Assembly (NCBI RefSeq): GCF_002009425.1
Contig: NZ_CP019936.1
Location: 4,699,297 to 4,763,296 of the forward strand
DNA length: 64,000 bases
Origin: Thiosocius teredinicola
GTDB taxonomy: Bacteria > Pseudomonadota > Gammaproteobacteria > Chromatiales > Chromatiaceae
Direction: 5' to 3'
Shown here: positions 1 through 64,000 of the stretch, in pieces
How positions within the stretch are numbered: the first letter of the stretch is position 1
How the letters are laid out: the number at the start of each line of letters is the position of its first letter
The notes under the pieces: generated by a model
Told to the model about the DNA's origin: nothing
The model's database searches: none
The model's input: the letters and a program-made list of their open reading frames with translations, nothing else
Position numbers and translations under genes: made by a program

Positions 1-790
1 CCGTCATTTTGTAGTCGGGATGAAACGCCGAGAAATGCAGTGGCACCTCGGGCCCGAGTTTTTCCAGGCACCAGTCTGCGAGGCGATGCAGTTCGTCGTC
101 CGTATCGTTGTGGCCCGGAATCAGCAACGTGGTCAGTTCGAGCCAGCAGTCGGTTTCGTTGTGGATGTATTCGATCGTATCCAGCACCGGCAGCAGATGA
201 CCGCCGGTCAACTTGTGATAGAAGTCTTCGGTGAACGCCTTCAGATCGACGTTTGCGGCATCCATATGGGAGAAGAACTCACGTCGCGGCTCTTCGCAGA
301 TATAGCCCGCCGTGACCGCGACCGACTTGATGCCCTGTTCGCGACAGGCAGCGGCCGTATCCAGCGCGTATTCGAAGAAGATCACCGGGTCATTGTAGGT
401 GTAGGCCACGCTGCGGCATCCGAGGCGCTTGGCGGTGGCGGCGATCGTCTCCGGCGCGGCGCTGGAAGCCAGGGTATCGATCTCGCGCGATTTGCTGATA
501 TCCCAGTTCTGACAGAACTTGCAGGCCAGGTTGCAGCCTGCCGTACCGAATGAGAACACCGGCGTGCCCGGCAGAAAGTGGTTAAGCGGTTTCTTTTCGA
601 TCGGGTCGACACAGAAGCCGCTGGAGCGCCCGTAGGTGGTCAATACCATCTGGTCGCCTTCGCGCGCGCGCACGAAACACAGACCGCGCTGGCCGTCCTT
701 CAGATGACAATAACGCGGGCACAGGTCGCATTGGATGCGACCGTCATCCCGTATGTGCCAGAAACGACCGGGTACGGTGTCGCTAATCAT
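1..790 (-). CDS. amrS: AmmeMemoRadiSam system radical SAM enzyme (3' end cut by window)
   Basis: Reading leftward from the ATG at 790-788 gives a protein with an N-terminal zinc-like cluster (CDLCPRYCHL) and, near residue 80, the radical SAM cysteine motif CNLACKFCQNW (CxxxCxxC). These are hallmarks of the AmmeMemoRadiSam radical SAM enzyme, formerly annotated as a pyruvate-formate-lyase activator homologue. The C-terminal part lies beyond position 1, so it is incomplete here. It is divergent from the Memo-like and AMMECR1 genes that complete the three-part system, across a 130-bp intergenic region. The biochemical reaction is unknown to me; the 4Fe-4S/SAM chemistry is inferred from the motif. 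Confidence 0.9.
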   Translation of the reverse strand, partial: MISDTVPGRFWHIRDDGRIQCDLCPRYCHLKDGQRGLCFVRAREGDQMVLTTYGRSSGFCVDPIEKKPLNHFLPGTPVFSFGTAGCNLACKFCQNWDISKSREIDTLASSAAPETIAATAKRLGCRSVAYTYNDPVIFFEYALDTAAACREQGIKSVAVTAGYICEEPRREFFSHMDAANVDLKAFTEDFYHKLTGGHLLPVLDTIEYIHNETDCWLELTTLLIPGHNDTDDELHRLADWCLEKLGPEVPLHFSAFHPDYKMT

Positions 791-920
791 GACAGACCTC
801 CCTATGTGTCCGATGTCGGACTGAGGCAGCTCAAACAACTTCACCGAAACGGCGCAAGATGCTTGCAATCCAACAGCCAATGACCCATTAAATCTATAGA
901 CCCGCAGCCCATGGGGAGCC

Positions 921-1706
921 ATGATGCACGTCAAAACACCCGCCGTCGCCGGGTTGTTCTACCCCGGCACGGAGCCAGAACTACGCAATACCGTCGACAG
1001 GCTGATGCAGACCGTATCGGCCGACAGCGAGGTGCGGCCGCATGCCTTGATCGCGCCGCACGCCGGCTACCAGTATTCCGGTCCGATTGCTGCAAATGCC
1101 TACGCCTCGCTGCGCCCCTGGGCCGCGGAAATCCGCCATGTGGCGGTATTGGCGCCGTCGCACCGGGTACCGTTCCGCGGCATAGCGCTGAGCAACGCCG
1201 ATGCCTTTCAGACCCCGTTGGGTGCGATACCGGTCGATACCGAAAGGGTGAAGTCGCTGGCGGCGCTGCCGCATGTCGGTTACCTGGATGCAGCCTTCGC
1301 CGAAGAACATGCCCTCGAGGTCCAATTGCCGTTTCTGCAACGCGTGCTCGACGACTTCAGCCTGATCCCGCTGATCGTCGGCGATGCCGAGGGTGAGGAT
1401 GTTGCCCAGGTGATCGAAACCCTGGTCGCAGACGATATCCTGATCGTCGTCAGCTCGGATCTCAGCCACTATCACGGCTATGCGGAGGCACAACGGCGCG
1501 ACGCCAACACCACCGGGATGATCGAAGCCATGCAGGCGGATGACATCGGCCCGTATGACGCCTGCGGCGCTTACCCGATCCGCGGGCTGTTGAAGGCGGC
1601 GCAACACCACGGTTGGCACGTCAAGACACTGGATCTGCGCAATTCCGGTGACACGGCCGGCGATAAATCGCGCGTGGTGGGATACGGAGCCTATGAGTTC
1701 TACTGA
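921..1706 (+). CDS. amrB: AmmeMemoRadiSam system protein B (Memo-like)
   Basis: A 261-residue protein of the Memo/DUF52 family, whose members resemble class III extradiol dioxygenases. The N-terminus (VAGLFYPG) and internal APHAGY and SSDLSHYHGY segments are the family's conserved histidine-rich patches. The first of two tandem ATGs is preceded by GGGGAG at 914-919. The reading frame overlaps the downstream AMMECR1 gene by 14 bp, so the two are translated from one mRNA. The radical SAM partner lies divergently upstream. The system's physiological role is not known; partnership is inferred from this recurrent gene set. Confidence 0.93.
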   Translation: MMHVKTPAVAGLFYPGTEPELRNTVDRLMQTVSADSEVRPHALIAPHAGYQYSGPIAANAYASLRPWAAEIRHVAVLAPSHRVPFRGIALSNADAFQTPLGAIPVDTERVKSLAALPHVGYLDAAFAEEHALEVQLPFLQRVLDDFSLIPLIVGDAEGEDVAQVIETLVADDILIVVSSDLSHYHGYAEAQRRDANTTGMIEAMQADDIGPYDACGAYPIRGLLKAAQHHGWHVKTLDLRNSGDTAGDKSRVVGYGAYEFY

Positions 1707-2286
1707 ATCCATCAATGAATTCGGGCCTGCGCAGCGCGCCGCATTGATCGAGATCGCACGTCGTTCGATCGAGCATGGCCTGCAGTTCGGTCGACCCTAC
1801 GTGGTGATACCCTCGGAACTCCCACGCGACCTCAAGGCGATCCGCGCCAGCTTCGTCACCTTGCAAAAGAACGGCGAGCTGCGCGGCTGTATCGGCCACC
1901 TCGAAGCGGTCCAGCCGTTGGGCGTGGATGTGGCCGAAAACGCCTTCGCCGCCGCATTTCGCGACCCACGCTTTGCGCCGCTGCGTGCCGCGGAATTCGA
2001 CGAGATCGATATCCATCTGTCGATTCTGACGGCACCGGAGCGCATGACATTCGCCGACGAAGGCGATCTGCTCAACCAGATCGAAGCAGGCGAAGACGGA
2101 TTGATCCTGCAGGACGGGCCGAACCGCGGAACCTTTCTACCGTCGGTGTGGGAGAGCCTGCCGGACAAGGAAAGCTTTCTGATGCACCTGAAGCAGAAGG
2201 CCGGGCTGGCTGCGAATCATTGGTCCGACCGGGTCGAGGTCTACCGCTACCACACCGAGAGCTTCGGCGAACACGATCTGGCGTGA
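1693..2286 (+). CDS. amrA: AmmeMemoRadiSam system protein A (AMMECR1 domain)
   Basis: A 197-residue AMMECR1-domain protein. The block LRGCIGHLEAVQPLG, with the invariant LRGCIG hexapeptide, and the later PxVWESLPD stretch identify it. I place the start at ATG 1693 because GGAG sits 4 nt upstream and the protein then begins like the family. An upstream in-frame start at 1648 would add 15 residues inside amrB. It ends just before the convergent diguanylate cyclase gene, leaving only 12 bp between stops. Molecular function is unknown. Confidence 0.93.
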   Translation: MSSTESINEFGPAQRAALIEIARRSIEHGLQFGRPYVVIPSELPRDLKAIRASFVTLQKNGELRGCIGHLEAVQPLGVDVAENAFAAAFRDPRFAPLRAAEFDEIDIHLSILTAPERMTFADEGDLLNQIEAGEDGLILQDGPNRGTFLPSVWESLPDKESFLMHLKQKAGLAANHWSDRVEVYRYHTESFGEHDLA

Positions 2287-2298
2287 CGCGCCGCAGTC

Positions 2299-3345
2299 TC
2301 AGTCCGTAGGCGTTTCGGGACCTTCCCACTTCACCCGATCGCGACCATCCGACTTGGCCTGGTACAGCGCCCGGTCGGCCCGTGCCACAAAGGCATCGGT
2401 AGGTTCTTCGCTTCGCAGATAGGCGCCACCGACCGACAAGGTCACCTTCAGACGGATCGGGTACAAGGTCTCATCCATGACCTCGGCCTCGCGCAGGCGC
2501 ACGTTGATGCGGATATGTTCGGCAACCGCCTTGCATCCGGAGCGCGGCGTATCGCGCAACAGCACGGCGAACTCCTCACCGCCGAGGCGCGCAACCAGGT
2601 CGCGCCCGCGCACACTGGCCTTGATCTCGTCGGCGACCTGCTTGAGCACTTCATCACCGGCCTGATGACCATAGGTGTCGTTGACGCGCTTGAAGTGATC
2701 GATGTCGATGATCAGCAGGCAGGGCGTATGCGCATCGTCTTTCGACTCACCCGACAGCGATTCCAATGCCTCGTCGAATACACGACGATTGAACAGGCCG
2801 GTCAAGGCATCGATACGGGCCGCTTCGTGCTCACGCTCCAGCTCGGCACGCATGTGCTGCATCTCGCCGGCGAGATGCGAGAGCTGTTTCTTCATCTCGA
2901 CGCCCTGGGTCAATGCAACATTGGTCGCACGCAGGGCGCGATCCATCAAGGCGTTGAGATCTTCTGCCGAGGTGTCGTCAGACAGGCTGTCGGCAATGTC
3001 GTGCAACTCGCTGGAGTAACGATCGAAGCTTTGGTCGGCGCTCCCCAGATTGGTCATCAACGCCTTGACCATTTCGGCCAGCGCTTTTTTCGCCGCCTGA
3101 AGTTTATCGTCGCGATCTTCGAGATAACGCTCGTAGAGATCACGTATCGCCTCGCCCGAAATCGTGTTTGCGTCGTGCAGCAAGGCGTTCATCGCAGCGG
3201 TGAGATCGGGAACGCTGTCGGAAAGATACTCGTACCACACCGTGTAATTAACCGGCGTAATCGGTATCTTCAATTCAGACATACGCGGAATCGCGTTGCG
3301 TACGATATCCACGGTGCGATCGTAGTGGCTCTGTTCAGTCTCCAT
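2299..3345 (-). CDS. Diguanylate cyclase (GGDEF domain)
   Basis: A 348-residue soluble protein predicted to make cyclic di-GMP from two GTP. The N-terminal about 180 residues have no transmembrane segment and include long charged helices (EMVKALMTNL to MQHMRAELEREHEAARIDALTG), so a sensory or dimerisation coiled coil is likely. The C-terminal GGDEF domain starts at DALTGLFNRR and contains the active-site signature RLGGEEF near residues 253-259. An RGRD inhibitory-site motif sits five residues before it, predicting product inhibition. The start at 3345 is chosen over an upstream one because AGGGTG precedes it and the upstream 19 codons lack family similarity. Confidence 0.93.
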   Translation of the reverse strand: METEQSHYDRTVDIVRNAIPRMSELKIPITPVNYTVWYEYLSDSVPDLTAAMNALLHDANTISGEAIRDLYERYLEDRDDKLQAAKKALAEMVKALMTNLGSADQSFDRYSSELHDIADSLSDDTSAEDLNALMDRALRATNVALTQGVEMKKQLSHLAGEMQHMRAELEREHEAARIDALTGLFNRRVFDEALESLSGESKDDAHTPCLLIIDIDHFKRVNDTYGHQAGDEVLKQVADEIKASVRGRDLVARLGGEEFAVLLRDTPRSGCKAVAEHIRINVRLREAEVMDETLYPIRLKVTLSVGGAYLRSEEPTDAFVARADRALYQAKSDGRDRVKWEGPETPTD

Positions 3346-3678
3346 CTCGAACACCCTGTCAGGCAGATCATTGTTGTCGTTGCAGCAGGTCGTTTGTCGC
3401 AAGCGCCCGCTGCTTTCGGTTCTTGGTCGCCGGGGGTGGTGGCGATGAATGTGGCGTGAGTGGTCTAACTCGGATTACGGCCGCCGAGACACATCGTTCT
3501 TTTGGAATCGATACGCCTTCGTTGAACATTGCCGTTGGGAGAATATCCCGAACAAATGCTCAATAATTATTGTGTCAGTGCCTTTCTGATTTGTAGGGTC
3601 GGCAGCTGTTTTCTTGAACGCTTGTATGGCATGGATCGCCCGACACATCAAGGCACGACGCACAACGCGTGAAGGTGT
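3346..3678. other. Intergenic region without a convincing gene
   Basis: A 62-codon minus-strand frame exists at 3475-3663, but it has no ribosome-binding site, no recognisable domain and an unusual composition for this genome. The region lies between two leftward genes and is relatively AT-rich around 3530-3610. It may hold the promoter of the diguanylate cyclase gene. I see no clear terminator. Confidence 0.4.
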
Positions 3679-5256
3679 TCACTGTCGCCGCAGTACCGGC
3701 AGATGCACGCTGACACGCCACACGTGGTAAGCAACGCGCCGCAACCAACGTATGCCTTCGAGCCGTCGCGTACCGGTCGGCACATCGATCGAGCCGGCGG
3801 CAACCTCGGCCATCACCGCATTGCGCAGGCGGTCTGCATGTTCACGCATGTAAGCGGCATTGGCCGATGCGATCTGTTCGGCGGCGTTGTCATCGCCAGC
3901 GGCAAGCGCAATGTTGATGCGCTGCAATACGTCTGACACCCGCGCCGCCTGACGGCCGAGTTCCGCGTCCGCCACCAGGCTGCGTGCGCGCTCCGGTTCC
4001 TCGATGCAGCGTTCGACCAGGCGCTGCAGATGATCGAGCACATGTATAACGGCGTTAAGACGCGACCACTCGGGCGACTTGTCGTCAACCAGATGAATCT
4101 GGTCGACGAACGCATGGGTCGCGTCGAGCTGACGATCGAGGTGCAGCAAACGTTCACTGTTGATCTCGTTACTGGTCAGCAGGCGATCGACGGTCGTTAC
4201 CAGATCCTGTGTTGCGCGTTCGACAATCTGCACGACATTGTCCAGCGCCACGTCCGGGCTTTTGAGCAATTGATGGTCGAGACGATCGAGCACCGGATCG
4301 CTCGGCGCGGGTACCAGATAGAACATCAACCGGGCGAACGGCCGCGCCAACGGCAACACCACGATCACACCGAGCAGGTTGAACAGGCTGTGGAACCCGA
4401 CCAATGCGATCTCCGCATTGTGTTGCAGCGCCCCCGGCAACCACTGCTGCCAGGCCCAGGTGTAGCCGTCGAGCAGGAGCAGTGCACCGATCGCCGTCAG
4501 CAGGTTGTAGGTGACATGCGAGTAACCGGTGCGGCGCGTATCGGCCGAACCGCCGAGCGTGGCTACCGCCGCGGTTACCGTGGTACCGACATCCATACCG
4601 ATCACCAGAGCCGCAGCCTGGCCGAACGAGATCGTGCCGGTGTTCACCGCGGTCAAAGCGGTGGCGACGCCGGCGCTCGACGATTGGGTGATCAGGGTGA
4701 TCGCAATACCGATCGCGATCAGTTGCAGGCGACCGAGCAGGGTATCGCTGGGAAAGTCCGCCGGTATGACCGCGCCGTGATAGCCGGCCATCGCCGCCTG
4801 CAATACCGAGATGCCCTGAAACAACAACGCGAAGCCGGCGAGGGCGAATCCCAGGTGGCGCCAACGCCCGCGGGCAAACAAACGCAGCAGGGCGCCGATG
4901 AAGATCAACGGGAAGACCAACGTGCCGATCTGCAGTTTCAGACCGAGCAGGGCGACCAACCAACCGGTGACCGTGGTGCCGAGGTTGGCGCCGAAGATCA
5001 CACCGAGTGCTTGCGGGAAGGTCAGCAGCCCGGCACCGACGAATCCGACCGCGGCAACGGTGGTCGCACTCGATGATTGCAGCAAAGCTGTGGTCACCGT
5101 GCCGGTCATAGCGCCGGTCGCGGGGCTCTTGGTAAAGCGCGCCAACCAGTGATTCAGGGCATCACCGGCCAAGCCTTTGAGGCCATCGGTCATCACGACC
5201 ATGCCGAGCAGGAACAGGCCGAGCCCGCCCAGCACCTGCATCAGGTTCAGGAGCAT
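3679..5256 (-). CDS. Na/Pi cotransporter family protein with PhoU-like C-terminus
   Basis: A 525-residue inner-membrane protein of the NptA/PNaS type, predicted to couple sodium to phosphate movement. Two inverted Na_Pi_cotrans repeats carry the family QSSS signatures: LLQSSSATTVAAVGF near residue 60 and LITQSSSAGVATALTA near residue 190. About eight to nine hydrophobic helices run to residue 310. The remaining about 200 residues are charged and helical and resemble PhoU, ending in RLEGIRWLRRVAYHVWRVS. It is transcribed alone, or with the DUF2238 gene 61 bp upstream. Confidence 0.93.
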   Translation of the reverse strand: MLLNLMQVLGGLGLFLLGMVVMTDGLKGLAGDALNHWLARFTKSPATGAMTGTVTTALLQSSSATTVAAVGFVGAGLLTFPQALGVIFGANLGTTVTGWLVALLGLKLQIGTLVFPLIFIGALLRLFARGRWRHLGFALAGFALLFQGISVLQAAMAGYHGAVIPADFPSDTLLGRLQLIAIGIAITLITQSSSAGVATALTAVNTGTISFGQAAALVIGMDVGTTVTAAVATLGGSADTRRTGYSHVTYNLLTAIGALLLLDGYTWAWQQWLPGALQHNAEIALVGFHSLFNLLGVIVVLPLARPFARLMFYLVPAPSDPVLDRLDHQLLKSPDVALDNVVQIVERATQDLVTTVDRLLTSNEINSERLLHLDRQLDATHAFVDQIHLVDDKSPEWSRLNAVIHVLDHLQRLVERCIEEPERARSLVADAELGRQAARVSDVLQRINIALAAGDDNAAEQIASANAAYMREHADRLRNAVMAEVAAGSIDVPTGTRRLEGIRWLRRVAYHVWRVSVHLPVLRRQ

Positions 5257-5317
5257 GCTTTAAGCATAACCCCGGCAACGCATCGAACGCAGAGAATCCA
5301 GCGGCTGGTGGATAGAC

Positions 5318-5929
5318 CTAAGCGGATCTGCGCCGCACGAGCCACCAGGTGATGGCCATGGCAACCACCGAGCCGGCGAAGGCGAGGGCAGTGTCTTTCT
5401 GTGCGTCCCACTCGTCGCCCTGGGTGCCGAGATAGGCCGCGCCCAGCTCGGGGCTGACGATGACGGCCACGATACCTTCGAGTGCTTCATAAAAGCCGCT
5501 GAAGCCGAGCACCGTGATCATGACCATCAGGTACGACCAGGCCGGTTTGACGCCGACCGCACGGATCAGCAGTTCGCGGAACGGATAGCCGAGCAACAAA
5601 CCGAACGAGAAATGCACGATGCGATCGTAGTGATTGCGCGACAACGACAAGGCATCCTGCAACCAGAAACCAAAAGGCGTCTCGGCGTAGGTGTAATGCG
5701 CACCGACCAGGTGAAGGCTCAGAAAGATACCGAACAGACCATAGGAGAGATTGGAAAACGCAAAGGTGCGATAGGTCGCTATCAGGATGCCGCCGTAGAT
5801 AAACACCAGGAGGTTCTCGAGGAACCAGTCGCCGCGGTCGAAAGGATTGATCGCGGTGACGATCCACAACCCGAGCAACCACACCAGCATCGCTTGAAGA
5901 AAACGGTTGTCACGAAAAGATGTCTGCAT
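5318..5929 (-). CDS. DUF2238 (YjdF-type) inner-membrane protein
   Basis: A 203-residue protein with about six hydrophobic segments (for example FLQAMLVWLLGLWIVTAI and LVFIYGGILIATY). Conserved family stretches include GAHYTYAETPFG, RNHYDRIVHFSFGLLLGYP, GFYEALEGIVA and GTQGDEWDAQKD. These match DUF2238/YjdF proteins of unknown function. Acidic and histidine residues inside the membrane region suggest metal or proton involvement, but nothing here proves it. Same strand as the Na/Pi gene, 61 bp apart. Confidence 0.88.
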   Translation of the reverse strand: MQTSFRDNRFLQAMLVWLLGLWIVTAINPFDRGDWFLENLLVFIYGGILIATYRTFAFSNLSYGLFGIFLSLHLVGAHYTYAETPFGFWLQDALSLSRNHYDRIVHFSFGLLLGYPFRELLIRAVGVKPAWSYLMVMITVLGFSGFYEALEGIVAVIVSPELGAAYLGTQGDEWDAQKDTALAFAGSVVAMAITWWLVRRRSA

Positions 5930-6023
5930 GACCGGATTGTGACCGATCGATCGGCAGCTGACACCTGATTCGCCGCAGAGAGTGCGCGCTATGTGACGTT
6001 GCTTCGGTCTGGATCGCCGAAGA

Positions 6024-6626
6024 TCAGGGCTTGTCGCCGGCAGCAGGTAACGGCTTGAACACCACCGTCTGCATCGCCTGGTTCAGGGTCGGCTTGACTG
6101 CCTTGTAGTCGTCGAACAAGAACACCACATAGGCATCCGACACATTGTTGCGATGAATCGCCAACAGCAGCCCCTGCTGGTAGTCGCTGGAGAATTCGTC
6201 GACCACATCGAACACTGCGGCCGCGGCCCAATCCGCATTGAAATCGGCGCGAGCCTGCTGTGGCGAATAGGCACGGCTCGGCGCATGCGTGCCGCCGGCC
6301 AGACGTGAAGCCATCGATTCAAACACCAGGGGAAAGACATGGTTCGGATCGGGCGCAGAGCCATGCGGATCATCGTAGTCGATGCGCAGGCGCTTCAACG
6401 GCCGCACTGCGACCCGGATCTCCAGCGCGCCGCCACTGCTGCGCAGCGCATGTTCATAGTCCATGATCGGCGTGCGCCCGGGCGGCGCAGCACTGAACCC
6501 TTGCGGCGGCTGATAGACCAGCTCGGCCTCTTCGAGCAACGCCGTAAAGCCATCAGGCGCGCTCGTACCGAGTGCGGCATTGCACCAGCCGCCAATCAGC
6601 AGGGACAAAGCAACCAGGTACTTCAC
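6024..6626 (-). CDS. Hypothetical periplasmic protein
   Basis: About 200 residues. I start it at the GTG at 6626 because it then overlaps the stop of the upstream TPR gene in a classic 4-bp GTGA coupling, and the protein opens with a clean signal peptide (VKYLVALSLLIGGWCNAALG, cleavage around AALG). The mature part contains IMDYEHALRS and EIRVAVRPLKRLRIDYDD and is acidic. I do not recognise the family. Tight coupling to the TPR protein and proximity to the dodecaheme cytochrome gene suggest a shared periplasmic or envelope role. Confidence 0.75.
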   Translation of the reverse strand: MKYLVALSLLIGGWCNAALGTSAPDGFTALLEEAELVYQPPQGFSAAPPGRTPIMDYEHALRSSGGALEIRVAVRPLKRLRIDYDDPHGSAPDPNHVFPLVFESMASRLAGGTHAPSRAYSPQQARADFNADWAAAAVFDVVDEFSSDYQQGLLLAIHRNNVSDAYVVFLFDDYKAVKPTLNQAMQTVVFKPLPAAGDKP

Positions 6627-7447
6627 GATTCGCTTTTCTGTTCGGCGGCCCGCGTCATTGCGGTCTTCCAATTGCTCAGCAGGTCCTGCGCAGTCTTTTT
6701 CCACTGCGCATCCTGCGCAAGTTCGAGAAAGTGTTCCATGTCCTTCACGGCTTCATCGGCGCGTCCGAGTTCCCAATAAGTCGACGCGCGGTTGAAATAG
6801 GGGGCAGGGGAGTGTGGATCGACCGCGATGCAGTGCTCGAAGTCGACCAATGCCGCATCGAACCTGTTTTGGGCATACAACAAGGCGCCGCGGTTGAAGC
6901 GGGCCGGCAGCAGGTCGGGCGATTGTTGTACGGCATGATCGAGGTCGGCCATGGCGTCGTCGTAGCGACCGAAGCTGCGGTAGGCCTGCGCGCGATTCAC
7001 CCTGATGCGCGCGTCATCTGGGGCGAGTTCAACGGCCGTTTCGAGATCGCGCAATGCAGCAGCCACCTGTTGCAACTGCAGACGCAGGCTGGCGCGCACC
7101 GCATACAGTTCAGCGGCATCCGGATAGCGCTCGATGCCCTCGGCCAGCGTCTTCAGGGCCAGTTCCAGCCGGCCTTCGCTTTCATGCTGCAAGGCGACCT
7201 TGACCAACTTCTCCGGGCCCAGGCTGCCATGCGGGTCGTGCTGGCCGTGCGGACCGACGGGTTTCTTGGGTGCAGGCTGTGGCTTTGCCGTCACCATGGT
7301 CGGCACCGATGGAGCGGTCATATCGCGCTGACTCTGCTCATCGGTGACAGCTGGGGTTGCATTGCTTTGCGGCTGCGCGCTGTGGCTATAGGGGCTCAAG
7401 GCCAGCGCCACGCACAACGAGGCGGCAGACAGGTGTACGGCAGACAT
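6623..7447 (-). CDS. TPR-repeat periplasmic protein
   Basis: About 274 residues with a signal peptide (MSAVHLSAASLCVALALSPY, cleavage near SHSA). A proline- and glutamine-rich linker follows. Then come at least four tetratricopeptide repeats, visible as A-L-P-Y/F spaced units such as LALKTLAEGIERYPD, ALRDLETAVELAPDDA, AMADLDHAVQQSPDLLPAR and ALVDFEHCIAVDPHSPAP. TPRs are protein-interaction scaffolds; no enzymatic domain is visible. The start at 7447 is chosen because it begins the signal peptide. Downstream translation of the hypothetical protein is coupled through a 4-bp overlap. Confidence 0.85.
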   Translation of the reverse strand: MSAVHLSAASLCVALALSPYSHSAQPQSNATPAVTDEQSQRDMTAPSVPTMVTAKPQPAPKKPVGPHGQHDPHGSLGPEKLVKVALQHESEGRLELALKTLAEGIERYPDAAELYAVRASLRLQLQQVAAALRDLETAVELAPDDARIRVNRAQAYRSFGRYDDAMADLDHAVQQSPDLLPARFNRGALLYAQNRFDAALVDFEHCIAVDPHSPAPYFNRASTYWELGRADEAVKDMEHFLELAQDAQWKKTAQDLLSNWKTAMTRAAEQKSES

Positions 7448-7514
7448 GATCGGCTTGCTGGTGGTGTGTGGAAATAGCATCCCCGGCATATTACCGGGGA
7501 TGCCGTCGCGAACG

Positions 7515-9896
7515 TTACTTCTTCGACTCGGCGTAAGTCTTGAGCAATTTGTTGAGCATCTCGATATGCTCGGCGTCGGTCAGCGTGCCGGGGGTCGAGA
7601 CCTTGGCCCACAGTTCGGCGTTGGTCATCTCACGGTGGCAACCCAGGCACAGGCCGGTACGCTCCATGCCGTCACGCATCTCTTTGGGCAACGAGCGCGA
7701 CAGCGGCCAGTGGGTGCCGACGGTCTGCGTCTGCTGGCCATCCTTGATAATGGTCGACCAGTCGTAGTCCAGATCGGCGATCTTCGGGATCTGGATCTGG
7801 TGACGACCCGGGATCACCTGCCCGGTCTTCTGATCGATCAGGTCCTCGACGATGTCGACCGGGTAACGCGTCTGGAACACGCCGCCGGAGATGCCGTAAC
7901 CCATCGCTTTCGGGTTGTTGTGGCAGGACTCGCAGGTACGCGCCTTGCGTTGTGCCGAGTGTGGCTGCACCGGCGCCATATCGATCGCATCCGGCGTACG
8001 CTCCTGGCCGAGCTCTTTCTGCTCGTCGAACGATTTGCCGAGCTGGTTCAGGGCGACCACCTCGTTGTTGCGGTCGAACACCGTATACACGATCTGGCAA
8101 CCCGGCATCAGCGGGGTCACGCGGCCTTCGCCGTTGATGCCCAGCACCGGCTCTTCCCAACGCAGGTAGGAGCGCGTCTCGAACACCTTGCCCGGGCTCT
8201 TGAGGCCATGCGTGCCCAGCGGCGATTCGGCGGTCTGACCCGATTCGTCGCGGATCGAGCCGCCGGCCAGCCAGTCGGTGTCCTGGTACGGCTTGCCGTC
8301 GTCGTCCTTGCCGTAGTTGACCTGCACGTGGCAGCCGTAGCACTGCGGTACCCATGAGGCATGACAGGCGTAGCACTCGAGGCTCTCGTTGTGCTTGACC
8401 ACCGAGTCCATCGCCACCATGGCATCCGGGCTCTTCCAGTTGTTGTCGAGCTTGAGCTGCTTGAGCAGCGGCACCTCGAAGTCGTTGCCGGTGGCCGAAT
8501 GCATGACAACCTTCTTGCCATCCTTGACGACGTTGCCGAAGGCATTGCCGCGTGCCGTCTTCAGATAGCCTTCACGCTTGTCGTAGGTGGTGGCGAAGGC
8601 GGCCGTTTCGGTCTGCGGCGTATCGCTCAGGCCACGCTCGGTCTGCGGCAGATCCTTGGCGAACTCTTCGGAGTAGCCGAGCGGCAGTTCCCACGGCAGT
8701 TTGTCGGTGGTGCCGTGGCAGTCCTGACACTCGATCTCGACCTGCGCCAAGGTGGTACCGAAGATATTGCCGTCACCGTGCATGTCGATCGAGGTATGGC
8801 AGTCCTGGCACAGCAGGCCACCCTTCGGGTTCTCCGGACGTGAATCGATCTGGTGATGCAGGTCGTCGGAGATGAACAGATAGTTCTTGGTATGCAGTTT
8901 CGGCTGCTTGCCGCCCTTCTCGTTGTACGGCGAGCCGTAAGGGAACTCCATCAGGCCCTGGTAGGTCACGCCGATACGCTTGCCGCGGTTGTGGCAGGAG
9001 TTACAGGTTTCAACCGGGATACCCGAGTATTCGACGTCACCATGCTTGACCTTGGTCTTGCGGGTCGCCTGGATCTTGTGGGTCAGCATATGACCCTTTT
9101 CTTCTTTATTGATTGTCGGGTCGTTGCCCTCGTAATAGCCTTCGTTGCCATACGGGATGTGGCATGACGAGCAGCCCATGCCGCGATAATCGCCGCGCTT
9201 CTCACGGCCTTTGATACCGACGTGGCAACGCTGACATTGCTGACGCTGGTAGGTGAAACCGGCGAGCTTGGGATCCTTCTCGATCTCTTCGACCGAAGGC
9301 TGCGGCACCTGGGTGAGTTCAGTGGGGAACTGATCACCGTGCGCGGCGATCATCGCCTTCATGTATTCCTTGTATTCGTCAGAGCCGACCTGCGGCACCT
9401 GGCCGTCGGTGTCTTTGACGTCGTAGTTGCCCCACGGCACCTTGTGGTTCTGTACCTCGGCGATACCCCAGGTATGCAGGTTGCCCTGGATCTTGCCCGC
9501 CTCGGTGTTCATCAACGAGCGCTCGACCCGGTAGGCGTAGCCGCTGTGACATTGCCCACAGGTGTTCTCGGCGATCCACACGGAACCCGGATCGGGGTAG
9601 AAGGTTTTCGGTCCGTTACCTTTGAGCAAGGCATCGGGCGCACCTTTGTGCGCGGCCTCGGCTTCAGTCGCCGTCGGGTTGCCGCCATGACACACAACGC
9701 AGCCTTCGGGATCGCCGTTGGCGGCGCCGATGGCCTTGATCTGCAACATCATCACCGCCTGGTCGTCACGGATGTCTTCGATGCCGTCGTGACAACTCAC
9801 ACAACCGGTTTTGGCTGCGGCCGCTGCGGTCGCGGAGGAAAAATAAGCGAACCCCGCAATCAGCATGATTGCGAGTGGCACGAACGTTCTTTTCAT
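7515..9896 (-). CDS. Dodecaheme c-type cytochrome, periplasmic
   Basis: A 793-residue exported protein (signal peptide MKRTFVPLAIMLIAGFAYFS, cleavage after about residue 27). I count 12 CXXCH haem-attachment motifs: CVSCH, CVVCH, CGQCH, CQRCH, CSSCH, CNSCH, CQDCH twice, CYACH, CYGCH, CESCH, CLGCH. Motif spacing does not match NrfA, HAO or octaheme nitrite reductase as I know them, and there is no CXXCK site. It probably moves electrons in the periplasm, possibly to sulfur or nitrogen compounds or extracellular acceptors. A strong GGGGAGG ribosome-binding site precedes the ATG, and an FNR-like box lies about 120 bp upstream. Confidence 0.9.
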   Translation of the reverse strand: MKRTFVPLAIMLIAGFAYFSSATAAAAAKTGCVSCHDGIEDIRDDQAVMMLQIKAIGAANGDPEGCVVCHGGNPTATEAEAAHKGAPDALLKGNGPKTFYPDPGSVWIAENTCGQCHSGYAYRVERSLMNTEAGKIQGNLHTWGIAEVQNHKVPWGNYDVKDTDGQVPQVGSDEYKEYMKAMIAAHGDQFPTELTQVPQPSVEEIEKDPKLAGFTYQRQQCQRCHVGIKGREKRGDYRGMGCSSCHIPYGNEGYYEGNDPTINKEEKGHMLTHKIQATRKTKVKHGDVEYSGIPVETCNSCHNRGKRIGVTYQGLMEFPYGSPYNEKGGKQPKLHTKNYLFISDDLHHQIDSRPENPKGGLLCQDCHTSIDMHGDGNIFGTTLAQVEIECQDCHGTTDKLPWELPLGYSEEFAKDLPQTERGLSDTPQTETAAFATTYDKREGYLKTARGNAFGNVVKDGKKVVMHSATGNDFEVPLLKQLKLDNNWKSPDAMVAMDSVVKHNESLECYACHASWVPQCYGCHVQVNYGKDDDGKPYQDTDWLAGGSIRDESGQTAESPLGTHGLKSPGKVFETRSYLRWEEPVLGINGEGRVTPLMPGCQIVYTVFDRNNEVVALNQLGKSFDEQKELGQERTPDAIDMAPVQPHSAQRKARTCESCHNNPKAMGYGISGGVFQTRYPVDIVEDLIDQKTGQVIPGRHQIQIPKIADLDYDWSTIIKDGQQTQTVGTHWPLSRSLPKEMRDGMERTGLCLGCHREMTNAELWAKVSTPGTLTDAEHIEMLNKLLKTYAESKK

Positions 9897-10211
9897 GACG
9901 AGCCTCCCCAGGCGGTAACGGCTCTCACGCCCAGCATCCTGCCGCGAACAAACATTTCCTTGGGGAACGGGAGGCCGCTTGAGCGAAAAAACTACACAAA
10001 GACTCAGGTAATTAACTTGAGCTGCATCAAGAAGAGGTGCCGCAATTGATATTTGTCATGGTGCAGCGTCGATTCACGGCCTAATCGATGGATACGGCTG
10101 TCGGCTGGCGGCAATTGACGAATCGCATTGTCCGCACTTCGGTGTTCGCGGTTCACTGTGGCGCAACACGCAAACGCCGACTGCAGTCGACAACCGTTGG
10201 AGCGACGCAAA
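9897..10211. other. Divergent regulatory region between cytochrome and Spy-like genes
   Basis: This 315-bp region holds no gene. It contains the leftward ribosome-binding site at about 9902-9909, the FNR-like palindrome at 10017-10030, and the rightward GGAG at 10199-10202. Both flanking genes are transcribed away from it. Confidence 0.6.
10017..10030. promoter_or_regulatory. FNR/ANR-like binding site
   Basis: The sequence TTGAGCTGCATCAA matches the FNR consensus TTGATnnnnATCAA at 9 of 10 informative positions. It lies between the dodecaheme cytochrome gene and the Spy-like gene, 120 bp from the cytochrome start and 180 bp from the other. Oxygen-responsive control of the cytochrome is the natural reading. 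This is motif inference only. Confidence 0.55.
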
Positions 10212-10637
10212 ATGAAAATTTCGAAAACCCTGGGCGCCTCAATCCTCGCCCTGTGCCTTGTGATGCCTGCCACTGCGAGTAGTGCCGACGTCGCCGAACT
10301 TGGGCAGCCGATCGTCGAGCTGATGCCACAGGTCAAAAAGATGCGCGCCGATCTGCAGTTGACGAAAGCGCAGTCGGACAAACTCGACGCCTGGCTGGCC
10401 GATGCGCCGGCCAAACGCGAGGCACTCGAAGCCGAGACGTTGGAGATCCGCGATCAGCTGCGCGAAGCGATCCTTACCGGCGCCGACCGTATGACCCGCG
10501 AGGCGCTGAAGAAAGAATTTGCCGCGAAGCAGACACGGCTGATCGAAATGCGCAGCCTGTGCACGCGCATGCTGCGCGACACCCTGACCCCGGAACAGTT
10601 CGACAAGGTGGTCGCGAGTTACCGCGCCTCCCTTTAG
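10212..10637 (+). CDS. Spy/CpxP-like small periplasmic protein
   Basis: A 141-residue protein with a signal peptide (MKISKTLGASILALCLVMPA, cleavage near ASSA). The mature part is almost entirely helical and charged, with an LTKAQSDKLDAWL segment and a TPEQFDKVV motif near the C-terminus. These resemble the Spy/CpxP/heavy-metal-sensor fold that binds unfolded proteins in the periplasm. The LTxxQ-type element occurs in both positions expected for the family. The start at 10212 is set by GGAG nine nt upstream. A rho-independent terminator follows. Confidence 0.7.
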   Translation: MKISKTLGASILALCLVMPATASSADVAELGQPIVELMPQVKKMRADLQLTKAQSDKLDAWLADAPAKREALEAETLEIRDQLREAILTGADRMTREALKKEFAAKQTRLIEMRSLCTRMLRDTLTPEQFDKVVASYRASL

Positions 10638-10666
10638 ACCAAACGAGAGATCGTCATCTCCTCCTA

Positions 10667-10695
10667 GGGCCTCCTCCGTTGAGGCCCGTTTTTTT
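10667..10695 (+). terminator. Rho-independent terminator
   Basis: A GGGCCTC/GAGGCCC stem with a 7-nt loop is followed by a run of seven T residues (10689-10695). It ends the Spy-like gene transcript. Confidence 0.9.
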
Positions 10696-10746
10696 GCGCT
10701 CGACTTCGCCGTCGAGCCCCCTGCATCACTGCCGAAACCTCATCGG

Positions 10747-11181
10747 TCACGGCAAGCCGTAGCCGCGAGCCATCAAGACAGCCAACAGGGGCATCAAGAC
10801 CAACATCGCCATTTCCACTTTCAACACGATCAGCAAGCGTCGCGGCACAACGACGGTGCTGGCGTCGGCGTTGCGCTGGCGCAGCAGAAAGACAGTCGGA
10901 TAGATCGAGAGTACGCCGATCACGACAAACAGCCCCAGCTTGAGATGAAACAGCACGTTGCCCGAGTAGAAAGAAGCAGGCTTGCCGACCAGAAACCACA
11001 ACGCTAGACCGGCCGCCAATACGGCCAACGCACTCAGGCCGTACACAGCATCGACGCGCGCCAGCCGGCGGATGGTCGCCGCCGGTGTTGCAGGCCTCAG
11101 CGACAGATACTCGTGGAACAGCGTCGCCGCGAGCGCGAGGATGCCGATGAAGTGCACGTATCTGACGAGGGTTTCCAACAT
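10747..11181 (-). CDS. DUF2214 family membrane protein
   Basis: A 144-residue protein with four hydrophobic helices. The first contains histidine (YVHFIGILALAATLFHEYLS) and the third contains FHLKLGLFVVIGVLSIYP. The layout matches the DUF2214/CopD-like integral membrane proteins that carry conserved intramembrane histidines, possibly for haem or copper. Function is not established. It is the last of two leftward genes, 51 bp after the next hypothetical. Confidence 0.75.
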   Translation of the reverse strand: MLETLVRYVHFIGILALAATLFHEYLSLRPATPAATIRRLARVDAVYGLSALAVLAAGLALWFLVGKPASFYSGNVLFHLKLGLFVVIGVLSIYPTVFLLRQRNADASTVVVPRRLLIVLKVEMAMLVLMPLLAVLMARGYGLP

Positions 11182-11232
11182 GATGGCAACTACCGTTGGT
11201 GGCGATCCGCAATTCGCGCAGGGCGCCGCGCA

Positions 11233-11643
11233 CTATTCATCGAGCAAGCTGCGCAACTGCTCACGTATCCGCGGATAGTCGTCTGGATGCTGCTCGCGCA
11301 GATAGCGCAGATCGTTGATCAGACGTTCCACCGTGTCGGCAGTTTCCTGATGTTTGACTCTGTCGATCTGCGTCTTGATGTCGCGTAATCGCATCAACGA
11401 CTCCGCACCCTCGGCACTCTCGGGCGGTTGTTGCTCAGCCATATCGAGCAATACCTCGGTCAGCAAGCCGAGCTGCCGGCCGTAGCTCGCAATGTCGAAT
11501 GCCTTCTGCTCGATACGCCCATTACCCGCATCGGCATCGATCGAGCCGAAGAACCAATCGGTGCTCGGCGCGATGCGCTGCGCCACACTGCCGCTGAATG
11601 GAAAATGAATTTGCGGTGCCCACTGCACCCACCACGGAAACAT
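11233..11643 (-). CDS. Conserved-looking hypothetical protein
   Basis: A 136-residue soluble protein beginning MFPWWVQWAPQIHFPFSGSV. The start at 11643 is supported by AGGGGAG about 8 nt upstream; the frame is open further upstream but without similarity. The N-terminal third is aromatic and proline-rich, and the rest is helical and charged (SLMRLRDIKTQIDRVKHQE to YPRIREQLRSLLDE). I do not recognise a family. The single hydrophobic N-terminal patch is too short for a membrane span. Confidence 0.65.
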   Translation of the reverse strand: MFPWWVQWAPQIHFPFSGSVAQRIAPSTDWFFGSIDADAGNGRIEQKAFDIASYGRQLGLLTEVLLDMAEQQPPESAEGAESLMRLRDIKTQIDRVKHQETADTVERLINDLRYLREQHPDDYPRIREQLRSLLDE

Positions 11644-11952
11644 AGGCTCTCTCCCCTGACGACAGTGTCGGCACGTCCGTTGGTCCGACGATTGCAACGA
11701 TCTTCCCTGTCGTTGCCCGGGCTGTCCAGTGCGCCTCTGTCTTGTACGGCAAGCAGCAATGCGGACGACATGCACGGCAGACACGTGAGCTCGGCCCACT
11801 CTTGTGCGCTTCGGTCAGTCGATGAAAGCCGGCTTTGCACCAGAAATGTGCAGCGCAATGCTGGCGATCGGCTTGTCGCATCGCCACACACTTGACTCGT
11901 CGTGCGATCAGGCGTGAATTGATACGAATCTAAACCACACGATCGGAGACTG
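11644..11952. other. Divergent intergenic region
   Basis: This region separates the leftward hypothetical from the rightward SLC13 permease. The only signal I see is a possible sigma-70 promoter for the permease: TTGACT at 11892-11897, then TGAATT at 11915-11920 after a 17-nt spacer. Open frames here lack start signals. Confidence 0.4.
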
Positions 11953-13788
11953 ATGTTGTCCTGGCAAATCGGGTTTGTGTATGCCTTGGTCGTGTTCGCG
12001 ATCGTGTTGTTTTTCAGCGGCCGCGTCCGGCTCGACCTGACGGCCGCACTCGTCATCATTGCATTGGCGGTATCCGGCATCCTGACGCCGGCCGAGGCGG
12101 TGTCCGGTTTCGGCAATCCGCTGGTCATGCTGATCGCCGGGCTGTTTGTGATCAGCGAAGGGCTCTACCGCACCGGCGTTGCCGCCTGGGTGGGATTGAA
12201 GATTGCCGCGCTGGCCGGGGGCAACGAGTCGCGACTGATCTTGATGTTGATGCCTGTCGTCGCCGTGCTATCAGGCTTGATGAGTTCTACCGGCGTGGTC
12301 GCGCTGTTCATTCCCGTGGTGCTGAGCCTGGCACGCGAAGCCGGGTTGGCGCCTTCGCGCCTGTTGATGCCGTTGGCGATCGCCTCATTGATCGGCGGCA
12401 TGCTGACCTTGATCGGTACGCCACCAAACCTTGTCGTCAATCGCGCATTGATCGATGCCGGCAGGCAAGGATTCGGCTTTTTCGATTTCACCGCAATCGG
12501 CGGCGTCATTCTGCTCGCGGGGGTCGCGTACATGCTGACCATCGGCCGTCGCCTGCTGCCGAAACACGATACACGACAGGCGACAAGACAACGCCCCCGT
12601 TTGCAGGAACTGGCCCGCGCACATGGGATGGAGTCGCACCTGCACCGGCTGCGCGTGTTTCCCGATTCAGTGTTGGTCGGCAACACGATCGGCAATGTCG
12701 GACTGCGGCGAAACTTCACCGTTACGGTGATCGCCGTCGAACGGCAGGGCACGATCCTGACGTCGCTCAAGCCTGTGCTGCTCGAAACCAAACTGGAGGC
12801 CAACGACATCCTGATCGTGTCCGCGACCGGGTCGGCGGTCGCACAGTATGCCAAGCAACTCGGTGTCACCGATCTCGGCTTTCCACATGGCTTGTTGCGC
12901 CGCTTCCGTGAAAGCTTCGGCATTGCCGAGGCACTCGTTGCGCCGGGCTCGCCGCTGGAAGGCAAAACCGTGCACGAAAGCGACCTGCGCCAACGCCAGC
13001 ACCTCAACATCCTGTCGATTCGGCGTAGCGACGGGCCGCAGCCGTTCGACTTTCAGACCACACGACTGCATGCCGGCGATGTACTGCTGGTCGCCGGCGC
13101 CTGGACCGACCTGGAAAAGCTCAGTGGACCACGTAACGACATGGTATTGCTGGAGATGCCGGAAGAGATCGCCGAGCGCACCTGGCACGGTAACCAGGCG
13201 CCGTGGGCCGTGGTGATCGTTAGCGTCATGCTGGTGTTGATGGTGTTTCAACTCACGCCGAACCTGACCGCGGTGATGTTGGCGGCACTGGCCATGGTCA
13301 TAACGCGCTGCATCGACATGGAAGAGGCCTATCGATCGATGAACTGGCAAAGCCTGGTTTTGATCGCCGGCATGCTGCCGCTCGCCGATGCACTGGACAA
13401 GACCGGTGGCGCAACATTGATCATCAACATGCTGACCCACACTTTCGAGGGCTACGGGGTATTGGTGATACTGACCGGCCTGTTCGTTCTCACTTCGCTG
13501 TTGAGTCAGTTCATCTCGAACACGGCAACGACGGTGTTGATTGCACCGATTGCCCTGGGGCTGGCTGTCGATCTCAATTACGAACCGACCGCTTTCCTGA
13601 TGACCGTTGCAATCGCCGCTTCAACCGCGTTTGCCACGCCGGTGGCTTCACCGGTCAATACCCTGATCCTTGCTCCGGGTCAGTATCGCTTCAGCGACTT
13701 CGTCAGGATCGGCGTACCACTGCAGATCATCGCGTGGTTGATCACGATCCTGTTGGTTCCTATCGTGTTTCCGCTGCACTCAGCCTAG
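11953..13788 (+). CDS. SLC13/DASS-type permease with two RCK_C (TrkA-C) domains
   Basis: A 611-residue inner-membrane transporter. Hydrophobic helices occupy residues 1-200, with the family signature GTPPNLVVN near residue 157. Two soluble regulatory TrkA-C domains follow at roughly 205-290 and 310-390 (FPDSVLVGNTIGNVGLRRNF and VAPGSPLEGKTVHESDLRQ). A second membrane half at 410-611 contains the matching SNTATTVLIAPIAL and TPVASPVNTLI motifs. Such proteins move dicarboxylates, sulfate or other anions with sodium; the substrate cannot be read from sequence. GGAG precedes the ATG. It appears monocistronic. Confidence 0.92.
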   Translation: MLSWQIGFVYALVVFAIVLFFSGRVRLDLTAALVIIALAVSGILTPAEAVSGFGNPLVMLIAGLFVISEGLYRTGVAAWVGLKIAALAGGNESRLILMLMPVVAVLSGLMSSTGVVALFIPVVLSLAREAGLAPSRLLMPLAIASLIGGMLTLIGTPPNLVVNRALIDAGRQGFGFFDFTAIGGVILLAGVAYMLTIGRRLLPKHDTRQATRQRPRLQELARAHGMESHLHRLRVFPDSVLVGNTIGNVGLRRNFTVTVIAVERQGTILTSLKPVLLETKLEANDILIVSATGSAVAQYAKQLGVTDLGFPHGLLRRFRESFGIAEALVAPGSPLEGKTVHESDLRQRQHLNILSIRRSDGPQPFDFQTTRLHAGDVLLVAGAWTDLEKLSGPRNDMVLLEMPEEIAERTWHGNQAPWAVVIVSVMLVLMVFQLTPNLTAVMLAALAMVITRCIDMEEAYRSMNWQSLVLIAGMLPLADALDKTGGATLIINMLTHTFEGYGVLVILTGLFVLTSLLSQFISNTATTVLIAPIALGLAVDLNYEPTAFLMTVAIAASTAFATPVASPVNTLILAPGQYRFSDFVRIGVPLQIIAWLITILLVPIVFPLHSA

Positions 13789-14255
13789 TGCCTGTTTTCG
13801 CACCGCACAGATCGACCTAAGTGGCTTGTTGTCGATCGATTGGGATTCAAACAACCGCTAATCGGAAAGCACTTCGGAAAACAGGCAAGTCGTTCTTAAC
13901 AAAGCAAAAAACCGGAATTATTCCAGCGTTATTTTTGTGAATTTCGTCTCAAGTTGAGCATGGCTACGCCGTTACCCGGGTCATTGAACAGTTGTTCGAG
14001 AACCGGTGCCCATCACGATCTGCACGACACGGACTGAGGCTATCGCGTTACGAAGAGATCCCGTATCTGGGCACCGCAACGATTCGAGGAAAACAGCCTC
14101 GCTCTGCATAGCGGAAATTCTTTGAACGTCGCAACCCGTTTCTACCAGCGTTCAGTTGAAAACCCGCAGCGCCATTTCTCTTTGACGCCTCGCCATCGAG
14201 GAAGAGATATGAACCGACTGCATTCGAATGTATCGATAGAGTGAGGTGATTTGAA
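13789..14255 (+). other. 467-nt intergenic leader region
   Basis: No gene is visible. The region is less GC-rich than its neighbours. A plausible promoter for the next gene is TTGACG at 14182-14187 and AGATAT at 14205-14210 with a 17-nt spacer. The ribosome-binding site GAGGTGAT lies just before 14256. The remaining 390 nt show no conserved RNA structure that I recognise. Confidence 0.4.
14182..14210 (+). promoter_or_regulatory. Candidate sigma-70 promoter
   Basis: TTGACG and AGATAT are separated by 17 nt, and a start would fall about 40 nt before the Roadblock-like gene. The -35 element is 5/6 to consensus, and the -10 is weak. Confidence 0.35.
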
Positions 14256-14609
14256 ATGTCTGATATTGAAAAACTGTCGGCCCTGGATGGCTACATTGCA
14301 ATGTCGTTGGTGGATTCTTCCAGCGGCTTGGTTATCGAGTCGAATGTTCAAGGAACGTTCGACATCGAAGCTGCTTCTGCGGCAAACACTGAAGTGGTCC
14401 AGGCAAAGCTGCGCGCCATGCGTGACATCGGCCTGGAAGACGATTACATCGAGGACATCCTTATCTCCCTCGGCACCCAGTATCACCTGATCCGCCCCCT
14501 GGCAGCGCATCCGGACGTCTTCGTTTACCTCGCACTCGACCGCAGCAAAGCCAACCTGGCCAAGGCACGCATCGTGCTGAAGACGTTTGAGAACACCGTA
14601 AAGTTCTAA
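14256..14609 (+). CDS. Roadblock/LC7-like small protein
   Basis: A 117-residue soluble protein. The pattern LDGYIAMSLVDSSSGLVIES, then a helix, a beta strand pair ending LIRPLAAHPDVFVYLAL, and a C-terminal helix matches the Roadblock/LC7 fold. In bacteria that fold often serves as a GTPase-activating partner or scaffold of small GTPases and polarity proteins. No GTPase gene lies next to it. A strong ribosome-binding site (GAGGTGAT) and a hairpin at 14619 frame it as a well-expressed single-gene unit. The fold assignment is by pattern, not alignment. Confidence 0.65.
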   Translation: MSDIEKLSALDGYIAMSLVDSSSGLVIESNVQGTFDIEAASAANTEVVQAKLRAMRDIGLEDDYIEDILISLGTQYHLIRPLAAHPDVFVYLALDRSKANLAKARIVLKTFENTVKF

Positions 14610-14618
14610 GCCGTCACA

Positions 14619-14651
14619 TGACCGCCCTGCGGCTCTATGCCAGGGCGGTCA
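14619..14651 (+). terminator. Strong hairpin terminator
   Basis: A perfect 11-bp stem (TGACCGCCCTG with CAGGGCGGTCA) with an 11-nt loop starts 9 nt after the stop codon. The following T-tract is poor (TCGTTC). It may also serve leftward transcripts ending at 14712. Confidence 0.65.
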
Positions 14652-14711
14652 TCGTTCAACTCAAGACAGCCGCAGTTCGCGAGCCAGCACTTGGCCCGCA
14701 TTCCATTTCAG

Positions 14712-16073
14712 TCATGTCTGCCGCGGCGGCAAACGCACACAGACGCTCAATCCTCCCAGCTTCGACACACCGAACTCCAATTCACCGCCATAGGCGTTGA
14801 GGATATCCCTGGCGATCGCCAGGCCGAGTCCGGTACCCGATGTCTGTTGGTCCAAACGCATACCACGCTGACCGATCAGGCGGCGTTGCTGTTCCGACAC
14901 GCCCGGGCCGTCGTCTTCGATAAACACGATACATTCACGGTCCAGCTCGGCATGAATACGCACGCGGCTGCGTGCCCACTTGGTTGCATTGTCGAGCAGA
15001 TTGCCCAACAGCTCGGTGAGATCCGCCGGTGGCAGCCGCACATCTTCATGGTCGGGCAGATCCAGCTCCCAATCGAGCGATTCGCCGGCGGGTGTACGTT
15101 GCAGCGTCTTGACGACCCCGGCAACGACCTTGACCAGATCGGCATGCTGCACGCGACCCGCCGCTTCGCTGCGCAGGCGCGCACGTATCAACTCGCGATC
15201 GACGCGCTGGCGCATCGTCTGCGCGAGATGTTCCAGATCGTCGGCCATACCTGCTTCGCCCTGGCTGCGCAGACGTTGTGCATCGGCGGTCAGTGCAGTC
15301 AACGGTGTTTTCAAGCCGTGCGCCAAATCGGCCGTCCAGGCACGCGCCGCCTCGACGGTGCGATCGCGGGCGTCGAGCAATTCATTGATCTCATCGGCCA
15401 GTGGCTGAACCTCGTCGGGAAAGGTTTCCGACAGCCGCGCATCGTTGCCGGATCGCACGGCATGCACGCCGCGACGGATGCGATCGAGCGGCGAAAGGCC
15501 GGTGCGCACCTGCCACCAACTGCCCATCAGCAGCACGGCCGCCAACAGGCCCAGGTAGGGCATCAGATCGACTGCGAAGGCATCGCGTGCATTGATGAGA
15601 TCGGTGCGGTCGATCGCAACCACGATTCGCAGCCGATGCGGCTCGGTCGTGGGAAATACGATGACCTGCTGTTCACGGACCAGCAGCGATTGATCGGCCG
15701 GCCCGGGCAATTCGTGGCGATGCACGACACCCAACGTGAGTTCGTCCGGCGGTAGCGGCAAGAGGGCATCCCACATCGAGCGTGAGCGCTTCAGGATACG
15801 GTGCTTATCGTCCTGAATCTGCCAGTACAACCCGCTCAGTGGTTGTTCGAATCGTGCATCGGACAACGGCCGGGTCAATCTGAATCCACCGTTGCCGTCG
15901 GGTTCGATGCGGCCGATGAGTTCGGTCAGATGGGTTTCGAGTTCACTGTCGAGACGGCGCTCGACATGGTGGCTGAACAGCTCGACCAGACCGAAGCCGG
16001 CGACGATCAACGCTACGCCAATGGATACCGCCGCCGCGACCAGCAGGCGGATGCGTAGCGAGCGCAATTTCAC
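14712..16073 (-). CDS. Two-component sensor histidine kinase (PhoQ-like layout)
   Basis: A 453-residue inner-membrane kinase. Transmembrane helix 1 is at about residues 10-33 and helix 2 at about 172-190, bracketing a 140-residue periplasmic sensor. A HAMP-like segment (LSPLDRIRRGVHAV) follows. The catalytic part has the H-box DLAHGLKTPLTAL (His252), N-box NLLDNATKWA (Asn362), G1 EDDGPG and G2 GTGLGLAI. Its start overlaps the stop of the response-regulator gene by 4 bp (ATGA), so the pair is co-translated. The adjacent CzcCBA genes make metal sensing the likely role. Confidence 0.93.
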   Translation of the reverse strand: MKLRSLRIRLLVAAAVSIGVALIVAGFGLVELFSHHVERRLDSELETHLTELIGRIEPDGNGGFRLTRPLSDARFEQPLSGLYWQIQDDKHRILKRSRSMWDALLPLPPDELTLGVVHRHELPGPADQSLLVREQQVIVFPTTEPHRLRIVVAIDRTDLINARDAFAVDLMPYLGLLAAVLLMGSWWQVRTGLSPLDRIRRGVHAVRSGNDARLSETFPDEVQPLADEINELLDARDRTVEAARAWTADLAHGLKTPLTALTADAQRLRSQGEAGMADDLEHLAQTMRQRVDRELIRARLRSEAAGRVQHADLVKVVAGVVKTLQRTPAGESLDWELDLPDHEDVRLPPADLTELLGNLLDNATKWARSRVRIHAELDRECIVFIEDDGPGVSEQQRRLIGQRGMRLDQQTSGTGLGLAIARDILNAYGGELEFGVSKLGGLSVCVRLPPRQT

Positions 16074-16735
16074 GACTCGGGCTTCTCGATGATGTAACCA
16101 AAGCCGCGTCGGGTCTGGATAAGATTGTTGCCGAGTTTTTTGCGCACCCTGCCGACCATGACCTCGATCGCATTCGAATCGCGTTCGAAGTCCTGTGAAT
16201 ACAGTTGCTCGGTCAGCTCGAGTTGCGAGACCACCCGCCCGGCATGCTGCATCAGATAGCTGACCAGGCGGTATTCCTGTGGCGAGAGGTGCACCGGCTC
16301 ATCATCGAGCGCTACCCGCATCTGGCGTGTGTCGAGCGCCAGCGGTCCAATCTCGATCACCGCCGTCGCCTGTCCGGTTGAACGGCGCACGATAGCGCGC
16401 AGACGGGCCAACAGTTCTTCGATACGAAAAGGTTTGGGCAGATAATCGTCGGCCCCGGCATCGATCCCTTCGACCCGCTCGTTCCAGCTGCCACGTGCGG
16501 TCAGTACCAGTACCGGAAAATCGCGCCCTTCTTCACGCCAGCGCTTGAGAATGCTCAAGCCGTCCATGCCGGGTAGGCCGAGATCGAGGATAACTGCCGA
16601 GTAGGGTTCGGTACCGCCCTTGAACCAGGCCGTCTCGCCGTCGGCCACATGGTCGACGACGTATCCGGACGATGCCAATGCGGCAACGACGCCTTCTGCA
16701 ACTTTTTGGTCATCCTCTACCAAAAGAATACGCAT
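16070..16735 (-). CDS. OmpR/PhoP-family response regulator
   Basis: A 221-residue DNA-binding regulator. The receiver domain has acidic residues Asp8/Asp9, the phospho-acceptor in AVILDLGLPGMDG (Asp51) and Lys101 in LPKPFR. The C-terminal winged helix (LSPQEYRLVSYLMQHAGRVV to RVRKKLGNNLIQTRRGFGY) is of the OmpR type. It sits between the PepSY gene (1-bp overlap) and the kinase gene (4-bp overlap). Direct GCTGACAG repeats 11 bp apart in front of the efflux genes are the sort of site such a regulator would bind. Confidence 0.94.
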   Translation of the reverse strand: MRILLVEDDQKVAEGVVAALASSGYVVDHVADGETAWFKGGTEPYSAVILDLGLPGMDGLSILKRWREEGRDFPVLVLTARGSWNERVEGIDAGADDYLPKPFRIEELLARLRAIVRRSTGQATAVIEIGPLALDTRQMRVALDDEPVHLSPQEYRLVSYLMQHAGRVVSQLELTEQLYSQDFERDSNAIEVMVGRVRKKLGNNLIQTRRGFGYIIEKPES

Positions 16736-17073
16736 CAGTAGTCCGATTTCATGACGAACTCGCCGGTCTTGGCGTCCAGATGAACCTTTTGCAGTTGGCC
16801 TTGCGGATCGACAATCTTGAATTCGTAAACCCAGCGTTCAAACTCGAACTCGTAGTGCGTTGCGACGATCTTGCCGGGAAAGGTTTCGCGCAGGCGCTGA
16901 CGTACTTCGTGCAACGGCAGGGCCTCGCCATGTTCCACGGCCTCGCGCGCCTGCTCATAGGCACTGTCTTCCTCGTGCCAGCTTCCGTCATGCGATGCCA
17001 TTGCCACACCGGCGGCAAACCATGCCGCGGCGAGTGCCGCGATCACGCAGTTCTTCGGGTTTACTCGTAGCAT
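16735..17073 (-). CDS. PepSY-domain periplasmic protein
   Basis: A 112-residue protein with a signal peptide (CVIAALAAAWFAAGVAMASH). A PepSY domain follows: LPLHEVRQRLRETFPGKIV then YEFEFERWVYEFKIVDPQG. PepSY modules modulate sensor kinases or bind peptides and metal in the periplasm. Its stop shares one base with the response-regulator start, so a role as an accessory to this two-component system is likely. Confidence 0.88.
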   Translation of the reverse strand: MLRVNPKNCVIAALAAAWFAAGVAMASHDGSWHEEDSAYEQAREAVEHGEALPLHEVRQRLRETFPGKIVATHYEFEFERWVYEFKIVDPQGQLQKVHLDAKTGEFVMKSDY

Positions 17074-17108
17074 CTAGGAAGCGTACACCGACCGCGACAA
17101 ATCGGCCA

Positions 17109-17414
17109 TCAACCCAGATGGCCCGATTCGAGCACCGGAATCATCCAGTAGTGCATGCCGCTGCCGCGAAATGCCGCCTTGATCGCCGCCAGCAGGTCGG
17201 CTGCGTCGGCGCACGGCAGATGCAGCTTGAACAGCACCTGGCGACGCCGACCGGCCACCTGCTCAGCGAGCGACATCGAATGTTCCGAACTGCCGTGACC
17301 GGCGATCGGGTGGCTGGTGAAACCGCTGACGGTCGGCTGGTCGAGCAACCAGTCGGTGACCGTATCCTCGACCTCGGGCGAGACCACCAGGTTCAACAGG
17401 CAGGTTTCGCTCAT
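17109..17414 (-). CDS. DUF3240 family protein
   Basis: A 101-residue soluble protein resembling DUF3240 and small P-II-like proteins found behind heavy-metal RND operons. The pattern CLLNLVVSPEVEDTVTDWLL, then a histidine-rich loop (HPIAGHGSSEHSMS), then VLFKLHLPCADAADLLAAIK suggests a ferredoxin-like fold with a metal-binding loop. It starts 1 nt after the stop of the RND pump gene, with AAAGGAG inside the end of that gene. A metal-buffering or regulatory role is inferred. Confidence 0.85.
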   Translation of the reverse strand: MSETCLLNLVVSPEVEDTVTDWLLDQPTVSGFTSHPIAGHGSSEHSMSLAEQVAGRRRQVLFKLHLPCADAADLLAAIKAAFRGSGMHYWMIPVLESGHLG

Positions 17415-17415
17415 T

Positions 17416-20400
17416 TCAGACTCCTTTCGGCTCGAAGCCGAAGCGGCGGTAGAGGATCGGCAGCAGGATCAGGGTTAGCGCGGTCGACGAGATCAGCCCG
17501 CCGATCACCACGATGGCCAACGGCCGTTGAATCTCCGATCCCGGGCCACTGGCAAACAACAACGGCACCAGGCCGAACGCGGCGATGCTCGCGGTCATCA
17601 GAACCGGGCGCAGGCGGCGTTTGGCGCCTTCGATCACCAGCTGCTCGATCGGCATGCCCTGGGCACGCAGCTGGTTGAAGTAGGTGACCATGACCACGCC
17701 GTTGAGAACGGCGATGCCGAGCAGGGCGATAAAGCCGACCGAGGCCGGCACCGATAGGTATTCGTTGGTCAGCCACAAGGCAACGATGCCGCCGATCATC
17801 GCGAACGGTACGTTGGTCAACACCAACGTCGCCTGACGCATCGAGCGGAAGGTGGTGAACAGCAGCAGGAAGATCATGCCGACCGCGACCGGCACCACCA
17901 CCGACAAGCGCTGCGCAGCCCGTTGCTGGTTCTCGAACTCGCCACCCCATTCGTAGTAGTACCCAGCCGGCAGTTTGACCTCGTCGGCAACCTTTTGGCG
18001 CGCCTCTTCGACGAAGCCGACCAAGTCACGACCCGACACGTTGGCGACCACCACGGCCATGCGATTGCCGCGCTCGCGCTGTACCGCCACCGGACCTTCG
18101 GTACGCTCGAGCGTGACCAGCGACGACAGCGGCACGCGCTGACCGTCGGGCAGGGTGAGCTGCAGTGCGCCGAACACGGCAGCCGAATCACGCAGATCGG
18201 CCGGGCCGCGGATCACCAGCGGCGTACGCCGCGCTCCTTCATAGACGGTGCCGACCTTCACGCCCTCGACCTGTGAACGCAGACTGTCTTCGAGCGTATC
18301 GACATCCAACCCAAGACGGCCGGCCGCAAGACGGTCGACCTTCAACTCGTAGTACAAGGCACCTTCATTGCGTGGCGTGAACACATCTTCGGCGCCGGCA
18401 ATCTTTTCGACCACGCTCACGATCTGTTCGGCGGTGCGATTGAGCTCACCCTGATCGTCGCCGAAGATCTTGATCGCAAGGTCGCCGCGTACGCCGGTCA
18501 ACATCTCGGACACGCGCATTTCGATCGGCTGGGTAAAGGCGTAGTCGACACCCGGAAACTGCTCGAGCACCGTGCGAATCTCTGCAATCAGTTCGTCCTT
18601 GGTCTGCATACGCCACTGCTCGCGCGGCTTGAGTACAAGGAATGAGTCGGTCTGGTTGAGGCCCATCGGGTCGAGACCGAGCTCATCGGAACCGGTTCGC
18701 GCCACGATGCCGGTCACTTCGGGCACCTTCTGCATGATCGCGCGTTGCACGCGCTGGTCGAGCTCGATGGACTTGTCCAGGTTGATCGACGGCAGCTTTT
18801 CGAGCTGTACGATCAGGTCGCCTTCGTCCATAGACGGCATGAACGCCTTGCCGACCTGGGTGTACAAGGCGCCCGCGCCGACCAGCAGGCCGATCGCCAC
18901 GACAACGACGGTGCGACCGCGTTTGAGACTCCATTGCAGCAGCGGCAGATAGACCGACGCGATCTTGCGCACCAGCCACGGGTCGTCGTGCTTGGGCTTG
19001 CCCAACAGGTATGACGACAATACCGGGATGATGGTCAGCGACAGCACCAGCGAGGCCGTCAGCGCGAACACGATGGTCAACGCCACCGGCACGAACAGCT
19101 TGCCTTCGAGGCCCTGCAACGTCAGCAGCGGCAGGAACACGATCACGATGATCATGATGCCCGAGGTCACCGGCACGGCGACCTCGCGCGATGCACGATA
19201 GATCAGGTGCAGACGCGGCAGTCGGGCCTTCTCGCCATGGTGCGCCAGCGTGGTCACCACGTTTTCGACCACCACAACGGCCGCATCCACCAGCATGCCG
19301 ATCGCGATCGCCAGACCGCCCAACGACATCAGGTTGGCCGACAGGCCGAAGGTATTCATCAGAATGAAGGTCGCCAATGCGGCCAGCGGCAGGATCAACG
19401 CAACCGTCAGTGCGGCACGCAGATCACCGAGGAACAGCACCAGCAGCACCAACACCAGCACGATGGCCTCGGTCAGCGCCTTGGACACGGTGCCGACCGC
19501 GCGCTCGACCAGATTGCCGCGGTCGTAGAACACGCGGATGTTGACGCCCTCTGGCAGACTGGATTCGAGTTCGGCAATCTTGCTGCGCACGCCCTGCACA
19601 ACGTCGCGTGCATTGGCACCGCGCAGGCCGAGCACCAGGCCTTCGACGATCTCACCGACGCCGTCGTGGGTTACCGCACCGTAGCGCGTCAGCGCCCCGA
19701 GATTGACCTCGGCCACATCGCCGATACGTACCGGCTGTACCGCGTCCGGTTTGACCACGATCTGTGCGACGTCGTCGAGCGTGCGGATGCTGCCCTCGGT
19801 ACGCACCAACAGCGATTCTTCGCCGTCGTTGAGTCGGCCGGCACCGTCGTTGCGGTTGTTGGCCTCGAGCGCCGCGCGCAATTGCATGAGGCTGATACCG
19901 CGCGCGGTCAACCGTGCGTTATCCGGTACGACTTCGAAGGTGCGCACCTCGCCGCCCAGAGCGTTGACGTCGGCCACACCGGGCACGCCGCGCAGGGCAG
20001 GGCGGATCACCCAGTCGAGCAGCTCACGTCGCTGCATCGTGTCGAGATCGCCACCTTCGATGGTGAACATGAACATCTCGCCGAGCGGGGTCGTCATCGG
20101 TGCGATGCCGCCACTGATGTCGGCCGGCAGGTCGCCCCAGATGGCATTCAGGCGTTCACTGACCTGCTGACGCGCCCAGAAGATATCGGTGCCTTCCGCG
20201 AAGTCGACCGTGATATCGGTTAGCGCATACTTGGCCACCGAGCGCAGCATCGCCTGGCGCGGGATACCCAGCATCTCGACCTCGATCGGCGCGGTGATGC
20301 GCGTCTCGACCTCTTCCGGTGTCATCCCCGGTGCCTTGACGATGATCTTTACCTGAGTCGTCGAAACGTCAGGGAACGCGTCGATTGGCGTAGTACGAAA

Positions 20401-20490
20401 CGCCTGCCAGCCGCCGCCTATCAACACCAGCATCGACAGCAGTACCAACAGGCGCTGGGTCAGCGCGAATTGAATGATCCTGGCAAGCAT
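17416..20490 (-). CDS. czcA: Heavy-metal RND efflux pump, inner-membrane subunit (CzcA/CusA family)
   Basis: A 1024-residue proton-driven pump with 12 expected transmembrane helices. It has the family features FRTTPIDAFPDVSTTQV, GLAIAIGMLVDAAVVVVEN and the second-half GVVMVTYFNQLR. The segment MRVSEMLTGVRGDLAIKIFG resembles CzcA more than CusA, so divalent cations such as Co, Zn or Cd are likelier than Cu(I)/Ag(I). Its start overlaps the stop of the adaptor gene by one base. It would assemble with the adaptor and outer-membrane channel encoded upstream. Confidence 0.94.
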   Translation of the reverse strand: MLARIIQFALTQRLLVLLSMLVLIGGGWQAFRTTPIDAFPDVSTTQVKIIVKAPGMTPEEVETRITAPIEVEMLGIPRQAMLRSVAKYALTDITVDFAEGTDIFWARQQVSERLNAIWGDLPADISGGIAPMTTPLGEMFMFTIEGGDLDTMQRRELLDWVIRPALRGVPGVADVNALGGEVRTFEVVPDNARLTARGISLMQLRAALEANNRNDGAGRLNDGEESLLVRTEGSIRTLDDVAQIVVKPDAVQPVRIGDVAEVNLGALTRYGAVTHDGVGEIVEGLVLGLRGANARDVVQGVRSKIAELESSLPEGVNIRVFYDRGNLVERAVGTVSKALTEAIVLVLVLLVLFLGDLRAALTVALILPLAALATFILMNTFGLSANLMSLGGLAIAIGMLVDAAVVVVENVVTTLAHHGEKARLPRLHLIYRASREVAVPVTSGIMIIVIVFLPLLTLQGLEGKLFVPVALTIVFALTASLVLSLTIIPVLSSYLLGKPKHDDPWLVRKIASVYLPLLQWSLKRGRTVVVVAIGLLVGAGALYTQVGKAFMPSMDEGDLIVQLEKLPSINLDKSIELDQRVQRAIMQKVPEVTGIVARTGSDELGLDPMGLNQTDSFLVLKPREQWRMQTKDELIAEIRTVLEQFPGVDYAFTQPIEMRVSEMLTGVRGDLAIKIFGDDQGELNRTAEQIVSVVEKIAGAEDVFTPRNEGALYYELKVDRLAAGRLGLDVDTLEDSLRSQVEGVKVGTVYEGARRTPLVIRGPADLRDSAAVFGALQLTLPDGQRVPLSSLVTLERTEGPVAVQRERGNRMAVVVANVSGRDLVGFVEEARQKVADEVKLPAGYYYEWGGEFENQQRAAQRLSVVVPVAVGMIFLLLFTTFRSMRQATLVLTNVPFAMIGGIVALWLTNEYLSVPASVGFIALLGIAVLNGVVMVTYFNQLRAQGMPIEQLVIEGAKRRLRPVLMTASIAAFGLVPLLFASGPGSEIQRPLAIVVIGGLISSTALTLILLPILYRRFGFEPKGV

Positions 20491-21575
20491 TACTCAGCAC
20501 CTGCAGCGAGTGCGGCCTTCAGCGCAACGGTGCCGCTGACGACCACTTTGTCACCCAACGACAGCTCGCCCTTGACGATGACTGCATCCGCCTCACGGTT
20601 GATCACCTCGACCGGAACCGCTTCGTAGCCGTCGGCACGTTCGACGAACAATTGGTCAACACCGTCGATGCGCAGCAGCGCCTTCGCCGACACACGCAAG
20701 GCATGCACATCGGCCGTTTGCGCGAGGCGCGCCTCGATGAACTGGCCCGGGCGCAGCGACTCGGTGCCCTGGCTGACTTCGGCTCGTACCAGCACACCCT
20801 GGTCGGTGCCGTGCACCATGCGGCCGACGGTGATCACCTTGGCCGACAGGCCTTGCGACAACTGCACATCGCTGCCCGGGCCTACCTCGCCAAGCGCCTC
20901 GAGCGGCACATGGACCTCGATCCACAAGGTCGACAGGTCACCGACGCGATACAGTGGGTCGGATGCAGCCAATCGCTGACCTGCCGTGGCCAACTGTTCG
21001 AGCACGGCGCCATCGAGTGGCGCGGTAACGTCCAGCGTCGTGGTCAGATCCTGTGTCTTCGCCAGGGTATCGATCGCCGCTTCAGGCATACCGGCCAACA
21101 CCAATGCCTGACGGTTGCGTGCCTCGGCGGTGACCATCTCGCGATGCGCCGATTGGCTCTCGAGCAGACGACGGCGGGCGACGATGCCTTCTTTGAACAG
21201 TTGATTGTCACGCGCCAGGGTCTCTCCACTGAGCAGACGACGGGTGCGCGATTCAAGGAATGCCGCCTGCAGGTCCAGCAGCCCCTGGCTGCGCATGCGT
21301 GCCAGTGGCTGGCCGGCCTTCACCGACTCACCTTCGGCCACCAACAGCGACTCGACGACGCCATCGAGCGGCGCACTGACGACGCGGTGTTGTGCATTGG
21401 GCACTGCGACCTTTGCCGGATACGGTTTGCTCAATGCACTCTGTCCGGGTTCGACCGCAGCGGTCTCAATACCGAATGCGGCGCGCTGGGCCTCGTCGAT
21501 GGTGGCCTTTTGCGCAGCGTTGGCTCCGGCACACAGGGCGCTCAGCAGAACGATAGTCAGTAAGCGCTTATTCAT
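20490..21575 (-). CDS. czcB: RND efflux periplasmic adaptor subunit (CzcB/CusB family)
   Basis: A 361-residue membrane-fusion protein. It has a short signal (LLTIVLLSALCAGANA), then a barrel-sandwich/lipoyl-type half (VVSAPLDGVVESLLVAEGES) and an alpha-hairpin of about residues 105-160. The second half-motif is DVTAPLDGAVLEQLATAG, followed by a beta-barrel. It bridges the RND pump and the outer-membrane factor. There is a 4-bp overlap with the upstream channel gene and 1 bp with the pump gene, so the three are one translational unit. No N-terminal methionine-rich CusB motif is visible. Confidence 0.92.
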   Translation of the reverse strand: MNKRLLTIVLLSALCAGANAAQKATIDEAQRAAFGIETAAVEPGQSALSKPYPAKVAVPNAQHRVVSAPLDGVVESLLVAEGESVKAGQPLARMRSQGLLDLQAAFLESRTRRLLSGETLARDNQLFKEGIVARRRLLESQSAHREMVTAEARNRQALVLAGMPEAAIDTLAKTQDLTTTLDVTAPLDGAVLEQLATAGQRLAASDPLYRVGDLSTLWIEVHVPLEALGEVGPGSDVQLSQGLSAKVITVGRMVHGTDQGVLVRAEVSQGTESLRPGQFIEARLAQTADVHALRVSAKALLRIDGVDQLFVERADGYEAVPVEVINREADAVIVKGELSLGDKVVVSGTVALKAALAAGAE

Positions 21576-22792
21576 TGTGGAATGACTCCTTGAGCTTGAT
21601 TGAGGCGGGCCACGGCCTGACCGAGCTCCAACTGGCGGAGTTCAAGGTCATGCCGGGCGGCCAATGCATCGGCCTGCACCTGTAGCAGGCGGATCAGATC
21701 GGTTTCGCCGAGCGAGAAGGCGCGTCGGCTGAGTTTCAGGCTTTGGGCTGCCAAGCGGCTGCGTCGTTCTGTCTGGGTGAGCGCGGTCTTGGCGCGATCG
21801 AGTTCCAAGCCGGTTTCGGCGACTTTGTCTTCGAGCGCGATTTGCGCGGCGGCGTGATCGACCTGGGCCTGAGTCAGCGCGGCCTCGGCTTCGGCCAGGG
21901 CGGGCGCGGTGTGGCCACCGGTACCGAACGGCATGCTGATCTCGACACCGACTGCCGAATCGTAATCACTGCCGGCCATCGCCTTCGCCGATTTGCCGCC
22001 GACCCACACGCTCGGCCCGGTGCGGCGCTCGGCGCTCACCCTGTTACGCCGCGCACGCGCCTGTTCGACGCGGCCATGCGAGAGCAGCAATGCGGGGTGG
22101 TCTTGTTTGATCGAGTCGACGGTCTGCGCCTGCTCGTCTGTGGGTTGTTCCGGCAGATCGAAGCCGGTGAAACGGGTAAATCGTTGTGCCGCCTGGCGGG
22201 CACGCGTCTGCGCCTGCTGCGCCGCTTCTTCGCGTTCGAGCATTGCCTGCTCGGCCAGCAACAGATCGGTACGCGGCAGTTCACCCGCTTCGACGCGGCG
22301 GCGCACGTCGTTGAACAGCTCTTTGGCTGCATCGAGCGCAACCTGCGCCTGCTCTGATTCGCTGCGCATGATCACTGCCGACCACAGGCGCTCGCGTACC
22401 TCGCCGGCGATCTCCAGATGCCTGGCCGATTGCATGACGTCTGACACCAGCAGGGTCTGGTCCGCTTCGCGGGCATAGCTGTCGGCCTGGCCCGGCAACC
22501 ACAACGGCACCTCGACACCGCCTTCCCATTCGCGGTAACCCAGATCGCTGCCGATAGTGTCGGTCTGGTACTTGACGTTCGCCGTGAAATCGCCGGCGAA
22601 CACCTGATTCGACTTGCGTTCGAGCGCCTTGCCGACATTGCGCTCGGCCTCGGCCAACTCGATACCGGGATTACGCGAGATCGCGCTCTCCACCATCTCG
22701 GCGAGCGACGGCGCCGCCGGTGCTGACACCGCCGCCGTACTCCACATCCAGACAGCCAGCAGGCTCGTGGCGGCCCATTTCTCTTTCAACAC
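21572..22792 (-). CDS. czcC: TolC-family outer-membrane efflux protein (CzcC/CusC)
   Basis: About 406 residues starting at a GTG (22792) with GGGAG upstream and a signal peptide (VLKEKWAATSLLAVWMWSTA). Two OEP repeats with long coiled-coil helices fill the mature protein (AISRNPGIELAEAERNVGKA to KSNQVF, and ALAEAEAALTQAQVDHAAAQ). It forms the outer-membrane channel of the CzcCBA complex. An ORF extending to 22885 exists, but the extra residues run into the regulatory repeats and are unlikely to be coding. Confidence 0.9.
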   Translation of the reverse strand: MLKEKWAATSLLAVWMWSTAAVSAPAAPSLAEMVESAISRNPGIELAEAERNVGKALERKSNQVFAGDFTANVKYQTDTIGSDLGYREWEGGVEVPLWLPGQADSYAREADQTLLVSDVMQSARHLEIAGEVRERLWSAVIMRSESEQAQVALDAAKELFNDVRRRVEAGELPRTDLLLAEQAMLEREEAAQQAQTRARQAAQRFTRFTGFDLPEQPTDEQAQTVDSIKQDHPALLLSHGRVEQARARRNRVSAERRTGPSVWVGGKSAKAMAGSDYDSAVGVEISMPFGTGGHTAPALAEAEAALTQAQVDHAAAQIALEDKVAETGLELDRAKTALTQTERRSRLAAQSLKLSRRAFSLGETDLIRLLQVQADALAARHDLELRQLELGQAVARLNQAQGVIPQ

Positions 22793-22863
22793 CGTTCTTT
22801 CTCCCTTTGCGGGCAACGCGACAGAGGTCGCTTGGATAACGGTGGCGATTCGAACATGCGACG

Positions 22864-22894
22864 GCTGACAGTCCGCTGACAGCATCTGTCAGCG
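22864..22894. promoter_or_regulatory. Direct and inverted GCTGACAG repeats before the efflux operon
   Basis: GCTGACAG occurs at 22864-22871 and again at 22875-22882, exactly 11 bp apart. Its complement CTGTCAGC follows at 22886-22893, making a 9-bp inverted repeat around CAT. The site lies 72-100 bp upstream of czcC and before the divergent lipoprotein gene. Direct repeats at one helical turn are typical of OmpR-family regulators, and one is encoded in this block. The pairing is inferred. Confidence 0.55.
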
Positions 22895-23023
22895 ATTGGT
22901 CAGGGTCGCGGAGCTAACGTGAATACAACAGTGGAGAGCAGTGTCGACGCATCGCAGACGGGGCGATAAGGATCGCCATGACGATGCGCGCCGACACTAC
23001 CGATAACGAGTATGGGAAACCCA

Positions 23024-23446
23024 ATGCAAATGAATCGCAGATCATCGTCGTGGCGCGCCTGGTTCGGTGCCGCCGCACTCTTGGGCTCGACGTTCGTGGC
23101 TACCGGCTGCGCAGCGCTGGGCCAGAATCACACCACCAGTCATGCCGTGCAGGTAGTCACGCAAGACTCGAACCGTGGGCACGTATCGCTGGTGCAGACG
23201 CGCGTGGTCGACGACCGGGTTGCCGTCAACGGATACGTCGAGAACCGGTTTCATGCCGGCGGCCTGGTTCCCGGAAAGCTATTTGTGACTGCGATCGGCA
23301 GTGACGGCAAGGTGATGCAGGAAATCGAAACCCAGTATCACCGCCGCTTCGGCAAGTCGAAACGCTCGTATTTCGCCGAGACCCTGGCCGTGAACCCGGA
23401 GGATGTCGAGCTCATCCGCGTGACCCATATTGGATTGGGACAGTAA
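23024..23446 (+). CDS. Small lipoprotein (YcfL-like), putative
   Basis: About 140 residues with an arginine-containing N-terminus, a hydrophobic stretch (AWFGAAALLGSTFVATGC) and a lipobox VATGC. It is therefore an envelope lipoprotein. The mature part has beta-rich repeats (HVSLVQTRVVDDRVAVNGYV and GGLVPGKLFVTAIGSDGK), resembling DUF1425/YcfL-type lipoproteins. Starts at 23012, 23024 and 23030 are possible; 23024 has GGGA at a suitable distance. It is divergent from the efflux operon, and its last 35 bp overlap the convergent sulfatase gene. Confidence 0.65.
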   Translation: MQMNRRSSSWRAWFGAAALLGSTFVATGCAALGQNHTTSHAVQVVTQDSNRGHVSLVQTRVVDDRVAVNGYVENRFHAGGLVPGKLFVTAIGSDGKVMQEIETQYHRRFGKSKRSYFAETLAVNPEDVELIRVTHIGLGQ

Positions 23447-25592
23447 GACTTCCAGTCGGTCGGACATGTAGATCATGTGGACCTTTCGCCGCCTGCCTGT
23501 CAGGCGGTTTTTTTATGTGTGACGCCGAATCGTCACGCGCCGCGCCGGAGCCAGCCGCGCTATCCAACAACCCGGAACGATCGTCGATCAATGACCGCAT
23601 CGCACTCTGGATGTAGGCGGTCAGATCGGAAGCGTACTCGGAACTATCAGTGTCGCCGTGGGCAACGAACTGCGGGGCCGGCGACAAGCGATAGCTGCCC
23701 AGTTGAGGGTCACCCTGGGGCGGCTTGACGAACAGCTCGCCGCCGCGCAGCAGTGCGACCGTCTGGTCGCTGCCCGAGGGCTTGATAACGCCGAACCCTT
23801 GATCGCCCTGCGGCAGGGCAAGCAGGTCTCGGCCCCAGCATTGGTGCACGAAAGGCTCGCCCAGCAGGCTGACGACCGTCGGTACGACATCCGTCTGTGA
23901 GGCGACGGTATGGTTGACGGCGCCGTAGGTCTCTCGGATACCGGGGCCGAGAATCAACATCGGCACACGAAACCGCAGCAGGTCGATTTCCGAAAGCTGT
24001 TGTGCAACCGAGAAACCGTGATCGCCGACGACCACGAATACCGTATCCTGGTACCAGGGCTGGTTCTTGACCTGATCAAAGAAACGCCCCAAGGCCCAAT
24101 CCGAATAGCGTTGTGCCGTCAGGTGCTCGTCCAGATCGCCGAAGCCGGTAACCCGGTCTACCGGCAGGTCTGCCGGCAAGGCGTAGGGCGTATGGTTGGA
24201 TAGCGTCTGCAGCACCGCATAAAACGGCTTATCTGCCGGCAGTGCGTTCAGTTCCTTTGCGGCACGATCGAACATGTCCTGGTCGGATACCCCCCAGGTT
24301 TCGTCGATGAACACCGGGTTCTCGTAGTCGTCGCGACCAACGAAGTTCGTCATTCCCTGGTTTCGAAAAAAGCCTTCTTGGTTGTCCCAGGCAAAATGTC
24401 CGTTGTAGACATAGAGATCATTGAATCCGCGCTCGCGCAGCACCGCCGGCAAACCGGAAAACTGATGTTGCCCCTCGGGTTGCTGCATCAGGTACTCGAA
24501 GCCCGGCAGATTGGGGAAACACGCGACCGTCGCGAACATCCCCTGGTGCGTATGGGTTCCGTTGGAGAAGAAGCGGTCGAAGAGCAGGCCCTGCTGGGCA
24601 AGCCGGTCGAAGTGCGGCGTCACGCCCTGGTCGTTGCCCAATGCGCCGGTGAAGGCACCCGAGAAACTCTCCATGATGATCAGCACGATGTTCTTCGGCG
24701 CACGCGGCAGGCGGTTCAGCGGCGTGTGCCTGCGCAGCACAGGATAATCAGCCAACCCGATAAGCTCATCGCGCGGTGTCAGCAGCAAGTTGCGCAGGCG
24801 CGTCGTCGCGTCGACCTCAGGCAGGCGGTCGAGCCACTCGCGCCCTTTCTGATCGTTGATATCGTTGGCCGCCTTAGCCAGCGTATAGCTGCCATTCAAC
24901 GCAAGATGGTTGGCGAACAAGTGGGCGCTATGGAAGGCGTCGCCCCAACGCAGCGGCGGCCCGGAACGCAAGGTACCGCGACCGCCGGCCACGGCCAGCG
25001 CCAGCACCACGATGAATACCGGGATGCGCAGCAGCGGCCTATAGCGCATCGCCGCCCAGCCGGTGGTCCAGCGATTGAGCAACACCAGCAGGTAGGCATA
25101 AACGGTGCAGAGAAACACCCATATCAACAGGTAGCGAACCACGGGAAAACCGTGCCACAGCATGCTGCTGACTGTTGCGGGATCTTCCTGCATGTAGTGG
25201 ATGGCGATGCTGTTCAGTCGGGTATGGAACTGACGGTAGAACTCCGGTTCGACGACGCCGGCGAACAGCGTGAGGCTACCGACCGCGATCAACCACCCCA
25301 GGGCCACACGGCGCCTGCGCAAACCGCCGGGCAACAGCAAGGCGATCACTAGCGGTGATGCGAGCACGCAGGCCACGATCAGGTCGAAGCGAACGCCGAC
25401 CGCGAACGCCGTAACGATATCAGCGACCGGAATAGCGGCAGCCAGATCTCGGTTGAGGTATAGCAGCAAGCCTCGCAGCCCTGCAGCGAGCAGCAGGTAA
25501 ACGGCGACGTAGCCGAACAGGAACAGCGCATCTCCCGCCTCGGGCGGCAGGCTGCGTGGTGTGGATTTCATGGGCGATTGTTCAAAAGCCAT
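23412..25592 (-). CDS. LtaS-type sulfatase / phosphoglycerol or phosphoethanolamine transferase family membrane protein
   Basis: A 726-residue protein with five N-terminal transmembrane helices (to about residue 200) and a periplasmic alkaline-phosphatase-fold domain. Metal and nucleophile elements are visible: NIVLIIMESFSGAF, FFSNGTHTHQGMFA (Thr nucleophile candidate) and FVVVGDHGFSV. Family members transfer phosphoglycerol or phosphoethanolamine groups to cell-surface polymers. The start at 25592 overlaps the upstream NHL gene stop by 11 bp; ATG 25571 is equally possible. The last about 55 residues are low-complexity and run through the terminator and end of the convergent lipoprotein gene. 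Confidence 0.88.
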   Translation of the reverse strand: MAFEQSPMKSTPRSLPPEAGDALFLFGYVAVYLLLAAGLRGLLLYLNRDLAAAIPVADIVTAFAVGVRFDLIVACVLASPLVIALLLPGGLRRRRVALGWLIAVGSLTLFAGVVEPEFYRQFHTRLNSIAIHYMQEDPATVSSMLWHGFPVVRYLLIWVFLCTVYAYLLVLLNRWTTGWAAMRYRPLLRIPVFIVVLALAVAGGRGTLRSGPPLRWGDAFHSAHLFANHLALNGSYTLAKAANDINDQKGREWLDRLPEVDATTRLRNLLLTPRDELIGLADYPVLRRHTPLNRLPRAPKNIVLIIMESFSGAFTGALGNDQGVTPHFDRLAQQGLLFDRFFSNGTHTHQGMFATVACFPNLPGFEYLMQQPEGQHQFSGLPAVLRERGFNDLYVYNGHFAWDNQEGFFRNQGMTNFVGRDDYENPVFIDETWGVSDQDMFDRAAKELNALPADKPFYAVLQTLSNHTPYALPADLPVDRVTGFGDLDEHLTAQRYSDWALGRFFDQVKNQPWYQDTVFVVVGDHGFSVAQQLSEIDLLRFRVPMLILGPGIRETYGAVNHTVASQTDVVPTVVSLLGEPFVHQCWGRDLLALPQGDQGFGVIKPSGSDQTVALLRGGELFVKPPQGDPQLGSYRLSPAPQFVAHGDTDSSEYASDLTAYIQSAMRSLIDDRSGLLDSAAGSGAARDDSASHIKKPPDRQAAKGPHDLHVRPTGSLTVPIQYGSRG
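23489..23514 (+). terminator. Rho-independent terminator of the lipoprotein gene
   Basis: A CCGCCTG/CAGGCGG stem with a 5-nt loop is followed by seven T residues (23508-23514). It lies inside the predicted 3' coding end of the opposite-strand sulfatase gene. Confidence 0.85.
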
Positions 25593-26418
25593 CGATTTTC
25601 AGAATGCGGTTGCGACGTTGTTCGGCAAGGTAGTAGGCGCCGTCGTCGCCCAACAACACGGTCTGCGGCGAACGCAGGTTGCGCGCGATAACATCGACCC
25701 GGCCGTCGCGATAGCGCAGGAGGCGGCCGAAGTTCGTACGATCCTCAGTGATCAGCACCGAACCATCGTCGATGCAATTGAGGTACGCCGGATGAGTCAG
25801 GCCGGCGACGACCTGGGTGCGTTGTCCACCGGCCAGGCGCCACAGCGCATGCTCGTTCTTTTCGACGAAGTAGATGTCGCCGTCCGGCCCCTGGCAGACA
25901 CCCTCGGCCTCGGTCAGGTTCCTGGCTAAGACGTCGACCTTGTGTTGGGAGGGGTCGATTCGCAGCAGGCGACCGTCGCCCTTCTTGTCTTCGATCACCA
26001 GCAGGCGACCATGGTCCTCGGCGATGCCCTCTGCGGAATCCGCGCCCTGTATATCGGCAAGCTTGCCATTGCGGTATGCCAGTACGGCATCCGGACCGGT
26101 TTCGCTGGTGATGTAGAGCGTGTCGTCGATCATCAACAGCCCGTCGGGCTTGTTGAGGCCATCCACTACGGTTCGATAGTCACCGTCGTGGATGCGAACC
26201 AGGCTGCCTTGGCCGCGGGTGCGTTCGAGCGTGGCATACAGGTCACCGTCCGGCGTGAACGCCAAAGCGGACACCGAGGGCAGGTCGCCCGCAACGATGG
26301 CGTAGTGGAAACCTTTCTCTAGAAGTGGCGGGCCAAAGAAATAGTACGAGGCGCCCGCGCCCAACGAGACAATGAGCAGTGCAGAGGCAACCATCCAACG
26401 CATACGGCGTCGTTTCAT
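25582..26418 (-). CDS. NHL/SMP-30-like beta-propeller protein, membrane-anchored
   Basis: About 278 residues with an N-terminal anchor (MRWMVASALLIVSLGAGASY). Six blade-like repeats follow, each containing a strand pattern such as ALAFTPDGDLYATLERT, GLLMIDDTLYITSETG, GIAEDHGRLLVIEDKKGDG and GPDGDIYFVEKNE. This matches gluconolactonase/SMP-30 or NHL propellers. Such proteins hydrolyse lactones or just bind ligands; active-site metal residues are not obvious. It is translationally coupled to the sulfatase gene, so it may assist the same surface modification. Confidence 0.8.
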   Translation of the reverse strand: MKRRRMRWMVASALLIVSLGAGASYYFFGPPLLEKGFHYAIVAGDLPSVSALAFTPDGDLYATLERTRGQGSLVRIHDGDYRTVVDGLNKPDGLLMIDDTLYITSETGPDAVLAYRNGKLADIQGADSAEGIAEDHGRLLVIEDKKGDGRLLRIDPSQHKVDVLARNLTEAEGVCQGPDGDIYFVEKNEHALWRLAGGQRTQVVAGLTHPAYLNCIDDGSVLITEDRTNFGRLLRYRDGRVDVIARNLRSPQTVLLGDDGAYYLAEQRRNRILKIDGF

Positions 26419-26594
26419 ATTCACCGTTTGCCGGTTCTCCCTCGTGACGATGTACAGCAACGCTAGTCAAACAACCCGCTCAGCCGGGTCTGACCGTACC
26501 TTGCCGGTGGCGGCTTAATTCTTCCTTAAGCGCACCCAGGCAGATTGCGTCGCTGAATGGTTACCCCTGGATTCGCCGAGGACCTCTCCAAGCC

Positions 26595-27365
26595 GTGGAT
26601 ACCTGCAAATCGATTGCGCCGAATGCTGTCTGGGCGCACAAGCGCTTCACATTGGCCGAGCTGGCGATCTGGCCCACCGTTGTCTACTTCTACACGCTCG
26701 CCGTCCTTCACATCGGTGGCGGCGACGAGTGGATCGTTTCGGCTTTTTATGATCCGCAGCGGCATGTGTTTCCACTGAAACACAACTTCTGGACGCAAAC
26801 GGTCATGCATGACGGCGGTCATGAGCTGATGCTTGTCGTCGGGATCGTGCTTTTGGCTGTCCTGGCGGCAGCAATGCGTATTCAACGCTGGCGACACCTT
26901 AGGCGGCCACTCACGTTCATCGTGCTGTCGATGGCGGCCTGCGTCATTACCATTAACCTCGGCAAGCAGGTCACAAACATGGATTGTCCGTGGGACCTGA
27001 CAGAATTCGGTGGCCAACGTGTGCACTACTCGCTGTTGCAAGACAAGCCGGATGACGCCCCACGCGGTCATTGCTTTCCCGGCGGTCACAGCTCATCGGG
27101 ATTCGCCCTGTTCGCGCTGTTCTTCGTCGCGCGTTGCTACGGTTACCGCCGACCCTCGATTGCGCTCTTACCCGCATTTGCCATCGGCGGGAGTTTTGCG
27201 CTCGATCAATGGGCGCGCGGTGCACACTTCCCATCGCACGACATAACAACAGCCTATATCTGTTGGATGATTGCATTGACCGCGTACTGGCGCCTTTACT
27301 CCAGGGCGCCTCAGCCCGTATCGCCCGTCAAAAAGGAGCTGGGGGAGCTTGACGACTATCAATGA
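26595..27365 (+). CDS. PAP2-superfamily membrane phosphatase
   Basis: A 256-residue inner-membrane protein starting at GTG 26595 (GAGG 13 nt upstream). Five to six hydrophobic helices carry the PAP2 triad in periplasm-facing loops: KQVTNMDCPWDL (motif 1), CFPGGHSSSGFALFALFF (motif 2, with the catalytic His) and ARGAHFPSHDITT (motif 3). The Asp/Cys-rich PWDL variant resembles lipid A or undecaprenyl-pyrophosphate phosphatases. The divergent neighbours (LtaS-type transferase and NHL propeller) point to envelope lipid remodelling. The substrate is unknown. Confidence 0.85.
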   Translation: MDTCKSIAPNAVWAHKRFTLAELAIWPTVVYFYTLAVLHIGGGDEWIVSAFYDPQRHVFPLKHNFWTQTVMHDGGHELMLVVGIVLLAVLAAAMRIQRWRHLRRPLTFIVLSMAACVITINLGKQVTNMDCPWDLTEFGGQRVHYSLLQDKPDDAPRGHCFPGGHSSSGFALFALFFVARCYGYRRPSIALLPAFAIGGSFALDQWARGAHFPSHDITTAYICWMIALTAYWRLYSRAPQPVSPVKKELGELDDYQ

Positions 27366-27445
27366 GTTCCGTCCAACCGCCGTGCTAGCTTTGCGAGCTG
27401 GCGTTCGCCGTATGCGCGAACCGGATTTCCTTGGGGAGGGAAGAC

Positions 27446-29167
27446 ATGGATCTTGTTCGCAGGTCCGGCGGTATCATTTGTGTGTGCCTGTGCTTGCTGG
27501 TACCCGCCGCCTGGGCAACTAACGCTCCAGAAGAGGCAAGCCTCCCGCCAATCGATGCCGAATCCCACTACCAGGCCGAGTTGGGGATTTCCGAGTACAA
27601 AGAGACCGCCAGCGAGCGCCCGGTCGATAAATCGGTCACCCGCCTGAGCGAACGCAAAGGGCCGGTTTCGACGACCGATCACAGCAAGCTCAAGGAACTG
27701 CAGGGACCGTTCGCCAGCGGGCCGGAAGTCACCAAGGCGTGCCTATCGTGTCACAACGAGGCCGGGCACCAGTTCGCCAAGAACAAGCACTGGACCTGGC
27801 ACTACGAGCACCCGGTCACCGGTCAGCAGCTCGGCAAGGGGGTGCTGATCAACAACTTCTGCACCAATGCACGCGGCAACGAGGGCATGTGCGCACAATG
27901 CCACGCCGGCTACGGCATGGCCGACATCAAGACCTACGATTTCAACGATCACAACAACATGGATTGTTTGATCTGCCACGAATCGACCGGCACCTACTAC
28001 AAGACACCGCCGACGCAAGGCAACAAGGCCTGCTCGGTGATGTTCGAGGGCAAACCGGCGATTGACCTTAACAGGGTTGCGCAGAGCGTGACGCTGCCCG
28101 GGCGCAACAACTGCGGCGCCTGCCACTTCTACGGCGGCGGCGGCGACAACGTCAAGCATGGCGACCTGTCATCGGTGTTGTTCAAACCGAGCCGCGATAT
28201 CGACGTGCACATGGGCGAGGACGGCGAAAACTTCTCGTGCATCATCTGCCACGTCGGCGAGGGCCACGAGTGGTCCGGCAGCCGCTACAACATGGTCGGT
28301 AAAGATACCAAGGGCACCGGTAAGCCCGGCATGCCGCGCGATACCGCGACCTGCGAAAGCTGCCATGGACACGACCCGCACCCGGCGAGCCTGACCGGTA
28401 TCAAGCTCAACGATCATACCGATCGCGTCGCCTGCGAAAGCTGTCATATCCCCACTTATGCGCGCGGCGGCGTTGCCACCAAGACGGATTGGGACTGGCG
28501 TACTGCCGGCCGCCTGAAAGACGGCGAAGGTTTCAAGCTCGAAGGCTACACACAGGGCGACGGCAAACACCGCCACACCTACAAATCGATCAAGGGTACG
28601 TTCGAGTACGGTGAGAACCTGCAACCGAGCTACGCCTGGTTCAACGGCGTCGTCGACTACACGACGATCGACACCAAGTTCGATGACAGCAAGCCGGTCA
28701 TCATCAATCAACCGCTGGGCTCGGCCGATGACCCGAACGCACGCATCTGGCCGTTCAAGAAGATGCACACGGTGCAACCTTACGACAAGGGCAACAAGAC
28801 GCTCGTGTATATGCACCTGTGGGGCAACGACCCGGATGCGTTCTGGGGGAACTACAACTTTGAACGCGCCATCAACCGCGGCATGGCCGATGACAACATT
28901 CCCTACAGCGGCGAGTACGGCTTCATCGAAACGTATTCGTATTGGCCGATCAATCACATGGTCGCGCCGAAAGAGAAGGCCCTGGGCTGCGCCGAGTGCC
29001 ATTCGCGGCAAGGTCGCCTGAAAGACCTCGAAGGATTCTACATGCCGGGGCGCGACCGCAGCGTCTGGCTCGATCGCATCGGCATCTTCGCCATGCTTGC
29101 TGCGCTTGCCGGGATTCTGCTGCACGCCCTGTTGCGCCTGACGTTCCGCGCCAAGAGGAAACACTGA
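27446..29167 (+). CDS. Octaheme c-type cytochrome, tetrathionate reductase (OTR) family
   Basis: A 573-residue periplasmic cytochrome. ATG 27446 follows GGGGAGGG and starts a signal peptide (VRRSGGIICVCLCLLVPAAW). Eight CXXCH motifs are present: CLSCH, CAQCH, CLICH, CGACH, CIICH, CESCH, CESCH and CAECH. Their order and the insert between haems 3 and 4 fit octaheme tetrathionate reductase-family proteins. A C-terminal helix (IGIFAMLAALAGILLHALL) should tether it to the membrane. Its stop codon overlaps the start of the cytochrome b gene by one base. OTR homologues reduce tetrathionate, nitrite and hydroxylamine in vitro; the native substrate here is uncertain. Confidence 0.9.
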   Translation: MDLVRRSGGIICVCLCLLVPAAWATNAPEEASLPPIDAESHYQAELGISEYKETASERPVDKSVTRLSERKGPVSTTDHSKLKELQGPFASGPEVTKACLSCHNEAGHQFAKNKHWTWHYEHPVTGQQLGKGVLINNFCTNARGNEGMCAQCHAGYGMADIKTYDFNDHNNMDCLICHESTGTYYKTPPTQGNKACSVMFEGKPAIDLNRVAQSVTLPGRNNCGACHFYGGGGDNVKHGDLSSVLFKPSRDIDVHMGEDGENFSCIICHVGEGHEWSGSRYNMVGKDTKGTGKPGMPRDTATCESCHGHDPHPASLTGIKLNDHTDRVACESCHIPTYARGGVATKTDWDWRTAGRLKDGEGFKLEGYTQGDGKHRHTYKSIKGTFEYGENLQPSYAWFNGVVDYTTIDTKFDDSKPVIINQPLGSADDPNARIWPFKKMHTVQPYDKGNKTLVYMHLWGNDPDAFWGNYNFERAINRGMADDNIPYSGEYGFIETYSYWPINHMVAPKEKALGCAECHSRQGRLKDLEGFYMPGRDRSVWLDRIGIFAMLAALAGILLHALLRLTFRAKRKH

Positions 29168-29823
29168 TGGCCACACACAAGGTTCTGATCTTCAACCGTT
29201 TCGAGCGCTTTTGGCACTGGACACAGGCCACCGCGATCTTCGCGTTGTTGTTCACCGGCTTCGGTATCCACGGCCTGCATGACCAGGGCGACTTCGGCAC
29301 GCAGGTCACAGTACATGTGGTTGCCGCACTGTACCTGATGGTGCTCTGGGTGTTCGCGATCTTCTGGCACCTGACGACCGGCACCTGGCGGCACTATGTG
29401 CCGACCACGCAGGGCCTGTTCAAAGTTGCACGCTATTACGCCGTCGACATCTTCAAAGGTGCCGACCATCCCTATCGCAAGCACTTCTGGCGCAAGCACA
29501 ACCCGCTGCAGGCACTTACCTACCTTGCGCTGAAGGTCGTGCTGTTTCCGGTGATCTGGATCTCAGGCCTTGCCTACCTGAGCTATGGGCTGTGGTCGCA
29601 GGGCGCAGCCACCAATGCCGGGCTGACCTGGGTGGCCTTGGTGCACACCGCCGCAGCGTTCGCGATGGCGGTCTTCATCATTCTGCACATCTACCTGCTG
29701 ACGACCGGCCATTCGTTCCGCGAACACGTGAAGCCAATGGTGACCGGCTACGACGACATCGACCTGAGCGATGCCGAGGCCGCGTATCTGAAACAGGACG
29801 AACCGCAGCGAATCCGCCCGTAG
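29167..29823 (+). CDS. Cytochrome b/b561-type membrane subunit
   Basis: A 218-residue inner-membrane protein with four helices. Histidines suited to ligate b haems occur in FERFWHWTQATAIF, QVTVHVVAALYLMVLWVF, LVHTAAAFAMAVFIILHIYL and HLTTG. A cytoplasmic tail follows (HVKPMVTGYDDIDLSDAEAA). Translation is coupled to the octaheme cytochrome by TGATG at 29165. The natural reading is a quinol-oxidising or quinone-reducing anchor that feeds or drains the octaheme protein. Confidence 0.9.
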   Translation: MATHKVLIFNRFERFWHWTQATAIFALLFTGFGIHGLHDQGDFGTQVTVHVVAALYLMVLWVFAIFWHLTTGTWRHYVPTTQGLFKVARYYAVDIFKGADHPYRKHFWRKHNPLQALTYLALKVVLFPVIWISGLAYLSYGLWSQGAATNAGLTWVALVHTAAAFAMAVFIILHIYLLTTGHSFREHVKPMVTGYDDIDLSDAEAAYLKQDEPQRIRP

Positions 29824-29869
29824 CGCCCGCACGAACGGGTGGCACACGGCCACCTGCGGCAAGGTGGCG

Positions 29870-31951
29870 TTACAGGATGAAGCCTATGAGCGCGAGAATG
29901 GTTATGGCGGCCTCACCCCACAGTTGGATCTCCAATTGCGGACCCAGGCTGGAATAGACCGTAGCCGTCGGATCACGCAGCGTATAGTCGGCCAATTCGC
30001 GAAGCGTCGTCGAATGCCCGGCGAATTCGGCAAACCTCTGTGGCTCGACATGTTCGGCCAATGACTTGTAGCGATACTCGACAAGCAGTTCGTTGCCAAC
30101 CTGCGTTATCTCACGGGAGAAGGTGAAAGCTGCATCGTCTACCGTGTCGCGTTGGCTTTCGAACTGCCAACCGTCTGGCAACTTCACGCGTACCGTGTGC
30201 TTGACTTCCACCGGGTGCACCAGCGAGAACGGCATGGTGCGCAGCGTTTCCGGCGATACGTCATCCGTGTTGTCGAGAATCGTGAACGGCGTTATCGGCA
30301 CCTCGTGCAAGCCGCTTTCGGACTGCCAGACGTCGGGCAAGCGATAGTGCTCGACCAGTTTCACACGGTTGAGCCTGGCATCATCTTCGATCGACAGATC
30401 CTGCGTTGCATCGGCGCCGCCGAACGCATTCGACGTGTACTGCCGGTATTCCTCGGCAAGCTGTGGCACGCCTTTTTCGTCTAGCTCGGCCCGCGTATCT
30501 TCGGCGTAGTAATAGTCGTAGTGGGTTTCTATCGCGAGGTCGGCGGACGGCTGCCCGGTGTGGCTGAGATCAATCCGCTCGATGACCTCGACATGGTCGT
30601 AGACCGGGCCGCTCTCGTCCATTGCAGTGAGCTGCGTGGTCGTCGGTGTCAGCGTCAGTGCATAGTTGAGTTCAGGTTGGTACAGCGTATCGATCCGCTG
30701 ACTTTGATGGAGTCGCTTGGGGTCGACCCAGTGTTGCTTGCCTTCCAGCAGGATAGTGACGATGACATCGTCGAAGGCCTGGAGGGAGGGCAGTGCGTCG
30801 GGCAGGGTCTTGCCGCGTTCCGTATGCACCATCGCTGGATATGCTTCGATGTCGAGGCTGCGCAGCAGTGAGACCAGCAACACAGCCTTATCTCGACGGC
30901 TCGCAACGCCTTTTTCCAGTATCGCGTTAGGTGTCAGCGGCGAAGCCGGTAGCGGCGCCAACGGCTGTTCATCATTGGCAATCTGCTGCTGTACATAGGT
31001 GACCGCAGCGCTGGCCTGGTCCAGCGGCGTCGCAGCAGGTTTGCGAATCTGTTCGATCAATGCGGCAAGCTGTTCACCGGAAGCGCTGTCAGTACGAAAC
31101 ATGGGTTCGAAGGCGCCGGCCACCCCGGCCCAGGTCAGTTCATCGCCAACGGTCACCGAGGGATAGGGGTCGTACCAGCCCGGTGCGTCTTCTTCTATTG
31201 TGACCGGCACGGTGTTCAAGGCAGTCCAGGTGCAGTCCTTGACGGCCTTGTGTTGTACGCAATTGGGCGAAATATCGGTGTTGTGCTGACGCATGCCGAG
31301 GCTGCGCACGTTCGGCCAGAGCAAACGGTAGAAGACATTGGCGACCGGTTCTTCGAATTTAAACGCGAGTTTTTCGGAGAATCTGCCAGCGTAGACGGGA
31401 TGCTCAGATACCACGCTATAGCTGTACTCGACGACGTCGCCAACGCGTACGTCGTCGAGTTGGATTCGCAATGTAGAGGGTGAAGCGCCTTCGGCGGGCT
31501 CAATGTGCGTATTCCCCAGCGCACTGGCAGTCTGGTAGACAATCTCGCCGTCGCGATGAATGACCAAACGGTGAACCTTGGCTGTTTCGAACTCGGGATG
31601 GAAGGGCACGGCAATCGTCGAAATGGCTTCAATACCATCCAGGCTGAGCAATCGCTTGGCATCGTGTGTGAACGCGATGTGGCCGCGATCCGTCACCCGC
31701 CATTGGCGATCGAGCAACAGGTGCTCGACGCCACCTTCGTGCAGCGCCGAAGGCAGCTCGTCAGAGTTCGGAAGCGTAAAAGGAACGTCACTCGCCCACG
31801 TCGGAGTCGCTGCGGCAACATCGGCAAGGGCAGCTTTTGGCATCAACGCCAACGCAAACCATGCGAGACTGCCGACCAGGACAGCGGCTATTCGCCGACG
31901 CAACCCAGATGTGAAAGTAGAGGAAGGGGAAACGAAGCGGGGCTGTTCCAT
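29870..31951 (-). CDS. DUF3857 / transglutaminase-like protein lacking catalytic residues
   Basis: A 693-residue exported protein with a signal peptide (RRIAAVLVGSLAWFALALMP, cleavage near ALAD) and a C-terminal membrane helix (ITILALIGFIL). The N-terminal half is DUF3857 (HRLVIHRDGEIVYQTASAL). The middle is a transglutaminase-core fold. Where the family has GDCKDKA this protein has ASRRDKA, and the FDHV histidine is FDDV, so Cys and His of the triad appear lost. It is therefore probably a binding protein rather than a protease. GGAG precedes the ATG. It is convergent with the cytochrome b gene. Confidence 0.82.
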   Translation of the reverse strand: MEQPRFVSPSSTFTSGLRRRIAAVLVGSLAWFALALMPKAALADVAAATPTWASDVPFTLPNSDELPSALHEGGVEHLLLDRQWRVTDRGHIAFTHDAKRLLSLDGIEAISTIAVPFHPEFETAKVHRLVIHRDGEIVYQTASALGNTHIEPAEGASPSTLRIQLDDVRVGDVVEYSYSVVSEHPVYAGRFSEKLAFKFEEPVANVFYRLLWPNVRSLGMRQHNTDISPNCVQHKAVKDCTWTALNTVPVTIEEDAPGWYDPYPSVTVGDELTWAGVAGAFEPMFRTDSASGEQLAALIEQIRKPAATPLDQASAAVTYVQQQIANDEQPLAPLPASPLTPNAILEKGVASRRDKAVLLVSLLRSLDIEAYPAMVHTERGKTLPDALPSLQAFDDVIVTILLEGKQHWVDPKRLHQSQRIDTLYQPELNYALTLTPTTTQLTAMDESGPVYDHVEVIERIDLSHTGQPSADLAIETHYDYYYAEDTRAELDEKGVPQLAEEYRQYTSNAFGGADATQDLSIEDDARLNRVKLVEHYRLPDVWQSESGLHEVPITPFTILDNTDDVSPETLRTMPFSLVHPVEVKHTVRVKLPDGWQFESQRDTVDDAAFTFSREITQVGNELLVEYRYKSLAEHVEPQRFAEFAGHSTTLRELADYTLRDPTATVYSSLGPQLEIQLWGEAAITILALIGFIL

Positions 31952-32093
31952 GCCGATGATCTCCTACTGATCCGTGCGACCTGACGAAATGAAGAACGCT
32001 CGTGCGCGCTGAACGCAGAGCGGGGTGGGATTGTGCCAGAGTTCACGCCTGGTGTTTAACCAAGATCATATCTGCGTGCACAAAGGCTGCTGT

Positions 32094-32699
32094 TCAATCT
32101 TCTTCGATCAACAGTCTGCCCATGGCGAAGAGTTTCTGTTTGTCCGCATCGCTCAGTCGGGCATACAAGGCCAGTAGTTCACGCATGTCGTCGGGCAGCG
32201 ACTCACAGTAGCCGCTCTCGGCAGGTGATTCGTCCATCGAGCCGCGGCGTTGTTGAGTAAACCTTTCGCACCGCCGCGCCAATCGGTCCGGTATCTCCTT
32301 GAATGGATTCTCACGGTGTTTTGCCAAACGCTCCGGTGTCAGTTGAATGGCGGCGAGCAGGTCCGGCAGGGCACCGCTTTGTTCGGCCTCGTCGACGATC
32401 GTGATCAGATTGCGATGCCGCGTAGCCTGCAGCGAAGACGCCCGCGGCGAACCCACCCCGTAGGTGACCCAACAAGGATCGGCACCGACCGCCTCGCAGA
32501 ACTGCAGGGTTTCCTCGACACCCGGCGTCGAGATACCGGTTTCGAAGTTGTTGATGCGACCGGCGCTCCAGCCGAGCCGTTCGCTCAGGGCACGGCTGTT
32601 GGTTTCCTTGGCCATGATGCGCGCCTGGCGGATGCGCTTGCCGATCTTTTCATAGACGGGATTGCGCTTTTGTTTGCTGGGGGACGCGGCTTTAGGCAT
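32094..32699 (-). CDS. XRE/CI-like helix-turn-helix regulator
   Basis: A 201-residue protein. The N-terminal HTH (IGKRIRQARIMAKETNSRALSER then LGWSAGRINNFETGISTPG) matches Cro/CI-type DNA-binding domains. There is no LexA/CI-type peptidase active site; the C-terminal half is helical and ends in LLALYARLSDADKQKLFAMG. A perfect AATCCAA-5-TTGGATT palindrome lies 28 bp before its start, which suggests autoregulation. It faces away from the tRNA array and could control the array promoter from the same intergenic region. Confidence 0.88.
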   Translation of the reverse strand: MPKAASPSKQKRNPVYEKIGKRIRQARIMAKETNSRALSERLGWSAGRINNFETGISTPGVEETLQFCEAVGADPCWVTYGVGSPRASSLQATRHRNLITIVDEAEQSGALPDLLAAIQLTPERLAKHRENPFKEIPDRLARRCERFTQQRRGSMDESPAESGYCESLPDDMRELLALYARLSDADKQKLFAMGRLLIEED

Positions 32700-32726
32700 G
32701 GGAAGTTCGAGCAGTCATATTCTCGT

Positions 32727-32745
32727 AATCCAAGTTTTTTGGATT
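32727..32745. promoter_or_regulatory. Palindrome, candidate operator of the XRE regulator
   Basis: AATCCAA and TTGGATT are separated by GTTTT. It sits between the regulator gene and the candidate rightward promoter at 32752, so one bound dimer could affect both directions. Confidence 0.5.
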
Positions 32746-32751
32746 TATAGC

Positions 32752-32779
32752 TTGCAATCTCCAAATCTTCGCATACAAT
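32752..32779 (+). promoter_or_regulatory. Candidate promoter reading toward the tRNA array
   Basis: TTGCAA at 32752-32757 and TACAAT at 32774-32779 are 16 nt apart. It reads toward the array, 600 nt away, with no ORF of good quality in between. Confidence 0.4.
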
Positions 32780-33380
32780 CACTCGCAACAGAAATTGCTG
32801 GCGAACTTGCGCCTTTGTTTATTGAGACTGACATGACTTCGTTATCACTACGCGACAACACGATGCACTGTGCAGGCATACCAAGCCTGTCGGGCAGTTT
32901 TGTGCGCGCTGCGAAGCAACGCGTCGCCGCGTGGTCGCAGGTGAGTTTCGCCTGTGATTATTCGGATGAACATGCCATTGCCATCGAGTGTTCCGACGTC
33001 GGTCGGAGCGGACGCGGTATGACATAACCTCCAAGGAACATATCCGGGAGGTTGGCTGAAAAAACAAGCACCTCCCGAGGATTTCAAAGAACCCCGGTTG
33101 GTGCATTCGAAACGCACTGCCGGGGTTCTTGCGTTTCGGACCGTTGAGAACCCTCGTGCCGCCACCAACGCGCGGCATGTAGCGATCTTTAACAAGTCGG
33201 AATGCTGAAGTGCCATTGTGAAAGCGATGGCGGGGGACGGGTACGTCGACGGAATCGATGTACCCGGCGACCGCAACGTGGGTCGCGTCTGTCGTTTGGA
33301 CTCCCCAATAAGGAATAGGCACACGGATGTGCAGCCGAAGGGATTCGGTCGGCCGGCGGCTACGTCGGCCATTCCTTTTC
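32780..33380 (+). other. Structured leader upstream of the tRNA array
   Basis: No plus-strand gene is supported. Three hairpins are visible: 33045-33077 (8 bp, CGGGAGGT), 33087-33130 (11 bp, AAGAACCCCGG, with an inner GTGC/GCAC stem) and 33238-33266 (7 bp, CGGGTAC). Between the second and third lies a boxA-like element. The arrangement recalls rRNA leaders with antitermination elements. Minus-strand frames across here look like antisense artefacts. Confidence 0.5.
33187..33195 (+). promoter_or_regulatory. boxA-like antitermination element
   Basis: CTTTAACAA is identical to the core of the gammaproteobacterial rRNA-leader boxA (TGCTCTTTAACAA). It lies 185 nt before the first tRNA and after an 11-bp hairpin. 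If real, NusB/NusE binding would let polymerase read through the highly structured array. Confidence 0.5.
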
Positions 33381-33456
33381 GCGGGTATAGCTCAGTCGGT
33401 AGAGCGCAACCATGCCAAGGTTGAGGCCACGAGTTCGAATCTCGTTTCCCGCTCCA
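33381..33456 (+). tRNA. tRNA-Gly(GCC)
   Basis: Complete cloverleaf, 76 nt with encoded CCA. Anticodon stem CAACC/GGTTG, loop ATGCCAA, T-loop TTCGAAT, discriminator T. The acceptor has a T6-T67 mismatch compared with ordinary bacterial tRNA-Gly. First tRNA of the array. Confidence 0.95.
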
Positions 33457-34345
33457 ATTCACGCCCATGGTTCATAGGGAACGACGGTGGGCGTAGGCAA
33501 TGTGGTCTGGCACAGATAAGCGGTGGCGACATCGTGAAAGGGGGGAAGCCTGCGCACCCCCACCTGCGCGATGCAGGACGGTCCAGAAAAACCTCGTCCC
33601 CACGCCATCAGTCCGGCTGGTGGTAGCGGCCACGTGATCGACGGTTCGAGTCGGCTTACCGGCCCATACAGGGGAACCGGTGTCGGCGACGGTAACAGGT
33701 GGTGCTGACCACCGTCATACCCGGTCACCAACCGTAAGGGATAAGGGGGAGTGCTTGAGTCCGAGCCTTGTCGGTAAGGGCCGAGTGCAGTTCCAGGGGC
33801 AGCGGGTGTGAAAGCACGCGGTCCTGACGAACGGTTAAGTAGCCGACAGGTGAACGACATGAGGTGTGTTGTATTTCGTTGTGCAAAACACAACGAAGCA
33901 ACCGAGACGCACACATCTCGGCAGGTTGATTGAAAGCCCGATGGCCGGGCATCACCCTTCGACGGTGAGTGCTGGTTCGATTCCAGACTGAAATGGAAAG
34001 TTGCGTCTCACGATACGGTGAAAGTGGCGTAAGCCTGAATCATCTGCGGATGAAATTCAGGGAGGCCGGCGGCCCCAAGCCAAAGGTCTTTGATGTAGCG
34101 TCGCACGGTGGCTAGCGAGCCTTTGTTGCCCGGCAGGGCAGACGGTAGATAAAACATCGAGTAGTCGTATCGCTTACAGGTATCGCCTCCTGTTGCACAA
34201 AGGCCGTCATGTCACGCGACGCGTGTGCTGCTTACGCAGGCACGGGTGGATACGCGGGAACCCTGGGCTTGGTCGCCCCGGGATAATCCGTCAAACGGCG
34301 TGATACCGGCAGCTGTAATCTCAGGCTGCTGAAAATCTTCATTAC
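33457..34345 (+). other. 889-nt structured spacer inside the tRNA array
   Basis: I find no complete tRNA and no credible ORF. Many hairpins occur: 33698-33713 (GGTGGT/ACCACC), a 9-bp TTCGTTGTG/CACAACGAA hairpin near 33875-33898, 33903-33921 (CCGAGA/TCTCGG), 34033-34061 (CCTGAAT/ATTCAGG plus CATC/GATG) and GGCTagcgAGCC near 34110. A T-arm-like unit occurs at 33765-33781 and a three-arm tRNA-like unit at 33936-33986. It may be a noncoding RNA or decayed tRNAs. Confidence 0.5.
33936..33986 (+). pseudogene. tRNA-like element with TCG anticodon arm but no acceptor stem
   Basis: D-arm GCCCG-ATGGC-CGGGC (33936-33950), anticodon arm TCACC-CTTCGAC-GGTGA (33952-33968, anticodon TCG) and T-arm CTGG-TTCGATT-CCAG (33972-33986) follow one another with tRNA spacing. 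Flanking sequences cannot pair into an acceptor stem. It is most likely a decayed tRNA-Arg or a tRNA-shaped noncoding RNA. Confidence 0.5.
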
Positions 34346-34420
34346 TGGCAGGTGCACCATCGGTAGGTGAGCGCACTGTTAATGCGCCGTATGTCGGTTC
34401 GAGTCCGACCTTGCCAGCCA
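34346..34420 (+). tRNA. tRNA-Asn(GTT)
   Basis: 75 nt with encoded CCA. Acceptor TGGCAGG/CTTGCCA (one G-T pair), D-stem CACC/GGTG, anticodon loop CTGTTAA, T-arm GTCGG-TTCGAGT-CCGAC, discriminator G. T1-A72 and G73 fit tRNA-Asn. Confidence 0.92.
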
Positions 34421-34438
34421 ATTGCAGCAAGACATCTT

Positions 34439-34525
34439 GGACGAGTTGGGCAGTGTAGTGGGCCCTCGTGACTGCAACTCACGTCTCTTTCGAGCTTGTA
34501 GGTGCAATTCCTACCTCGTCCACCA
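34439..34525 (+). tRNA. Atypical class II tRNA with GCA anticodon
   Basis: 87 nt. Perfect acceptor GGACGAG/CTCGTCC, discriminator A, CCA encoded. Anticodon stem CGTGA/TCACG with loop CTGCAAC reads Cys codons. The variable region is 14 nt with a CTC/GAG stem, and the T-loop is TGCAATT (G at 55). A true tRNA-Cys with T73 exists at 35911, so this one has a Cys anticodon in a Leu/Tyr-like body (A73, long variable arm). Charging identity is uncertain. Confidence 0.8.
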
Positions 34526-34532
34526 AATCATT

Positions 34533-34608
34533 GGGGCCATAGCTCAGTTGGCAGAGCGGTTGTTTTGCAACCAACAGGTCGGCGGTTCGACCCCGTCTGG
34601 CTCCACCA
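34533..34608 (+). tRNA. tRNA-Ala(TGC)
   Basis: 76 nt with encoded CCA. Acceptor GGGGCCA/TGGCTCC contains the G3-T70 pair that defines alanine identity. Loop TTTGCAA, T-loop TTCGACC, discriminator A. The anticodon stem has a T31-C39 mismatch. Confidence 0.93.
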
Positions 34609-34638
34609 GTTTCAACTTCTACGACAGGGGATAACGCG

Positions 34639-34812
34639 ATGCCCTCCGAATCGACAAAATTCGAGCGCGCCGTCGCAGGGATGAACATCCCCGCAGAGCG
34701 CAAATGCGGCACGCCGGAAAACGCACGTTGGTTTCTGCGTAGCGGGCTGGCGCACAACCGCGATCACGACAAGATCCTGATCGCGATCTGCCATGCCCGA
34801 CGGCTTGCCTGA
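34639..34812 (+). CDS. 57-residue ORF embedded in the tRNA array
   Basis: ATG 34639 follows AGGGG at a suitable distance and opens a frame starting MPSESTKFERAVAGMNIPAE and ending ILIAICHARRLA. The middle holds NARWFLRSGLAHNRDHDK. It is the only sense-strand frame in the array with a good ribosome-binding site, normal codon usage and a free 200-nt slot of its own. The protein is basic, with a cysteine near residue 23 and another near 51. I do not recognise it. Sandwiched between tRNA-Ala and tRNA-Glu, it would be made from the array transcript; RNA binding or tRNA processing is a guess. Confidence 0.6.
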   Translation: MPSESTKFERAVAGMNIPAERKCGTPENARWFLRSGLAHNRDHDKILIAICHARRLA

Positions 34813-34820
34813 CTTTCACC

Positions 34821-34839
34821 GTCTCATTCGTCTACTGGC
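34821..34839 (+). pseudogene. Truncated duplicate of the tRNA-Glu 5' end
   Basis: GTCTCATTCGTCTACTGGC matches the first 19 nt of tRNA-Glu at 35001 in 18 positions; then similarity stops. No downstream acceptor complement exists. It marks past duplication or recombination in the array. Confidence 0.55.
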
Positions 34840-35000
34840 CGGAGGGCCATACGGATAGTTCTATAGTGCTCAGCAGTGGCACAAACGTTGTGGCCAAGGC
34901 GTAGTTCGCAGGGAATGGCTGGCCTTATCCAATGGTTGCAACGCAGACCACGACGTATGTGCAATGGCCCTTCGGAAGCTGTTGCGCGTGCGATCGATAC

Positions 35001-35075
35001 GTCCCATTCGTCTACTGGCTAGGACACTGCTCTTTCAAGGCAGCAAAAGGGGATCGATACCCCTATGGGACACCA
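35001..35075 (+). tRNA. tRNA-Glu(TTC)
   Basis: 75 nt with encoded CCA. Acceptor GTCCCAT/ATGGGAC, anticodon stem CTGCT/GGCAG, loop CTTTCAA, discriminator A. The T-loop is ATCGATA, so the near-universal T54 is A. Confidence 0.92.
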
Positions 35076-35081
35076 ATCAAT

Positions 35082-35156
35082 GCACCGGTTGCGCAACGGC
35101 AGCGCAGCGGATTCCAAACCCGCAGGTTGGGGGTTCAAATCCCTCCCGGTGTGCCA
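35082..35156 (+). tRNA. tRNA-Trp(CCA)
   Basis: 75 nt with encoded CCA. Acceptor GCACCGG/CCGGTGT (G1-T72), D-stem GCGC/GCGC, loop TTCCAAA, T-arm GGGGG-TTCAAAT-CCCTC, discriminator G as expected for Trp. A31-C39 mismatch in the anticodon stem. Confidence 0.92.
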
Positions 35157-35168
35157 AGCAACAAGCGA

Positions 35169-35264
35169 GTGCCGGTAGGTGTGGCCGTGGCGGAATGGTA
35201 GACGCCCCGGAATGTGGCTCCGGATGCTGTGGGTTCGAGTCCCACCGGTCACCCCTACCGGTAC
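35169..35264 (+). repeat. Inverted repeat flanking tRNA-His
   Basis: The arm GTGCCGGTAGG (35169-35179) pairs with CCCTACCGGTAC (35254-35264) with one G-T wobble. It encloses exactly the 73-nt tRNA-His plus the -1 base, so the precursor would be one long helix ending in the cloverleaf. Confidence 0.8.
35181..35253 (+). tRNA. tRNA-His(GTG) inside an extended inverted repeat
   Basis: Acceptor GTGGCCG/CGGTCAC, anticodon stem CCGGA/TCCGG, loop ATGTGGC, T-arm GTGGG-TTCGAGT-CCCAC, C73 as in His. There is no encoded CCA and the -1 base is T, not the usual G. Outside the tRNA, 35168-35179 and 35254-35265 pair over about 12 bp, extending the acceptor helix across a T/C73 mismatch. Confidence 0.9.
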
Positions 35265-35279
35265 TTGCAAACAATCAAT

Positions 35280-35352
35280 GGATGGGTAGCTCAATCGGTA
35301 GAGCGCCGGCGTGAAGCACCGGAGGCCGCAGGGTCGGTACCTGCCCCGTCCA
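35280..35352 (+). tRNA. tRNA-Phe(GAA) with altered T-loop
   Basis: Acceptor GGATGGG/CCCGTCC, D-stem GCTC/GAGC, anticodon stem CCGGC/ACCGG with loop GTGAAGC, discriminator A. The T-arm is GCAGG-GTCGGTA-CCTGC: G54 and G58 replace T54 and A58. CCA is not encoded (the genome reads CAA). Confidence 0.85.
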
Positions 35353-35360
35353 CAAGTCAT

Positions 35361-35439
35361 GTCCTTGTCGCCAAATGGATTGAAGGCACCCGGCTTCGAA
35401 CCGGGAGAACTGGGAGTTCGAGTCTCTCCAAGGACACCA
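35361..35439 (+). tRNA. tRNA-Arg(TCG)
   Basis: 79 nt with encoded CCA. Acceptor GTCCTTG/CAAGGAC, long AT-rich D-loop as in Arg(CCT/TCT) tRNAs, anticodon stem CCCGG/CCGGG, loop CTTCGAA, T-loop TTCGAGT, discriminator A. Confidence 0.92.
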
Positions 35440-35444
35440 AGCAA

Positions 35445-35520
35445 GCCTTCGTAGCTCAATCGGGAGAGCGCGGCCCTGTCAAGGCCGAGGTAGCCGGATC
35501 GAAACCGGTCGAGGGCGCCA
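35445..35520 (+). tRNA. tRNA-Asp(GTC)
   Basis: 76 nt with encoded CCA. Acceptor GCCTTCG/CGAGGGC, anticodon stem CGGCC/GGCCG, loop CTGTCAA, discriminator G as required for Asp. The T-loop is ATCGAAA (A54). Confidence 0.93.
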
Positions 35521-35525
35521 CTTTT

Positions 35526-35620
35526 GGCGGGTCAACTGAAGCGGCCTTCAGGCCCGATTTGAAATCGGTGCGTTTGGGTAGCCAGTCCCGAATGGGGATC
35601 GACACCTCGGCCCGCCGCCA
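35526..35620 (+). tRNA. tRNA-Ser(TGA) with 8/4 acceptor/T-stem and Sec-like D-arm
   Basis: 95 nt with encoded CCA, discriminator G. Eight acceptor pairs form (GGCGGGTC with GGCCCGCC), then linker AA. The D-stem has 6 bp and a 4-nt loop (CTGAAG-CGGC-CTTCAG). Anticodon loop TTTGAAA. Variable arm TTTGGG/CCCGAA. The T-stem has only 4 bp (GGGG/CCTC) with loop ATCGACA. The body is like selC, but the anticodon reads serine UCA. Confidence 0.88.
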
Positions 35621-35624
35621 AACA

Positions 35625-35712
35625 GGAGAGTGAACCGGACAGGGTTCGGGCGTGTTTCGAAAGCACAGCGATCGTCGCAACGATTGGGGATCGATACCTC
35701 CGCTCTCCGCCA
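35625..35712 (+). tRNA. tRNA-Ser(CGA) with 8/4 acceptor/T-stem
   Basis: 88 nt with encoded CCA, discriminator G. Acceptor GGAGAGTG/CGCTCTCC (8 bp), linker AA, D-stem of 5-6 bp (CCGGAC/GTTCGG) with a minimal loop, anticodon loop TTCGAAA, variable arm ATCGT/ACGAT, T-stem GGGG/CCTC (4 bp) and loop ATCGATA. Confidence 0.88.
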
Positions 35713-35719
35713 ACTTTTT

Positions 35720-35805
35720 AGAGGGTAATCCTGTCGGGGACAGGCAACGTCTGCTAAGCGTATGGAGCCGCAAGGCTTCCGGGTCGGTACCGGTGCCCTC
35801 TGCCA
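35720..35805 (+). tRNA. tRNA-Ser(GCT) with 8/4 acceptor/T-stem
   Basis: 86 nt with encoded CCA, discriminator G. Acceptor AGAGGGTA/TGCCCTCT (8 bp), linker AT, 6-bp D-stem CCTGTC/GACAGG with a GGG loop, anticodon loop CTGCTAA, variable arm GAGCC/GGCTT, T-stem CCGG/CCGG with loop GTCGGTA. Confidence 0.87.
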
Positions 35806-35810
35806 GTTCA

Positions 35811-35902
35811 GGAGGATTGCCCGAGCGGTCGAACGGGCCCCGTTGGAAGCGGGTGCGTCGCCAACAGGCGGCACGAAGGTTCGAATCCTTCATCCTCCAC
35901 CA
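35811..35902 (+). tRNA. tRNA-Ser(GGA), canonical 7/5 but A73
   Basis: 92 nt with encoded CCA. Acceptor GGAGGAT/ATCCTCC, D-stem CCCG/GGGC, loop TTGGAAG, long variable arm GTCGCC/GGCGGC, T-arm GAAGG-TTCGAAT-CCTTC. The discriminator is A where bacterial tRNA-Ser normally has G. Confidence 0.9.
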
Positions 35903-35910
35903 GGTTTGAT

Positions 35911-35988
35911 GTGAACGTGGCCGAGTGGTCTAAGGCGCCTGGCTGCAATCCAGGTTATTCGTGAGTTCGAATCTCACCGTTCACTCCA
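35911..35988 (+). tRNA. tRNA-Cys(GCA)
   Basis: 78 nt with encoded CCA. Acceptor GTGAACG/CGTTCAC, anticodon stem CCTGG/CCAGG, loop CTGCAAT, T-arm GTGAG-TTCGAAT-CTCAC. Discriminator T is the cysteine identity element. Confidence 0.93.
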
Positions 35989-36001
35989 ACATTTTTGACA
36001 C

Positions 36002-36077
36002 GCTGCGATAGCTCAGTCGGCAGAGCGCACCCATGGTAAGGGTGAGGTCGGCAGTTCAATCCTGTCTCGCAGCTCCA
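36002..36077 (+). tRNA. tRNA-Thr(GGT)
   Basis: 76 nt with encoded CCA. Acceptor GCTGCGA/TCGCAGC, anticodon stem CACCC/GGGTG, loop ATGGTAA, T-loop TTCAATC, discriminator T. Confidence 0.94.
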
Positions 36078-36095
36078 GTTAGTCAGCAGATAACT

Positions 36096-36172
36096 CGCTT
36101 TGTAGCTCAGCCCGGTAGAGCGCGCGGCCGATAACCGCGGGGTCGATGGTTCGAATCCATCCGAAGCGACCA
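36096..36172 (+). tRNA. tRNA-Ile(GAT) with C33
   Basis: 77 nt with encoded CCA. Acceptor CGCTTTG/CGAAGCG, anticodon stem CGCGG/CCGCG. The loop CCGATAA carries C at position 33, where T is nearly invariant. T-arm GATGG-TTCGAAT-CCATC, discriminator A. Confidence 0.9.
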
Positions 36173-36181
36173 GTTCTTCTT

Positions 36182-36280
36182 TGACGGTTAGCTCAGCTGG
36201 TAGAGCACTTCGCCTATCTACGCTCCTCGCGCAGCGTGGCAAAGCAGATGTCATCCGTTCGAACCGGATACCGTCAACCA
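36182..36280 (+). tRNA. tRNA of unassigned identity with enlarged anticodon region
   Basis: Acceptor TGACGGT/ACCGTCA, D-stem GCTC/GAGC and T-arm ATCCG-TTCGAAC-CGGAT are all perfect, with A73 and encoded CCA. Between base 26 and the T-stem there are 45 nt instead of about 22. They can fold as CTTCGCC/GGCAAAG (one mismatch) enclosing ACGCT/AGCGT with an 8-nt loop. An insertion, intron or decay product is possible; no anticodon can be assigned safely. Confidence 0.65.
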
Positions 36281-36289
36281 ATCATCACT

Positions 36290-36366
36290 CCCCAGGTGAT
36301 GGAACCGGCATACATGCCTGCCTCAAACACAGGATCCTGCGAGTTCGAATCTCGCCCTGGGGACCA
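36290..36366 (+). tRNA. tRNA with CAA (Leu) anticodon but short variable loop
   Basis: 77 nt with encoded CCA. Acceptor CCCCAGG/CCTGGGG, short D-stem ATG/CAT, anticodon stem CCTGC/ACAGG with loop CTCAAAC, T-arm GCGAG-TTCGAAT-CTCGC, A73. The variable region is only ATCCT, so it is class I although bacterial leucine tRNAs are class II. Confidence 0.85.
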
Positions 36367-36382
36367 ATGCTTTCTTCTGTTT

Positions 36383-36470
36383 AGGGACGTGGCGGAATGG
36401 TCTACGCGCCGGGTTTAAACCCTGGTTGAGCACACGCTCTATGCCCGTTCGACTCGGGCCGTCCCTACCA
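36383..36470 (+). tRNA. tRNA-Leu(TAA)
   Basis: 88 nt with encoded CCA. Acceptor AGGGACG/CGTCCCT, anticodon stem CCGGG/CCTGG, loop TTTAAAC, variable arm GAGC/GCTC, T-arm GCCCG-TTCGACT-CGGGC, A73. Confidence 0.94.
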
Positions 36471-36483
36471 CTTCTGTTTTCAG

Positions 36484-36573
36484 GCCGCTCTGGTGGAACT
36501 GGCATACACGCTGGTCTCAGGAATCAGTTGGGCGAGAGCCCTGTTCCGAGTTCGAATCTCGGGGGCGGCACCA
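36484..36573 (+). tRNA. tRNA-Leu(CAG)
   Basis: 90 nt with encoded CCA. Acceptor GCCGCTC/GGGCGGC, loop CTCAGGA, variable arm GGGC/GCCC, T-arm CCGAG-TTCGAAT-CTCGG, A73. Confidence 0.95.
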
Positions 36574-36579
36574 ACAAAA

Positions 36580-36611
36580 GGCGATGCGCCGCATTCTGTT
36601 CAAGCATCGCC
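36580..36611 (+). other. 8-bp hairpin between leucine tRNAs
   Basis: GGCGATGC (36580-36587) pairs with GCATCGCC (36604-36611) around a 16-nt loop. No T-run follows, so it may be a processing site or attenuator rather than a terminator. Confidence 0.5.
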
Positions 36612-36621
36612 GAACATCTTT

Positions 36622-36710
36622 ACGTAGGTGGTGGAATCGGTATACACGTCAGCTTGAGGAGCTGGCGAGCCGCAAGGCTCACGCGGGTTCGAGCCCCGCC
36701 CTACGTACCA
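36622..36710 (+). tRNA. tRNA-Leu(GAG)
   Basis: 89 nt with encoded CCA. Acceptor ACGTAGG/CCTACGT, anticodon stem TCAGC/GCTGG, loop TTGAGGA, variable arm GAGCC/GGCTC, T-arm GCGGG-TTCGAGC-CCCGC, A73. Confidence 0.95.
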
Positions 36711-36715
36711 ATCGC

Positions 36716-36802
36716 GCCGGGTTCGCATAGTCGGTCGATTGCACCTGACTTGTAATCAGGAGGGTGAAACCCACGTGAGTTCGAATCTCACACCCGGCTC
36801 CA
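36716..36802 (+). tRNA. tRNA-Thr(TGT) with long variable arm
   Basis: 87 nt with encoded CCA. Acceptor GCCGGGT/ACCCGGC, anticodon stem CCTGA/TCAGG, loop CTTGTAA, T-arm GTGAG-TTCGAAT-CTCAC, T73. The 14-nt variable region forms GGGT/ACCC. Threonine tRNAs are normally class I, so this body shape is unexpected. Last tRNA of the array. Confidence 0.88.
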
Positions 36803-36873
36803 GCAACGTTCAGCATTCCGACTCGTTCGACTATACGAAACAACGACCTCCACAACACAGGAGTAGCGCCGAC

Positions 36874-37452
36874 ATGGACGGCTGCCAGACCCCGGCGAAA
36901 GTGCTGGCCTTGGATATCGCAGGCAATCCGAACGCATGGATCGACATCGAGCGTGCCGTGCACCTGATTACAACCGATCGGGTGCTCGCACTGCTGGGTG
37001 AAAATACCCGCCTGTTGTTCGGTGGCGTCAACGCACGCACCGGTCAACGTTCGCAGGTCGAGATCTCGAGCATCCTGTTGACGCGGATGCACGTGCAACC
37101 ACGCCTTTGGAGCAAGCAATACCAGCCGCCGCTGACCAACCGTGCGTTGTTCGCCCGCGATCGACATCTCTGCCAGTACTGCGGCAACGCGTTCGCAACG
37201 CAGAAGCTGACGCGAGATCACATCGTGCCGACAAGTCGCGGCGGTCTTGATACGTGGTCGAACACAACGACAGCTTGTGCGGTATGTAATGCAGCTAAAG
37301 GCGCTCGTACGCCGGAGGAATGGGGCGTGCAGTTGATCGCCGTGCCGTATGCGCCGTGCTATGCGGAGCATCTGCTGTTGAAAGGAAGGAATATCCTGGC
37401 TGACCAGGCCGCCTTTCTTCAGGCGCGCGTGCGGCGGGCGAAAGTGAACTGA
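36874..37452 (+). CDS. HNH endonuclease
   Basis: A 192-residue protein starting at ATG 36874 (AGGAG upstream). It has the N-terminal element VLALDIAGNPNAWIDIERAV and a C-terminal HNH domain: ALFARDRHLCQYCGN (CxxC), LTRDHIVPTSRGG and CAVCNAAKG (CxxC). The DHI histidine and zinc cysteines are intact, so nuclease activity is likely. Related proteins are scattered widely in gammaproteobacteria. It follows the array by 71 nt on the same strand and may be on the array transcript. A homing or defence role is possible. Confidence 0.88.
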   Translation: MDGCQTPAKVLALDIAGNPNAWIDIERAVHLITTDRVLALLGENTRLLFGGVNARTGQRSQVEISSILLTRMHVQPRLWSKQYQPPLTNRALFARDRHLCQYCGNAFATQKLTRDHIVPTSRGGLDTWSNTTTACAVCNAAKGARTPEEWGVQLIAVPYAPCYAEHLLLKGRNILADQAAFLQARVRRAKVN

Positions 37453-37496
37453 AGCCGAGATAGGCACTCGGTTCCTGACAACTGTTCAGGATGCGA

Positions 37497-37540
37497 GCGG
37501 CAGTCGGGTTCTTCAAAGAGAGCCCCTCTGCCGCTTCTTT
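37497..37540 (+). terminator. Terminator after the HNH gene
   Basis: GCGGCAG (37497-37503) pairs with CTGCCGC (37528-37534), with inner GGG/CCC pairs, followed by TTCTTT. It would end the array-HNH transcript. Confidence 0.7.
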
Positions 37541-37665
37541 GTTGATCTGTGAAAAAGATCGGTGGAATCAAGGGAAGCGGGTTCTCAGGTCTGCCTATTG
37601 TCGGTCTAGCGGGCGGCGCATCTGCCGATAAAACTTCCTAGTTGTAACCGATAGTTCCATAACCG

Positions 37666-38298
37666 ATGTCGAGCGGTTCATACGAGCTGGCTGCCGAGGC
37701 CTATGCGCTGATCATGCATGATGATCTCGCCGCACTCGAACGCCTGTTGAGCAACATTGAAGACGTAAATGCACTCAGCGAGCGGGGCCGCTCGCTGTTG
37801 GCGTGGGCGTGCTATTTCAATCGCCAATCGGTCATCGATTGGTTGCTGCAACATGGCGCTGACCCGAACCACCGCGACGACGAAGACTGGACCCCGCTCA
37901 AACACGCAATTCATCACGATGACGCAGGCTTGATCAAAAAGCTGGTCGCACATGGTGCAGATCCGCACGTTCGATGCCGTGCCGGGCACAACCTGTTATG
38001 GAGCGCCTGGGTCAATGAGCGAGAAATCGCGTTCCGAACCCTTGCTCGACTCGGGCTGCGCCCGCGCCGATCCGGCGTACCAAGAGCCGACTACAAGTAT
38101 CTCTTGAATGGCGGGACGATGAAGGGGCGCATGCGACCGCTTACCTCACCGCCGATTCCGCTCTACGCGCCCATCGGCGTGCGCGACTATGCCGGTGTCG
38201 CCCATGCATTTGCGGCGCACCTGCTGCTCAACCGTCTGTTCAAGATAGCGCCGTTGCCGAACGCAATCGCACGCCTGTTGGCAAAACCGGCCCGCTGA
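37666..38298 (+). CDS. Ankyrin-repeat protein
   Basis: A 210-residue soluble protein with three ankyrin repeats in its first 130 residues: SLLAWACYFNRQSVIDWLLQ, TPLKHAIHHDDAGLIKKLVA and NLLWSAWVNEREIAFRTLAR. Each is preceded by the typical GADPN or GADPH turn. No enzymatic domain is visible, and the C-terminal part is helical and basic. Ankyrin repeats bind proteins; the partner is unknown. Composition does not differ strikingly from neighbours. Confidence 0.85.
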   Translation: MSSGSYELAAEAYALIMHDDLAALERLLSNIEDVNALSERGRSLLAWACYFNRQSVIDWLLQHGADPNHRDDEDWTPLKHAIHHDDAGLIKKLVAHGADPHVRCRAGHNLLWSAWVNEREIAFRTLARLGLRPRRSGVPRADYKYLLNGGTMKGRMRPLTSPPIPLYAPIGVRDYAGVAHAFAAHLLLNRLFKIAPLPNAIARLLAKPAR

Positions 38299-38334
38299 CA
38301 AAACACCGTAACTAGCCGGCCCGATGCAAGAGAG

Positions 38335-40635
38335 TCAGCCTTTGCGCGCTTTGGCAAAGGCCGCGGCAAGTGCGCCCTGCGGTGCCGGCTGTGAACTATG
38401 CTGCCTCCGTTTCTGGTCTGCACGCTCACGCTGTGGGCGAGGCGAACGTTCAGTTTGCCCCTTGCCGGCTTCATCGCTCATCCGCATCGACAAGCCGATA
38501 CGTTTGCGCTGCAGATCAACGTCCATGACCTTTACCTTGACCACATCGCCCGCCTTGACCACTTCACGCGGGTCTTTAATGAACTTGTCACTCATCGCCG
38601 AGATATGCACCAAGCCATCCTGATGTACGCCGATATCGACGAAAGCCCCAAAGTTAGTGACGTTGGTGATGACACCTTCGAGCACCATGTTGGGTTTGAG
38701 ATCAGACAGTGTTTCAACACCATCCTGGAACTCGGCCGTCTTGAATTCCGGTCGCGGGTCACGACCGGGCTTTTCGAGTTCCGCAACAATGTCCTGCACG
38801 GTGGGAGCACCGAAAGTGTCATCGGTGTAGTCCGTGACGGTCAAACGGCGAAGAAAGGCACCGTCGCCGATCACCTGGGCGATGTTGCGATCATTCTTTT
38901 TCAGGATGCGTTCAACAACGGGATACGCCTCGGGATGCACAGCGGAGGCATCCAGGGGGTTGCTGCCGTCCATTACGCGCAAAAAGCCGGCAGCCTGTTC
39001 AAACGTTTTGTCGCCTAGGCGCGGCACCTTTTTCAGTTGCTGACGGTCGGCAAACGCCCCGTTCTGATCGCGAAACTGCACAATGTTGTCCGCCACGATG
39101 CTCGAAAGACCTGCGACACGGGTGAGCAGTGCAGGGGATGCGGTATTCACATCGACGCCTACGGCGTTCACACAGTCTTCGACCACGTTATCGAGGCTGC
39201 GCGCCAGTTGAGTCTGACTCACATCGTGCTGATACTGGCCCACACCAATCGACTTCGGATCGATCTTTACCAGCTCTGCCAACGGATCTTGTAGACGACG
39301 TGCGATCGATACCGCACCGCGCAAAGATACATCGAGATCGGGCAGTTCGTTCGATGCCAGCTCGGACGCCGAGTAAACGGACGCGCCGGCCTCGCTGACC
39401 ATGATCTTGTTGAGCTTGAGTTCCGGATGCTTCTTGATCAACTCGGCTGCCAGGCGATCGGTTTCCCGAGAGGCTGTGCCATTGCCGATCGCGACCAGTT
39501 GAACCTTGTGTGTCGCCGCCAGTTTCGCAAGCGTTGCCAGCGATTGGTCCCATTGCTTTTTCGGCGGATGCGGATAGATGGTATCGGTTGCTACGACCTT
39601 GCCGGTGTTGTCGACAATAGCGACCTTTACACCTGTGCGAAGACCAGGGTCGAGGCCGAGCGTGGCACGCGGGCCGGCCGGAGCGGCCAGCAGTAGATCA
39701 TGAAGGTTGGCGGCGAACACCTTGATGGCCTCGCCTTCGGCTGCTTCACGCAAGCGGGTTTTCAATTCCAGGTCGAGTCGGGTCAGCAGTTTGACCCGCC
39801 ATGTCATTCGGACCGAGTCGCGCAACCAGGCATCGGCCGCGCGACCTTCATCGCGAATGGCGAAACGCGCGGCAATCATCCGTTCGGGTTGAGTGCGGCC
39901 GTTCTCGTCTTCATCGATATCGAAATCGAGAAACACGATGCCTTCGTTGCGTGCCCGAAACAGCGCCAGCGCGCGATGCGACGGGATGGCCCGGATCGGC
40001 TGGCTGAAATCGAAATAGTCAGCGAACTTCGCCCCTTCCTGTTCCTTGCCGGCGATGACTGCGCTCTTGAGCTTGGCGTTGTCCCACAGCCATTCGCGCA
40101 CGTTGCCGCTCAGCTCCGCATCCTCGGCCCAATTCTCCATCAGGATCTGGCGCGCACCGTCGAGTACCGCTTTGATGTCTGCAAAACCGGCTTCTTCGTT
40201 GAGGTAGTCAGCCGCGAGAGTTTCCGGATCTTGCGTCGGATCCTCAAGAATGGCCTCAACCAGCGGAGCAATACCGGCTTCACGCGCAATCTGTGCCTTG
40301 GTGCGGCGTTTCGGCTTGTACGGCAAATAGATATCTTCGAGGCGCGTCTTGGTGTCGGCCGACAGGATCTCTTTTTCAAGCTCGGGGGTCAGCTTGCCTT
40401 GTTCATCGACGGACTTCAGAACCGTTGCACGCCGTTCTTCCAATTCACGCAGGTAACCCAATCGCTCTTCCAATGTCCGCAGCTGCGCATCATCGAGACC
40501 ACCGGTTACTTCCTTACGATATCGCGCGATAAACGGCACGGTTGCGCCACCATCGATTAGGTCGATTGCCGACTCCACCTGCCGGGTGTTTACAGCGATC
40601 TCATTGGCAATTCGTTCAGCGATGGATGGCAGCAC
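38335..40635 (-). CDS. tex: Tex-family RNA-binding transcription accessory protein
   Basis: A 766-residue cytoplasmic protein. It has the N-terminal Tex helical part, including [17 protein letters not shown] and [17 protein letters not shown]. Next comes a YqgF-like RNase H fold ([18 protein letters not shown]), helix-hairpin-helix repeats and a C-terminal S1 domain ([20 protein letters not shown] to [16 protein letters not shown]). Length is normal for the family. Tex affects transcription and RNA turnover. It is transcribed alone, convergent with the ankyrin gene. Confidence 0.96.
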
Positions 40636-40785
40636 GCAAGGGCCCTCGTCAGATTTGAAGACGGCAAATCTACACCAAGGCGTAGCAGGGTAAAACCTCG
40701 GTGGACACTCTAGGGATGGCGCGGCGGTTAGGTGATTGAAAAGATGACGAAATCAGTGAATGCCAGGGAACAGAGACGGCGTTGC

Positions 40786-41601
40786 TCAGCCAAAGTACTC
40801 CACAGCCCAGGTCACCGGCAGCGCAATGGTTCGGGCGAGGACATCGGATACCTGCTGCTGGAAGCGATTCCAACGCGTGCCGGCAGTCTCCATCGGCTCA
40901 CCTAGCAGATCGGGGTCGCAACGCATCTGTGTCCAGCCCTTGTAGTTCTCTACTGGCGGAACTTCCGTTGGAAGATTCTGCCACTCGGGATAGTCGCGAT
41001 GCACTTTGTTTGGCAATACGTTTACAGGATCGATCACACCCATTCCCCAACGATCGTTGTCTGCAGGGTTGGATGTCATGAAGAGGCGGCCGTCTTGAAC
41101 TTCGATAAAAGCCTGCCTGCCTGCCACGGTGATCCGCGTGATTTCGCGCGCCCAGGGCCGAGTGCCGATCCACCGGGCATCGTTGAAGGTCCTGCCCTGA
41201 TCCTTCGAAACGAGAAAGCCTGACGCGTCAGAATAGGGCAAGAAAACGAAATCACCGTCGTCATCCGCGTGAACAATATCAGGCAGGAAAACTCTAGCGA
41301 ACTGATCGATGTATGCAGTCCGAACACCATGCTTTTCATCTGCGTAATAGATTGCGCCTTCGCAACCGTATCCTGTCAGTTCCAGGTGTCGATGGTCGTC
41401 GAAGCGATATATCACCTGTGTAGCAGGCTTATTTCGGGACGACGATTGCCCGGCAGGTAGAATAGGGACGATAGCAGCAACTGCTAAGAGAATTCCCAAA
41501 GCCGCCAGCGCCTTTTTCTGCGTCCGAATCGAAACCAATAATGCGATTGAGGAGAAAAGAAGCGTCCATATTGAAACAATCCAGACTTCTGCTGTTTCCA
41601 T
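40786..41601 (-). CDS. Tli3-like T6SS immunity protein, membrane-anchored
   Basis: About 271 residues starting METAEVWIVSIWTLLFSSIA, with one or two N-terminal hydrophobic helices and a periplasmic domain of beta-propeller character (GFLVSKDQGRTFNDARWIG, AFIEVQDGRLFMTS). It resembles Tli3-family immunity proteins, which neutralise Tle3 lipases. I choose the start at 41601, 11 nt after the effector stop, because GAGAG precedes it. Its position directly behind the effector gene is the main support; specific residues of Tli3 were not checked. Confidence 0.75.
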   Translation of the reverse strand: METAEVWIVSIWTLLFSSIALLVSIRTQKKALAALGILLAVAAIVPILPAGQSSSRNKPATQVIYRFDDHRHLELTGYGCEGAIYYADEKHGVRTAYIDQFARVFLPDIVHADDDGDFVFLPYSDASGFLVSKDQGRTFNDARWIGTRPWAREITRITVAGRQAFIEVQDGRLFMTSNPADNDRWGMGVIDPVNVLPNKVHRDYPEWQNLPTEVPPVENYKGWTQMRCDPDLLGEPMETAGTRWNRFQQQVSDVLARTIALPVTWAVEYFG

Positions 41602-41611
41602 GCATAATCTC

Positions 41612-43777
41612 TCAAGGGGTATGAACAATCGGAAAGTATTGGTGCTTTGATGCTAGGGCTTTGCGTGCACGTTCTGCGTTGCGACGATTGCGCTCGAGCT
41701 CACTCACACGTTGTTCCCATTCTCTTGTCGGCCAATTCGATTTCTCATCGTGCAATCGGCGAATTCGCGTATCGAGATTTTTTACTATCTTTTCGTAATC
41801 GGAAACTTCAACTATCTCGTTGACGATACCTGCGACAGCAAGTGGTTTGTTCATTTGCCTTTTTATGCGCTCTGGCAACAAACCACTTGACCAGTATTTG
41901 ACATCATCTGGGGCTCCACTCTCCCGCCAATCCGCCATTCGCAATAAGTTCTGCCAGAACTCGCCGCCATCTTTCTTCGTGAAGTCATAGCTATTGCACC
42001 GCCCTACGGCCACATCGAATGCCGTTACGCATTTTGATGCCCCTCGGTTCAGAACGATCGCCGAATGATGGGAATCCTCTGTGGGTGTGGAACTGGCGTC
42101 GGCATACAACTCTTGCCGCGAAAGATAACGATCGACGACAAACCATTTTCTGTCGGAGGAAAGACTGGCCGATGCCAGTTGCCAATCCTTGCCCTGGTTC
42201 CTGAGAGCTGCCTCGAGTTCTTCGATTTCTTCTGCATTCAGCATTGAAGAAGTGTATGTCAGACGGTCCGGCAGCCGTTCAAACGGGTTGCGCACCACCT
42301 CGCGCTGGATGTTTCTGCCGGTTTCCGGCGTCGCCGCCGCTTGAACTCCCCAGTTCGACGAGCCGATATTGTTGCACCCCGATAGAAGGGTGAATTCATA
42401 GTCGAGGTCTGGCAGCATGCCGGCGTTCAGATCACGCAGCGCGCCGGTCGGCACATCTTCGTTAGAAAACACCTTCGCCAAAGCGCGTTTCAGGTTCGGC
42501 AACTTTCTAGGCTTGGGCGAAGGTTGCAGGTGCATGAACTCGTTGTCGAGAAACATGCGTTGGCCGAATCCCTCACCACACTTTTCGTGAATATCGAGCG
42601 GCACACCCTGCCAACCGAACCCTTCCACGTTGTCGAGCGAGACGGTCATGTCATGCGGACAGAAGTAGTTGAATATGCGACCGTGATTGTCGCGCATATG
42701 CGCCTCTTTTTCCTTGACCGAACTGGCAGCGACGCCCTTGGCCACGAGGTGCTCTGCGCTCGGGCCCGCGACACGTTGTTCAAAGGTGAGTTGGCACAAG
42801 TTTGCGAAGGTTTCGATTCGGGCGCGCTTTGATTGTTGCGGACCAAATGACTGTGAAGCTTCATGAAAAGGGGTCTGAAAGCTGTACGGCGAGTTGTTGA
42901 GAATGAGGCAATCGGCCGGGCGCGAGGGACTGTCTGGACTGTTCGCCGCCAGGAAGTTTGCGAGCATCGAAACCATCGTTCCCTGGCTATGAGCAACCAG
43001 TGTTATCGAGTCATCTTTGGTGTTTGGGCGGTTACGTATCTCGGCAATTAGATCGGCCAATCGCTGAGCGGCCCAGACGAAATAGACTCGATGCGGATTT
43101 TCGTACATCGGATGACTCAGATCATCCATGACATAGCGGGAGATCCATTTGACGATTCCCCAGATATTGCCTCCCGGTCCCCACATGTCGACAAGGTTCG
43201 ACGTGGCGTTTGCGAACACCCCACCATTCTTCGCGAAGTTTTCGTCGAGGCGGTTTCCGAAGCAATCCTGGTTTTCGTAGCCTTTGCTGGGATCATTGGC
43301 ACCTACGACATAGTAGGCGTCGTATGGCGCGTCTACTTCTTTGACGTCCCGGCGACGCCGTAGTTCATCGCGGTAACGCGCCTGATCTGCGTCGTAGGTC
43401 GCTTTATCGACTGCGCGGAACCCCCAGTAGAATGGAATGATCGGGTTGTATCCCTGGGCTTCTGCGCGCCGCTCGTGGCTGACGACACGGTTGTCTTTGC
43501 AGGCCCGCGGCACATCCCATTCACCGGGTGTCAGATCATCACGACCTAAACGGATATTCAAACCCTGACATAAACCGTCTGCTTGCGTCGGGTAAGCCTC
43601 ACCAACATCGTTGACACCGTGTACCAGGATGATGATCCCGGGCATTGGGCGTTTGAATCGAATATCTACCTGGTCGGTTTCGCCGACTTTGGGCGTCGTA
43701 ACGAATTCCTTGATCACGTCACCGTTCTTGCCGGCGTCGCGGACGCGTTTGTTGGGAGAGTAGCGTTCCTTGCTCAT
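41612..43777 (-). CDS. Type VI secretion lipase effector, Tle3 family (DUF3274-type)
   Basis: A 721-residue protein with no signal peptide. The alpha/beta-hydrolase core includes PGIIILVHGVNDVG and the nucleophile elbow TLVAHSQGTM (Ser264). Later come FCPHDMTVSLDNVEGFGWQG, supplying acid and other conserved residues, and a long C-terminal helical region (EKSNWPTREWEQRVSELERN). Tle3 enzymes hydrolyse phospholipids in the target periplasm. It is encoded 20 bp after VgrG and before the immunity gene, the standard order. Base composition is lower in GC than vgrG, which suggests the effector was acquired separately. Confidence 0.85.
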   Translation of the reverse strand: MSKERYSPNKRVRDAGKNGDVIKEFVTTPKVGETDQVDIRFKRPMPGIIILVHGVNDVGEAYPTQADGLCQGLNIRLGRDDLTPGEWDVPRACKDNRVVSHERRAEAQGYNPIIPFYWGFRAVDKATYDADQARYRDELRRRRDVKEVDAPYDAYYVVGANDPSKGYENQDCFGNRLDENFAKNGGVFANATSNLVDMWGPGGNIWGIVKWISRYVMDDLSHPMYENPHRVYFVWAAQRLADLIAEIRNRPNTKDDSITLVAHSQGTMVSMLANFLAANSPDSPSRPADCLILNNSPYSFQTPFHEASQSFGPQQSKRARIETFANLCQLTFEQRVAGPSAEHLVAKGVAASSVKEKEAHMRDNHGRIFNYFCPHDMTVSLDNVEGFGWQGVPLDIHEKCGEGFGQRMFLDNEFMHLQPSPKPRKLPNLKRALAKVFSNEDVPTGALRDLNAGMLPDLDYEFTLLSGCNNIGSSNWGVQAAATPETGRNIQREVVRNPFERLPDRLTYTSSMLNAEEIEELEAALRNQGKDWQLASASLSSDRKWFVVDRYLSRQELYADASSTPTEDSHHSAIVLNRGASKCVTAFDVAVGRCNSYDFTKKDGGEFWQNLLRMADWRESGAPDDVKYWSSGLLPERIKRQMNKPLAVAGIVNEIVEVSDYEKIVKNLDTRIRRLHDEKSNWPTREWEQRVSELERNRRNAERARKALASKHQYFPIVHTP

Positions 43778-43797
43778 GCGTTTTCTCTTGGGGGGGT

Positions 43798-46700
43798 TCA
43801 GTCGGGAAGGATTTCTATTGCGGCATTGGCAAAGTGGGCAGCATCGATAATCTCTGCGCGCCCTAGATTGTCAGTCTTACCTTCGAACACACGGCCGTCA
43901 TCGAGCGTGACACGGTAGTTCCGATTTGCGATAGGGTCATCACTGCCTTCCCAGGTGAGCACCGGCAGTCGGTCAAACGCACCGGTCGGCGCGAACTCGG
44001 GTACATCAAAATGCATGCTGGTCGGCCCACTGAAACTCTTCTTACTCGCATGCACGGTAATGGTCCCGGGACACTCCACGGTGATCCCACCATCGATCGT
44101 GATGCTCGCCCCGCCGGCGACGGCCAAGTGGACCCTCTTGGCCGCCGCAAAGTCGATATCCGCTCTCGCTGAGACCATCGTTAGGTCTTGCTTGGCCTGG
44201 AGCTTGAGTTGGTCGCTCTGCGCCTGCATGTCGACCGGGTCTTTGGCCGCGATCAGGGTGATGCCGGTGTTGCCCTCGCCGGGTTGGATCGCGCCGGCAA
44301 GCAGGCCAATCGCCTGACCGGTGTGGATACGTGCCTTGCCACCGACGGCGATGTCGGTGTCCTGTCCGCTCATCGCGGTGAAGGTCTCGCCGTTGGCAAA
44401 CTGCAGGTGCTGTCCGGCGACGTTGGCCAGGCCGGCCTTGGCCGCCTGGATGATCGCCGGGTCGGTGAAGTGCGGCACCTTGTCGTCGGTGACTTTCGTG
44501 TTCTTGTTGGCCGCGTCGTTTTCGGCCGGGTTGAGCGCGCTGTGCTCGACCATGCCGCTGGCGGTCTGGTGCATCGCCGGGATCGGCGCGAGCTTGGGGT
44601 CGACGAAGCTGCCGCCGGGCTTTGCGCTGCCGACACTGTTGGCCAGTTGCACGGTCTGGTGTGTCTTGGCCGCGTTCGACAGGGTGCTGGCCTGGGTTTT
44701 GGCCTGGTTGAGCAGGGCCATACCGGCGGTCAGGTCCCCGGCCGGCTCGGCAGGGGTGCGTCGTGCCCAGGTGCTCATCAGCACGCCTTGCCCCCCTCTC
44801 AGTGCGCCGTAGGCATCGGTGCGCAGCTCGGCCCCGGCGCCACGGAAGCTGCCGCGGTAGTTGTCGGCCTGGTGGACCAGGTGACCTAAGTTGAGCTCGG
44901 TGTGGTGCTGGGTGGTCTTGAGCTGCACGCGTTGCTGGTTGTCGGTGTCGTCAAACACCAGTTGGTTGTAGCCCTCACCACCGAACGCCTTGGTCTTGAA
45001 GCCGCTGAGGGCTGCGGCATGCGCATGGCTGCTCGGGGCTGCACCGTGCCATGCCGGGCTGTGGCCAGCGGCGAGGTTGCCCTGGCCGCTCGGGCTGTGG
45101 TCGGTGGCCTCATCGAATACGCGGGTGTCGGCGGTTTTGTGGTTGTCGCCGCCCGGGGTCGGCATGGTTCCACCTTCGCCCTGCCCGTTGTACAGGGCGC
45201 CGATCACCAGCGGCCGGTCGATATCACCCTCAAGGAAGTCGACCAGCACCTCCTGGCCGATGCGCGGCAGCCACTGCCAGCCCATGCCGTTGCCGGCCTG
45301 GCGGCTGGCAACCCGCAGCCAGCAGGTCAGGCGGTCGTCGGCACGCTCACCGCGCTGCCAGTGGAAGCGCACCTTGATGCGCCCGAGCGCATCGCACCAG
45401 ATCTCGTCGACGCCGTTGGGCCGGTCTTCGCCGTGCGGACCGACCACGATCGCGGTCATCGGGCCGGGGGCCAAGGGTCGCGGGTTGATGCGGGCACCGG
45501 TGTCGTCGGCCAGGCGTGGCCGCCACGGCACCTTGGCACGCAGGGTCTCGAAGCGGTTGCCGTAGCCGCGCTGGCGCGCCAGGTCGAGCAGCTCACTGGG
45601 AATCTGGGTGGGAGCAGCTATCGGTGCCAGGGTGTCGCCGGTCGGCAGGTCATCCCCCCCGAGCGGACCGGTCAGGCGCTTGGCGACCTTGTCGATCGAC
45701 TCGCCGGACAGGTTGTTGATGCCCACATGGGTCAGCTCGGTCAGCAGGAAGCGGCGGTTGTCGCCGGTGTCCTGTCCAGCCTGATCGTTGCCCTCACCCT
45801 CTTCGAGCAGGTCCAGCGGTGATTCGCTCAAGTCGAAGGCGAAGCCGGGGCGGAAGGTGCGCACGCTGCCGCGGCCGAAGAAGGTCTTGTAGCGGGCCTC
45901 GCGGGCCTGCATCGCCAGGCGCAGGTAGCGGTCGGCCTCGCCACGGGTGGCATGGGCGTATTGACCGGCGGGCTCGTAGTGCTCGAGGAGCGGGGCATGC
46001 TCGCCACCGAAGCTGTGGTGGGTCGGCACCTGGGCGGTGACGCCGCGCTTGGCCTTGTAGTCGTAGCTGAGCACCGTCATGACGGTGGTATCGAGCTGAC
46101 GGCGGCTGCCCAGCGCGGTGATGGCATCTTCGGTCTCTTGCGAGTCGGCGCGGTGGAAGCGGATTGCGCCTTGGGTGTCGGATTGCTCATCGCTGGGGCA
46201 GGCGACGCTGTCGGCGAACAGGCGGATGCGGTGGCCGGCCGGGGCGGCCTCATCCTCTTCGACGCACCAGGCCAGGCCCTCTTCGGCGAGCAGGCGTGAG
46301 ACGAAGGCGTAGTCGCTTTCGCGGTACTGCACGCAGAAGCTGCGCGGGCGGGTATCGGACAGAAACCCGGCGACCTCGTCGGACCACTGCCAGGCGGCAT
46401 GGGCGGCATAGTCGCCGAACACGAGGTCGATGATCTCGACCACGGTCTTTTCCTGGAACACCCGGTTGTGGCGGCCGCGCCCAAGCAGCCAGGTCCAGGG
46501 CACCAGGGTCAGGCGGTAGCGGGTGAAGCCGCCGTCGGCGCCGAGCTTGTCGGCGGCGCGCACCAGGGCGCTGCGGCGTGACGGGGTGCCATCGGCCAGG
46601 GTCGTGACCAGCGTGACCGGCTGGCCCATGAAGGCTTTGAGCTCAAGAAAGGCATCGGTCGACAGGCCGTCGATCACGATTTCGAAACCGGCGGACAGCG

Positions 46701-46800
46701 CCTCGCGCCCCCACCAGGCTTCCACCAGCAACAAGCCCGGCGCACCCGATGGCCACTCAAGCTCGTACAAGCGCGTCTCCGCGCTAAACAACAGATCCAT
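43798..46800 (-). CDS. vgrG: Type VI secretion spike protein VgrG
   Basis: A 1000-residue protein starting MDLLFSAETRLYELEWPSGA; ATG 46800 has AAGGAAAGAG upstream. It has a gp27-like N-terminal half, a gp5 OB-fold (RIKVRFHWQRGERADDR, EVLVDFLEGDIDRPLVIGAL) and a DUF2345 needle segment from about 690 to 900. A C-terminal extension holding YRVTLDDGRVFEGKTDNLG resembles a transthyretin-like adaptor domain and may dock the Tle3 effector. No other T6SS structural genes lie in the window, so this is an orphan vgrG island. Confidence 0.93.
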   Translation of the reverse strand: MDLLFSAETRLYELEWPSGAPGLLLVEAWWGREALSAGFEIVIDGLSTDAFLELKAFMGQPVTLVTTLADGTPSRRSALVRAADKLGADGGFTRYRLTLVPWTWLLGRGRHNRVFQEKTVVEIIDLVFGDYAAHAAWQWSDEVAGFLSDTRPRSFCVQYRESDYAFVSRLLAEEGLAWCVEEDEAAPAGHRIRLFADSVACPSDEQSDTQGAIRFHRADSQETEDAITALGSRRQLDTTVMTVLSYDYKAKRGVTAQVPTHHSFGGEHAPLLEHYEPAGQYAHATRGEADRYLRLAMQAREARYKTFFGRGSVRTFRPGFAFDLSESPLDLLEEGEGNDQAGQDTGDNRRFLLTELTHVGINNLSGESIDKVAKRLTGPLGGDDLPTGDTLAPIAAPTQIPSELLDLARQRGYGNRFETLRAKVPWRPRLADDTGARINPRPLAPGPMTAIVVGPHGEDRPNGVDEIWCDALGRIKVRFHWQRGERADDRLTCWLRVASRQAGNGMGWQWLPRIGQEVLVDFLEGDIDRPLVIGALYNGQGEGGTMPTPGGDNHKTADTRVFDEATDHSPSGQGNLAAGHSPAWHGAAPSSHAHAAALSGFKTKAFGGEGYNQLVFDDTDNQQRVQLKTTQHHTELNLGHLVHQADNYRGSFRGAGAELRTDAYGALRGGQGVLMSTWARRTPAEPAGDLTAGMALLNQAKTQASTLSNAAKTHQTVQLANSVGSAKPGGSFVDPKLAPIPAMHQTASGMVEHSALNPAENDAANKNTKVTDDKVPHFTDPAIIQAAKAGLANVAGQHLQFANGETFTAMSGQDTDIAVGGKARIHTGQAIGLLAGAIQPGEGNTGITLIAAKDPVDMQAQSDQLKLQAKQDLTMVSARADIDFAAAKRVHLAVAGGASITIDGGITVECPGTITVHASKKSFSGPTSMHFDVPEFAPTGAFDRLPVLTWEGSDDPIANRNYRVTLDDGRVFEGKTDNLGRAEIIDAAHFANAAIEILPD

Positions 46801-47265
46801 GTCGTTTCTCTTTCCTTGATTACGAAGCAGCCGCAGTTCCAAGCGGCCGAGCAAGTCTTCGTTGCGTGCGACGATTTTCGCATAGCGACCCTTGGCCGAT
46901 CACGCCGCCGGGTGTAGTTGGCGAGTTAGATTCGCGTTACACAGAAAGCAGTTACTAAACCGGCAATGGGCGGATGCACAATGCGTCAGTGGTCGACGCT
47001 CGCGCTGTTGGCGCTGATCGGCACGCTGACTGGCAGCCAAGCGTTGAATCTCTTTTGTGCGTCTCTTCGTAGATATCGGTAAGCATTGCCGTGCACGGTC
47101 GTTCAGCCTGCGATACATCGGGTGATGTCAGCGATAGGCTAGATGCACGATACAGGTCGCCGTACGGGTAGTATTGGACTATGCGGTGAGACTGGTCGAA
47201 CCTGCGATGGGCAATGCGAAACAGTCGAGCGACAACCTACTTTGGGATCGGGTGCTATCCATCAA
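46801..47265. other. Intergenic region between VgrG and GNAT genes
   Basis: No convincing gene. Short frames on both strands lack ribosome-binding sites. It contains the divergent promoters of vgrG (left) and the GNAT gene (right), but I see no clear -35/-10 pair. Confidence 0.35.
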
Positions 47266-47772
47266 ATGTTGAAACTCAGGGAATATCAGCTACAGGATGT
47301 TGATCAACTCGTCGCGCTCGCGGATAACGAAAACGTGTCGCGCTACATGATCGATACGTTTCCGTGTCCATACACAGAGAAGGATGCGCGCTGGTGGATC
47401 GGGCAGGGTAGTTGCGCCCCCGGCATGATCACAAGGGTGATCGAAGTCGAAGGGCAGTTGGTCGGTGGTATTGGACTGACCGAGCAGGCCGGCTGGCGCG
47501 CACATGTCGCAGAAGTAGGTTACTGGCTGGGTGAGCCCTATTGGGGAAAAGGCTACGCGACCACCGCGTTGCGACTGATGTGCGGGCATGCTTTCTCCGA
47601 GTTACAGATTCGAAAACTGTATGCGACGGTGCTCGCTCCCAATAAAGCCTCCATGCGGATTCTGTATAGATGCGGCTTTACGTTTGTCGGCGTGCTCGAA
47701 GATGAAGTAGCGAAGCATGGACGCTATTACGACATACATCTTTTTGAAAGATGCAATCCATTGGCCGAATAG
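47266..47772 (+). CDS. GNAT-family N-acetyltransferase (RimJ/RimL type)
   Basis: About 168 residues from ATG 47266. GNAT motif A (VGYWLGEPYWGKGYATTALR), preceded by motif D-like MITRVIEVEGQLVGGIGLT and followed by LYATVLAPNKASMRILYRCG (motif B), fits the RimJ/RimL group. These acetylate ribosomal-protein N-termini, antibiotics or small amines. The substrate is unknown. The ribosome-binding site is weak. A frame extending upstream to 47143 adds 41 residues without similarity. Confidence 0.88.
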   Translation: MLKLREYQLQDVDQLVALADNENVSRYMIDTFPCPYTEKDARWWIGQGSCAPGMITRVIEVEGQLVGGIGLTEQAGWRAHVAEVGYWLGEPYWGKGYATTALRLMCGHAFSELQIRKLYATVLAPNKASMRILYRCGFTFVGVLEDEVAKHGRYYDIHLFERCNPLAE

Positions 47773-47881
47773 GTACTGTCGAACAGCATCAACATGCGGC
47801 CAAAACTAGCAGGCCAGCGGTTTAGCAGTAGGCTTTTGCCGGATCGAGCCTGGATATCCGGCAGACCAATGCCGCGTCGAG

Positions 47882-48427
47882 TCAAAAGGCATTCGCGAGC
47901 AAAGCGTTACGCGCCTGTGTGATGCGCACAAACTGTTCGTTACTGCCGCCGGCATCCGGATGCGCCTTCTGTGCCAATCGTCGGAAAGCCGCTTTGATCT
48001 GGCGCGGTTCAAGCTTGCCATCGATCGGCAGCTTCAGGATCTCACGATGTCGTTGCTCGTTAGCCTGCTTGCACTGATAGGGGCGCCTTTTGTGGCCGCT
48101 CTCATCACTTGAGAAACGCGCAAACCGTTCCTTTACTCGCGCTTCAGCGGCCCGGCGCACTTTCAACGACTCCCGGCGCAGTGCTTGTTGATCTTGCTGC
48201 CACCGCTCGCGCGACATCACCATACAGGCTGCAAACCTGATGTGACCCGATACCTCTAGCTCATCGAGACTGAAGGGTCCCACCATATCGAAAGGCTCAT
48301 CGAGCCACGCGGACCTGCCGTCGCCGTCAACCTCTACGGTACCGATGCTGACCGTGGTAACAAGACCATTGGCGCCGTTCCAGATGACCCATTCCTCATC
48401 GCCTGCTGCCGCGAAGTTGTCATGCAT
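47882..48427 (-). CDS. J-domain protein with C-terminal J domain
   Basis: A 181-residue protein with a perfect GGAGGTGACG site before its ATG. The N-terminal about 110 residues have no clear domain. A charged linker leads into a C-terminal J domain: ILKLPIDGKLEPRQIKAAFR, then the HPD tripeptide in QKAHPDAGGSNEQFVRITQA. The J domain stimulates a DnaK-type Hsp70. Its C-terminal placement is typical of specialised DnaJ-like proteins, not DnaJ itself. Confidence 0.85.
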   Translation of the reverse strand: MHDNFAAAGDEEWVIWNGANGLVTTVSIGTVEVDGDGRSAWLDEPFDMVGPFSLDELEVSGHIRFAACMVMSRERWQQDQQALRRESLKVRRAAEARVKERFARFSSDESGHKRRPYQCKQANEQRHREILKLPIDGKLEPRQIKAAFRRLAQKAHPDAGGSNEQFVRITQARNALLANAF

Positions 48428-48793
48428 GCGTCACCTCCGGGCCCATGGCATCGCCGTACTCAATACACCACATCACTGCGCGGAGCCCCTTTTGGTTGCC
48501 GGTATTGTGTCGAGGTTTGCGACAATCGATAGAAGGTTTGAAAGAAACACAACAAGAATTGCCCGCTAATCGATGGATTATCATGGGGCAGGCAAATTAC
48601 ACACCAACGGCTGACATAGGTACGCAAGCCCATGAGGTCGTTCACCGGGATACCCAGCCCGGCGACTGCTATGCTTGTGGCTGCACACGCGGTCGCCGGC
48701 AAGCGGCCGCCCGCGCCAGTCAACCGAAAGCCCAGCTCTCCGGTCTGTGTCTGACGGTGTCCGTTTTGTTTCACCCAATAGAGTGCGATCCCA
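48428..48793. other. Divergent intergenic region
   Basis: 366 bp without a supported gene. Leftward it carries the ribosome-binding site of the J-domain gene. Rightward frames overlapping the next gene start have no start signals. Confidence 0.4.
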
Positions 48794-51739
48794 ATGTCGA
48801 CCAGCCGTAGCTGGAATGTTTTGTCACCCGCGTTTTTAGTGCTGGCCTTTCTTATGTCGTCTTCACAGGCGACCGCAACATCACCACAGGTCAGCGAAGA
48901 TCAGCAGGCGCTACGCGCTGCAATCGAGCGCATGAAGTCAGCACAACGCGGCCCGTTCGAACGCATCCGCTGGTTCTGCGCCGACGGTGCGGTGTTGGCG
49001 CCGGGCGAGGGGGCCTGTCGCGAACATGGCGGCGGCGTGCAGCACGGTGAATGGAACGCACAGACCAAACAACTGCGCGCCGACGGTTACTTCATCGCCA
49101 ACCTGCTCGCCGATGTGCGAGACGATGACTACGTGGGCGACCAGGCACGTCTCGAAGACCTGCGCCAACTGTTGCTCGAACGTTTCCTGATCAGCAACGA
49201 CGACGGCTGGGTGTTCCGCCAGGCGCGTTACTATCGCGGCGCCCTGCAGGCCGAAGATGAACAGGCTGGTGCGGCGCGCCTGATGCTGGCGCTCAGCGGC
49301 GACCCGCGCTGGCGTTCGCCAGCGCGCTATCTGCTACTGCGCGAAGCCGCACGCTTGCTGCCGCTCGGCGGCGAGCCCCGCGTGGCAGGCCAGGTGCGCC
49401 AGCTGGCGATTGAGATCGCCGATGCCGACCCCGGCTTCACCCCACTGCGCATCAAGATCCATGGCATTCCGGATGCCGGCGATGCCGCCATGGTGCGGCG
49501 TTATGCCAAGAGCAAAGGTCGCGAAGCGCTGGGCAAGGAATACGAGCGCCTGGCCGGCCTGCTCGATACCCTGAATGCCCCGCTGACCACGCTGCGCCAG
49601 TTGAGCGCTCTGGCGCGCGACACGCGCGACGCCGCCCTCAAACAGCAATTGCAGAGCACCGTCAGAAGCCTGCAGGATGCTGCCGACCTGCCGGCACGTC
49701 TCACCATCGCAGCGCGCGCCATGGCCGACTGGCGGCGACAGATCGAAACGCAAAGCGACCTCAAGCCGCTCAGCCGTATGCGCCTGCTGCTGGCCAGCCT
49801 CGCCATGGAACAAGAGGTTTTTGCCGTCGCCAACCAGCTTGTCGACCAGCAGGCAGGTGCCACGCGCGCCACGCAGCTGGCGTATCTCGGTGCTTTGAGC
49901 GATGCGCTCTATGGCAGCGGCCTGCTGTCGGAAAGACAGCGTGCGGCGATCGCACAACACAACAACGACCTCACGCGAGCCGCAACGCTGGCTGTCGGCG
50001 ACTATGTCAACGCGCTGCGTTATCTCGCGCGTGTGCCGCAATGGGCGCAGAACGCGCTGGAGTACCAGTTCGGTCTGAGCGTGCAACGCTGGACGGCACT
50101 GACGCCGCTGGCGGCACATCTGATTCCCGATCGGCTACGCGGCAGTCCCCTGCTTGCCTACACGCGCCTGCTCGATCGCCTGGTGCAGGACGGCAACCGC
50201 CTGGTCGGCGTGCGCCACCGCTTGTTCGACGAGGCGGTCGGTACCGGTCTGCGCGCACTCAATCCCGGGCTGCGGCGCGGCGTGTTGCTGCTGCCGCCGG
50301 CCGATGGTGCGTTCCGCCGTGATGGCATCTACCTGTTGCCGTCGACCACGCCGGAGCTGCCGCCGGTGGCCGGCATACTCACCCGCGGCGAGGGCAGTTC
50401 GCTGTCGCACGTACAGCTCTTGGCGCGCAACCTCGGCATCCCCAATGTCGTGATCGACGAACAACGCGTGGCCGCGGTGTTGAAGCACGTCGGTGAGCCG
50501 ATTGTGCTCGCCGTCAGCCCGCGCGGCGCAATCGAGATCAGCGCCGACGGTGCCCAATGGGACGCGATCTTCGGCCGCGAGGCGATCGGCGAAGACGTAG
50601 TGATCGAGCCGGACCTGGCAAAGCTCGATCTGTCACGCGCCGAGCCGCTCGCGTTGCTGGATATTCGCGCTAGGGACTCGGGCCGGATCGTCGGACCCAA
50701 GGCGGCCAACCTCGGCGAGCTGCGCAATAACTATCCGCAGGCGGTCAACCCCGGTGTGGCAATCCCGTTCGGCGTGTTCCGCCAGCTGCTCGATCAGCCG
50801 ATCGAGCCGGGTGGCCGCAGCGCGTTCGACTGGATGGCTGGTGAATATGCGCGGGTGCGTGCGATCGATGATCCGGCCGCGCAGCAGCAGGCGGTCAGCA
50901 GCATGCTGGCACGCCTGCGCGGGTGGATTGTCGCGGCCGAGCCGGGCGAGGCGTTTCGCAAGGCGTTGCGCGCCAGGATGATCGAGGTGTTCGGCGATGC
51001 CGAGCACGTCGGGGTATTCGTGCGCAGCGACACCAATGTCGAGGATCTGCCCGGCTTTACCGGCGCCGGGCTCAACCTGACGCTACCCAACGTGCAGGGT
51101 TTCGACGCGGTAGTCGATGCCGTTCGCCAGGTGTGGGCCTCGCCATTTACCGAGCGTGCCTACGCGTGGCGCCAGTCACACATGACCCAGCCGGAGCACG
51201 TCTACCCGGCGGTGTTGTTGCTCAAGACGTTCGCATCGCAGAAATCCGGCGTGCTGGTGACCACCGATGTCGACAGCGGCGACCGCCAATGGCTGACCAT
51301 CGCCGTGGGCGAGGGCGTCGGCGGGGCCGTCGAAGGCCAGGCGGTCGAAGAGCTGCGTGTGCGCCGCAGTGACGGCAAACTGCGTCTGTTGGCGCAGGCC
51401 AGTTCGCCGCTGCGTGCCGAACCGGCACCACAGGGCGGTATCCGCAAGGTGCCGGCAAGCGGGGCCGACGTTGTTCTCAGTGCCAATGAGATCGAGCAGC
51501 TGCGTGCGCTCGCCGACGACGTCGAACGGCGCTTCCCGATGCCGGTCGGCAGCGACGGTCTGCCCGCACCGGCCGACATCGAGTTCGGCTTCGCCGACGG
51601 GCAACTCGCGCTGTTCCAGATCCGCCCGTTCGTCGAGAGCCTGCGCGCGCGCCGCAGCGAGTACCTGATCAATATGGACAGGCAGGGAAGTGACGCCGCC
51701 CAGCCGGTGGACCTCGGCGCCGCGCCAGCCACACAATGA
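48794..51739 (+). CDS. Exported PEP/pyruvate-binding-domain protein (PEP synthase-like)
   Basis: A 981-residue protein. The N-terminus is a signal peptide (VLSPAFLVLAFLMSSSQATA). The first about 480 residues are helical and unassigned. A PEP-utilising swivelling domain follows near 520-590, with the phospho-histidine candidate in RGEGSSLSHVQLLARN (about residue 540). The ATP-grasp PPDK_N domain then spans about 625-965 (GRIVGPKAANLGEL, FVRSDTNVEDLPGF, ending LALFQIRPF). The order is swapped relative to PEP synthase and the C-terminal PEP domain is missing. Export of an ATP-grasp protein is odd. Confidence 0.82.
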   Translation: MSTSRSWNVLSPAFLVLAFLMSSSQATATSPQVSEDQQALRAAIERMKSAQRGPFERIRWFCADGAVLAPGEGACREHGGGVQHGEWNAQTKQLRADGYFIANLLADVRDDDYVGDQARLEDLRQLLLERFLISNDDGWVFRQARYYRGALQAEDEQAGAARLMLALSGDPRWRSPARYLLLREAARLLPLGGEPRVAGQVRQLAIEIADADPGFTPLRIKIHGIPDAGDAAMVRRYAKSKGREALGKEYERLAGLLDTLNAPLTTLRQLSALARDTRDAALKQQLQSTVRSLQDAADLPARLTIAARAMADWRRQIETQSDLKPLSRMRLLLASLAMEQEVFAVANQLVDQQAGATRATQLAYLGALSDALYGSGLLSERQRAAIAQHNNDLTRAATLAVGDYVNALRYLARVPQWAQNALEYQFGLSVQRWTALTPLAAHLIPDRLRGSPLLAYTRLLDRLVQDGNRLVGVRHRLFDEAVGTGLRALNPGLRRGVLLLPPADGAFRRDGIYLLPSTTPELPPVAGILTRGEGSSLSHVQLLARNLGIPNVVIDEQRVAAVLKHVGEPIVLAVSPRGAIEISADGAQWDAIFGREAIGEDVVIEPDLAKLDLSRAEPLALLDIRARDSGRIVGPKAANLGELRNNYPQAVNPGVAIPFGVFRQLLDQPIEPGGRSAFDWMAGEYARVRAIDDPAAQQQAVSSMLARLRGWIVAAEPGEAFRKALRARMIEVFGDAEHVGVFVRSDTNVEDLPGFTGAGLNLTLPNVQGFDAVVDAVRQVWASPFTERAYAWRQSHMTQPEHVYPAVLLLKTFASQKSGVLVTTDVDSGDRQWLTIAVGEGVGGAVEGQAVEELRVRRSDGKLRLLAQASSPLRAEPAPQGGIRKVPASGADVVLSANEIEQLRALADDVERRFPMPVGSDGLPAPADIEFGFADGQLALFQIRPFVESLRARRSEYLINMDRQGSDAAQPVDLGAAPATQ

Positions 51740-51795
51740 TCAGATCGAGCTGCCGCCACGCGGCGGCCCGACGTGATGCCTACGAGGACAACATG

Positions 51796-53082
51796 ATGAT
51801 CACATACCGATCAACGGCGCCGCTGTTGGCGCTCACCCTGCTGGCTGCCTCGGCGGGCCCGGTGGGCGCCTATCCGATCGATGCCTACCCCGAAACCGGC
51901 ATCGCCCGCCTGGAGGGATTCCGTCTCGCCCAAGAGGGCAAGGTGAAAGGCAACCGCCTGCCACCCGGCGCACAGCTGAAAACCGCTGACATCCAGCTGC
52001 GCCTGCTGGACCAGCCGGACTTCGAGATACCGCAACCCGATGCCGCGCTCACCAAGCGGGTGACGGCGATGCTGGGCGCGGAGGCCAGGGATTACAGCAT
52101 CAGCGTGCTCGATCTGAGCGACCCGGCCAAGCCGTTGTATATCGAACACAACGGTTCATTGCCGCGCAATCCCGGCAGCGTCGGCAAATTGATGGTCGCC
52201 CTGGCGTTGTTCCAGACGCTGGCCGACCTCTACCCGGACGACATCGAGGCGCGCAAACGGGTATTGCGCGAAGCACAGGTGACGGTCGACAACTTCATCC
52301 ACTCCGAGCATCACGAGGTGCCGATGTGGATGCCCGAGCAGAACCGCATGCCACGGCGCAAGTTGCGCGAGGGCGACACCGCGAACCTGTGGTCGTTCTG
52401 CGACTGGATGCTGTCGGCCAGCTCGAACGGTGCGGCGACCATGGTGATCAAGCAGGTGGTGCTGCTGCGACATTTCGGCATCGACTACCCGGTTGAGCCG
52501 GCACGCGCCCAGGCCTTTCTTCGCGAAACGCCGGTCAAGGAACTGAGCGAGCTGCTGATCGGCGCGTTGACCGAGCCGGTAACGCGCAACGGACTGGACG
52601 TGGAGCGGCTACGGCAGGGCAGCTTCTTCAGCCACAACGCCAAGCGTGCCATACCCGGCAAGAACAGTGTCGCGACCACGCACGAGTTGATGCGCTATCT
52701 GGTGAAGTTGGAGCAGGGCAAGCTGGTCGACGCCTGGTCGAGCCTGGAGATCAAGCGTTTGCTGTATATGACGCAGCGGCGTATCCGCTACGCCTCGTCG
52801 CCGGCGCTCAGCGATGCGGCCGTGTTCTTCAAGTCCGGCTCGCTGTACCGCTGCAAGCCGGAACCGGACTTCGTCTGTCGCAAATATCAGGGCAACGTCG
52901 AGAACCTGATGAACTCCGTCGCCATCGTCGAATCGCCGGCCGGTGCGCCACGCTATTACTACATGGTCGCTATCACGTCGAACGTGAAGAAGAAAAACTC
53001 AGCCGCCGAGCATCAGGCACTCGCTACCCGTTTGCACGCTTTGCTGAAAGGCTTGCGGCCCGCGTCGGACGTTCGAGAATGA
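51796..53082 (+). CDS. Serine hydrolase, beta-lactamase/transpeptidase fold
   Basis: About 428 residues with a signal peptide (STAPLLALTLLAASAGPVGA). The penicillin-binding motifs are present: NPGSVGKLMVALAL (SxxK), LSASSNGAAT (SxN) and FFKSGSLYRC (KSG). Large inserts make it longer than class A beta-lactamases. It may cut peptidoglycan peptides or act as an esterase. The start at 51796 is chosen for its distance from AGGA. Its last 59 bp overlap the convergent hydrolase gene. Confidence 0.85.
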   Translation: MITYRSTAPLLALTLLAASAGPVGAYPIDAYPETGIARLEGFRLAQEGKVKGNRLPPGAQLKTADIQLRLLDQPDFEIPQPDAALTKRVTAMLGAEARDYSISVLDLSDPAKPLYIEHNGSLPRNPGSVGKLMVALALFQTLADLYPDDIEARKRVLREAQVTVDNFIHSEHHEVPMWMPEQNRMPRRKLREGDTANLWSFCDWMLSASSNGAATMVIKQVVLLRHFGIDYPVEPARAQAFLRETPVKELSELLIGALTEPVTRNGLDVERLRQGSFFSHNAKRAIPGKNSVATTHELMRYLVKLEQGKLVDAWSSLEIKRLLYMTQRRIRYASSPALSDAAVFFKSGSLYRCKPEPDFVCRKYQGNVENLMNSVAIVESPAGAPRYYYMVAITSNVKKKNSAAEHQALATRLHALLKGLRPASDVRE

Positions 53083-53938
53083 TGGTGTCGAGTTCGGCAA
53101 TCAGGTTCTTCAGCCACTCGCCGCCCTTGGCATTCTGTGCCAGCGCCACGGCGATATAGGTGCGCCCGGCATGCTCGACGATCGCGCTGTCGGCGTGCCA
53201 TTGACGCCAGGTACCCGACTTGCGATAGATCTGGGCATCCGGTGACGTCTCCATCAGGCCCTTGACGAACTTGTGGCGGATCCCCGGATCACCGAGCATC
53301 TTCTTCATCTCGTGCGACAGCTTGGGCGATACCAACTGCCCGGTCTGCAGCAGGTAATAGAAGCGCGCCACCTGGAAGCTGGTAGCACCATGCGACAGGT
53401 TGTGCAGCGGGTCGCGCTTGTAGGCCGCACCTTTCGCATACTCTTTACCGACCCACAGGCCGCCGTTGTAACGCTTGTCGTACAGGCGATACTTGGGCGA
53501 GGCAAGCAGCTTGGTGATGTAGCTGCGGCCGACACGATGGATCAGCTCGGTCGCCGCGGTGTTCGACGAGAAGCGGATCATGTTGGTCATCAACTCACGA
53601 TTCTCGTCATTGAATTTCAAGCGGCCTTCATGGACACGCTCGAATGCCGCTAACAGAATAGCGATCTTCGGCAGACTCGCCGCATACATCATATGATCGC
53701 CATTGACCTGGGCCAGGCGTGGATGGTGCGGGTCGGTAATGTCGACCAGCGATACCGCCAGTTCACCGCGACGTACGGCAGCACCCAGTTTGAGATGCTC
53801 GATGCGGGACTCCAACACCGTCTGCAGTTCACTGTCCCGGGCGTGGCGAAGGGTTGGGTAAGTATCGGTTGATGTATCGGCGAATACGTTGAAGGAAAAA
53901 GTCAGAGCAAGGCTCACTACGATTAGCAGTCGCGCCAT
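53024..53938 (-). CDS. Serine hydrolase, class A beta-lactamase-like
   Basis: About 304 residues starting MARLLIVVSLALTFSFNVFA (signal peptide). Motifs: YAASLPKIAILLAAFERV (SxxK), RFSSNTAATELIHRVG (SxN) and YRKSGTWRQWHADSAIVEH (KSG/T). It resembles class A beta-lactamases without a clear Glu166 omega-loop motif, so a peptidase or esterase role is as likely. A longer upstream frame overlaps the divergent nucleotide-transporter gene and is not credible. Same superfamily as the neighbouring gene on the other strand. Confidence 0.86.
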   Translation of the reverse strand: MARLLIVVSLALTFSFNVFADTSTDTYPTLRHARDSELQTVLESRIEHLKLGAAVRRGELAVSLVDITDPHHPRLAQVNGDHMMYAASLPKIAILLAAFERVHEGRLKFNDENRELMTNMIRFSSNTAATELIHRVGRSYITKLLASPKYRLYDKRYNGGLWVGKEYAKGAAYKRDPLHNLSHGATSFQVARFYYLLQTGQLVSPKLSHEMKKMLGDPGIRHKFVKGLMETSPDAQIYRKSGTWRQWHADSAIVEHAGRTYIAVALAQNAKGGEWLKNLIAELDTIILERPTRAASLSAKRANG

Positions 53939-53999
53939 TTTGTGCAGTACCTGATTTCCGAAGCCGCGGGCAATAGTATCCAAATGTGTATTAAAGGCA

Positions 54000-55286
54000 A
54001 TGAGTAGTTCGCAACTTGGTAGTAAAACTTTATTTAAGTCTTTGCTGCTGTTCATAAATTTCTTCCTCATCATCGCCGCTTTGTATCACCTGAAACCGGC
54101 CAGTCGGGCGGTTTTCGTTACCGCTTTGAGTTCGGAGCAGCTCCCCTACGTATGGATAGCGACCGCGCTATGCCTCGGCTTGATTATTTCGGTGTACTAC
54201 CGGATCGTCGCGCGTTTCGGGCGAATCCAGGTTGTTTTGGGTACCTGCTCGACAATCATCGCGATTCTGGTGTCTTTCTACCCGGCGATGCAGGCGCCAG
54301 ACCGGGTTCTGGCCTTTGGCTTTTACATCTTCGTCGACATCCTGAGCGTGATCCTGGTCGAGCAGTTCTGGAGCCTGACCAACACCGTGTACACGCCGCA
54401 GCAGGGCAAACGTTGGTACGGCCTGATTGCGACCGGTGGTCTGCTTGGCGGTATCGCCGGCGGGGCACTGTCGTCGTTCTGGATAAAGCAGGCCGGCCTG
54501 CAAACGATGGATCTGCTGCTGATCACTGCGCTGATCCTGGTGCTGTTGATGCTGCTCACACTGGTGATGGGGCGCGCCGGCATGTACCACGAGTACCGCG
54601 GCGTGCGCGACGATGAACGATCCGACAACAGCGGCTGGCGCGCGATTCTGGGTCACCGCTACCTACTGCTGATCGCGGTGCTGCTGCTGTTGGCGCAGAT
54701 GGTAGAGCCGCTGGTCGAGTACCAGTTTATGAGCGCCGTCGAGGCCAGCGTCACGAATCTGGAGGCACGCACCGCCTACCTGGGCGACTTCTTCAGCCTG
54801 CTCAGCGGCGTGGCGATCGGTATCAACCTGCTGATCACGCCGCTGGTACATCGCCTGTTCGGCGCGGTCGGCGGTCTGTTGGCCCAGCCCACGGCGGTGT
54901 TTGTGGCCAGCTTGAATTACATGGCGTCACCGTCGTTGAACGCCGGTGCGGCGTTGAAGATCGCCGACCGCGGTCTGTCGTATTCGATCAATCGCGCCTC
55001 CAAAGAACTGCTGTATGTGCCGATCGATCCGCTGCTGATCTACCAGGCCAAAGCCTGGATCGACATGTTCGGTTATCGGCTGTTCAAGGTGCTGGGCTCG
55101 ATGTTGATCCTGTTGCTGACCCAGTGGCTGCCGTGGACGATCGGCGCCGTGCAGCTCGGCTGGCTGGTGTTGCTGGTCTGTGTAGTGTGGGGCTTTGCGC
55201 TGATTGCGCTGCACTATGAGTATCGAAAGGTGCGTGCGGCGGCAGCCGAAGTTGCGGCGCGCGAACTGAGTAAGTCGGTCGCCTGA
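54000..55286 (+). CDS. ADP/ATP-carrier-type (Npt/TLC family) nucleotide transporter
   Basis: A 428-residue membrane protein with 11-12 helices. The N-terminal TLFKSLLLFINFFLIIAALYHLKP and VEQFWSLTNTVYTPQQGKRWYGL, with GLIATGGLLGG, match the bacterial ATP:ADP antiporter-like (TLC/Npt) family. The second half contains YQFMSAVEAS and DRGLSYSINRASKELLYVPI. True energy-parasite carriers are found in Rickettsia and Chlamydia, but free-living members also occur with unknown function. It is divergent from the serine hydrolase. Confidence 0.85.
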   Translation: MSSSQLGSKTLFKSLLLFINFFLIIAALYHLKPASRAVFVTALSSEQLPYVWIATALCLGLIISVYYRIVARFGRIQVVLGTCSTIIAILVSFYPAMQAPDRVLAFGFYIFVDILSVILVEQFWSLTNTVYTPQQGKRWYGLIATGGLLGGIAGGALSSFWIKQAGLQTMDLLLITALILVLLMLLTLVMGRAGMYHEYRGVRDDERSDNSGWRAILGHRYLLLIAVLLLLAQMVEPLVEYQFMSAVEASVTNLEARTAYLGDFFSLLSGVAIGINLLITPLVHRLFGAVGGLLAQPTAVFVASLNYMASPSLNAGAALKIADRGLSYSINRASKELLYVPIDPLLIYQAKAWIDMFGYRLFKVLGSMLILLLTQWLPWTIGAVQLGWLVLLVCVVWGFALIALHYEYRKVRAAAAEVAARELSKSVA

Positions 55287-55451
55287 ACTTCCCTGCCTCT
55301 GGCAACACGATGCCGGGATCCAGGGAAGATCCATTGCGGGATGCGAAGCGACTCATTGATCCGGCCAACGGCGAGAACGTCTCGCACGTCACGACTGGTA
55401 CTTTTCCGTTTAGGTGGACCGGACGAAAAGTTCGCTGATGAAAATAGCCGG

Positions 55452-57056
55452 CTAACTACGGCGTCGATGCTGATGCAGTTCCTCGACGAAGCCACGCCCC
55501 GCATCCGTATGAAGGTCATAGGCGAACTCGACGCCGGCCGCCCGCAGCGACTCGGCCTCTTCCGGGTAGCGCATCGTGGCCGCGAGACGTCCGCGGTAGC
55601 GCTGGTCGCGCAGTCTCTCCGCCGCAGACAAATTTGCCTTATGTGCAGGGAGCGCCAGGATGATCCAATCGACCTCGGACAACAGTCCCGGCACGCGCGA
55701 CCAGAAATCGGCATTGGTGCCATCGCCGACAATCACATTGCGTCCGACCTTTTGGTGTTCGCCAACCTTGGGCTCGTCGGTATCGACCCCCAGGATGCGG
55801 CCGTTATGGTCGGCAGCCAATGAATCGTAGATGGACGTGCCGACGCGGCCCATTCCGAAGACAACGACCTCGGTGCGTGGCAACGTGATTTCGGCGTCTA
55901 CCGCCAGACGCTCGCGACGCTCAAAGCGTTTGATCTGGGAATGCCACCGTGCATAGAAACGGTCACCCTTTGTTGCCAAGGGTGCCGAGATGGCAAATGA
56001 TAGCGACAACGCGATGGCAAACACGGCAAGCCACTGGGGTGGCAACCAGCCCGCCGCCGTGGCAATGGTGCCGACGATCAAACCGAACTCGCTGTAATTG
56101 GCGAGGTTCAACGATGCTTGCCAGGCAGTTCGGGCACGCAGTTTGAATAGCGTGAACAATCCAAAATAACATGCCGACTTGAACGGTAGAAACGCCAAAA
56201 GGCAAAGCGCCACCACCAGTTCATTCCAGCCGGGCAGGGCTGTCATTCCGACCGTCAGAAAAAAGCCGACAAGAAAGAGTTCTTTGAAACCAAGCAATGC
56301 CTTGGCCAGCTCGTTGGCCTTGGGATGCGACGCCAGCAACATACCGACCAACAACGCACCCAAGTCGCCTTTCAGTTCAACCATTTCGAAAACGTCGGCC
56401 CCGCCAACAGCAAGGACGATACCGAAAAGCAGCAGCAACTCACCGTGGCCGGTCAGCGACAGCAGCTTGTGCAGCAGGTGTCTCAGCGGGATCAGTAACA
56501 ACAGGCCGAGCGCCCAGATACTCGGCAGCTTGCCCGCGGTCACCGCTATGAACGCGACGGCGGCGATGTCTTGAATGATCAGTACACCGATCGATACGCG
56601 GGCATGGCGTGTTGTGCTGGCGCCGATCTCGTCGAGTATCTTGACCGCAAACACGGTGCTCGAAAACGTCAATGCAAAGCCGATGATCAATGCCGTGCGA
56701 ACGTCGAGATCGGTGAGCAACTGCAGACCGGCCAGTGCCAGCAGCATCACGAAGGCCGTCATCAGCAACATGACCGCCACGAGGTGCAAGGTAGCGACAC
56801 CCCAAACCTCCGGTCGCATCAGCGACTGCAGGCGCAGTTTGAGACCGATAGAGAACAACAACAAGGTAACGCCGAGATCAGCGGTGACTCGCAGGAACTC
56901 GCCGGCCTCGGCACCGGCGGCGTGCAACACGAATCCGGCGCCCAGAAAACCGACTAACGGTGGCAATCCGACACGCGTTGCCACGAAACCGCACAGGAAC
57001 GCTATGGCGATCCATAAAGCGTCTTGCGGATCAATAGCGAGGAGAATCGAATCCAT
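55452..57056 (-). CDS. Cation:proton antiporter with TrkA-N domain (KefB/YbaL-like)
   Basis: A 534-residue inner-membrane protein. Twelve or so helices of the CPA2 fold fill residues 1-390, with the conserved GFLGAGFVLH and LGVTLLLFSIGLKLRL. A cytosolic RCK/TrkA-N domain follows: TEVVVFGMGRVGTSIYDSLA, then GDGTNADFW and DWIILALPAHKANLS, which bind nucleotide. Family members extrude K+ or Na+ in exchange for protons and respond to redox or NAD(H). The next gene cluster handles NAD. Confidence 0.93.
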   Translation of the reverse strand: MDSILLAIDPQDALWIAIAFLCGFVATRVGLPPLVGFLGAGFVLHAAGAEAGEFLRVTADLGVTLLLFSIGLKLRLQSLMRPEVWGVATLHLVAVMLLMTAFVMLLALAGLQLLTDLDVRTALIIGFALTFSSTVFAVKILDEIGASTTRHARVSIGVLIIQDIAAVAFIAVTAGKLPSIWALGLLLLIPLRHLLHKLLSLTGHGELLLLFGIVLAVGGADVFEMVELKGDLGALLVGMLLASHPKANELAKALLGFKELFLVGFFLTVGMTALPGWNELVVALCLLAFLPFKSACYFGLFTLFKLRARTAWQASLNLANYSEFGLIVGTIATAAGWLPPQWLAVFAIALSLSFAISAPLATKGDRFYARWHSQIKRFERRERLAVDAEITLPRTEVVVFGMGRVGTSIYDSLAADHNGRILGVDTDEPKVGEHQKVGRNVIVGDGTNADFWSRVPGLLSEVDWIILALPAHKANLSAAERLRDQRYRGRLAATMRYPEEAESLRAAGVEFAYDLHTDAGRGFVEELHQHRRRS

Positions 57057-57234
57057 AGCAGGAACAAGTATAGATGACGCGCCCCTAAGCCCGCCGCGAG
57101 GTGAAGCGGTCGCCGCTGGCTACGGACGTTCGCATATGACGATGAGCGCATCGCACAACCATCGTCTGCGCCGTTCCGATCGGAACGCCGGCACCGATGG
57201 CGATGAAGCCGTAAGTACCGGCGCAGATCCGGTT

Positions 57235-58170
57235 TCACATCACCAGCATGCCGGTTCGTGCAGCCACCGTGACGTCGACACGTGCCCCGGCATTGAAGGC
57301 GATCGCGTCATCCAGCATTCCGTCGCTGAAGATCACGCCTTCTTCGGCCATAGCCGACTCCAGGGAGAGCGGTTGCTCCGAATCAACCCGACCGATCACC
57401 AGATCGGTCTGAGCCGCGACCCCGGCATAGGGTTCGCGGACCGCGAACAGCAAGGCACGACTGTCCCATTGCATGCCGCTCAACAGCCTGTCTTGCTCGA
57501 TCGATGTACCGCTCGCCTGAGCGATACGTTCCGCACCCATGACGATGCTCCGCACCCAGCCGGTGCTGCCAAGTCCGGTCGAAACAATGACGCCGCTGGA
57601 CATCTGGAACTCTTCACGTTCGCCGTACGTAATACGGTATGACGCCGTCGTGTGACGCCGCGGCCCGATGAAAAAATCGTTCACCGCATGGAGTACCTGA
57701 CCATCGTTGAGGCGGGCCTCGGCGAGGCTGATGCTGGCGCGCGGTCGCCCTTTGCCCAACGTCTCTCGCAGAATCGGGATCAGCTCGCTCGGCCCGAATG
57801 GCAGCAGCACCCCTTCGTTGCGTTTTGGATCCGGGTTTATGGCAATCACTGGTTGGCCGTCGAGATACTTCATGGTGTTTGCCACCAGGCCATCCTGCCC
57901 CACGACCACGACGATGTCTTTCGCCGCAAACAGGTAGTTGGGCAGGAAAGTGCGCTCCAGCCGCTGCACTCGACCCCAGTTCTTGAGATCACGTTCAGCC
58001 TGGTCGACCACAGAGCGGTAAGTGCCATCCTCACTGACGTAGTCTTCAAATCCCCCGCCGAGGCGTTCGACATAGAAGCGTGCCTGCTCAAGGGTGTTAT
58101 GCCTGGCAACCAGTTCCTCAAGTCGAGTACGTCGGGTGACCAGAATTATGCGGGCGTCATTGCTATCCAT
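57235..58170 (-). CDS. NAD(+)/NADH kinase-like protein
   Basis: A 311-residue protein with the NAD-kinase fold. The nucleotide motif GGDG is read as VVVVGQDGLVAN (Gly to Gln in position two). The downstream VIAINPDPKRNEGVLLPFG and SSGVIVSTGLGSTGWVRSI match the family. The changed motif may alter ATP or polyphosphate use or activity. It starts 1 nt after the SPFH gene stop, so it belongs to the NadM-SPFH operon. Confidence 0.85.
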   Translation of the reverse strand: MDSNDARIILVTRRTRLEELVARHNTLEQARFYVERLGGGFEDYVSEDGTYRSVVDQAERDLKNWGRVQRLERTFLPNYLFAAKDIVVVVGQDGLVANTMKYLDGQPVIAINPDPKRNEGVLLPFGPSELIPILRETLGKGRPRASISLAEARLNDGQVLHAVNDFFIGPRRHTTASYRITYGEREEFQMSSGVIVSTGLGSTGWVRSIVMGAERIAQASGTSIEQDRLLSGMQWDSRALLFAVREPYAGVAAQTDLVIGRVDSEQPLSLESAMAEEGVIFSDGMLDDAIAFNAGARVDVTVAARTGMLVM

Positions 58171-58171
58171 G

Positions 58172-59188
58172 TCATTTGTCCCCCAGCAGGCTGCTCAACA
58201 GTTCCGGCGAGATATTGAGTTGGCCGATCTTGTCGGCACGTTCAGCAATGCCCTGGAAAGAACGGGCAATCAGCTGCTCCGGGCCCATACTGGAACTGGT
58301 GATGGCATCGAGCACTTTTGGATCGGCGGTACTGACCGCTTGCATGATGACCTTGATGGCGTACGCCTTGGCCTCGGCGCGCATGCGGCTGTTGGCAGCG
58401 GTCGTTTCGACCAGTTTCTGCCGCTGTTCTTCCAGCAGGATGCTGCCTTCGAGCGCCTCTTGTTCGATCGCACGCTGCTTCTCGGCTACCGAGCGCTTGG
58501 CCTCCATTTCGGCCTCGCGCACCTCGCGTTCCTTGCGCGCAACGGCGATGTCGGTCTGCAGTTCGTTTTCCTTGATGGCCCTTTCCTGATCGACTGCGGC
58601 ATTGCGCCTGCGATAGACCGCCTCATCGGCATCCTGGAGCACTCGCTCGCGCATCTCCGCCTCGAGTGCACGCGCGGTCTCCGGGGTCGGTTTGACGGCC
58701 AGGATGGCCAGATCCATTACCTCGATGCCCAGTTCCTCAAGGCGCGCCGACTCTTGCAACCGTCGGCTCACCGCCTGCGTCAGGCCGTCGCCTGCAACCA
58801 AGGCATCAACCAGGGGAATCGACTGGATCTCGGCACGAACCATCACCTGGACCTGGTTGAGGATTCGGTCGCCGAGTTTGCTCGGGTCCTCCGACGCATA
58901 GCCGTTACCTTTCGGCGCCAGCGCAAAATTCGCCATCTGCGACAGGCGACCCGGATCAGTCACTCGATAGACGACGCGGCCCTGGATTGTCACTTCCTGA
59001 AAGTCCACGGTGGTCTCGGCGAACATGAAGGGTTTGTCGACACTGACCATCGGCACAGCTACCAGCGTGGAGCTGGGCACGAAGTAGTAAAAAGAAAGGC
59101 CAAGCCCTTCGCGGACGACCTCGCCGTTACGGTATTGGAAGAGATACGTGGACGGGTCGCTTTTAACGTAGCGGATCAGATTGAACAT
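58172..59188 (-). CDS. SPFH/Band 7 domain protein
   Basis: A 338-residue cytoplasmic-looking protein. The SPFH core occupies about residues 1-180 (EVTIQGRVVYRVTDPGRL, GDRILNQVQVMVRAEI) and is followed by a long coiled coil (EREVREAEMEAKRSVAEKQR). No transmembrane anchor is evident at the N-terminus. SPFH proteins form oligomeric rings or cages. It lies between the NadM-Nudix and NAD-kinase-like genes, 91 nt after the former. Confidence 0.88.
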   Translation of the reverse strand: MFNLIRYVKSDPSTYLFQYRNGEVVREGLGLSFYYFVPSSTLVAVPMVSVDKPFMFAETTVDFQEVTIQGRVVYRVTDPGRLSQMANFALAPKGNGYASEDPSKLGDRILNQVQVMVRAEIQSIPLVDALVAGDGLTQAVSRRLQESARLEELGIEVMDLAILAVKPTPETARALEAEMRERVLQDADEAVYRRRNAAVDQERAIKENELQTDIAVARKEREVREAEMEAKRSVAEKQRAIEQEALEGSILLEEQRQKLVETTAANSRMRAEAKAYAIKVIMQAVSTADPKVLDAITSSSMGPEQLIARSFQGIAERADKIGQLNISPELLSSLLGDK

Positions 59189-59279
59189 GACGGAAATCCT
59201 CCTGTCATTGAAGTGAAGGCTGGGGTCTATCCCCGGCCGGGTTGACGCTATCGGTTCCCGATAGCGTGCAAAATTCGGT

Positions 59280-60341
59280 TTAGCCGATCATGGCCTGGAT
59301 GATGGCGTAGTGATCCTCATACATGCGTTCAGGTCCCAGGTCCGCAAGCGGTGCCCAGAAGGCGCGTCGCGCATCGTCACCACCACGCACTTTGGGCAGC
59401 TCGGTGTTCGGTTCGAGTTCGAACTGGAACACGTGGGTGATGGTTCGACCGCGCAACGAACGATAGGGCCAGTCGAATACCCGGCGAGCCCGGATCGAAC
59501 CACGCAGCACCGGTGCCGGCACCTTCAGACGCGTCTCTCCACGAAGCTCCCGCACACAGGCCGCCTCCAGGGTTTCATCACCCCGAAGGAATCCCCCGGG
59601 CAGGGCCCACAGCCCCTTACCCGGTTGCGCACGTCGTTCGACGAGCAGGATGTGCCCGGATTGTACGACCACGGCATCCACGGTGACGAACACGGGTGGA
59701 TAGGGCGCTTCGGCCCAAGCGCTGCGGTAGCGCGCGACGAACTCAGCTTCTTCGCGTATCAGCGTGTAGGCCTCTGTCGCGCAGTAATCGACCAGTTGAT
59801 TCCTGACCGCCGGCGGCAATGCGCTGTGTGCTTCGGGGCTCGCCAGATAGGCGGCACCCGAAGGAGTTGGTGCTGCCCGCATGCCGAACAAGGCCTCACG
59901 AATGGCGGTACCACGCACCTTGTTGTCGCTGTCGATGCCGACCGGAACCCATTGCGGGAAGCGCCTGGGGTAATACCTGTCGCCATCTTCAGACAGACCG
60001 ACGAGGCCGACGCGCGCAACCCGATCGCCAATCGAGGCTTTGATCGAATCGCGAACGATCGACTGGACGCGACCCAGCCAACGGTCTTCGTTGTAGGGAT
60101 CGTCGAGCAACGGTGAGAGGATCACACGCTGCGCTTCAGGCTGTTCCAACGATCCGCGGACCATTGCCTCGATATCGTTGAATGACCAGGGGTTGCGGGT
60201 CGTGCGCGGCTGACGCGCAGAACCGCAAAGCATGATGATGTGTTCCGACTGGCCCAGCGCCTCGCGCAGCACCGCCAGGTGTCCGGAATGAAACGGCTGG
60301 AACCGACCAACAAAGACCAGAAAATCAAACGACTTCGACAT
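59280..60341 (-). CDS. nadM: Bifunctional NMN adenylyltransferase / Nudix hydrolase
   Basis: A 353-residue enzyme. The N-terminal NadM-type nucleotidyltransferase ([35 protein letters not shown]) makes NAD from NMN and ATP. The C-terminal Nudix domain ([20 protein letters not shown], then LRGETRL) has the core catalytic Glu but replaces later box residues (Gly for Glu and Arg for Gly), so ADP-ribose hydrolysis may be weak. It is the first gene of a three-gene NAD operon. Confidence 0.94.
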
Positions 60342-60432
60342 GTCAGCAAGCCTCCCTTGCTGGTTAGAAACGATTCCGGTCTATCCGGAATCGTCTACCG
60401 AAGTCACGTGCGGTCCGCACGTAACCTGATAC

Positions 60433-60463
60433 TTAGTGTCGATCACACACTAAATATTGTCAA
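60433..60463 (-). promoter_or_regulatory. Promoter with NrtR-like operator for the NAD operon
   Basis: On the minus strand TTGACA (60463-60458) is a perfect -35. The palindrome TTAGTGT-7-ACACTAA (60433-60453) lies in the spacer/-10 region, so a bound regulator would block transcription. Such sites fit NrtR-type control of NAD genes, but no nrtR gene is in the window. Confidence 0.5.
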
Positions 60464-60728
60464 GCATGCGCATCGTCTCGTTCAGGCAATCGATAGCAAC
60501 ACCTGAAAAAAGTAGTCGACCCTCGCATTTCCCGGTGCGCCTACTTGCAGGCGAACAACCTTAGTTCACGCCGAACGCATAGTAGCGAGGCGACACCATG
60601 ATGCAACCGCGAACGTTGTATTGATCCTTGGAACAAGGATGACCACCGGCCACTGATAAGTGACGGCTTCGCGCAGACGCTGTGATTCTCGCTGAATACA
60701 GACGAGTGCGCTGTATGTCGGAAAGCGA

Positions 60729-60748
60729 TGAGGCCCTGCCGAGCCTCA
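60729..60748 (-). terminator. Weak hairpin after glmS
   Basis: TGAGGC pairs with GCCTCA around an 8-nt loop, 6 nt past the glmS stop on the minus strand. The following T-rich tract is short. Confidence 0.4.
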
Positions 60749-60753
60749 CTTCA

Positions 60754-62580
60754 TTATTCGACGGTTACCGATTTGGCCAGGTTACGCGGCTGATCGACGT
60801 CGGTACCTTTCAGAATCGCCACGTGATACGACAACAGCTGCAGCGGAATCGTGTACACGATCGGCGCGGTACCCGGGCAGATATCGTCCAACGTCAGGTT
60901 CTGATAGCGGTCGAGCGGGATCTTGATCTTCTTGTCACTGAACAGGAATAGTTCGCCGCCGCGTGCGCGCACCTCTTGCAGGTTGGACAGCACCTTTTCG
61001 AGCAACGGATCGTCAGGCAAGGCGCACACCACCGGCATGCGGTCGTCGACCAACGCCAAGGGCCCATGTTTGAGTTCGCCAGCCGGATAGGCCTCGGCAT
61101 GGATGTACGAGATTTCTTTGAGCTTCAATGCGCCTTCCATGGCAATCGGGTAGAAGGTGCCACGGCCGAGGAACAGCGCGTTGTGCATATCGGCAAAAGA
61201 CTGCGCCATTTCTTCGATGGCTTCGCTCAGTTTCAGAACGACTTCGACCTGGCGCGGCAGTGCCTGCAACTCGTCGACCCATTCTTTTTCCTGTTCAGCG
61301 TTCAAGCCGCGACGCTTGGCCAATGCGAGGGTCATCAGGCGTAGCGCGACGAGCTGGGTTGTGAACGCCTTGGTTGATGCGACGCCAATCTCGGGCCCGG
61401 CGCGGGTCATCAAGGCGACGTCGGACTCGCGCACCAAGGAACTCTCGGGGACGTTGCAGACGACGAGGCTGCCGATGTAACCGGACTGCTTAGCTTCGCG
61501 CAACGCCGCCAGCGTGTCCGCCGTTTCACCGGACTGCGAGATCGTGACGAACAAGGTGTCGGGCGAGACGAGCTTTTTGCGATAACGAAACTCGCTCGCA
61601 ACCTCGATCTGGCAGGGTACGCCGACCTCTTCCAACCAGTATCGCGCCACCAGACCGGCATGGTAGCTGGTGCCGCAGGCGATGATCTGCACGGCCTTGG
61701 TCTTATCGAACAGTTCTTTGGCGACGTGGCCGAAGCTTTCTTCGAGCAACTTGCCCTGGTGGATACGGCCTTCGAGGGTTTCGGCGATCACGCCGGGCTG
61801 CTCGAAGATCTCCTTGAGCATGTAGTGCCGATATGGACCCTTCTCGGCATTGGACACGGAAAGCTGGCTGGTGCGTATTTCACGCTCAACAGCTTTGCCT
61901 TCGGCATCGAAGATGCTGACCCCGTCGCGCCGGATCTCGGCAAGGTCGCCCTCTTCAAGAAAGATGAAACGTTGGGTAACCGGCAGCAGGGCGAATACAT
62001 CGGAAGCGATAAAGTGTTCGCCGACGCCCACACCAATGACCAGGGGACTACCGGCGCGGGTAACGACCATGTGGTCAGGGTCGTCCGGGCTGATGACCGC
62101 AAGCGCATAGGCACCGACCAAACGTTGGATCGCATTGCGCGTGGCGTCGGCGATGCTTTGGCCTTCAGCCAACAGCCCCGCCAGGAGATGGGCGATGACT
62201 TCGGTGTCGGTATCCGAGTTGAATTCGAAGCCTGCGGCCTGCAGGTCGGCTCGCAGCGCGGCGTGATTCTCGATGATGCCGTTATGCACGATCGCAACCT
62301 GCTCGCCGCTCATGTGCGGGTGGGCGTTGCGCTCGGCCGGCATGCCGTGTGTCGCCCAACGCGTGTGGGCGATACCGAGATTGCCCTCGACGGCACTTTG
62401 GTCCAACAGGTTTTGCAGCTCGGAGACTTTTCCGACCGAACGGATGCGCTGTAGACGTGCATCCGGATGACGCACGGCGATACCGGCCGAGTCGTAACCC
62501 CGGTACTCAAGCCGGCGTAAGCCCTCCATCAAGATGGGGACAACGTTGCGCTCTGCGATCGCACCAACAATACCGCACAT
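60754..62580 (-). CDS. glmS: Glutamine--fructose-6-phosphate aminotransferase
   Basis: A 608-residue cytoplasmic enzyme converting fructose-6-phosphate and glutamine to glucosamine-6-phosphate. The N-terminal glutaminase begins MCGIVGAIAERN, with Cys2 as nucleophile, and has HTRWATHGMP. Two SIS domains follow (IIACGTSYHAG, FVTISQSGETADT and the second-half ALFLGRGTFYPIA). It ends in KSVTVE, the family's usual C-terminus. It lies 105 bp after glmU, as in many proteobacteria. No glmS ribozyme is visible. Confidence 0.98.
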   Translation of the reverse strand: MCGIVGAIAERNVVPILMEGLRRLEYRGYDSAGIAVRHPDARLQRIRSVGKVSELQNLLDQSAVEGNLGIAHTRWATHGMPAERNAHPHMSGEQVAIVHNGIIENHAALRADLQAAGFEFNSDTDTEVIAHLLAGLLAEGQSIADATRNAIQRLVGAYALAVISPDDPDHMVVTRAGSPLVIGVGVGEHFIASDVFALLPVTQRFIFLEEGDLAEIRRDGVSIFDAEGKAVEREIRTSQLSVSNAEKGPYRHYMLKEIFEQPGVIAETLEGRIHQGKLLEESFGHVAKELFDKTKAVQIIACGTSYHAGLVARYWLEEVGVPCQIEVASEFRYRKKLVSPDTLFVTISQSGETADTLAALREAKQSGYIGSLVVCNVPESSLVRESDVALMTRAGPEIGVASTKAFTTQLVALRLMTLALAKRRGLNAEQEKEWVDELQALPRQVEVVLKLSEAIEEMAQSFADMHNALFLGRGTFYPIAMEGALKLKEISYIHAEAYPAGELKHGPLALVDDRMPVVCALPDDPLLEKVLSNLQEVRARGGELFLFSDKKIKIPLDRYQNLTLDDICPGTAPIVYTIPLQLLSYHVAILKGTDVDQPRNLAKSVTVE

Positions 62581-62685
62581 ACCATGCTCTCTCCTGCATC
62601 CTGCCGATCAAAGGGTGGTCATGCTGATCGGCGAACAATCTTTCGTGCTGCGGCAAGGCCATGGCCTTGAGACAACGACGGACGT

Positions 62686-64000
62686 CTACTTGTTCTTCTT
62701 GGTCGGCCGTTGCCAGTTCAAACTGAGTTGCTTGGCGCGCGTCAGTGTCAGCTTCTCATCCGGCGCATTCTTGCTGATCACCGATCCTGCGCCGATCGTC
62801 GCGCCGGCGCCGACGGTAACCGGAGCAACCAGTGCCGTGTTCGACCCGATAAAGGCGTTGTCTTCAATCACCGTACGGTGTTTGTTGGCACCGTCGTAGT
62901 TGCAGGTGATCGTGCCGGCGCCCACGTTCACGCCGGCACCGATGGTCGCGTCGCCAACGTAGCTCAGATGATTCACCTTGGAGCCCTGGCCGACGATCGA
63001 CTTCTTGATTTCGACGAAGTTGCCGATGTGCGCGCCGCCGACCAGCTCGGCCCCGGGGCGCAGTCGCGCGAACGGACCGATCGTGCTTCCTGGCCCGACA
63101 ATGGCCTCTTCGAGCACACAGTTCGGCTGGATCATGACGTCGTCGGCGATGCGCACATTGCGCAGTACGCAGTTGGCGCCGATGGTCACGTTGTTGCCGA
63201 GCTGAATGTCGCCCTCGAGGACGACATTGATGTCGATTTCGATGTCCTTGCCGTGTTCAACGCGGCCGCGAACATCGATGCGCGCCGGGTCACGCAAGGT
63301 AACGCCATTCAGCATCAGCTGTGTGGCGCAATGCTGTTGGTAAGCGCGTTCAAGCGTGGCGAGTTGCAAGCGATTGTTGACACCCTCGGCTTCGACCGGC
63401 GAGGCGGGTTGATGTACCTGCACATCGAAACCGTCGCCGACTGCCATCTCCAACACATCGGTCAGATAGTACTCGCCTTGTGCATTGGCATTCGACAGGC
63501 CGCTGAGCCAACGGGCGAGGGCGTCGCGCGGCAAGCACATGATGCCGGTGTTGACTTCGTCGATGGCCAACTCCTCGTTACCCGCATCCTTTTGTTCGAC
63601 GATGCGCTGCACACGCCCGCCGTCGTTACGCACGATCCGGCCGTAACCGGTCGGATCCGCAAGCGTCACGGTAAGCAAGCCGAACCCCTGGCCGGTTTCG
63701 TCAATCAAGGTTCGCAGTGTCTCGACGCGCGTGAGCGGTACATCGCCGTACAGGACAAGCACTTGGCTTGCGCGTTCGAGTTGAGGCATAGCCTGCGCAA
63801 CGGCGTGGCCGGTGCCGAGTTGTTCGGCTTGCTCGGCCCAGCGTAGATCGTCATGATCGGCGAAGGCTTGGCGAACGGCATCGCCGCCGTGACCGTAGAC
63901 AACAACGATCTCAGCCGGATCGAGGGCGCGTGCGCAATCGATCACGTGACCCAACAGCGGCTTGTCCGCGAGACGGTGCAACACCTTCGGCAGGGCGGAC
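62686..64000 (-). CDS. glmU: Bifunctional GlmU, N-acetylglucosamine-1-P uridylyltransferase / acetyltransferase (5' end cut)
   Basis: The protein enters from the right edge inside its N-terminal domain, just after the usual nucleotide-binding loop. KVLHRLADKPLLGHVID is visible at once, so no start codon lies in the window. It continues through the pyrophosphorylase domain (YGDVPLTRVETL, NTGIMCLP) and a left-handed beta-helix of hexapeptide repeats (GNNVTIGANCVLRNVRIADD, GVNVGAGTITCNYDGANKHR). It makes UDP-GlcNAc for peptidoglycan and LPS from the GlmS-derived precursor. Confidence 0.97.
   Translation of the reverse strand, partial: SALPKVLHRLADKPLLGHVIDCARALDPAEIVVVYGHGGDAVRQAFADHDDLRWAEQAEQLGTGHAVAQAMPQLERASQVLVLYGDVPLTRVETLRTLIDETGQGFGLLTVTLADPTGYGRIVRNDGGRVQRIVEQKDAGNEELAIDEVNTGIMCLPRDALARWLSGLSNANAQGEYYLTDVLEMAVGDGFDVQVHQPASPVEAEGVNNRLQLATLERAYQQHCATQLMLNGVTLRDPARIDVRGRVEHGKDIEIDINVVLEGDIQLGNNVTIGANCVLRNVRIADDVMIQPNCVLEEAIVGPGSTIGPFARLRPGAELVGGAHIGNFVEIKKSIVGQGSKVNHLSYVGDATIGAGVNVGAGTITCNYDGANKHRTVIEDNAFIGSNTALVAPVTVGAGATIGAGSVISKNAPDEKLTLTRAKQLSLNWQRPTKKNK

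Follow-up and report, generated by a model that had tools for sequence, protein, structure and literature searches.

tRNA array units are defined by at least 20 tRNA genes at a density of at least two per kb, and in the cited section of the same account about 81% of the Mycobacterium arrays contain a structured RNA of ~430 nt, and about 87% of the group G2 arrays have XRE regulator and HNH genes (PMC5966550). A 32-tRNA cluster that has HNH as well as a GOLLD enclosing a pseudo tRNA is described for one Mycobacterium species in the cited part of PMC6582537. In Anabaena the 26-tRNA trn operon is repressed by TrcR, whose deletion raises rtcB, a slipin and HNH genes, and the repression is relieved by Cm, Sp and Sm (PMC10272220, section cited). 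The operon described here bears on the role of accessory tRNA arrays and of GOLLD RNAs. It lies in the window, by which we mean the whole stretch of 64,000 nt of Thiosocius teredinicola DNA that was analysed.

Like the Mycobacterium units the operon combines at least 20 dense tRNA genes with a structured RNA, an XRE regulator and an HNH gene, but the host is not a Mycobacterium and no mobile-element gene was found around the array. A divergently oriented regulator together with an operator, a leader ORF, an attenuator-like element and a boxA, as found here, and an RtcB linkage of the regulator family are not part of the cited sections of the Mycobacterium accounts (PMC5966550, PMC6582537). The trn operon of Anabaena is also a long accessory tRNA operon, there stress-induced and under a repressor, and the TrcR regulon brings together rtcB, slipin and HNH genes; TrcR is however a ribbon-helix-helix repressor acting in trans on scattered genes, whereas the window regulator is of the HTH_19/XRE type, and GOLLD is not mentioned for trn in the section cited (PMC10272220). 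By analogy the window regulator, unrelated to TrcR, may work like it without being a member of its type. RtcR-controlled Rtc operons share with this system the RtcB RNA ligase and the response to damaged tRNAs that is proposed here, but not the XRE-type regulator, the accessory tRNA genes and the Band_7 proteins, and the window unit has no rtcB in the operon (PMC7790460, section cited). The Acidithiobacillus array, likewise on a proteobacterial chromosome with 26 clustered extra tRNAs, differs in sitting in an ICE or island region of ~300 kb, and the cited part of its account names neither GOLLD nor RtcB (PMC5468388).

The tRNA array and the GOLLD RNA

Positions 33381–36802 of the plus strand hold 23 tRNA loci, 22 intact and one Val gene interrupted by 23 nt. 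The preliminary description had given 23 plus-strand tRNA genes, and the number is borne out as the sum of 19 genes detected by ARAGORN, all on the plus strand, three class II Ser genes recognized by eye, and the interrupted Val locus. The loci and the RNA between them are:

33381–33456, +, tRNA-Gly(GCC) (ARAGORN, Infernal)
33457–34345, +, GOLLD RNA gene region, between tRNA-Gly and tRNA-Asn
33922–33990, +, degenerate tRNA-like fold in the GOLLD linker (by eye only)
34346–34420, +, tRNA-Asn(GTT) (ARAGORN)
34439–34525, +, tRNA-Tyr body with Cys anticodon GCA (ARAGORN, comparison with relative)
34533–34608, +, tRNA-Ala(TGC) (ARAGORN)
35001–35075, +, tRNA-Glu(TTC), T-loop ATCGATA (ARAGORN)
35082–35156, +, tRNA-Trp(CCA) (ARAGORN)
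35181–35255, +, tRNA-His(GTG), without encoded CCA (ARAGORN)
35280–35353, +, tRNA-Phe(GAA), without encoded CCA (ARAGORN)
35361–35439, +, tRNA-Arg(TCG) (ARAGORN)
35445–35520, +, tRNA-Asp(GTC) (ARAGORN)
35526–35620, +, tRNA-Ser(TGA) (by eye, missed by ARAGORN)
35625–35712, +, tRNA-Ser(CGA) (by eye, missed by ARAGORN)
35720–35805, +, tRNA-Ser(GCT) (by eye, missed by ARAGORN)
35811–35902, +, tRNA-Ser(GGA) (ARAGORN)
35911–35988, +, tRNA-Cys(GCA) (ARAGORN)
36002–36077, +, tRNA-Thr(GGT) (ARAGORN)
36096–36172, +, tRNA-Ile(GAT) (ARAGORN)
36183–36280, +, tRNA-Val, 23 nt extra in anticodon loop, probable pseudogene (Infernal, alignment)
36290–36366, +, tRNA-Leu(CAA) (ARAGORN)
36383–36470, +, tRNA-Leu(TAA) (ARAGORN)
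36484–36573, +, tRNA-Leu(CAG) (ARAGORN)
36622–36710, +, tRNA-Leu(GAG) (ARAGORN)
36716–36802, +, tRNA-Thr(TGT) (ARAGORN)

Infernal with RF00005 at the gathering score gives 16 tRNAs over the window and 18 on a shorter stretch, and the interrupted Val locus reaches 29.6 bits in the whole-genome search. The Ser tRNAs TGA, CGA and GCT found by eye have 1, 2 and 2 mismatches per 17 stem pairs checked, and counterparts in a relative. With 22 intact genes, among them the three Ser added by hand, and one interrupted, the array has more than the 20 genes of the definition, and 22 in 3.42 kb (6.4 per kb; 5.6 from the 19 ARAGORN genes alone) more than its two per kb (PMC5966550). The spacing of 5–30 nt noted earlier fits most of the array, 19 of the 22 gaps being 24 nt or less, but not the 889 nt after the first tRNA, with GOLLD inside, or the 392 nt between Ala and Glu. 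One of the 23 loci had been left unassigned, and is now read as Val by its alignment to a relative's tRNA-Val(TAC). What had been listed as a second GCA tRNA does carry that anticodon, but on the body of a tRNA-Tyr and not of a second Cys tRNA: 70 of 86 aligned positions are identical to a relative's tRNA-Tyr(GTA), and it has A73, a long variable arm and the place of Tyr in the gene order. Judged from its sequence it is a tRNA-Tyr whose anticodon GUA has turned into GCA; a long-variable-arm Cys family was ruled out, the four 87-nt plasmid Cys tRNAs having U73 and other bodies.

Within GOLLD, Rfam RF02032 matches 33861–34327 with 146.2 bits (E 1.2e-40), and the gathering score of 150, an inclusion cut-off and no biological feature, is 3.8 bits higher; two relatives score 157.5 (L104, same gene order) and 109.7 (L105). 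The consensus structure of the 3' domain is present (model 1–416 matched), and an alignment of 845 nt to L104, at 76% identity, extends over the 5' part as well. The RNA resembles GOLLD as presented in the cited section of PMC12286853 in matching the model end to end, in its conserved 3' motif, in adjoining tRNAs and in the tRNA-like fold of the linker, whose L104 counterpart is an Infernal tRNA match of 43.6 bits, and departs from it in the score below gathering and in having no evident prophage around it. In alignments fitted to the RF02032 model, 84 of 98 consensus pairs form in both the window and L104, 13 by double change, and 8 in neither. Between the tRNA stems of the two, 114 of 340 pairs are changed, 97 of these pair in both, and 74 are kept by changes on both sides. 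The tRNA and GOLLD helices thus vary by compensation and are therefore under selection.

In the genome 42 other tRNA genes were found, with counterparts for 18 of the 21 array anticodons, so a second set exists, the array genes are not the only copies for most anticodons, and the suggestion that the array is accessory is supported. Arg-TCG, Ala-TGC and Ile-GAT have no counterpart, but the same search missed Thr-GGT, Leu-TAA and Leu-CAG of the window, so this absence is not firm. The usual place of Ala-TGC and Ile-GAT tRNAs is in rRNA operons; 16S was not found in the assembly by a family search that matched only 9 of 14 control genomes.

Regulator, leader and related units

Overlooked earlier were GOLLD, HNH and the Tyr tRNA with its changed anticodon, and also the regulator and leader upstream. 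The order is XRE regulator, operator-promoter, leader ORF with attenuator, boxA, tRNA-Gly, GOLLD, 22 tRNA loci and HNH, and the features around the array are:

32094–32699, −, XRE-type (HTH_19) regulator, 201 aa, divergent from the array (Pfam)
32729–32743, no strand, candidate palindromic operator TCCAA-N5-TTGGA (motif comparison)
32752–32779, +, candidate promoter TTGCAA-N16-TACAAT (by eye)
32833–33027, +, leader ORF, 64 aa (comparison of leaders)
33026–33129, +, attenuator-like leader (leader alignment)
33026–33032, 33046–33053 and 33069–33077, +, attenuator segments 1, 2 and 3 (leader alignment)
33090–33129, +, terminator-like hairpin and T-rich end (leader alignment)
33186–33195, +, TCTTTAACAA, which we take to be a boxA-like motif (motif comparison)
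33191–33209, +, 5' arm of bracketing stem, pairs with 36809–36827
36809–36827, +, 3' arm of bracketing stem, pairs with 33191–33209
36874–37452, +, HNH endonuclease, 192 aa (Pfam)

Array-type units in the same order are found in four other genomes of the family, two of them with GOLLD, and with GOLLD in three of five units the arrangement therefore does not need it. L104 has tRNAs for all 20 amino acids. L105 has GOLLD, Pro, Phe, Arg, Met, Cys and HNH followed by RlaP and RtcB, L272 has 23 tRNAs and L271 only Asp, Thr, Thr and HNH, the last two without GOLLD. It had been stated that the array cannot be the whole set, which is true of the window copy, but all six isotypes missing here are present in L104, and because of this the window array looks, by sequence comparison, like a reduced version of one serving all 20 amino acids. 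It also has a decayed look: it lacks eight tRNA genes of L104, its Val gene is interrupted, one Tyr has another anticodon, and Phe and His are without encoded CCA.

The regulator is 55–56% identical to those of L104 and L105. The candidate operator is exact in all five array-type units and in none of 29 other regulator loci examined, and the candidate promoter, to which the remaining array-type units have comparable pairs, has a TCCAA half-site in its spacer. All five have leader ORFs of 60–64 aa, related at start and end, and in the window the stop codon overlaps attenuator segment 1. A leader ORF that ends at segment 1, pairings that exclude each other and an intrinsic terminator, the features of a leader-peptide attenuator, are present in the 13 of 34 leaders that were aligned, taken from the 22 fitting the terminator pattern (12 have no match). 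RNAalifold gives hairpin 2:3 and the terminator for these 13, with double changes in 5 of 21 pairs, and the 3:4' pairs are nearly invariant (one double change in 91 cells). The TCTTTAACAA motif is exact in four of the five array-type leaders and in 8 of the 29 others; boxA resembles rRNA control. A copied rRNA leader was considered, and 41-base plasmid searches gave no match for the window and four weak ones for the L104 leader. The 19-position stem bracketing the array has 18 positions paired and is found in the window and L104 but was not detected in the other three units; it is equalled by 4 of 300 Markov shuffles and 0 of 200 dinucleotide shuffles, and in six plasmid arrays such a stem is not above shuffles except in the partial cluster L099 (2 of 100).

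A profile of the regulator has 37 matches in the family, of which 34 were judged, three seeds included. A divergent tRNA is located within 1.4 kb at 24 of the 34 (21 of 31 without the seed units) and none within that distance at the other 10, and an RtcB RNA-ligase homologue is present at 27 (26 of 31). Three of three regulator relatives outside the family have divergent tRNAs, one also RtcB. As a rough background, there is no tRNA within about 1.5 kb on either side of 25 other HNH loci of the family. The host itself has a second locus with a related regulator, tRNA-Arg, tRNA-Val, and Band_7 and RtcB homologues. Among the five array-type units one contains RtcB, and no homologue was found in the 9.3 kb examined downstream of the window regulator.

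Proposed function and alternative explanations

The conserved parts, the structural selection on the RNAs and the association of tRNA and RtcB genes with members of the regulator family lead us to favour, as somewhat probable, a self-contained chromosomal operon, repressed and attenuator-gated, that provides GOLLD and replacement tRNAs upon failure of translation or of tRNAs. The regulator, as a repressor, would keep the operon off, and would be released upon translation failure or tRNA cutting. At a second gate, ribosomes short of the leader stop codon would let segments 1:2 pair, so that segment 3 could invade the terminator, and a boxA-assisted transcript would then yield the replacement tRNAs and GOLLD, the latter possibly a cage, a store or a decoy. 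Damaged RNAs would be repaired by the RtcB of the second operon. Since relatives of the regulator adjoin RNA-repair genes, the array may be a backup for damaged tRNAs of the cell, which might benefit from it. Several observations count against this reading: the window operon holds no RtcB, the copy looks decayed, two of the five units do without GOLLD, the bracketing stem is in only two of them, 12 of 34 leaders have no terminator match, the 3:4' pairs hardly vary, and ten of 34 regulator loci have no tRNA within 1.4 kb. HNH genes of this kind are also common, occurring in 123 of 210 family genomes and, among the loci examined, mostly away from array-type units. The earlier idea that the tRNAs are altered so as to survive anticodon nucleases or stress is plausible; the anticodon loops are unlike those of the host's own tRNAs in 15 of 18 cases, but only at positions 32, 37 and 38, where any diverged tRNA could have changes; the loops are therefore not diagnostic of nuclease escape, and the RtcB linkage is the better evidence. 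That these loci belong to a so far undescribed family of translation-rescue operons, XRE-regulated and attenuator-gated, in this bacterial family and beyond, in which one regulator family drives either single accessory tRNAs with Band_7 and RtcB or whole replacement tRNA sets with a GOLLD cage, has about an even chance of being right.

A stranded phage, plasmid or integrative-element remnant, whose array once protected the element from tRNA nucleases of the host and now decays as cargo of no use to it, is a less likely alternative. The window HNH, 61–63% identical to those of L104 and L105, is 39–46% identical to five from plasmid and phage tRNA clusters, and all seven HNH loci examined (57 + 44 plasmid/phage records) lie beside at least 9 tRNAs, the carriers being Variovorax, Polaromonas and Methylibium megaplasmids and Salicola phage SCTP-2. 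Among the best 80 viral HNH loci, 40 of the 47 closest have tRNAs (22 with ten or more), as do 17 of the 33 weaker ones (7 with ten or more). The GOLLD pattern occurs at 62 viral loci, of which 23 have tRNAs within the stretch examined, GOLLD is found under stricter filters in only 3 of 210 genomes of the family, and the tRNA losses and the interrupted gene also suit a remnant. Compensatory changes that preserve the tRNA and GOLLD stems speak against a remnant, however, as do the operator, leader ORF and attenuator common to units from five genera. No regulator was confirmed in viral contigs with two peptide patterns, and tblastn found neither regulator nor RtcB in any of the 62 GOLLD stretches from viruses. 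The 30 Pfam-scanned window ORFs (up to 51739) include no gene for an integrase, conjugation or virions, a T6SS VgrG apart, and no att repeats were found; within 31400–38400 the array is flanked, outside tRNAs, by no other repeats than an 18-nt direct pair of 83% (32336/38097) and a 14-nt inverted pair (32313/38296), which both start inside the regulator gene and are taken as chance. An ICE or phage context is thus unsupported in the window. The whole array has at most 6% of its length covered by plasmid and phage nucleotide matches among those listed, mostly one to three tRNAs. An empty-site comparison through the neighbour gene tex did not yield an insertion site, since just 2 of 9 genomes in the genus encode a full-length Tex and outside tex no DNA was shared. 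Plasmid arrays were set aside as GOLLD carriers, with none in 7 records under stricter filters, under which nothing matched anywhere, and none at E 0.001 in stretches of 4 of the 7. A scan of genome contigs gave one locus, in Epilithonimonas, and the exact GOLLD pattern is therefore too strict for a census.

Extra tRNAs could lift decoding capacity in normal growth, as codon compensation or growth-rate dosage, with which the redundant anticodons and the likeness of boxA to rRNA control agree; this has no place for the divergence of the tRNA bodies, for a regulator and attenuator of the array's own, for the absence of GOLLD units from most relatives or for the RNA-repair linkage, and is very improbable. 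A selfish HNH homing cassette spreading with tRNA genes is just as improbable. HNH is present in all five array-type units, and homing has been proposed for mycobacterial arrays, where HNH genes are frequent (PMC6582537, PMC5966550, sections cited). Against it, 25 of 25 other family HNH loci have no tRNA nearby, and regulator, attenuator, RtcB loci without HNH, and GOLLD are left unexplained.

In the favoured reading of a rescue operon, an array and GOLLD stand under a regulator whose relatives adjoin single tRNAs and RNA-ligase genes, and the conserved leader looks, from its sequence, able to sense translation. If this is true, the physiological setting of GOLLD would be the loss and repair of tRNAs, and tRNA arrays would have a defined trigger in a leader peptide whose translation fails. 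Function becomes a testable question, namely whether blocked translation or tRNA cleavage turns the operon on and whether GOLLD is part of the rescue, and one bacterial family offers an evolutionary series of full, reduced and minimal units, with and without GOLLD.

The tRNA array and its surroundings

The 23 tRNA genes of the preliminary description are borne out, since 23 tRNA loci are located on a single strand at 33381–36802, consisting of 19 ARAGORN calls, three class II tRNA-Ser genes and one interrupted tRNA. The array is not a chance finding, as it gives gathering-level Infernal matches and its gene order is the same in relatives. It had been regarded as accessory, and a second tRNA set is indeed present in the rest of the genome (4.79 Mb, one contig), where 42 tRNA genes outside the array, located from Infernal places, carry 39 anticodons, among them 18 of the 21 anticodons of the array; this genome-wide search is not exhaustive, with 17 places in the array and Thr-GGT, Leu-TAA and Leu-CAG missed, which score 60.5, 51.1 and 45 bits on a shorter stretch. 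16S rRNA was not found in the genome by RF00177 or by a 19-base pattern; the completeness is given as 100. Six isotypes had been described as absent, which holds for Pro, Lys, Gln and Met, but Val is present in interrupted form and Tyr is recoded; all six are found in L104, a related unit.

Features of the array and its neighbourhood
7515–9896 and 27431–29167: multihaem cytochrome genes, MtrC/MtrF-like domains
34439–34525: tRNA-Tyr body with a Cys anticodon, from sequence comparison with tRNA-Tyr(GTA) of the related unit L272
34640–34812: small 57-codon ORF in the gap separating tRNA-Ala from tRNA-Glu
36183–36280: tRNA-Val interrupted by a 23-nt insertion in the anticodon loop
40786–46854: T6SS VgrG, Tle3 phospholipase effector and Tli3 immunity genes, adjoining tex

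A divergent XRE-type regulator of 201 aa is encoded 5' of the array, and the giant structured RNA GOLLD (RF02032) sits between tRNA-Gly and tRNA-Asn, matching model positions 1–416 with 146.2 bits (E 1.2e-40), 3.8 bits short of the gathering score. The HNH gene (36874–37452) is immediately 3' of the array, and its domain scores against the Cas9d and IscB models, far under their cut-offs. Farther out the flanks are chromosomal genes (tex, T6SS, RND efflux, multihaem cytochromes), and no integrase, conjugation or virion genes are found in the 30 Pfam-scanned ORFs up to 51739, phage-like domains of the T6SS VgrG excepted. A viral GOLLD locus, L084, carries 18 tRNAs, an HNH relative and a CUA-anticodon tRNA named tRNA-Pyl by ARAGORN.

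The recoded tRNA-Tyr is identical to that of L272 at 70 of 86 aligned positions, including the unusual T-loop TGCAATT, and its stem pairs are intact in 17 of 17 checked. The Cys anticodon may be a sequencing error; if the tRNA is charged with Tyr, Cys codons would be misread. Besides the 23-nt insertion in tRNA-Val of the window, separate insertions are seen in tRNA-Phe of the related unit L105 (about 9420–9539). T-loops without the initial TTC are found in 6/20 tRNAs of the window array, 12/30 of L104 (one of them, Met, probably a register shift) and 6/23 of L272, and in 0/41 chromosomal tRNAs with CCA. T-loops with A54 or G54 (ATCGATA, GTCGGTA) recur in the array tRNAs of these three units, and recall the eukaryotic initiator tRNA. 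The gap between tRNA-Ala and tRNA-Glu is 392 nt in the window and 34 nt in L104, and at 34820, 3' of the small ORF, the start region of tRNA-Glu recurs as a 20-nt near-repeat (95%).

Related units and conservation of RNA structure

Including the present one, five array-type units are spread over five genera of Chromatiaceae. GOLLD was detected in three of 210 genomes of the family, its own included, and in none of the other 92 genomes in a nearer draw or the other 368 drawn across Gammaproteobacteria, in searches with filters that drop weak matches. The tRNAs of L104 (27 ARAGORN calls and four Ser by eye) cover all 20 amino acids and follow the gene order of the window except for the Ser tRNAs, and the GOLLD linker of L104 contains a tRNA. 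L105 contains GOLLD, HNH and five tRNAs; after HNH come RlaP and the RNA ligase RtcB, with an ATGA overlap at the HNH/RlaP junction as read from the sequence. L272, with 23 tRNAs (ARAGORN), and L271, with three, were located by a regulator and HNH search; both have HNH and lack GOLLD. Eight tRNA genes of L104 are absent from the window (Pro, Lys, Arg-TCT, Gln, two Met, Gly-TCC and Arg-GCG), and since L272 retains seven of them (one Met), loss in the window is favoured over gain in L104.

The acceptor, anticodon and T-stems were compared between the window and L104 in 20 same-anticodon comparisons (340 pairs). The interrupted Val is excluded, as are His and Phe, which lack an encoded CCA, and one comparison pairs the recoded Tyr with a Cys tRNA. 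Here 226 pairs are identical, 74 have double-sided and 23 single-sided changes with the pairing kept, and 17 are unpaired in one or both. For the 98 GOLLD consensus pairs the numbers are 60 identical, 13 double and 11 single changes, three unpaired in one, eight in both and three gapped. Judged from these comparisons, the stems of the array tRNAs and of GOLLD are under selection.

The regulator family and the leader region

The regulator profile gives 37 matches in 35 of the 210 family genomes, three seed units counted in; 36 loci were examined, leaving aside G186:C223, which is truncated at a contig end, and the 34 with downstream room were assessed. A divergent tRNA is located within 1.4 kb of the regulator start at 24/34 loci, with one more, L275, at 3.1 kb, an RtcB homologue is found at 27/34, and one or both within those limits at 33/34; with the seeds removed the numbers are 21/31 for tRNA and 26/31 for RtcB. 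Pfam supports RtcB at two loci, L105 and L277, and Band_7 at three, L277, L279 and L281, the rest being assigned by tblastn. The tRNAs vary (Ile, Met, Gln, Leu, Lys, Tyr, Arg, Ser and others). A second regulator locus in the same genome, L276 (C1:1748001–1756000), has tRNA-Arg(GCG), tRNA-Val(TAC) and homologues of Band_7 and RtcB. Across the class the regulator is matched in five of 369 genomes, two of them within the family. Each of the three remaining loci, which come from three families, has divergent tRNAs: one has six together with HNH, another has nine and lies at a contig end, and the third has tRNA-Lys with Band_7 and RtcB. For rough comparison, 25 other HNH loci of the family have no tRNAs within about 1.5 kb on each side; HNH genes of the array kind occur in 123 of the 210 family genomes, and HNH alone is therefore no marker of an array. 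Three regulator loci (L273, L274, L275) have the regulator, HNH, a protein of about 320–330 aa and an RF-1-domain ArfB-like protein in series; in L273 and L275 the third is without a Pfam or NCBIfam match, and this protein of about 330 aa is seen again next to RtcB at other regulator loci.

A TCCAA-N5-TTGGA palindrome is found in all five array-type units, its exact form in 0/29 other regulator loci, and a promoter-like hexamer pair (by eye) and a leader ORF of 60–64 codons ending in M(T/R)-stop are also common to the five. Segment 2 is complementary both to segment 1, which overlaps the leader stop codon, and to segment 3, which can itself pair with the 5' part (4') of a terminator-like hairpin. 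The terminator pattern is matched in 22/34 leaders, and for an alignment of 13 of them, from all five array-type units plus eight related loci, RNAalifold gives hairpin 2:3 and the terminator with double changes in 5/21 pairs, the array and non-array rows being slightly out of register. Pairing 3:4' is seen in 90/91 cells with one double change (L284), indicating that it is conserved rather than covarying. A boxA-like TCTTTAACAA 3' of the attenuator is exact in 4/5 array-type units and 8/29 other regulator loci. The same segment forms, both in the window and in L104, a stem of 19–23 nt with sequence just 3' of the last tRNA, with pairing kept in both at five of six varying columns (hand count); the stem was not detected in L105, L271 and L272.

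Known systems and a possible mode of action

Mycobacterium arrays are described as likewise having HNH and a structured RNA of ~430 nt, with an XRE regulator and HNH in about 87% of the G2 arrays (PMC5966550), and GOLLD occurs with HNH in a Mycobacterium tRNA cluster (PMC6582537). In Anabaena, an accessory tRNA operon is repressed and is induced by stress, and rtcB, slipin and HNH genes belong to the same regulon (PMC10272220); in the literature searched, this study was the only one with RtcB alongside 'tRNA array', two papers have RtcB with RlaP, and GOLLD together with RtcB was not found. The parts are known, and such a regulator, such a leader and the RNA-repair linkage were not found described in that literature, so we take the present case as a variant of the known arrays. 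In vitro, GOLLD is reported to assemble into a 14-mer cage, and it is reported to have been pulled down with ribosomes (PMC12286853). A putative role of GOLLD as a store for tRNAs or ribosomes would fit. Phage tRNAs are described as escaping anticodon nucleases (PMC10264068).

From its position and operator, the regulator should repress the operon in the off-state. In a healthy cell, translation of the leader ORF would mask segment 1, leaving hairpin 2:3 and the terminator to fold. With ribosomes stalled or lacking, segments 1 and 2 might instead pair, segment 3 would invade the terminator, and boxA-assisted transcription could then pass through the tRNAs and GOLLD. We infer this whole sequence, from repressor through attenuator and boxA to tRNA replacement, in which the array tRNAs would substitute for cut tRNAs while RtcB repairs.
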